DNA of 64,000 nucleotides, from the NCBI RefSeq assembly GCF_042242105.1, contig NC_092014.1:6731874-6795873 (forward strand), in the 5' to 3' direction. The notes below the pieces were generated by a model. It saw only the letters and a program-made list of their open reading frames with translations. It had not been told where the DNA came from and did not search any database. The position numbers and the translations under genes were made by a program. This stretch comes from Pempheris klunzingeri (lineage: Eukaryota > Chordata > Actinopteri > Acropomatiformes > Pempheridae). This document shows, piece after piece, positions 1 to 64,000 of this stretch (position 1 is the first letter of the stretch; each line of letters begins with the position of its first letter).

Positions 1-546
1 TTAGGTCATTGTTTTGGTTGTGTGGCCTGCAAATTCCAATCTCACTGTTGTTTCTACCAACAGTAGGTAGTTTTTGTTAAGCAAAAAGGCTCCTGCCCAG
101 CCCCAGTTAGCAGACAGACAATGTTTGGGAACAGCTGTAGAACCTAAACTGAGATTATGCTTCTCCCAATATACACATGATGCAGATCTGTGCGTCAGGC
201 TAGTTGATTGGTTGATTCAACTGCTGTTGGATTCAAAATGGAAATGAAAATGTATGTAAAAAAAAGGAGCATAATTTCAGCAACTAGCAGCTAATGACTC
301 TGATAGTTCTCAAGAATTGGTGGAAACCAAGGCACAGATAAAAGAAAAGTGAATATTTCACTTAACTCTCAATGATCATGTTGCCTGTTGGAGATGTAAA
401 TTAGTATGTTAGTATGTTTGTCAAGTTGTTGTGGAGTTCCTCTGCCCCAAAGTGGACAAAAACAATGAAAGCTGCCTTAAATGAATTATTTTTAGACCCT
501 GCTTCCTACTTCCACAAACATTGCCCTCTCCCCACTCCCAGCATGC

Positions 547-3500
547 CTTGTTTGGGAAGGTGGCGTCAATCTCCTCCTGCAGCCGTTTCATGACATCCTG
601 GTTTGTCGCCAGATTGTAAGCCAAGAAAACGAGGGAGCTGCTGCTTGTTTCGTAGCCAGCAAAAAGGAAAATCATTGCTTGAGACAGGATCTCATGATCG
701 CTTAAACCTGGGAGACAACAAGGAGATGTGATTCAGAATAGTGCTACAATCTGGCTTTATGTATGTGTAGATACTGTGCATGGCTGTATGTGTGTGTCAC
801 CTTTATTCTGCTCCACGTTATTGGGGTCATTGTGTTTCTGGGAGTCGATCATCAGTTGAAGGAAATCCACTCGACTCTAAAAGAGAACATATATGAGAAT
901 ACCTTTGATTACATTTCTGAATCAGCTGATATACATACTGTATATGTTCATATGCACACACATACATACACACACACACACAAGCAGCCACACCTTTTGC
1001 TTGGCAGCCTCTCGGCTGGACTTTATCTTTTGCAGTGCAGCGTAAAAGAAGTCTGTGACAGCCTTGGGGAAAAAGGAAAACGCCAACTTCTCAAAAATAG
1101 GACCCATGAAGGGGAAGAAAGCTGGAATTAAGCAGAATGCAACACATTTATCAAGGATACAAGATAGAGTGGATCAACTATAAACACTCACACTAGGTTA
1201 CAGATGTTTTTGGTTTACCAGACAAGTGAAGGGCACAATTAGAAATAGCCGCATTTTACAGAAGTAAAAACAATGCTGTACCAACAATAAGGAAGACAGG
1301 GCTGAAGAAGTCAAACTTCAGCATCTTCTTGATATTAGTGACAAATGGGTCTGAGGGGTTGTTGAGAGAGTCTATGTCTACACTGAAGGCTGTGCTGGTC
1401 ACGACATCCATACTGTAGGGTCCAAAGAACCTAAAGAGCACATAAACACATCAGATATCTCATCCGGTCATACTTAAAAAGAGTTGCAAAGACTTGCACA
1501 AATTTTCTGGATTAACGTAAAGAAATGGAATGTGTTGGGAGTATAAGATGTTCGTACTCCTTCAGCTCTAAGGGTTCGTCCTTGTCTGCCTTCTTTTTCA
1601 TGCTGGTGATTAGGTTTGCAGAGTGGCGCTTCATTATAGAAAACATCTGAGACACAAACAGAGAAAAAATAGAATAGATTACACAGTACAGGGCACTGGC
1701 TCAGAGGTCCTGTTTCTGCTTCCTCAGTGGTTCTTAACCTGGGGGTCAATCCCTTTCTTTATCCCCTTTATCATCTTGTGATAAAGAAAGGTTTTTTGTT
1801 TGTGTTTCTGTTTTGTGTTTCTTGTGAAACACTAAGACAATCATCCCTTTAGGCCTCCAAAACATCCGTCAAATGAAACAATCTGAGAAGGAAAAAAAAA
1901 CTGTTCATGTCCACGATGAGACCATAAACTGTGACGAGAGCTCAAAAGTAGAAATTGCTTGATCTGAAAGGGTCAAAGGCTAAACATTTTAGGAACCACT
2001 ACTCTGGGGAGAATCAAGTTACAACATAGACCTTGCTTGAAAAATTTTCTGTTCAACATGCCATAAAGGGCAGAGGATGTACAGAGCAGGAGAGGGCTGT
2101 ACCTCTTTCAGTCTTCCCGAGGTGAAGGAGGGAGAGAGGACGCTACGGATCCTCTTCCACTTTTCATCCTCGGCAATTGACACGGCATCGTGCAGTTCCC
2201 CGTTCAGATAGAAGTTCTGTAAAAGAGACGGGAAACACCGGCCAATGATGAGGAGAGTTCAGCTAAAAAGGAGTAACTATGTGTGACTGAATGTGTTAAA
2301 TGGTGAGTGTGCATACTCTGCGATTGGTGAAGAGAGAGTAACACTCCTTTATCAGGACAGTTTTTATCATGGCGGAATCTGCGATACACAGCACAGGCTG
2401 ACGGCCATCAAAAATGCTAAATGTGATAAGAATAAAACAGATAATAACTAGAAAAATAGTTGAGTTTTTTATGCAGTCACAAATAATTGTACCTTTGTAA
2501 AACAGGTATACAACGTAAAGAAATGCAATACAATCAAATGTACATTATATGCATATAGGCTACAGAAACTCACACACAGTGTACAACATGCTGACTTACC
2601 CCCATGTCTTTCCATATTTCTTGAAGCAGTCTGTGTCAAAGTTAGTGAATCCCTGTGTACAAGAATAATAATTAACGGATTAAGAATAAAAACAGCCTTT
2701 TCAGTCAACTTTAGCATAGGGGGGATATTTGTAGCATGAAAATGTGTGTCTAAATCTGTAAATCACTAAAAATAACAGCTTTAGAGTTGGTATATGGTGC
2801 ATGTTTACAAGGTACATTTTACTCAATCACCTGAGCGTCTTCCTGTCAAAGCAGATTCTATTGCATAAAAATAACGTAAAACAGACACTGACAGATCATA
2901 CTTCAAATATTTTTTAATTAGTTCTACCTTTCCTCTAAGTTTTAATGCAAAATGAATTCACTATGAAACATGTTCTACCAGATATTTTAGCATTATTTTC
3001 TTCTGAAAACAGTTCTCAGAAAGGTCAGTGGTATCCTAAGTAACAACATTCTTTCTAAAAAGCCACTCCTGTTTTGGCATGAATCTGTGATGTATTGCCT
3101 CTGACAAGGTATATTTACCAACCTTTCTATATGCCAGCATAGTGCCAAAAAAGGGGATTGGTTTGGGACCAGGGATGCCCATTTTCTTAAATGTTCCATA
3201 GGTCCAGCAGGTATAACTGTGCAAAACAAACAAAGAAGGCAAACAAAAACAGGCATGACACAAACAAGATAAAAGCACAAGATAATATAAGAATATATAT
3301 AAAAACACAAGACAAAAACATAAAATAATACGGTATTACAATAAAAAGGGAATGCAATAAGGTATTGTTATCAGTTTTATTATTAAAGAATACTAATAAT
3401 AATACTGATTTTAAATAAAAGTTTTACCTGTCAACCACACACTTGCAAAAAAGCTATATTGTCAGCATAGATCGTTGTTTTCAGTCTTACATAAGATGCT

Positions 3501-3720
3501 GTTGTAGTTGACCTCAGTTCGTGTGATAGAAAATTCCTCAGAATAGGACCATAATGACTGACAACAGATTTTTATCACACACACAGGCAAATACAGGGGT
3601 GAACACACAAAAAAGTCCAAAGACCTGGAAAAGAATATTGTCAAACACTTACACGTATAGCAGTGTGATGAAAGCCACCAGGAGGGTCCATGTCTCAGCA
3701 GAGAAATAGAAGTAACCCAT
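547..3720 (-). CDS. Cytochrome P450 family 3 (CYP3A-like) monooxygenase, partial: coding exons 1-10
   Basis: Heme-thiolate monooxygenase of the CYP3 family, expected to be anchored in the ER and to oxidise lipophilic drugs and steroids. Coding exons read on the minus strand: 3653-3720, 3123-3216, 2600-2652, 2317-2416, 2103-2216, 1558-1646, 1282-1430, 994-1121, 801-876, 547-707. They total 1032 nt (344 codons) in continuous phase, and several match the human CYP3A exon lengths I recall (53, 100, 114, 89, 149, 128, 161). The start is the ATG at 3720, giving [14 protein letters not shown], an N-terminal membrane anchor followed by the proline hinge GIPGPKP. Seen further on: FGPYSMDV (exon 7) and the I-helix motif FAGYETS (exon 10). 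The K-helix ExxR and the heme-cysteine loop are not seen because the gene runs off the left edge; this is not a truncation. Oddity: the exon 10 donor is GC rather than GT. It is divergent from the next CYP3 gene. CYP3A, 3B and 3C cannot be told apart here. Confidence 0.93.
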
Positions 3721-4129
3721 CTCTGCACGTTTTCTCTGTTCTGTCAACAGCAGCACAAGTTTACCTGGAGCCTGAAATCAGGAACAAAGGCTTTTAACTC
3801 CTGCTGCACAGACCTGTTGCGTGAGAAAGGAAAGTGTGTAGGAGTTCAACCAATAGCAGGCAGCAATGTCAGGTGAATCATTAACAGAGGAAGCAAGCAG
3901 CATTTATAATTATTATTAGTTTTGTCATCTGTGTCGCTGCAATTTTATGACCTAAATTATTCTATTGCTTGTATTAAGAAAGAAAGAGCACACACTAAGT
4001 TTATGAACTGTTGTAATTTGTTTGTTTTAGTTCTTATGTAACATAGGAGGAGGGGACCTCCTGGACATGCAGTCAGAGTTCAGTGTGAAGCTGAGATCGT
4101 CACAACTTGGTGAAGCACGAGAGAGAGCC
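3721..4129. promoter_or_regulatory. Compact bidirectional promoter interval between two divergent CYP3 genes
   Basis: These 409 bp separate the two start codons and must hold both 5' leaders and both core promoters. Nuclear-receptor-type half-sites are visible: AGTTCA at 3843-3848 and 4077-4082, TGAACT at 4014-4019, TGACCT at 3948-3953 and AGGTGA at 3871-3876. A CCAAT box lies at 3850-3854. CYP3A genes are known targets of PXR-type receptors that bind AGTTCA repeats. The half-sites here are scattered and do not form a clear DR3 or ER6, so receptor control is inferred. Confidence 0.6.
3903..3908 (-). promoter_or_regulatory. TATA-box candidate for the left CYP3 gene
   Basis: TATAAA reads on the minus strand about 185 nt upstream of that gene's ATG, leaving room for a leader of roughly 150 nt. 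No equally good TATA box precedes the right-hand CYP3 gene. Confidence 0.35.
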
Positions 4130-5045
4130 ATGGGCTATCTTCCTTTCTTCTCTTCAGAAACATGGATTCTACTGATCACATTTATCTGCATATTTATCAT
4201 GTAAGGGCAAGAGATTTTAATCAAAGCACATTGTAAAGGGAATGAACCAAAGCAGTTCTGAGTTTATAGGAAACAGTAATTTGACTGACATTATGTCACC
4301 TTAAAGCTGTGATTCCATACTCTTCTGTTCTGCACAGGTATGGCAAATGGACTCATGGGATCTTTGAGAAGTTGGGGATCCCAGGTCCCAAGCCAATGAT
4401 GTACTGGGGCACAGTTGGCAGACATAATGTCGTATGTAAATCTTTAAACTTAAATAACTTATTTAAATATTTTTTTTGTCATTTGAATTTAAAAATACAG
4501 ACTTAGTTGATAAGGATACAGACAATGACGTACTTTAGAGATGAAAATGTATTCTGTGTTATCAGGTTTACTACCTCGATGACTTGGAGTGTGTTCGGAA
4601 ATATGGGAAAGTATGTGGGTGAGTCTATGTGTATATATGTATATATGTGTATGTATGTATACACACACACACACACACACACGTATGCTCTTTATGGAAA
4701 GTGTCCTGAGATAAGACTGTTATGAATTGCTGCTATGTGTATATACACTGTTGCCCATAAAGTTGGAATAAAATGTTTTCTACCTCTTCTCATGAAATGA
4801 TTGTGACAATGTGATTTATTCTTGATAAATAAAGTGTATATCTTCTCAACTTTATTGATCAAACTCTTCCAAACATATCACAGTGAAAGTGAAACCACAA
4901 TTAACCTTTGCAAACTGTGTATTCAGGCTTTAACAAAATTGGGGGTATTGAACAATTATTCCAACTTTATGGGCAACAGTGTATATATACACATAGCAGC
5001 AATTCATAACATATATAACAAATGGGATAACAAATAACCCATGAG

Positions 5046-5086
<41 letters not shown>

Positions 5087-8000
5087 AACTTTCCATAAAG
5101 AGCAGGTCTAGACCAAACTCTTTAATTAAGTGAGAGACCCAATGACTCAAGAATTATAATATATACATATATAATTTATTATTTAAGATGATAATAATGT
5201 AATATATCTGAGAGTTTTATACTTTATGCCAATATGTAAATGTGTGTTTGTTTAAATGTCCAGTACGTATGAGTTCATGAAGCCCATGCTGGTTGTGATG
5301 GACCCTGACATGTTGAAAACCATCCTGGTGAAGGAGTGCTTCACTTACTTCACCAACCGACGGGTGAAAACACACTACATGAACACTGAATAGAACAAAA
5401 GACAAGAGAGTGTAGCACAAAAGAGAAAACAGATCCTTTGGTCATTGATTATATGGACTATTGCTGCCTTCAAATGCAACTTTTAGTGTGAACTACTTGC
5501 AAACTGAACTAACACATTAGTAAGGGACACTGTACAGCAAGCTGGTCATTATTGCAAAATGAACCCCAACAGGGCGATGCAGGACCCTGAGGAGAAGGAC
5601 CACTTCAGGATGATTCATGAGCCCTCTGCCTCGGTTCCTGCATCACTTGGTCCGTGTGCGTTTAGCAATAATGGCCGCCAAACACTGTACATTATCCCAC
5701 TTAATGCATGGCTTTGTTCTAAAGAAATCAATTAATCTAGAATAATTTTATCAATTAAAAAATTATTTTATTGCCTCCACTATCAGAACTGCGTCCCGAG
5801 CAATGGTCTGTTATACAGAAATATCAGACTGCAGAATTGACTAATCGGCATCGAGTATTTAACAAAGGTGTGTAATAAAACATGTTCATGTTCTGGGTTG
5901 GATTAGTGGGCTGACAAACCAGCAGACTGACACTGACATCCCCAGGGCTACCACTAGTTCAGCTAAAACATATTGCAAACCAAGAATAATCTGCTACACA
6001 ACTCATCTGAATGGCATTAAAATGTGGGAAATCTTGAGGATGAGACTTGTGTTATTCTTTGTTTTTCTTATGGCGAACAAATCTCATGAAAACACCCAAA
6101 TCCACAACCTCTCAATACTGTTTGACTTCCCTTCGCTGTCTGTATCATTCAGTGCTTCAGCTGGGCACTGAAGTTTTTACCAGCCTTTACTCAAACAGGA
6201 GTAAATAGCTCTGAATTAATACACATTTGGTGCTGTGAGTATTAACAGCATCATAAAACAAAATAAAACCACAGTGCTCACAGTGTGGCCCATTGACATG
6301 TTTTTAATAATTTTTGGGCATCAATGTAGCTCGATGGCACAAAGGAATAAACTGCACCAGACAATATTAGAAGTACTAATGCATTATGAGTTTTGGTCTG
6401 TGAGAAAATTTTAGAATATCACCAGAAGAATCACTTAAAGCTCCATGTAATATCTTGTCCCTAATAGAAATATTACCTTTTTCTAACCAGTGTGATGGAC
6501 TACTACAGGATGTAATTAAGCATTGGCGTCAGGCAGCACGTCTTTACTGTTAAATGTCATGAAAAATACAACAAACAGCAGAACAAGCAAATTCTTTGTC
6601 CAGAGTGCTACTATTAAATTCTGTTAATGTGTACAATTGTAACCCACAAACACGTGTGCTGCCCCTCTTAGAACCTCCGTCTGAATGGGGATATCTATGA
6701 CGCAGTGAATTTGGCTGAGGATAATCAATGGAGACGGATACGTAACATCCTCACCCCCTCCTTCACCACTGGCCGTATAAAAGAGGTAGGACATATCAAC
6801 TCTTTTCAGCTCATACTTGAGTAGATTGAAGATAAATATATATTGTATATATGTATATATGTGTGTGTGTGTATATATATAGATATATATAAATATTCAT
6901 CCTTCATGTACCTCTGTTCATTTTGCACTTTTTTCTTTGTCTAAGATGTTTAGCATCATGAGACATCATTCCAGCAAACTGGCAGCCTGCATGCAGTCCA
7001 AGGCACACAATGATGAAGTTATCCGTATGAAAGAGTCAGTAATACCTTGCTATATATGGTTTCTAAATATTACCCTCCATGTGCTTGTTAATGACAAAAC
7101 ACCTCCCAAGATGGCCACACAAAAGCCAGTTGTGAGTTTAAGAGTACAAACAGTACAAATAGTACAATTGTAGGGATGCTTTTCTGTGGTTGTAGTAATG
7201 AAGAGAGTAGTCCAAGGTTCATTCAAGAAGTTTATGTAGGTTTACGAGCTCGGAGTCTAACATCACAGGCATAGATGAGACTAAAGAACACAGAGCAAAG
7301 CTTTCACATATATATAGGATTCCACAAGCAAGATCTGGTTTCAGGTATGTGAGGGGGTACCCCAAAGATGGACTTAACCTTTACATGTGCTGACCATCGT
7401 CCAGACAAAGTGGAGTCAGGAAGATAGAATGCTGACTTGAGAGGAACGTGTATGTTATCTAGGACACATGTCCCTACAGCATGTTACATGAAAAAGACAT
7501 TCTAACAACTATCAACCTTCTCAGCAAGAAAGCAAATAAGTGTATTTAAAAAACAAAACAAAAAAACAGAAGCTTTAAGAGATTAAAATAGAATAAGTAT
7601 TTTTCATTTGATTTCAAATACGTTGTCATTTCAAACTGTGATCCACAGTTAAAACCTCCATTTCACAGTTGACAAAACTGAAATTAGTAAATTATTTCAT
7701 AACCTTTTATTATTTTGGTACCTACTTATATTTTAGTATATTCTGGCGTACACTTCTTTCCATCCTCATTCCAGGTTCTTATTGGTGGCAGAGCGACGAT
7801 TCAATAAGTGACAAACCTTCTTTAGATTAGCTGCACACCTTCATCGCCCCAAAATATGAAACATATTATACAAATCATATGAAAATGGATGTAGAGATGG
7901 AAATAGACAAAAACTGTCTAATCCTAATAATCCCATCCCCACTATTGAGGGGATGGGATTGTTCTCTAAATCATATGGTTATCTTTTTCGATATATTACA

Positions 8001-11000
8001 GATTATATCTACAAAATGAACTATATCTATATCTATAAAATAAAAGAACCTAATTAAAGTTTTTTTAAAGTTTAAAGATTTTGTGAGATCTGCAAAATTG
8101 AAATTGCAATATACACAAAGGCTGATCTAAATCAAATGTCAAATTTCAGTATTTATAAATATTTCTCATATGGTTTCCTTGCTGTGTGTCTTTTTTTGCA
8201 AACATTAGTATATGTGCTCAATAACTTCACCATGTCATTCCTATACAATGTCCTTAAAACAAACATGATGAAATCTCCCACCTGTGGTGCTGCCGACAAC
8301 CATTGATCTGCGATGTGTCTAATGTGTGTATTCCAGCTTCTTCGGAGCCTACAGTATGGACGTGATGGCGAGCTGCGCCTTCAGTGTGCATGTGGATTCA
8401 ATCAACAACCCCTCAAATCCCCTGATCACCCACATTGCAAAGCTCTTCAAATTCTCCACATTACTTTATATTTTCCAAGGTACATCCATGACACCTTTTC
8501 TTTCCTTATATGGATGTAAACAGCCATGTTTTAGGACTAAAATGAGAAATGTTACCTGGTTTTTCTTCTCAGGGTGTTTTCCCATATTTCTTCCTCTGTT
8601 GGAGCTGCTCGGTTTCTCCTTCTTCCCTAAGGCCTCTACTGATTTCTTTAAAACCGTTGTGGAGAAGATCAGATCAGAACGCAGTGGGAGCTCACAGCAG
8701 GTCTGGACAAAACACAGAAATATGGATAAAATCTTCTGTCACAGTATATACTGTATATCAAGACAATTCATAGACATTTCCATTTATTCAATAGAGAAAG
8801 CATTAACAAATAGTTGACTAAACAATCTCATCACGAATCTTAATTTTGAAGGTGTTTGAAGCTATTTTGATCCTATCCCAAGATTTTCATCTGCAAATGC
8901 AGTCAGCCCAGTTACTATGAAAACGTAGATATAAGTGACATAAGATATAAGTTTAGTAAGCTATATAAGGACTTCCTGTCTATGTTGGCCTAAAAATGTG
9001 TTTCAAAATTCATTCTTGAAGTTTCTTGACGAATGTTGTTTCCATGGTCAAGAATGAACTTTGAAACTCAACCTTGAAGGCAGCATGGATGAGAAGCCTT
9101 TAAGGTCCTCAGAATAAAAGGAAATCTCATATTCCTATGACAACTGGGGAGACACCAGTTGCTGATGTCATATGATTGAAAGCTCCAGATAAGATATAAA
9201 TTCAACCTTGAGGAAATAATCTTTTGTCAATTGCTGTTTAAAAATTTAAGAAATAATTTTTAAATCCAACAGTTACTGATAAAATAACAAACAAACAAAC
9301 AAAAAACAAAAGCCTATGAATCTGCCATCTCATGGTATGCAGTATCTTGTCAGACAGCAGCATTATCTCACCTGTTTTCAGAATTCAGAAGATTTCCTTC
9401 AAAATATGATCAACTCTCAGACTGCCAATGATCCCAAGAAAGAAAAGCAGAATAAAGGTAATCATACAGCTACGTCACACACACACACCCAGAGGCACAC
9501 ATTCGCATGGATTCACACCAAAGCTCCTTCCATGTCTCTCCCTGACAGGTCTCACCGATCACGAGGTAATTTCTCAAGCGACAATGTTCGTGTTTGCTGG
9601 TTATGAGACGAGCGCCACCACCCTCGTTTTCTTGGCCTACAATTTGGCCAGAAATCCTGAAGTCATGAAACTCCTGCAAGAGGAGATAGACTCCACTTTC
9701 CCTAATAAGGTAGAGCAGGAGCTGCCGGTACAGGAGTCATTCTCTCCATTTCATTGATGAAACTACAGTTTTCCAAATCCAAATAGTGTTTAATCAAACA
9801 TCTCAATAGGGTCTGGTCCAATATGAAGCTCTGATGCAGATGGAGTACCTCGACAGTGTGGTCAATGAGTGTCTGAGGTAATGATGACTTCTAATAATCT
9901 AACTAATAAAGGAATATCTTATCTTATCTTATGAACAGATTGATGGTATGATATAAGAACATGTTTTGATATAATAACATATTTTCATAGAAACTATGGG
10001 AATAAAGGGGATAAATGATAATTAAAAAAATCTATTTTAAGGCAATTTTTGTTATGTTAACACTGAATTAAATGACAAATTGATTAAATGAATAAATCAT
10101 AGCACCAAACCTACCCAGCATGATTTTATAAGAGCTAAAAGCTAGAGTGTGCTGAGTAGCACTAAAAAGGAAGAACAGCCAAGGCTGATGGGAATGTCAT
10201 TAGGTCTGCGGGCATTTGATCATAAACCAAAGTGCAGTACAAATAAAAAAATGATCACATGATAGCTCTAAAAGAAAAGTCAGGGTCAATCCATCCGATA
10301 TTTGGCGAGGTGTTTTAGTTTAGACCACAACATTACCGTTCCTGCAGCCATGCTGGCAAGTGCATCTCTCCACAATATTCACACTTTTTAAAATGTGAAA
10401 CAGTCAGAAGGGTTTAAAAGCTTCTCAGCCATAGGAACAATAGCAAAATTCACACATTCTACAGCAACTAAAACTAACTGTGTTCCTATAATGCTAGTGT
10501 TTAAGTCTGAGGTAGTTTGGACTGATGGTTTAGCCTGACGACGCTACAGAGTATTAAAAAATATTCTTGTTTTGTTGATAGGCTCTACCCTCCAGCTGGT
10601 CGTCTGGAGCGAGTGGCCAAAGAAACTGTTCAGGTCAAAGGAATCACAATCCCAAAGGACATGCTGGTTATGGTTCCGGTCTTCGCTCTGCACCGCGACC
10701 CTGAGCTGTGGCCAGAGCCAGAGGAGTTCAGACCTGACAGGTAGATGCCACAGTGTGCATGTGTAAATGTGTGTACAATGTTACTGCAAAATTAAGCTCT
10801 AACGATTCTCCAAAGCAACTTCTTATGATTTCCCACTGCAAATTATACTATTTGTTTGTCCAGAACAGCTTTGAATGACATCTAATAGAGTGGTACATGC
10901 ATTACTAAAATGAATTAACTTCATCATTTTGTAAATCAGATTTTAATTCATTAGTTAATTTTACAGTGAAATGTAATAACATTTCTTGCTTTGTTGCTGT

Positions 11001-11374
11001 GTTGTTTGTCAAGATTTAGTAAGCAGAACAAGCAGAACATCAACCCATACACTTACCTGCCATTTGGGGTCGGACCAAGGAACTGTCTGGGGATGAGATT
11101 TGCTCTGGTGATGATAAAGCTGGCCTTGGTGGAAATGCTGCAGAACTACAGCTTCTCAGTCTGCAAGGAGACAGAGGTGATTATACTTAAATGACATACT
11201 TATGTGGACATGGTCTACATAACAGGCAAGATTTTCACTGAGGAAGAGTTTGTGATTGACTGAATTTGCCCACTCCCCCAGATCCCTTTGACGATGGACC
11301 CTGAGGGCTTGGTTGGACCCCTAAAACCAATCAAACTGAAGGTGGTGACACGTTCAAGCGCAACTGGGGAATGA
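4130..11374 (+). CDS. Cytochrome P450 family 3 (CYP3A-like) monooxygenase, complete
   Basis: Complete CYP3 gene, 503 residues, the family's usual length. Coding exons: 4130-4200, 4338-4431, 4566-4618, 5264-5363, 6672-6785, 6946-7034, 8337-8479, 8573-8700, 9382-9457, 9549-9709, 9810-9877, 10582-10740, 11014-11176, 11282-11374. All junctions are GT-AG and the phase is unbroken to the TGA. The N-terminus is a hydrophobic anchor followed by GIPGPKP. Catalytic landmarks are all present: I-helix FAGYETS (exon 10), K-helix ExxR in NECLRLYPP (exons 11/12), FRPDRF (exons 12/13), and the heme loop [10 protein letters not shown] with the cysteine ligand (exon 13). It should be an active ER monooxygenase with cytochrome P450 reductase as redox partner. 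Exon 7 is 6 nt shorter than in the divergent neighbour. Identity between the two looks moderate, so the duplication is old. Introns 4 and 6 hold mobile-element remnants and hairpins. Confidence 0.96.
4741..4986. mobile_element. MITE, probably Tc1/mariner-type, with perfect 30-bp terminal inverted repeats
   Basis: Positions 4741-4770 and 4957-4986 are perfect inverted copies over 30 bp; the core is CACTGTTGCCCATAAAGTTG. The 246-bp unit has no coding capacity and lies between TA-rich flanks, as expected for TA-targeting elements. The superfamily assignment is inferred from TIR style and flanks. Confidence 0.75.
5049..5087. repeat. (TA)n(CA)n microsatellite
   Basis: About 14 TA units run straight into CA units. 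It lies in the right arm of the inverted-repeat structure in CYP3 intron 3. Confidence 0.9.
5520..5706. mobile_element. Degenerate foldback/MITE-like element in CYP3 intron 4
   Basis: The left half carries GGTCATTATTGC, then GATGCAGGACC. The right half carries the approximate inverted complements GGTTCCTGCATC and GCAATAATGGCC. ACTGTACA occurs near both ends. This resembles palindromic repeats common in teleost introns. The arms have diverged and exact ends are uncertain. Confidence 0.4.
7929..7960. repeat. Perfect 12-bp inverted repeat with 8-nt loop
   Basis: AATCCCATCCCC at 7929-7940 is followed, after ACTATTGA, by its exact complement GGGGATGGGATT at 7949-7960. It lies in intron 6 of the right CYP3 gene. 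No function is evident. Confidence 0.85.
9000..9067. repeat. 20-bp inverted repeat (19 of 20 matching), 28-nt spacer
   Basis: GTTTCAAAATTCATTCTTGA at 9000-9019 is mirrored by TCAAGAATGAACTTTGAAAC at 9048-9067 with one mismatch. It lies in CYP3 intron 8 and could be a decayed small foldback element. Confidence 0.75.
9903..9932 (+). repeat. LINE/SINE-type 3' tail fragment
   Basis: AATAAAGGAATATC followed by TTATC repeats matches the AATAAAGGA-(TTATC)n tail that ends many teleost non-LTR elements; a second such tail lies at 35128-35196. Only the tail is visible, in intron 11 of the right CYP3 gene. Confidence 0.4.
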
Positions 11375-11802
11375 ATTCATCAAGGCTGAACTTTTCTCTA
11401 AATTTGTAATTTTAGTAACTAAAAGCACTACTGAAAGTTCTCTAATCTGTATCAGAAGTTTGTAATCTGTATCAAAACAGACAGTGGTGGTCAATCATGT
11501 TGATTTTATTAAATTTAATTGGGCATCATGCTCATGAATTATGAAAATGTATGTCACACAGGCCATGCCTACAAGAATCTATAAACACAGGGAAACAGTC
11601 TTCAATAGAAAACATTCATGAATAACCTTCTGGATCATTATTCACAATGTGTACCTACCAAATATGGTGACGAATAGATGAAACTAAGAAAAGCTGCAGA
11701 TGTCCAGAGGGTCAAAAGGACACTGTTAACATCAATGAAAATTTCTTCTGTCGCATGTAAATTATTAAAATCATTCTGTCATAGTTACGTGTAGGCCTAA
11801 TC

Positions 11803-11874
11803 AATAAACTGAGTGAAAAAAGCCCTATGACCTGGTTTTACCTTTGGAATTTAATAAACAAGACATTTAATAAA
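11803..11874 (+). terminator. Polyadenylation signals of the right CYP3 gene
   Basis: AATAAA occurs at 11803-11808, 11853-11858 and 11869-11874, roughly 430 to 500 nt after the stop codon. Any of the three would give a typical 3' UTR. The usage is inferred. Confidence 0.55.
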
Positions 11875-12916
11875 TGTTTCTGAGGCAGAAGTAATCACCA
11901 GTCCATCACGACACAAACTCATATCCACCTTCACACATGGAATTTTTCCGATTTGCATGCTTTTGCAATTTGGGAGGAGACACCTGTAAGACACCCCCAC
12001 AAGTACAGAGTGAGCACAGTAAGGACGAGAGATCAACCCAGGCGTTCTTTTAGTTGTGACAATTGTGCTAATGACTGAGCCATACAACACTACAACACGT
12101 TTTTCAAATAAGCCATGAAAGAGAGGATAAAAACAGAGGGTAAAAACAGACAACAGACACCTTATCAAATCAGGCCATGTAATGCAATATCCCATCTATA
12201 AATACTTCATGAAATGATCAGTTTACTATCACTTAAGTCATCTAGGTATGATTCATTTGTGTGTTGCGATTCAAGGTTGTACTTTGTTGTGTTGTATTGC
12301 ACTGCGTCACATAAAAGTTTTCTAATATTTTATTGTCCATCTAATCCATAGAGGAGCAGACCAACATTTCTATGGAACAAACAATACTTGTCACAGGACT
12401 GTTGGATTGGTTTATAATATACAGACCTTCTTATTTTCCTAGTGTGACAAGTTGTAAAAGATGATACTGACTCTGGGAGACAACGACCCTCAAAGCTTCA
12501 GACTGAACTTTGGAATAGAACATGTGGCGCAGCTTTCAGAATGTAAGTCTTGACAACAGGAGTGACAGGCTGATAACGCACATATGCACAATCATGTGAG
12601 TCACCGGACACGTGTGTGCAGGTGTGTCAAATTAGGCCAGAAGGTACCCTGAGCTGCTATGAAGGGAGAGGTCACTGTTGGTGTGTGTGGTTGCATAACA
12701 TTATTCTACATTCAGGAAAGACAAACTCTGAGAGCATTACTACAGTCGCAGCTCTTCCATTAGGACTCACAAATAAAGAGGTGTGATGTCTCAATAATGT
12801 TTTATATTTTATTACCATATAAAGCATATCAACAAAGCTCTGTGGCATTGAAACCATTTCCTGTCCTGGATCACAACCAGTGCTCACGGTGGTGGTTGCA
12901 GGATCAAAGAGGCTTG
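11875..12916. other. Intergenic stretch between the CYP3 and gpank1 3' ends (convergent genes)
   Basis: No coding exon with good splice signals is visible. A short frame from the ATG at about 12462 ending in a GTAAGT-like site was examined and is not supported. Nothing repetitive stands out. Confidence 0.5.
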
Positions 12917-12922
12917 TTTATT
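12917..12922 (-). terminator. gpank1 polyadenylation signal candidate
   Basis: AATAAA reads on the minus strand about 325 nt beyond the gpank1 stop codon. Confidence 0.45.
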
Positions 12923-13246
12923 TTTTCATCAATGAAAAAAATCCCTTTGAGTCACCTTGTGAAGTCTTGGGAGGGTCAACAGTGAACACGCCATATATTG
13001 TCACACAATCAATCAATGCCACATTTGGTCATTACATAACCTGTTGACAACTGCACAACTGTCTCCATAAATGGATGCAGTGTCAGCTTTGAGGTAGGGT
13101 TCAGGCATTCATGTCCCGCTCCATGGGGGAGAAGAAAACTCCCAGCAGCTTTAATAAAAACAGGTAAGCGTCTTTAAAATAGCTCCGCTTAATGTTTTTT
13201 AGAGTTAGGAAGAGAGGGTGTGTAGAAAAGTGACTGCTAGCAGGTG

Positions 13247-14996
13247 TCAAAGATAAAAAGAGGCACGAAAATCTCTTTCCCAGTTCTTATCTTTTTGCTC
13301 CTTTCTCCTACTTTCTTCCTTCCGCTGTCCTTTTCCTTGTCTCTCCCCTTTATCCTTGGATGGTGGTTTCACTGCGCCACGATCCCTGGCTTGGAAGTGA
13401 GTAACTTTGGCTCTCTGCATCTGTCCGAAGCCCAGGCCTTTCTGGTCTCTCTTCAGCACAGTGGGCACTGGCTGTTTCGGCCCCTCTCCCTCTGGCCCCA
13501 GCCCTGTCCCTGGTTTCCAGCCGCAACGGACCATCATCTTGTAGCTGTTGCTGGAGGGGGGGAGGCAGTAGTAGGGGGTGGGTGGAGGATGCTGCAGACT
13601 GAACTGGTGTAGAGTGGAGGAGAGGTGTGATGACAGGCTGCTGCTGTACTCATTACAGCACACATCGCACCACTGAGGCTGGGGGGCACTGGGGAAGGAG
13701 AGACAACACTGTTTCTAACTGACAGTTCTATAAAAACACAGTAAGTAAGTCACAGTCACAGTAAGTTTGGTCTATCTATTGTTAGTTGTTGAGTAATTTT
13801 GGTTTTCTATGCAAGATTTATGTCTAGAACTACAATTTTAAATATGTGCCATATATTGCATGATAATGTTTTCCACCTCTCTCCCAAACTCCTGCTGCAT
13901 AGCCTACTTCTTCCCTGAAAAATTTTATGTAAAATTTTATTGGATAGTTTGAGACATTTGTCACTTTTCAGTTGAAAATGGCAACTTAGTTAGTCTTCAA
14001 TCTTAGTAGGAAGGGTCTGTGTTTCTGTTTCCATTGAGGACTCACACTGAGTCATCAACTCTGGTACAATTTTAAATGAATTAATATTTAGCTCAATTTG
14101 ATTTAAACAGTATAAACTTAGGGTGTGCTAACCTGCTATCAGACTGTGTGTCACCCTGCGTACTTCTCCCATAGCTCTCCAGCTCCTCCAACACCTCATT
14201 GTGGCCCGCTGGGGATAAAAATAGATATGCACGAGTTCAACTTCACTATACACACAAACACAAATTCAGAGTGGCTGATATGAGCTGCATGCTTATACCT
14301 TCCAGTGCTAGGTCTCTGGCATCCCTGCCCTGCGTATCAACCACTCCAACCCAGGCTGCGCCGCGTTGGAGCAGCAGCCTCACCGCTGCACTTTGTCCTG
14401 ACCAGCTTGCGCACATCACCGCTGTCCAGAAGAAAGTATCCTGGAGGTGGGGGGGCAGTAGGACTTAAAACAAATACACAGAAAACAGATCCCCAAATGA
14501 AAACACACTGAGCAGGATGGTAAGTAAGTAAGTATGGTACCTGGAAGTTGATGTCAGCCCCCTTGGAGAGGAGCTCTTTGAGGCCAGAGATGTCCCCTGC
14601 ATCAGCACAGCGCAGCAACCTGAGCCCCAGGAGCTCCATGGACCGTTCTGAGTTGCTTGTCTCTCTTCTTTGGCTGCCTTCACTTTCACCACTGACCCTT
14701 TCTTGCACCCCAGAAGCATCTTGGCCAGGCTGCACCTCTGCAGCCCTGACTCTCCTCTTCACTCGTCTCTGGGACTCTCTGTTCCTCCCTTTATTCTGAT
14801 GCTCTCTGCCATAACCTTTCTTGCTACTTGAACCTCTTGATGCACCTCGCCCTTTATCATCTTTAATCAAGTTTTCGTAGAACTGCCTGACCTCTTCTCC
14901 ATCAAGCACACTGCTGGTTGTAGAGCTGGTTTGTCTGGCTGTTTCAGTGCTGAAAACATCCCGTCCCGTGGCAGGAGTGAAGCCTAAAGCAGCCAT
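13247..14996 (-). CDS. gpank1: G-patch domain and ankyrin repeat-containing protein 1
   Basis: Four coding exons: 14541-14996, 14299-14440, 14133-14208, 13247-13688; 1116 nt, 371 residues, close to the mammalian protein (about 356). The ATG at 14996 opens [14 protein letters not shown] basic and serine-rich stretch follows, then ankyrin repeats at about residues 123-210 (for example [14 protein letters not shown] and [11 protein letters not shown]). Exon 4 begins with a C2H2-like motif (C232, C235, H246, H252) and continues into the G-patch at about residues 270-315 (GWKPGTGLG, then KGLGFG). The C-terminus is lysine/arginine-rich. G-patch proteins commonly activate DEAH-box RNA helicases, so a nuclear RNA-related role is likely but unproven. 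The order ankyrin repeats then G-patch, with matching length, identifies gpank1. It is convergent with the right CYP3 gene. Confidence 0.93.
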
Positions 14997-15614
14997 CAGG
15001 AGTGACTGTAGCTTCAGGTGTGGCAGGCTGAAAGTTTCACAAGTTCAATTACGGTCAGTCTAAATAGCAGACCCCCACTTTACACTAAGGAAGCTGTAAT
15101 ACATTTGGAAAAACGGCATATTGTCCCACTGAAAGTCAATGAAGTGTCTCTTTTACTCTTTTTCACGCATATCTCTAAAGGTGAAATATGCATTAAGCTA
15201 TGAAGCTACAGCAGCTAGCTTGCTAATTTGATACACAACACCAGTAGGACGAGTGGTTTTCTGTCTGGTTAATTCCGACACACAAATGCAAAATTACAGT
15301 GCATCCAGTTACATATCTCAATAAGACAACAGCTGACAACCAGCCTTTGTAGCCTGAAGAAAGAAGTGTGCTAAGCTAACTAGCTGTTAGCTAGCTTAAG
15401 AGTGGTCGAGCTTTAGCTTGAGTCAACATTTAAACACATGTTAATTTGAGATGGAATAAAGGACTTCATTAAGTAACATTACCCAAGTCGCTTCAAAACA
15501 CTATCCAGTATGGACAAAAACTCAGAAAATAACCAATTTCTTTAATAAATACGAAGCTGCTTCTAGCTAGCGTTAGCCTCTTCCTTGCTGTTTGTAAACA
15601 GGTGAGTGACGGTG

Positions 15615-15632
15615 AGTGCTGCCACCTGTCGG
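15615..15632 (-). promoter_or_regulatory. CTCF-like motif upstream of gpank1
   Basis: CCGACAGGTGGCAGCACT on the minus strand resembles the vertebrate CTCF core, with AGGTGGCAG at its centre. It lies about 620 bp upstream of the gpank1 start. This is a motif match by eye only. Confidence 0.35.
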
Positions 15633-16168
15633 ACTGGAGGCTCCACCTCTCTGCTGCAGTCAAAGTTTCACCAGCTAATTATGCTTCATGTATCAAAAAT
15701 AACAATACTCATTATACAGAATACATTTCATACCGTGAAAATATTCTGTTTATATTATTGACTCTTCACTTCAGTAAAAGGAACAATGACTAGAAATATT
15801 ACAGTACAAGTTCTGTATTCAATATATTTCTCATGTTAAAGACAATAAGTTGTATCTTATACTGCAGAATGGCATCCATTAGTGCTATATTTTATTATTA
15901 TTATATTCTATATAATAGTTGAAGTGTAATTTTAATGGACTTTGAACTTCTTTAAATACTTATATACTAATCTCTATCTGCAAAGTAACTATACCTGCCC
16001 TATAACAGTATTTCCTAATGAAATGTAGGAAAAAAGTATAAAGCAGCACGTATTTTAGTTAATTCTAATAACTGCAGAATATGTTTTATATCTACATTTA
16101 CTCCTTTTCTTCTTTCTGCATGATTCTGGATTTCAGTAACTATAAAATGTTTTACCACTTACATAATG

Positions 16169-16248
16169 ATTTACAATTATGTATCATACAGGTTGTATAT
16201 TTTTCCAGCTCTGCTTTGCATTTGCTTTGGTATCATTATATTATGAAT
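16169..16248. repeat. Direct repeat copy A
   Basis: About 80 bp shared in the same orientation with 17785-17884. Both contain AGGTTGTAT, TTTTTCCAGCT and ATCATTATATTATGAAT in the same order. Probably remnants of one AT-rich mobile element family. Confidence 0.65.
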
Positions 16249-17273
16249 TAGCATACATATGTTGTGTGTGTGTGAGACAGTGAAGGATAATTTTGTCCCC
16301 ACTGCTCCCTCATGTGGCGGCTTGTTATTGACTTTTACTGCCTGTGATCCTGCCCCGTGGTTATTATCGATCCTCTGGTTATTTCTATGTACACAAACAG
16401 ACATAAAACCCTTGTTATAAATATACTTCTGGTTTGTTTTATGAAGATTATTATTTTTCTTTATGTAGTTTTAGATTAATTATTTGCCCATAAATTATTC
16501 AAAGAGGGTACATTTTTCTTACATTTTGGGAGAGATCACGCAGACATCTCTCATGGCTGCAAAATATTTATCTGCAAGTCAGAACTGAAGGGAAAACCTG
16601 TGAAACCACGTCTCTGTATATGCCTGCAGGGTTTAAATCAACAATATTGATCTCTTAATGAAAATGTACATGCTTATGGTGTTCAATAGCATGTAATTTA
16701 GCTTTGGCAATAATGTAACATTAATACTGGTGCCAATAATGATTATTTGATTGGATGTAATCTTGCTTTTATCATGAAATAGACCCCTGAGTGATAACCC
16801 ACATCAGTAAATGACCATTTGGTGTCAAGGCACTTATCCCCAGACAGCTCTGAGTAACCAACAGTGATAAAACCCTTCATAGATTTTTGGGGGTTCATGT
16901 GGAGACAAATTCATTCATTTAAGTCTGTTTACACCTGATTGATTCTCACTTGGCTGAAGGTGAATAAAATGATGCAGCTCACACGTTTAACTTTTGCAAG
17001 TATTCTTAAACCTCCTTACAGAGTGAATTATAGTTTTATTTTCATGGCACTTTACTAAACAGTTACAAAAGGCTTGGTTACAGAGACGCATTAACAAAGA
17101 CAATTTTGAATTGTGAAATGAATCAAACATGTCATGACAACAACACATACTGGAGCAGGAAGAACAACAAAAGTATTGAGCCATGTCTGAATCTTGTGGT
17201 GTTATTTAGTGACTGTGATTAAATCCAGTTTGTAGCCACAGATATGATGCAAACTGGAACATAAAAGGTCTGG

Positions 17274-17435
17274 ATGCCAAAGAACCGTTCAGATGCCGCT
17301 TACTGGTGTGAGTTTGTTGGTGAGATGAGGCGCTTGAATGAGAAAGCGATGCACCGGGAGGGCAGGTCAGGCACAGGGGTGAGAGGGACGAGCTACGACC
17401 ACGAAACCCTCATGCAGAGATTTTGTATTAAATGA
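17274..17435 (+). other. 53-codon orphan open frame with coding-like composition
   Basis: ATG at 17274 to TGA at 17433-17435; begins MPKNRSDAAYWCEF and ends LMQRFCIK. The stretch is more GC-rich than its AT-rich surroundings and charged in composition. I do not recognise the peptide and see no paired splice sites that place it in a gene. It could be a small gene, a relic exon or chance. Confidence 0.2.
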
Positions 17436-17784
17436 TAAAACGGCAACAGTGAAGGTTTACACTGCACAGAGAAATCAGTGGTTTTGCATGTTTTAGCCCA
17501 CAATGCATTAAATAAAAACAAAACAAAAAGTCCAGTTTAAGAAAATCAAACCCAGCAAACATGAAGTCATTAATTTCCTAATGTGAATTTGGTCATTTCT
17601 TGCACTGAGAAGCTGTTTGACAGCTTTCAGATATCAGACCACCCTCACAAACACAATCCTTGATCCAAGTCCAAATGTACTGATTCTGTTTAAAAAAAGC
17701 AGTAAAACAAACACAAACAATGAATAGCAGTAGGCTGAGAAACAGGCAGAACATGAGTACAGAAAGTACAGAAATACTTATTTA

Positions 17785-17884
17785 ATTTACAGTTGTTTAT
17801 CGTATAGGTTGTATGTTTTTCCAGCTTTGCTTCATATAAATACATGAAAAAAAAAATTTGCTTGGATATCATTATATTATGAAT
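17785..17884. repeat. Direct repeat copy B
   Basis: Second copy of the element at 16169-16248, with about 20 extra nucleotides that include an A-run. About 1.6 kb separates the copies. Confidence 0.65.
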
Positions 17885-18111
17885 GCAGATCTCCGCTGGT
17901 GATCTCTGTTACACCTAACCGTGACCTAACCCAAACCTTTAACCACGGTAAACATTTAACATATAACTTTTATTACAATTTTTGGTCGTCCTGGTGTGTT
18001 TGTTATTGTAGACTCAAGCTGTATACACTGTATACTGTAACTGTTTCAATTAAAGATGTTATATAATAAAAAAACAGGGCGAGACGATGGCAAAGATAAC
18101 AGAAGCAGGGA

Positions 18112-18117
18112 TTTATT
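18112..18117 (-). terminator. Possible polyadenylation signal of the zinc-finger gene
   Basis: AATAAA on the minus strand about 1 kb past the stop codon. I see no closer canonical signal, so either the 3' UTR is about 1 kb or a variant signal is used. Confidence 0.25.
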
Positions 18118-19137
18118 GATGTTGAGCAACGTTACTGGATCATAAAATATGAAGTGTGGAAATAATCAGCAGTTTATCAGTTAATCACCAGACCAAACTT
18201 GTTGGCTATGGAGGTTTTTGAGCCATGACCAAAACGTGGCCTTCAACAGAGGAGGTAAGGCTTGTTTTCAGTCTAGATCACTGCAGGAAAATGCATTTCG
18301 CTCTACCAGCGGCTCAAGTTGAGTCAGGAGTCAATGATGGAATAAAACCGTCAGGTTGAATCACTGCAACTGTAAGAGGTCATTCTGCAAACAGGCATAA
18401 ATGTGCATTAAAACTATTGGGCTCATCTGTCTAAGTATTTTTAAGATTAGCTCCAGACAGTTACAGACACACACACACGACCAAATGCGCGATCGTAACA
18501 CACATTTACACAGTGACCAGAAAAATAGCCCCCCCTCATGTGTCTGTGGCACCAAGTATCGAAAACTGTCAAATAAAGAGAATTTGCACAGATTATTACA
18601 GCTCTTTGCTTATTTTGACAACTTTCTATTTGACTAATTTACTTTACTTCAGTTCTTTTAGAGTGCTTGTGTTAAACATTTAAAATGTTTAGCTTGTTAA
18701 ACAAAGGCTTTTTTTTTTAGAAATACACGTTATATCCCTTAAAACAAGGATTTTACTTAAGATATAATTTAAAAAAATATTAATTTACAATAATTTGTAA
18801 TGCTTCATCTTTGCGGATATTATGTCTGAGAGGTATAGACAGAACATTGGTTGTCACTTTAAGGCCTTACTTTGTGGTGTTGTTTTGGGTTTTCATTCTT
18901 CTCTACAACAGAGGATATCTATATTCTGTACAAAAAAAAAAAAAAAATTCACATAATCTCATTATGTGAACAGTTGGCAGCGTAAATCTGTTATGGTTTC
19001 AACATATTTCAAATCGTTAACAACAAAATCATTTGTTGTTAATGCTGCTTACCTCTCTAAACATGCAAAACCACTGGTATGGTCATTCAAAAGCAACAAC
19101 TGGAGCTTCACAGGAGTTCTGTTATTATAGCATCTCA

Positions 19138-22100
19138 CTAATGGTATTTACTGATGTGTCTGTTTCTGTCCCCAGTCTGTGTGAATGTCTGGCCGCAGTG
19201 AGGGCAGGAGTACGGCCTCTCTCCCGTGTGTATCCTCATGTGAACATTCAGTTTGTCTTTACTGATGAAGCGCTTGCTGCAGCAGGTGCATGCGTACGGT
19301 TTATCCCCCGTGTGATAGCGCTGGTGCATCTTCAGCTCCGTCATGCGACCGTAAGTCCTGCCGCACTCGGGACACTCGTAGCTGGGCCGCACCTCCATGT
19401 GCTGCCTGCTGTGCAGCCGCAGCCCGCTGGACGACCTGAAGCTCTTGCTGCACTGTGAGCACTGGAAGGGTTTCTCTCCGGTGTGGATGTGCACGTGGAG
19501 CTTGAGGCTGGCGGCCGAGGGGAAGCCGTTGCCGCAGATGGAGCAGAGGTGAGGCCTCTCCCCCGTGTGGATGCTCAGGTGCTTCTCCAGCTTGTTCTTG
19601 TTCAGGAAAGTCCTGCCGCAGACGGGGCAGTTCAGCGGCTGCTCTCCCTCGTGCAAGCTCATGTGCTCCGTCAGCTCGATTAGCGTGGAGAAAGCGTGGT
19701 CGCACCGAGTGCACGAGTACGGCCTCTCCCTCTTGAACTTCCTGTGTTTGAGGCAGTGTTGCTCCAGATCTTCCTTCTCCTCAAAGGTCTCGATACAACA
19801 GGTGCACTGGTACGGTCTTTCTTCTGTGTGAGTCCGCAGGTGATACTTCAAAGCCGTTAACTGTAGAAAGACGCTGTCACAGTGTGGACATCTGGACTCC
19901 CGTCTGTCGTGGACCATTATGTGCCTCTTGTAGTGAGAGAGCTTGATGAAGCGTTTGCGGCACAACGAACAATAATACTGCTCATCTTTGTGGCCTTGCT
20001 CGTGCTTCTTCAGCGCATACTCAACCTTAAATTTCTTCCCACACGTGTTACAGGTGTAAGACCTTTCATGAACTCCCATGTGCGCCTCCAGTTCTTCTGG
20101 ACTACTGAAGGTTTCATTACATTTCGGACAAGTGCCATTGTTTTCTTTCACATGAATCTCCATGTGTTTGTTAAGATCCTCTGGGAAGGCGAAATTCTTC
20201 TGGCAATCAGGGCAGGTGTAACACTCGCCGTTTGATGCTTTGCGGTGGGTCACTATGTGCCGTTTCAAATGATACATTCGACCAAATACTTTGCCGCAAT
20301 CACCGCAGACGAGGCTTCGGGGGCTGGATTGGACCTTCTTGTGTAATTTAAGGTGACTTACAAGTGCAGCCTTGTCCTTGAACTGTTTATCACATGAAAG
20401 ACACGTCAGGCCTTCAACCGCATGAGTCTTCTTGTGTGCTTTCAGTTCCAGCCAGCTACTTAAACTTTTCCCACACTTAGCACAGATGTACTGGCCCAAG
20501 CCGTGCTGGTTCCTCAGGTGTCTGGTCATGTGGTAGGACTGGCTAAAGGTCATAGCGCAGACCGGGCAGCTGAACGGTTTCTCCTTCGTGTGCGTCCTCA
20601 TGTGTCTGGCAAGTTTGTTTGGTCCTCTGAAGCGCCTGCCGACACAGATGGGACAGAAATGGCCTTTAGATTTAGTTTTAGAGGCGGCCTTTTCTTTCTG
20701 ACTTCCTTCATCTTCACCTTTGGCTTCATCGGTGTCCTCATCTTCGGACTTTATGCTAATTTCACATTCTTTATCCTGAGAATCATTATCGTCACAGTCT
20801 GCATCAATCTCAGCAACATTATCGTCGCAATCATCGCTCTCATGATTATCAATGTTACATGATTCCATTATTTCTGGGTTTTTCCATTCATCTCTATGCT
20901 GGGAACTATGTCCCTCTGTCAGCGTAGACTGGTCTTTGCCATGTGACAAAGTATGCCTGGAAAACGCACCATTGTCGGTAAATTTCTCACGACAGTCGGG
21001 ACATGACAGAACTTGTGGCACATGTGTCCTCTTGTGACTTTGAAGCTCCGCAAAGCTCCCTAAACTTTTGCCACACGTGGAGCAGACGTGAGGGCCCGCG
21101 CCATGCTGGTTCCTCAGGTGCCGCGTCATGTGGTAGGACTGACTGAAGGTCAAGGCACAGATGGGGCAGCTGAACGGTTTCTCCTTCGTGTGCGTCCTCA
21201 TGTGTCTGGCCAGCTTGTTTGCATCTCTGAAACGCCTATCGATGCAGATGGGACAGTGGGGGCCTTTTAGTTTAGCCGAAGAATCAACAAAGTCTTCATC
21301 GTCACTAGCTTTGTTGCACTCTCCCATCCCTTGTGATGATGACGATAAGGGCCCATCATCATCATCATCATCTTCATCATCACCTGCTTTATTGCTGACT
21401 TTATCACAATCCAGATTAATCTCGTCGGCCCTCTGGGACATACCTTCATCATTATCACTATAATACAGCTTATCATTGTCGTAATAGTAATTATCTTTGT
21501 ATCTACATGATTTTGTTGGGGTTTTAGTCAAGTGTGGTTTTGTTTTGTGTTTCGCCCTTCTCTCCCCACGCCGGGGCCGCCCTCTTTTGGCCTTTGTTTG
21601 AACAGGAGGGTCTAAATCTCCAATGTCCACGCTGACCTCGTGAATACCAAGCAGTTCAGATTCACTTAAAGCAGATTCAACCTCTTTACCAATAACTAAT
21701 GCTTTTTTCAAGGTTAGAGTTTCCCGCTCCGACAGCAGCGACTCTTTGACCTGTGGGCAGTTTGTATTCTCGATCAGCTGATCCAAAATAAGTTTGTCTT
21801 GTAAGTCTCCATAGTTGCAAGGCCTCAGCAGTTGTTCTAACGCAGACACAAACTGAACGACAGTCTCTCCAGGCAGCTGAGCCCTCTGATGAAATTTAAG
21901 GCGGTACATCTGAGAGGTGTGATCGGAGGTGAAGTAAACAGTCAGCGCTGAGATGGCCTCTGCGTACGTGGTTTCGCTCTGGATCAGTGTTGTGAAGATT
22001 CGCTGGCCTTCTGGGCCAAGGCAGTTCTGTAAGAGCAAACGCTTACTCGAGTCGATGAGCTCGTTTTCACCGATTGCTTCAATGTAGTGTTCAAAGGCTC

Positions 22101-22254
22101 TCAGCCACTTATGCCAAAACATGGTTGGTTCACCAGGGACAGGCAAGAAAGGCGGAGGTGGGGAGAGGATTATCAGTAATGGCTGTGGGAGTGGCTCTGA
22201 GGAGAAGTCCTGTTTCATCACCTCCTCATCTACTTCTTCAGTCACTTCACCCAT
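19138..22254 (-). CDS. Intronless Gag-capsid-like domain + 22 C2H2 zinc-finger protein
   Basis: One uninterrupted frame of 1038 residues. After an acidic, proline-rich start, residues about 45-200 match the capsid fold region of Ty3/gypsy Gag: WLRAFEHYIEAIG, LLLQNCLGPEGQRIF, QMYRLKFHQRAQLPGETV, then KLILDQLIENT. Residues 223-233 (KRGRPRRGERR) form an AT-hook-like patch. Twenty-two C2H2 fingers follow: four at 334-438, four at 534-638, and fourteen from 650 to 1038, several with TGEKP-type linkers. Fingers 1-4 and 5-8 are near-duplicates, each preceded by an acidic stretch. The last finger ends at the C-terminus. Expected role: nuclear sequence-specific DNA binding, with the capsid-like domain probably mediating self-association, as SCAN domains do. 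No reverse transcriptase, integrase or LTR is visible, so this is a host gene with a captured domain. A T18 run lies directly upstream (A18 in sense). I do not recognise a named orthologue. Confidence 0.93.
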   Translation of the reverse strand: MGEVTEEVDEEVMKQDFSSEPLPQPLLIILSPPPPFLPVPGEPTMFWHKWLRAFEHYIEAIGENELIDSSKRLLLQNCLGPEGQRIFTTLIQSETTYAEAISALTVYFTSDHTSQMYRLKFHQRAQLPGETVVQFVSALEQLLRPCNYGDLQDKLILDQLIENTNCPQVKESLLSERETLTLKKALVIGKEVESALSESELLGIHEVSVDIGDLDPPVQTKAKRGRPRRGERRAKHKTKPHLTKTPTKSCRYKDNYYYDNDKLYYSDNDEGMSQRADEINLDCDKVSNKAGDDEDDDDDDGPLSSSSQGMGECNKASDDEDFVDSSAKLKGPHCPICIDRRFRDANKLARHMRTHTKEKPFSCPICALTFSQSYHMTRHLRNQHGAGPHVCSTCGKSLGSFAELQSHKRTHVPQVLSCPDCREKFTDNGAFSRHTLSHGKDQSTLTEGHSSQHRDEWKNPEIMESCNIDNHESDDCDDNVAEIDADCDDNDSQDKECEISIKSEDEDTDEAKGEDEGSQKEKAASKTKSKGHFCPICVGRRFRGPNKLARHMRTHTKEKPFSCPVCAMTFSQSYHMTRHLRNQHGLGQYICAKCGKSLSSWLELKAHKKTHAVEGLTCLSCDKQFKDKAALVSHLKLHKKVQSSPRSLVCGDCGKVFGRMYHLKRHIVTHRKASNGECYTCPDCQKNFAFPEDLNKHMEIHVKENNGTCPKCNETFSSPEELEAHMGVHERSYTCNTCGKKFKVEYALKKHEQGHKDEQYYCSLCRKRFIKLSHYKRHIMVHDRRESRCPHCDSVFLQLTALKYHLRTHTEERPYQCTCCIETFEEKEDLEQHCLKHRKFKRERPYSCTRCDHAFSTLIELTEHMSLHEGEQPLNCPVCGRTFLNKNKLEKHLSIHTGERPHLCSICGNGFPSAASLKLHVHIHTGEKPFQCSQCSKSFRSSSGLRLHSRQHMEVRPSYECPECGRTYGRMTELKMHQRYHTGDKPYACTCCSKRFISKDKLNVHMRIHTGERPYSCPHCGQTFTQTGDRNRHISKYH

Positions 22255-22398
22255 CGCTGTTTTTTTTTTTTTTTTTTATTAACGAGGCAAATTTTATTTC
22301 TTTGACTCAAGTACGAGTCACTGAATTAACATGTTCACCCTCTTTGGTCCGTGTTCAGGCTCCGGATGCTTCATCTCACTCAGATCAGTCCATCAAAA
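22255..22398 (-). other. Probable 5' UTR part of the zinc-finger gene's coding exon
   Basis: A good acceptor (TTTGTTTCTTCCACAG) reads on the minus strand, with the exon starting at 22398, 144 nt upstream of the ATG. The leader would contain a short upstream frame beginning MKHPEPEHG, an AATAAA at 22298-22293 and A18 at 22277-22260. Inferred from splice-signal quality only. Confidence 0.35.
22260..22277 (-). repeat. A18 homopolymer just before the zinc-finger ATG
   Basis: Eighteen A's in the sense strand, 16 nt after an AATAAA and six bases before the ATG. The layout mimics a retroposed polyadenylated 3' end. Confidence 0.9.
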
Positions 22399-22399
22399 C

Positions 22400-25300
22400 T
22401 GTGGAAGAAACAAACACAAATATACAAATATATAACATTGAAATATACACGCTGAAATATACACAGTTTATTAGGTGCACCTCGCTAGAACTAAAGCAGT
22501 TTAGTGCAACAGCTCTGCAGTAAATGGTAAATGGTCAGCTCAATGAAAAAACAAACTGAAAGAGTTGCTGTAAATATATACCACCTTTCTAGTCTTTTTG
22601 ACCACTCAAAGCTTCGTAACATTACATTCACCACACTAACCTGACATCAGGAGGAAACTAATCATTCACACTCACTCACACTGAGCTGAGCCTCAGCTAC
22701 CCCTCCTTCATGAAAGTTACAATGCTCAGTTTTTGCTGAAACTGTTATAGAGAGCTGGTGATTTTACTGTGTTTTCAGTTTAGACGATGTAGTTTGTGGT
22801 GGTGTTGAATTGTAGTGTGTTATACTAAGATTTTGTCCATTCATATCAATGAGGGTTGGCTAAATAACACCAACGCCTCTCTGGAAAAGTAAACTTGAAG
22901 CACATCCATATAAATGTGGGGAAATGATGGGTAGAATGATCGAAACTGATGCGGCAGAGCCCGACACATCCAAACTTTTAGTCTGCAGTACAATGTCATG
23001 TGATGTATAAGCTGGCAGATAAATAAAACAGAAAAAATTATATGTCAAGTCTACAGCATGGGCAGAAGTTTTGCATCTCTTTTGTGTTAAGACTCACAGT
23101 TTGGAAAGAATTTAAAACAGTTTTTCATTGATTATCAATAAACAAAGCTCCTTCATGACAGGCAAGTACAACCAGAATTCAAAACTTGTTCAAATTTGCC
23201 TGAATTCACATTTTCCAAACCTGCATCAAACAGCTTAATGGAAAAAGCAGCTGAGGTCACTGACCCGACAGACTCTGACTTTTGGAAAATAAACAAGTAG
23301 TGCGAGATCAGGACGTTACCTCACAGAACCACAATGTTGGTTGAGGGGAAAATATTCAACAAATATCACTACTCATGTTTGCAGTGATACATTTACTCAA
23401 GTGCCGTCTTTAAGTACAATTTTGTGACACTGAGTACTTGAGTGTTTCCATGTAATGCTGCCGGTGTTTCTCCTGGATGGAGTTGCAGCGGTGTCATCTG
23501 TTTGTGTGTGTGTGCTCACAAAGTGCTCCCTGCTGGAGGTTTCTATGTTCAGGTAACATGTTACCCAGTTTTTAGATTCTGGAGAACAATGGAGCTCAAT
23601 GGAAGAGAGGAATAAGATTTATCAGGCTTTATTTCCTCTGGCAGTTGAGTGTTTACTTAGTCTGATCAATTCATTATTAGTGTTGAGTTGTTCGTGGGAT
23701 TATTGTCTATAAGAAGAATACAAAATGTAACTGACCCTCTTGTAACCCGCATTTGGTTAATTTTATTTTTTTATTCTAATTTTTTATTTGCCCTGTGACC
23801 TCTAACCCCTTGACCTCCGTAAAGTCACGGATCACAGAGTCGAGTCACTTCCTCCTTAGTCTCCACTGTGGCTGTGGCGGGGTAAGGTCGGCGTCTCAAA
23901 CTTTGGCATGAAGCATTTGGAATTTTTGCATGTTAAACCGTCGCTCACGGGTGAGTCTTTTGAAAGTGCACTTTTTAGCTTGTATGTTTATGCATACATT
24001 AACTTTATTTATTTGATATTTTGAATGGAATAATTATGTGTATTTTTGACCTTTTTTAGGTCAGGTTTTTTTTTTCGAGGAATGAACACCACATCTCAAC
24101 TCAACTTGGCGAGCTAGAACTGGTAGGAAACAAACTGACTCAAACTGGTTCGTGAAGGAACCTCTCAGGATTACATTTTTTTGGTTTCCAAGGACATGAA
24201 CTGAATTTTTTTTTGAGAACTTATTTGTGAACATTTGAAAACTATTGCACTTTGCAATTAATTGTAATTGAGTATTGATTTTTTTTTTTTGGGTAACCCA
24301 TCCTTGAATGGAGCATTGTTTGTATTGATTGTTCCTTTTCCATGTAAATATTTTCACTAATACACACACTTAAATTGCACTGCTGTTCGACCCATTCATT
24401 TACATCCCAGGCTCCTTTAAAAGAACTTCTGTTTAAAAGTCTTCTGTTGCAGCTATTGTAGCCGTAGTCACCACCTGCCTAGCCTACATGCGTTACACTC
24501 TCCTTTAAACTGACATTCAGGGATTTTAAAACTATGGTGAAAATTATATTTTAAATTCTAAGGAGGGAGCTGTGTGCAAAAGACAAACCAAAATAAATGG
24601 AGGAATGTCATTATTAGACACTCCACAGTCTGCACAAACAACCATCTGATGGCCATTAATACCTCTCTCACACCCTCAGACACTTTACTTATAGGACACC
24701 TGCTTAGTAGTTAAGTATAGTCAAACTATCTGTTCACTATCTGTCAACGTGTTGTCTACATAAAATGAGTAACCATGGCAACAGGGATGCAGTCTGCCTC
24801 CACGCTGTCTATTGATTCCTGATAACGGACACCTCGTCCAGCATCATCCCTTACACATTTGTGAATTTCTACAACATTTATGTAAACTAAGAAATGTTTG
24901 TGTGCGCATCAGAAATGTTTTCACAAACTTTATCTTTATCTTGTGACACAAAAACAGTTTTGATTGTATATGAATGAAAAACAAATCCACATATTATAAG
25001 ATAAAGCTTGTGAAAACATTTATGTGGAGTCACTTGTGTACAAATCCTGAAATACATTTGTGAGACTGGACTCTATAACATTTAGCTGATAAAACCTCTG
25101 TAGTTGTACTTCAGTAGGATGTTAAATGACTTTTACATCATGATTTTGGTTCTTAAATCTGACTAAGAGATTAGCCGGTTACTATGTTAGTCTGGGATGA
25201 GAAATGTTTATTGTGGGTTGAGCCGTTTTTGCCTTGTGGTCTTTTGTTTCTGCCAACTGGAAGAAAAACACCATAAACTGGAATAAATGAAATAAAATAA

Positions 25301-25480
25301 CATAAACTCAACCACAAGCTACACGGACGCTGTTAGTGAACGGGTCAGTGTGAGACAGACAGACAGACAGACTGACTGATTGATTGACTGACTGACTGAC
25401 TGACTGACTGACTGCAGACACCAACGCAGGGAAGAAGCAGCACTGAGATGAGTATTAAGCAATAATAATAAAGGAGGAGG
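22400..25480. other. Non-coding stretch upstream of the zinc-finger gene
   Basis: AT-rich DNA with scattered T-runs. I find no coding exon or recognisable element. It may be the first intron of the zinc-finger gene if transcription starts near 25.7 kb. Confidence 0.45.
25353..25414. repeat. Tetranucleotide tandem repeat (GACA)n(GACT)n
   Basis: About 15 tetranucleotide units that change from GACA to GACT, with one GATT variant. Confidence 0.9.
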
Positions 25481-25494
25481 AGACCAAAACTCAC

Positions 25495-25760
25495 CAAACC
25501 AAAGTGGGGCACAAGTCACGACGTGTGTGTGCGGACGGACGGACGGACGGACGGAGGGAAGGAGGGAGGGAGGGTGTAAACAAGGTGATAACAGCCGCAG
25601 GTGTCCAGACATTCAGCTCACAGCGGCTCTGCGGGATAAACTAGCGAGAAACAGCCTGACGATGTTACAGTCAACACATTAAAGCAAAGCGTCAAGTGAA
25701 AAATATATCCGCCATGCTGACAGCACAACAACTTCCGGACACCACGACTGTCCGTCACCC
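25495..25760 (-). promoter_or_regulatory. Candidate promoter and non-coding first exon, minus strand
   Basis: This segment is richer in GC and CpG than its surroundings. It has an ETS-type CCGGAAG (25738-25732, minus strand) and CATGGCGG just downstream, an arrangement common in TATA-less housekeeping promoters. A strong donor, GTGAGT, follows position 25495 on the minus strand. It could be the start of the zinc-finger transcript, spliced to the acceptor before 22398. No transcript evidence. Confidence 0.35.
25532..25574. repeat. Tetranucleotide tandem repeat (GGAC)n(GGAG)n
   Basis: GGAC units change into GGAG/GGAA units. The tract lies inside the candidate first exon. Confidence 0.9.
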
Positions 25761-25782
25761 CCCAGAGGAGAGTTAGTCCGCA

Positions 25783-25803
25783 CCACAGCGCCCCCTGCCG
25801 GCC
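25783..25803 (-). promoter_or_regulatory. CTCF-like motif beside the candidate promoter
   Basis: The minus strand reads CCGGCAGGGGGCGCTGTGG, very close to the vertebrate CTCF core CCASCAGGGGGCGC. Binding is not shown. Confidence 0.45.
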
Positions 25804-27745
25804 AGGAGACACATCACACCACCAAACCTGTAAAAACACTACACAGTAACATCAAAATGTAAAAGTAAGGACCGAAACGTTTTATTTACAATAAAGGTTT
25901 TTACAAGTGTGCGTGAGTTTTCCTTTTCCCTCTCTTGCTTTTGGACATTTTCTCCTGTCCACAAAAAACGTCAGGTGTGCGTGAACCTTTTTATTCAAGA
26001 TATAAACATAGATTAAAATACAAATATATATAAAAAGGTGAAAATAGGTTTTTATCAAAAGTACTGATTGGGTCAGCATGCTGCAGAATGATGCCTGTCA
26101 GTATTTATCATATTATTGGATTATCATTAGAGATGCATTAATTCATAAACAGTGTTGTTTTATGTTGCTGCTGCTTGAGGTAAAGTTGTTGTAATGTGAA
26201 TTATAATACAGGCAACACTGTCAGGGAGTTTAATGGACTCCGAAACAATGCATTGTATTCTATGTGCTCTACATAGCAAAGTAATTTGTTACTACTGTCA
26301 AATGAATGAAAAAATGAGTAAAAAAATTCTCCTCATTAAGGTTTCCTTAGGCTGAACCTTGTCATCTCCTAAATAGCTAGAATGAAAATCATGAAATATG
26401 ATTAATATAATCACATTACATTTAATTACACGTGCACTGACAACTTCCATCAGTGTCTGTGATTATTCGGCTGATTATGTCAGTTATTAGAAAGCTGAGC
26501 CACAAATTACAAAAAAAGAACCTGAATTCTAAATATTGTTTGATATTAAATGTTCATTCACAATTACATATTATTAAAACAGTTTTAACAAGGAGAGGAA
26601 AAGTTTTGTCTTTCCCTGTCTCCTTGGTATTTCTATGATGTATTTATGTGCCTCTTGTGTTTCTGTTTTATTGCTGCACAGCCAATTGTACGTTGGCCCT
26701 GACAGGTAGACGCACTGCAAGCTCAGAAAACGTGCAAATAGACGGAACACAAGCACATGAAGGAAACATCTTCACCTTTTTTTCGATGACACATGCAGAA
26801 ATGCTGCATGTAGCACAGAGAGAAACACTTCAAACTAATTTTCAACACTTTGAGCACCACAAATTGAATTCCACTTACCTCCGTTGTGTTGGAGCAGCGG
26901 CAAAAATCTCAGGGACAAATCGATCAAAACCTGCACAAATAAAACAGCACAAATTTACAATTGCTGCGACCACATGCACTAATGCATCCATGTACGCGGT
27001 TCATGCGTTCACATACACACACCCACACACTCACTCTTGCAAACACTTGACCATCATGGCAAATCAGGAGCCCTTGTGGACTAAACTAAGTGTTACTTAG
27101 TGTTCCAATTGGCCTGAACCAGCTGTCTTTTGACTCATCTGTCCATCAAATCTGTGAAGCCATTTGGAGCCAATTGGCATGGCCACAAACACACACCTTT
27201 CACAACAGGGTGCAATTACCCTCCTAGGAGGGTGAAATTACTCTCCTAGGAGGGAAAACAGTGGATGAAAAGGGGCTGGTGTGAAACAACCCTTAATTTG
27301 ATAACGTGTGAACACCTTCGCTAGTAGTAACAAGTGCGTGTTGCTTTTGCTGAATTATCTCTCACGTAATTGCTTGATAATTGAACTTAATAATCTGCTG
27401 CCATCAGTTTCCGCAAATGCTCATCTTAATTCAGGGAAAAGTGTCACACAGGCCTTTCACACACTGAGCAGTGCAATGAAACGCTGACAGATAATAATTA
27501 ATAGACAACAGCTGATAAAGCTCCGGTCCTTCCCTCCTGTTACCACCTTAATAAAAACACGAACACTGCTCACAGGCCTGGTTAAAAGGAGTTCAGTGAG
27601 ACAGTTCAGGGTCACAGAGGCTGTAACAACATGTTAAGGTGCATCTTTAATTCAGTTGATGTAATGTAGAGGATGATCCAAACAGACGTGTTCACCGTCC
27701 CAGTGCTAAAACAGACCACAAAGACACACTGTTAAACAATGACCA
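25804..27745. other. Non-coding stretch between the candidate promoter and the sidekick 3' end
   Basis: AT-rich, with no supported exon. The only notable structure is a pair of tandem palindromes at 27214-27252. Confidence 0.45.
27214..27252. repeat. Tandem 22-bp repeat carrying palindromes (CTCCTAGGAG)
   Basis: ACCCTCCTAGGAGGGT at 27218-27233 is a perfect 16-bp palindrome. The 22-bp unit beginning AATTAC repeats once, giving a second CTCCTAGGAG at 27243-27252. Confidence 0.8.
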
Positions 27746-27751
27746 TTTATT
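27746..27751 (-). terminator. Candidate polyadenylation signal of the sidekick gene
   Basis: AATAAA on the minus strand followed by a GU-rich stretch (TGTGTCTTTGTGG). It would give the sidekick transcript a 3' UTR of about 1.6 kb. Confidence 0.4.
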
Positions 27752-27852
27752 CACACACTGTATGGGACTCAAAACAAGCGTGACAGAGTGAGGGAGGCTG
27801 CTGGCTGGCTGGGAGGGAGGAGGATCTTTAAATTATACATGAGCAAAACTTA

Positions 27853-27948
27853 CAGATAATTTTCGTTGGGCTGGAATCGAGGTACAAAGTACACGTGTGT
27901 GTCAGCCTGGCAGCTGGCGTTGAGGCCGCGGCGCAGGTAGTGGGGCCT
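27853..27948 (-). other. Unassigned coding-like segment
   Basis: A minus-strand frame of about 32 codons, RPHYLRRGLNASCQADTHV continuing to RFQPNENYL, ends exactly at a consensus donor (CT|GTAAGT), with an in-frame TAA if unspliced. The first part is GC-rich. The upstream AG lacks a pyrimidine tract. I do not recognise the peptide. It lies in the expected sidekick 3' UTR. Confidence 0.2.
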
Positions 27949-28338
27949 TATGATTCAAAGTTCAATCACACTCGCTTTGAACAAGCATGATTCTCTAAAA
28001 TATCCTGTAATCTTGTTCCAAACTCACTCACTGCAGCTTCCTTTTAATGATTCTTGTCCGACGATCTTGACTCTGTCTCCTTCTTTTCCCTGTGTGGCTG
28101 AAGACTTGCTCCAGTGCTGTTTCACTGCTTGCTTTGGGTTACCCAAACTGGGCCGAACTACCCAAAACAGTAAGTAAAAATGCTTTCCCTGTACAAAATC
28201 CATCTTAAAAATACAAACATACATACAATGGCACGCTTTGCTTAGCAGTGAACCACAGAGACGGATAAACAGGCCTCTACTGAACATAGAGCCATTTACA
28301 CACACGCACGCATGTGTGTAAAACACATAAACTCAAAC

Positions 28339-28342
<4 letters not shown>

Positions 28343-28369
<27 letters not shown>
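28343..28369 (+). repeat. A27 homopolymer
   Basis: Twenty-seven A's on the plus strand, reading as U27 in the sidekick transcript if it lies in the 3' UTR. No element body precedes it that I recognise. Confidence 0.9.
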
Positions 28370-28373
<4 letters not shown>

Positions 28374-28978
28374 ATTTCAACAGATTTAAGATGAAATGTG
28401 AGGGGCTCTGGTCAGTGCAAGCATTATGGCTTGGGAGGCTGTGGTATAAGGGGGGTTGACAACAGGCATTAGACAGTAAAAAACATGATTTTCATAGAGT
28501 CCAACCCAAAACCAGAACATCACATATCGCTCTCAGAAACCACAAAACACTCTCACTGATAATCCCTTACGTTCTGAAGAACACCCGCCCACACCTGCTC
28601 TCCGTCCTTTATCAAGTTCAAAAACTGTGATTATTGATTGTTATTTTTTTCTTTTCCTTTGAGTGGTGGTATTTTAAAGCTGAGAGCTCTGTGTTTGTGT
28701 ACATGAACCAGTTTGTCGACAATAGCTGCTCCCTTCTGTGCCGTCTTGTAAGAATTCTTCTCAACCTTGACGTTCCTTCTCTCCCGGTGGGAGGGTGGGA
28801 GATGCTGAAATGACGCATCAGCGAGTGCATGTGTGTGTATTTGTGCACTTGTGTGTAAATACAGGAGACGGATAAGAAGCGTTGTGCAGAAATTCCTGCT
28901 TGAGGTTCTCTCCTCGACATTTACACAAACAGACTCATGTAGCCATTGCTCTTAGCTCTCGTTGGAATATGCCGGTGT

Positions 28979-28981
<3 letters not shown>

Positions 28982-29009
<28 letters not shown>
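28982..29009. repeat. (TG)14 microsatellite
   Basis: Pure TG/GT run in the presumed sidekick 3' UTR, about 320 nt past the stop codon. Confidence 0.9.
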
Positions 29010-29332
29010 AGTGGAAACAAGAACAGTAACTGTGTGTGTAAGCACAGTGACACAGAGGCGTAAAAGAGTAGGAGAGCAACACACACACTCGTCGACACAG
29101 TGAGGATCTTTGTGAACGAGGGGAGAAGGCGAGTGAGAAGTGTAGGTTTAGTTCTTTGGGGCATGAGGGGCTGTTTCGTCACCAGTCCGTCCCACGTCTC
29201 CTCGCCTCGTCCTCCCCTCTCCTCCAAAAGCCGCCGACTCTGTCTCCTTTAGTCCAAACACACACCGCCCCCCGCCTCCTTCATTTTGTGTACGTGTGTG
29301 TGTATCATTTTGTGCAGGTTTTGTCTCTAGAG

Positions 29333-63598
<34,266 letters not shown>

Positions 63599-64000
63599 CT
63601 GGAGGATAAGAGGAGAGGAACAAAAAGAGCAAATTAAAAAGACATGTTGAGTATTCTTGTTCTACATGAGGACAATGACACACTGGTGCAGTTCTTCAGC
63701 TTTCCATGTGTTTATGTTGTTGTTTGTTAAGTTTATTTTCATTACGGCAAATAAAATAAAAATAAAATAAAATAAAATCTAACACATATAGCCTTGTTTG
63801 GCATGAGGCTGAAAGCAAACTCATGTCAGATTAGAGGATGTCTATGTAATTGTCAGGATAATTTCCGAGGCAGTTTTTCAATAACATAGTAAATTTTATT
63901 CCATAATATTTTAATGAATGAGAACCAGTGTGCCAATCCTAAATTGTGCAAGTATAATGTGTCAGCACTTGGCCACCCTGTGCTGTCACTGCAATTTGTG
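63599..64000. other. Sidekick intron running off the right edge
   Basis: No exon in the last 400 bp. An (AAAAT)n-like run lies at about 63750-63776. Confidence 0.5.

What the first reader, a model, noticed from the sequence alone, without database searches (positions are those of the whole stretch)
19138..22254. Gag-capsid-like domain fused to 22 zinc fingers in one intact frame
Residues about 45-200 carry the ordered motifs of Ty3/gypsy Gag capsid (WLRAFEHYIEAIG, NCLGPEGQRIF, FHQRAQLPGETV, ILDQLIENT), followed by an AT-hook-like patch and 22 C2H2 fingers without any stop or frameshift over 1038 codons. Mammalian SCAN-ZNF proteins arose from a gypsy capsid fragment (established). Here an apparently fuller capsid region is joined to fingers in a fish, suggesting a separate capture that could let the protein oligomerise on DNA. 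No pol or LTR sequence is visible nearby. I cannot say whether it has been described before.
Basis: partly seen in the sequence, partly recalled or inferred. Interest (0 to 1): 0.85.

Follow-up and report, generated by a model that had tools for sequence, protein, structure and literature searches.

The report
Retrotransposon capsid fused to zinc fingers
A fish gene joins a two-lobed shell (capsid) domain derived from a Ty3/gypsy jumping gene to 22 DNA-binding zinc fingers; it is shared by many spiny-rayed fishes and looks like an independent counterpart of the event that gave amniotes their SCAN zinc-finger proteins.

Summary
Confirmed and extended. The ORF (minus strand, 1038 aa) has an N-terminal domain matching Pfam PNMA (E 6e-7, above cut-off), no SCAN match, then an AT-hook core and 22 C2H2 fingers. 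AlphaFold gives a confident two-lobed fold; its C-lobe aligns to MLV, MOAP1, Arc and PEG10 capsid C-domains, its N-lobe, less decisively, to PNMA2 and other capsids. The nearest relative outside the family is a Ty3/gypsy Gag (P0083, host unnamed; 51% identity over 181 aa), related to an anchovy element. 103 of 144 proteins examined have capsid plus fingers; their capsids form one clade (96/99) apart from 16 gypsy capsids, and capsid and finger divergence correlate (r 0.83): one old, vertically inherited fusion, present in Lepidogalaxias. Capsid identity (69%) nearly equals finger block A (72%) and exceeds the linkers (40-44%). DNA-contact residues are, on average, more conserved than other finger positions. 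Best reading: a fixed-target DNA-binding protein oligomerised by a domesticated capsid. The C-lobe is missing in about four lineages. dN/dS and oligomerisation are untested; prior publication cannot be excluded.

The parts
19138..22254 (-). capsid-zinc finger protein, single coding exon, 1038 aa plus stop
   Evidence: many orthologues begin with the same MGEV start
22123..22173 (-). proline-rich Gag N-terminus (residues 28-44, around SPPPPFLPVPGEP); the most conserved of the non-finger stretches measured
   Evidence: 83% mean identity, no indel in 58 of 58 selected orthologues; the same motif opens the gypsy Gag P0083
21922..22122 (-). capsid N-lobe (residues 45-111)
21637..21921 (-). capsid C-lobe (residues 112-206) with a stretch resembling the major homology region, QRAQLPGETVVQFVSALEQLL (resemblance by recall)
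21568..21588 (-). AT-hook core KRGRPRR (residues 223-229)
   Evidence: [RK]GRP found between capsid and fingers in 95 of 103 fusion proteins; absent from 8, both Lepidogalaxias-type rows among them; RGRP not found in the 8 gypsy proteins checked
20941..21255 (-). C2H2 fingers 1-4 (residues 334-438)
20656..20940 (-). acidic linker 2 (residues 439-533), fast evolving
   Evidence: 40% mean identity over 441-533, indels in 55 of 58 orthologues
19141..20655 (-). C2H2 fingers 5-22 (residues 534-1038); the first of them duplicate fingers 1-4
   Evidence: internal repeat
22399..22420 (-). possible 3' splice acceptor (gtttgtttcttccacag) that would place a 5' UTR intron upstream of the single coding exon
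   Evidence: read from the sequence; inference, not tested with RNA

Best explanation
A domesticated gene formed when the Gag capsid region of a Ty3/gypsy element, without its CCHC nucleocapsid and pol, became joined in frame to a poly-C2H2 gene in an early euteleost fish. Supported by results here: predicted two-lobed capsid fold, closest relation to a gypsy Gag, one origin, long vertical inheritance with the capsid conserved. Inferred: the AT-hook and 22 fingers bind fixed DNA sites, and the capsid lobes self-associate, so the protein acts as a multivalent, oligomeric chromatin or transcription factor, working like SCAN-ZNF or BTB-ZNF proteins but with a whole capsid as its oligomerisation part.
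For: Pfam PNMA match. AlphaFold two-lobed model and PDB alignments. tblastn of gypsy Gag P0083 to 21637-22173, 51% identity over 181 residues, E 2.5e-50. hhalign of 95 fusion capsid rows to 14 other gypsy capsids, E 5.7e-39. Fusion capsids lie on one side of a branch, 96/99. 101 of 103 proteins with at least 50% finger identity carry the capsid (see the full report for the limits of that list). Capsid/finger pairwise identities correlate r 0.83, 0 of 2000 permutations as high. Capsid core 69% identity against linkers 40-44%. DNA-contact positions 84.6% identical against 80.2% for other finger positions, higher in 16 of 22 fingers. AT-hook core in 95 of 103.
Against: No assay of oligomerisation, DNA binding, nuclear location or expression; no dN/dS. 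Six proteins from about four lineages (sticklebacks, Menidia, an unnamed one, Lepidogalaxias with P0140) keep the N-lobe but lack most or all of the C-lobe, the usual dimerising lobe; some may be gene-model artefacts. P0119 (Takifugu) and P0116 (a Thalassophryne paralogue) have no capsid. The PNMA profile is weak for the family: the precomputed Pfam lists name it in 4 of 83 fusion proteins, and P0062 is below cut-off and P0054 and P0137 show none. The contact-residue excess is small and untested statistically; 6 of 22 fingers go the other way, and finger 4 contacts are poorly conserved (7-50%). The capsid core has indels in 15 of 58 orthologues, finger block A in 11.
Confidence: 0.65

Rival explanations
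1. Retroelement restriction factor: the capsid domain co-assembles with, or poisons, the Gag shells of related gypsy elements, and the fingers target their DNA or proviruses.
For: Relatives of the likely donor exist: P0088 in the anchovy Coilia grayii and P0083 (host unnamed, cluster of 57 sequences). Recalled precedents: Fv1, yeast Ty1 p22. Such a role was speculated for SCAN in PMC4592553 (passages).
Against: DNA-contact residues are on average conserved rather than diversifying, whereas cyprinid FiNZ-ZNFs are reported as evolving adaptively (PMC10547256, abstract). Capsid conserved rather than diverging quickly.
Confidence: 0.17
2. Arc/PNMA2-like particle former: the protein assembles capsids that carry nucleic acid, with the fingers in place of the nucleocapsid.
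For: Both lobes are predicted; PNMA2 and dArc1 capsids align along both (165 and 151 residues, though with rmsd 17 and 11 A).
Against: The CCHC nucleocapsid is gone, and about 830 residues of AT-hook, linkers and fingers follow, which would be bulky inside a small shell (inference). C-lobe missing in some lineages.
Confidence: 0.07
3. The capsid is a passive leftover tolerated at the N-terminus of an otherwise ordinary conserved poly-zinc-finger protein.
For: Fingers 5-22 are more conserved (85%) than the capsid (69%); proteins lacking one or both lobes exist.
Against: Capsid far more conserved than the neighbouring linkers, which show 40-44% identity with indels in 55-58 of 58 orthologues against 15 of 58 for the capsid core (the 58 were chosen for a near-full capsid). 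94 of 103 fusion proteins keep a match across both lobes.
Confidence: 0.11

Closest known systems
SCAN domain zinc-finger proteins (amniotes)
   Same: Gypsy Gag capsid fragment at the N-terminus of a poly-C2H2 protein; presumed oligomerisation part
   Different: SCAN corresponds to the C-terminal portion of a Gmr1-like capsid (PMC4592553, passages); here both lobes plus the Gag N-terminal proline motif are kept, there is no SCAN profile match, the capsid lies next to other gypsy elements, P0083 and P0088, and the host clade differs
PNMA family (PNMA2, MOAP1) and Arc
   Same: Two-lobed metaviral capsid fold; PNMA is the only capsid family listed for P0001 in Pfam at E up to 1
   Different: No C2H2 array in those families (recalled); the PNMA N-terminal RNA-binding domain (PMC11011659, passages) has no room here, as Gag-like sequence begins at residue 28
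Ty3/gypsy element P0083 (host unnamed; gag-pol with RT, RNase H, integrase, weak CCHC)
   Same: 51% identity over the Gag N-terminus and capsid
   Different: Element has nucleocapsid and pol; the host gene has neither and has AT-hook and fingers instead
FiNZ-ZNFs of cyprinid fishes
   Same: Fish-specific N-terminal extension on poly-C2H2 proteins
   Different: FiNZ is a 28-aa sequence with no significant similarity to known domains, about 700 genes in zebrafish, many under positive selection (PMC10547256, abstract and passages); here a capsid, 59 named rows from 57 species, contacts mostly conserved

Membership tests
Domesticated metaviral (Ty3/gypsy) capsid genes | Sequence homology to gypsy Gag capsid | tested here: met
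Domesticated metaviral (Ty3/gypsy) capsid genes | Loss of pol and of flanking LTRs | tested here: met
   no pol match in the window, no flanking repeats within 15000-27000
Domesticated metaviral (Ty3/gypsy) capsid genes | Long orthologous conservation of the capsid | tested here: met
Domesticated metaviral (Ty3/gypsy) capsid genes | Purifying selection measured by dN/dS | not testable with these tools
   no fish nucleotide sequences reachable (genome search did not complete)
SCAN-ZNF | Match to the SCAN profile | tested here: not met
   no PF02023 match at E up to 1 in P0001 nor in P0054, P0062, P0137
SCAN-ZNF | Only the capsid C-terminal portion present | tested here: not met
   both lobes predicted
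SCAN-ZNF | Poly-C2H2 array C-terminal to a gypsy capsid part | tested here: met
SCAN-ZNF | Profile-profile similarity to SCAN | tested here: inconclusive
   hhalign probability 0.2% against only 2 SCAN segments
PNMA | PNMA capsid profile match above cut-off | tested here: inconclusive
   met by P0001; P0062 (21.1 bits) falls below the cut-off and P0054 and P0137 have no PNMA row at E up to 1
PNMA | Orthology to, or shared domestication with, mammalian PNMA genes | not tested
   no PNMA protein was put in the tree; the nearest rows are gypsy elements P0083 and P0088

The most novel reading that the evidence does not exclude
An independent SCAN-like event in fishes that kept a whole, assembly-competent capsid: the protein polymerises through both capsid lobes into rings or lattices on chromatin at fixed binding sites, and later lineages trimmed it lobe by lobe, showing step by step how a full capsid can shrink to a SCAN-sized oligomerisation domain.
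Probability: 0.25. Interest if true: 0.85.

Novelty: new variant of a known kind. Interest (0 to 1): 0.65.

Why it matters
The SCAN family is the well-known case of a retroelement capsid becoming a transcription-factor domain (recalled; PMC4592553 passages, say its function in mammalian KRAB-ZFPs is unknown). An independent capture in euteleost fishes, with both capsid lobes and with surviving relatives of the donor element, makes the question 'why do zinc-finger proteins take capsids, and what does the capsid do for them?' testable by comparing two origins. The apparent recurrent loss of the C-lobe offers a natural experiment on which lobe matters. Records exist in laboratory fishes (Oryzias latipes, Gasterosteus, Nothobranchius, cichlids), yet public names such as 'zinc finger protein 420-like', '585A-like' and '665-like' hide it.

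Tried and rejected
Considered and dropped: that the Gag match is a chance helical resemblance; that this is a SCAN-ZNF; that it is a recent or species-specific insertion; that several independent fusions occurred (capsids on one side of a branch, 96/99; in an N-lobe tree of 22 of the 103 fusions, Lepidogalaxias included, and 9 of the 16 gypsy rows again one, 96/98); that the fingers are mainly in an arms race with transposons.

Led nowhere: the solved-structure search with alignment A2 was swamped by the zinc-finger and pol parts of full-length rows and says nothing about the capsid; phmmer of residues 1-218 against PDB sequences gave 0 hits at E up to 1. Related loci in viral contigs and genome contigs gave none, so no codon-level test. 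Rfam: 0 matches in the window at gathering scores. NCBIfam: none for P0001 at E up to 0.01. The bacterial promoter scan is not meaningful here. Among the VIA-align rows shown (50 entries, 28) no SCAN structure appears; this is not evidence against.

Literature: in nine searches I saw no listed paper whose title or abstract start describes a fish capsid-C2H2 fusion; only listings were read, and passages of five papers plus one abstract. Three relevant papers, looked up by recalled identifiers (Wang and Han 2021 on co-opted gag genes; Emerson and Thomas 2011; Kokosar and Kordis 2013), are not held, so I cannot say that this family is unpublished.

Changed on checking: P0083 was first called a fish element, but its record names no host; its relative P0088 is from a fish. 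The odds of the best explanation went from 0.66 to 0.65, of the passive-leftover rival from 0.10 to 0.11, and interest from 0.66 to 0.65, after the weak PNMA matches and the poorly conserved finger 4 were put in.

Full report
What is there. The reading frame lies on the minus strand of 19138-22254 and encodes 1038 residues. Residues 47-145 match Pfam PNMA at 29.5 bits (cut-off 25), E 6.1e-7 when residues 1-218 are scanned alone; SCAN and Retrotrans_gag do not appear at E up to 1. Residues 223-229 hold an AT-hook core, KRGRPRR. A strict pattern gives 22 C2H2 fingers in two groups: four (334-438) and eighteen (534-1038). The start of the second group duplicates the first: 300 bases 75% identical, 600 bases apart. 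Upstream of the ATG a good-looking 3' splice site (gtttgtttcttccacag) suggests a 5' UTR intron and a single coding exon (read; inference).

Relatives. Searching residues 1-330 gave 85 proteins, 83 of them capsid-finger proteins; 59 of the 83 rows carry a name, from 57 fish species by my count, mostly as numbered 'zinc finger protein' or uncharacterized. The other two are gypsy gag-pol proteins. P0083 (1320 aa; RT, RNase H, integrase; CCHC below cut-off; host not named) aligns to the window at 21637-22173 with 51% identity over 181 residues, E 2.5e-50. Its Gag begins MSELVLPPPPPFLPVPGDP, matching ILSPPPPFLPVPGEP of the host gene, so the host gene kept Gag from near its start to the end of the capsid and lost nucleocapsid and pol. 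A search with P0083's Gag added P0088 from the anchovy Coilia grayii (72% to P0083), two records of the flatworm Macrostomum, other gypsy proteins and further fusion proteins.

One fusion. Of 144 proteins (P0001 and 143 fetched), 103 carry both at least three pattern-matched fingers and the capsid (profile score over 50); 94 of these match from residue 50 or before to 194 or beyond (the profile was built from 27 of them, so their own matches are by construction). In a maximum-likelihood tree of 95 fusion capsid rows (93 proteins plus both copies of the Thalassophryne double protein P0087, one of them thus entered twice) and 16 gypsy rows, the fusions are one side of a branch with support 96/99, next to P0083 and P0088 (95/93). 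The gypsy fragment P0092 and fusions with a short capsid match were left out; the tree is unrooted, and the program warned of long branches, P0096, P0086 and P0123 among them. In 59 near-full-length proteins (chosen for 19-21 pattern-counted fingers, 960-1140 aa and a near-full capsid) capsid and finger identities correlate at r 0.83 (0 of 2000 permutations as high). Of 103 proteins with at least 50% identity in the finger region, 101 carry capsid. Below that line two more carry it (P0072, 46%; P0006, a short record), and the best capsid-less protein is 41% identical. This list is partial: the finger search showed 120 of 815 proteins. The two exceptions above the line are P0116 (a Thalassophryne paralogue) and P0119 (Takifugu, whose record begins just after the capsid).

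Age. Lepidogalaxias salamandroides (P0137) and the unnamed P0140 have an N-lobe match and fingers 56% identical. In an N-lobe tree they fall inside the fusion clade (96/98), outside all other fusions sampled, the latter with weak support (90/76). NCBI places Lepidogalaxias as Lepidogalaxii beside Neoteleostei in Euteleosteomorpha, and Myripristis and Genypterus in Acanthomorphata; the other species were not looked up and are acanthomorphs by recall. If the records are sound the fusion predates that split, well over 100 million years ago by recalled dates. Absence in other lineages was not tested: the search works by shared words, and one search missed fusion proteins that searches found.

Selection. 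Mean identity to the window protein over 58 orthologues: proline motif 83%, capsid core 69%, finger block A 72%, fingers 5-22 85%, linkers 44% and 40%. Orthologues with an indel, in that order: 0, 15, 11, 29, 58 and 55 of 58. The sample favours intact proteins. Base-contacting finger positions are 84.6% identical against 80.2% at other non-Cys positions before the first His, and exceed them in 16 of 22 fingers. The excess is small, was not tested for significance, and no other zinc-finger family was measured alongside; finger 4 is an exception, with contacts 7-50% conserved. In arms-race families contact residues are expected to change fastest (recalled for KRAB-ZNFs; FiNZ-ZNFs are reported as evolving adaptively, PMC10547256 abstract). 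This favours a mostly fixed set of DNA targets. dN/dS could not be computed.

Loss of a lobe. Six proteins keep the N-lobe but lack most or all of the C-lobe: Gasterosteus and Pungitius (cut at about residue 114, resuming near 206), Menidia, the unnamed P0085, Lepidogalaxias and P0140. Parsimony on the N-lobe tree needs four changes among its 22 fusion rows (12 of 28 inner branches are open). Three further partial proteins (P0076, P0077, P0079) start inside the capsid and are probably truncated models. The Pungitius record is an annotated isoform, so splicing artefacts must be excluded. If real, the N-lobe with the proline motif has value without the C-lobe.

Surroundings. Neighbours by profile: cytochrome P450 exons on the plus strand at 10526-10744 and 10970-11194, more P450-like stretches between 988 and 8712 on both strands, and a G-patch exon at 13247-13714 minus that fits gpank1 (gene name by recall). 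A fusion record of Oryzias melastigma bears the name 'G-patch domain and ankyrin repeats 1' (P0077) and the Acanthochromis record runs on into a P450 (P0035): hints, not proof, of a conserved neighbourhood. No pol remnant lies in the window and no flanking repeats within 15000-27000.

How it most likely works. Supported by results: fold, origin, conservation. Inferred: fingers and AT-hook hold the protein at fixed genomic sites; the capsid lobes let several molecules associate, giving cooperative or bridging binding, as SCAN and BTB domains do. Rivals are retroelement restriction, particle formation and a passive leftover, with weights given in their sections.

Known or new. SCAN-ZNFs are the same kind of invention but use only the C-terminal portion of a Gmr1-like capsid (PMC4592553, passages; Gmr1 origin also in PMC3424704, passages). 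A survey of domesticated mammalian capsids notes that its HMMs did not detect SCAN (PMC11011659, passages). A zebrafish ERV survey mentions SCAN, PNMA and zinc-finger domains predicted at gag loci (PMC8672886, passages); those lie within elements, as far as the passages tell. I file this as a new variant of a known kind, with the caution that key papers could not be read.

Noticed in passing
window 22260-22277, minus strand: A run of about 18 A stands a few bases upstream of the start codon (read); its origin is unexplained.
   Followed up: no
window 988-11194: P450-like exons on both strands, suggesting a cytochrome P450 cluster beside the gene.
   Followed up: partly
P0087 (Thalassophryne amazonica, 2294 aa): Two complete capsid domains (residues 1-200 and 1011-1221) in one annotated protein with more than 40 fingers; a tandem duplication or a fused gene model.
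   Followed up: no
P0119 (Takifugu rubripes, 571 aa): Record starts right after the capsid at the AT-hook region; either a truncated model or a pufferfish loss of the capsid.
   Followed up: no
P0062 (Myripristis murdjan) and other fusion proteins: Finger number varies: 48 of 103 have exactly 22, the range is 4 to 44, short records and the double protein P0087 included; in P0062 the four-finger module is repeated four times.
   Followed up: partly
P0094, P0095 (Macrostomum lignano): Flatworm gene records named for B9 and C2 domains carry a related gypsy capsid (41% to P0083), perhaps misannotated elements or another capture.
   Followed up: no
window 29333-29662, minus strand: Stretch resembling the cytoplasmic tail of a sidekick-type adhesion protein (by recall; no Pfam match).
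   Followed up: no
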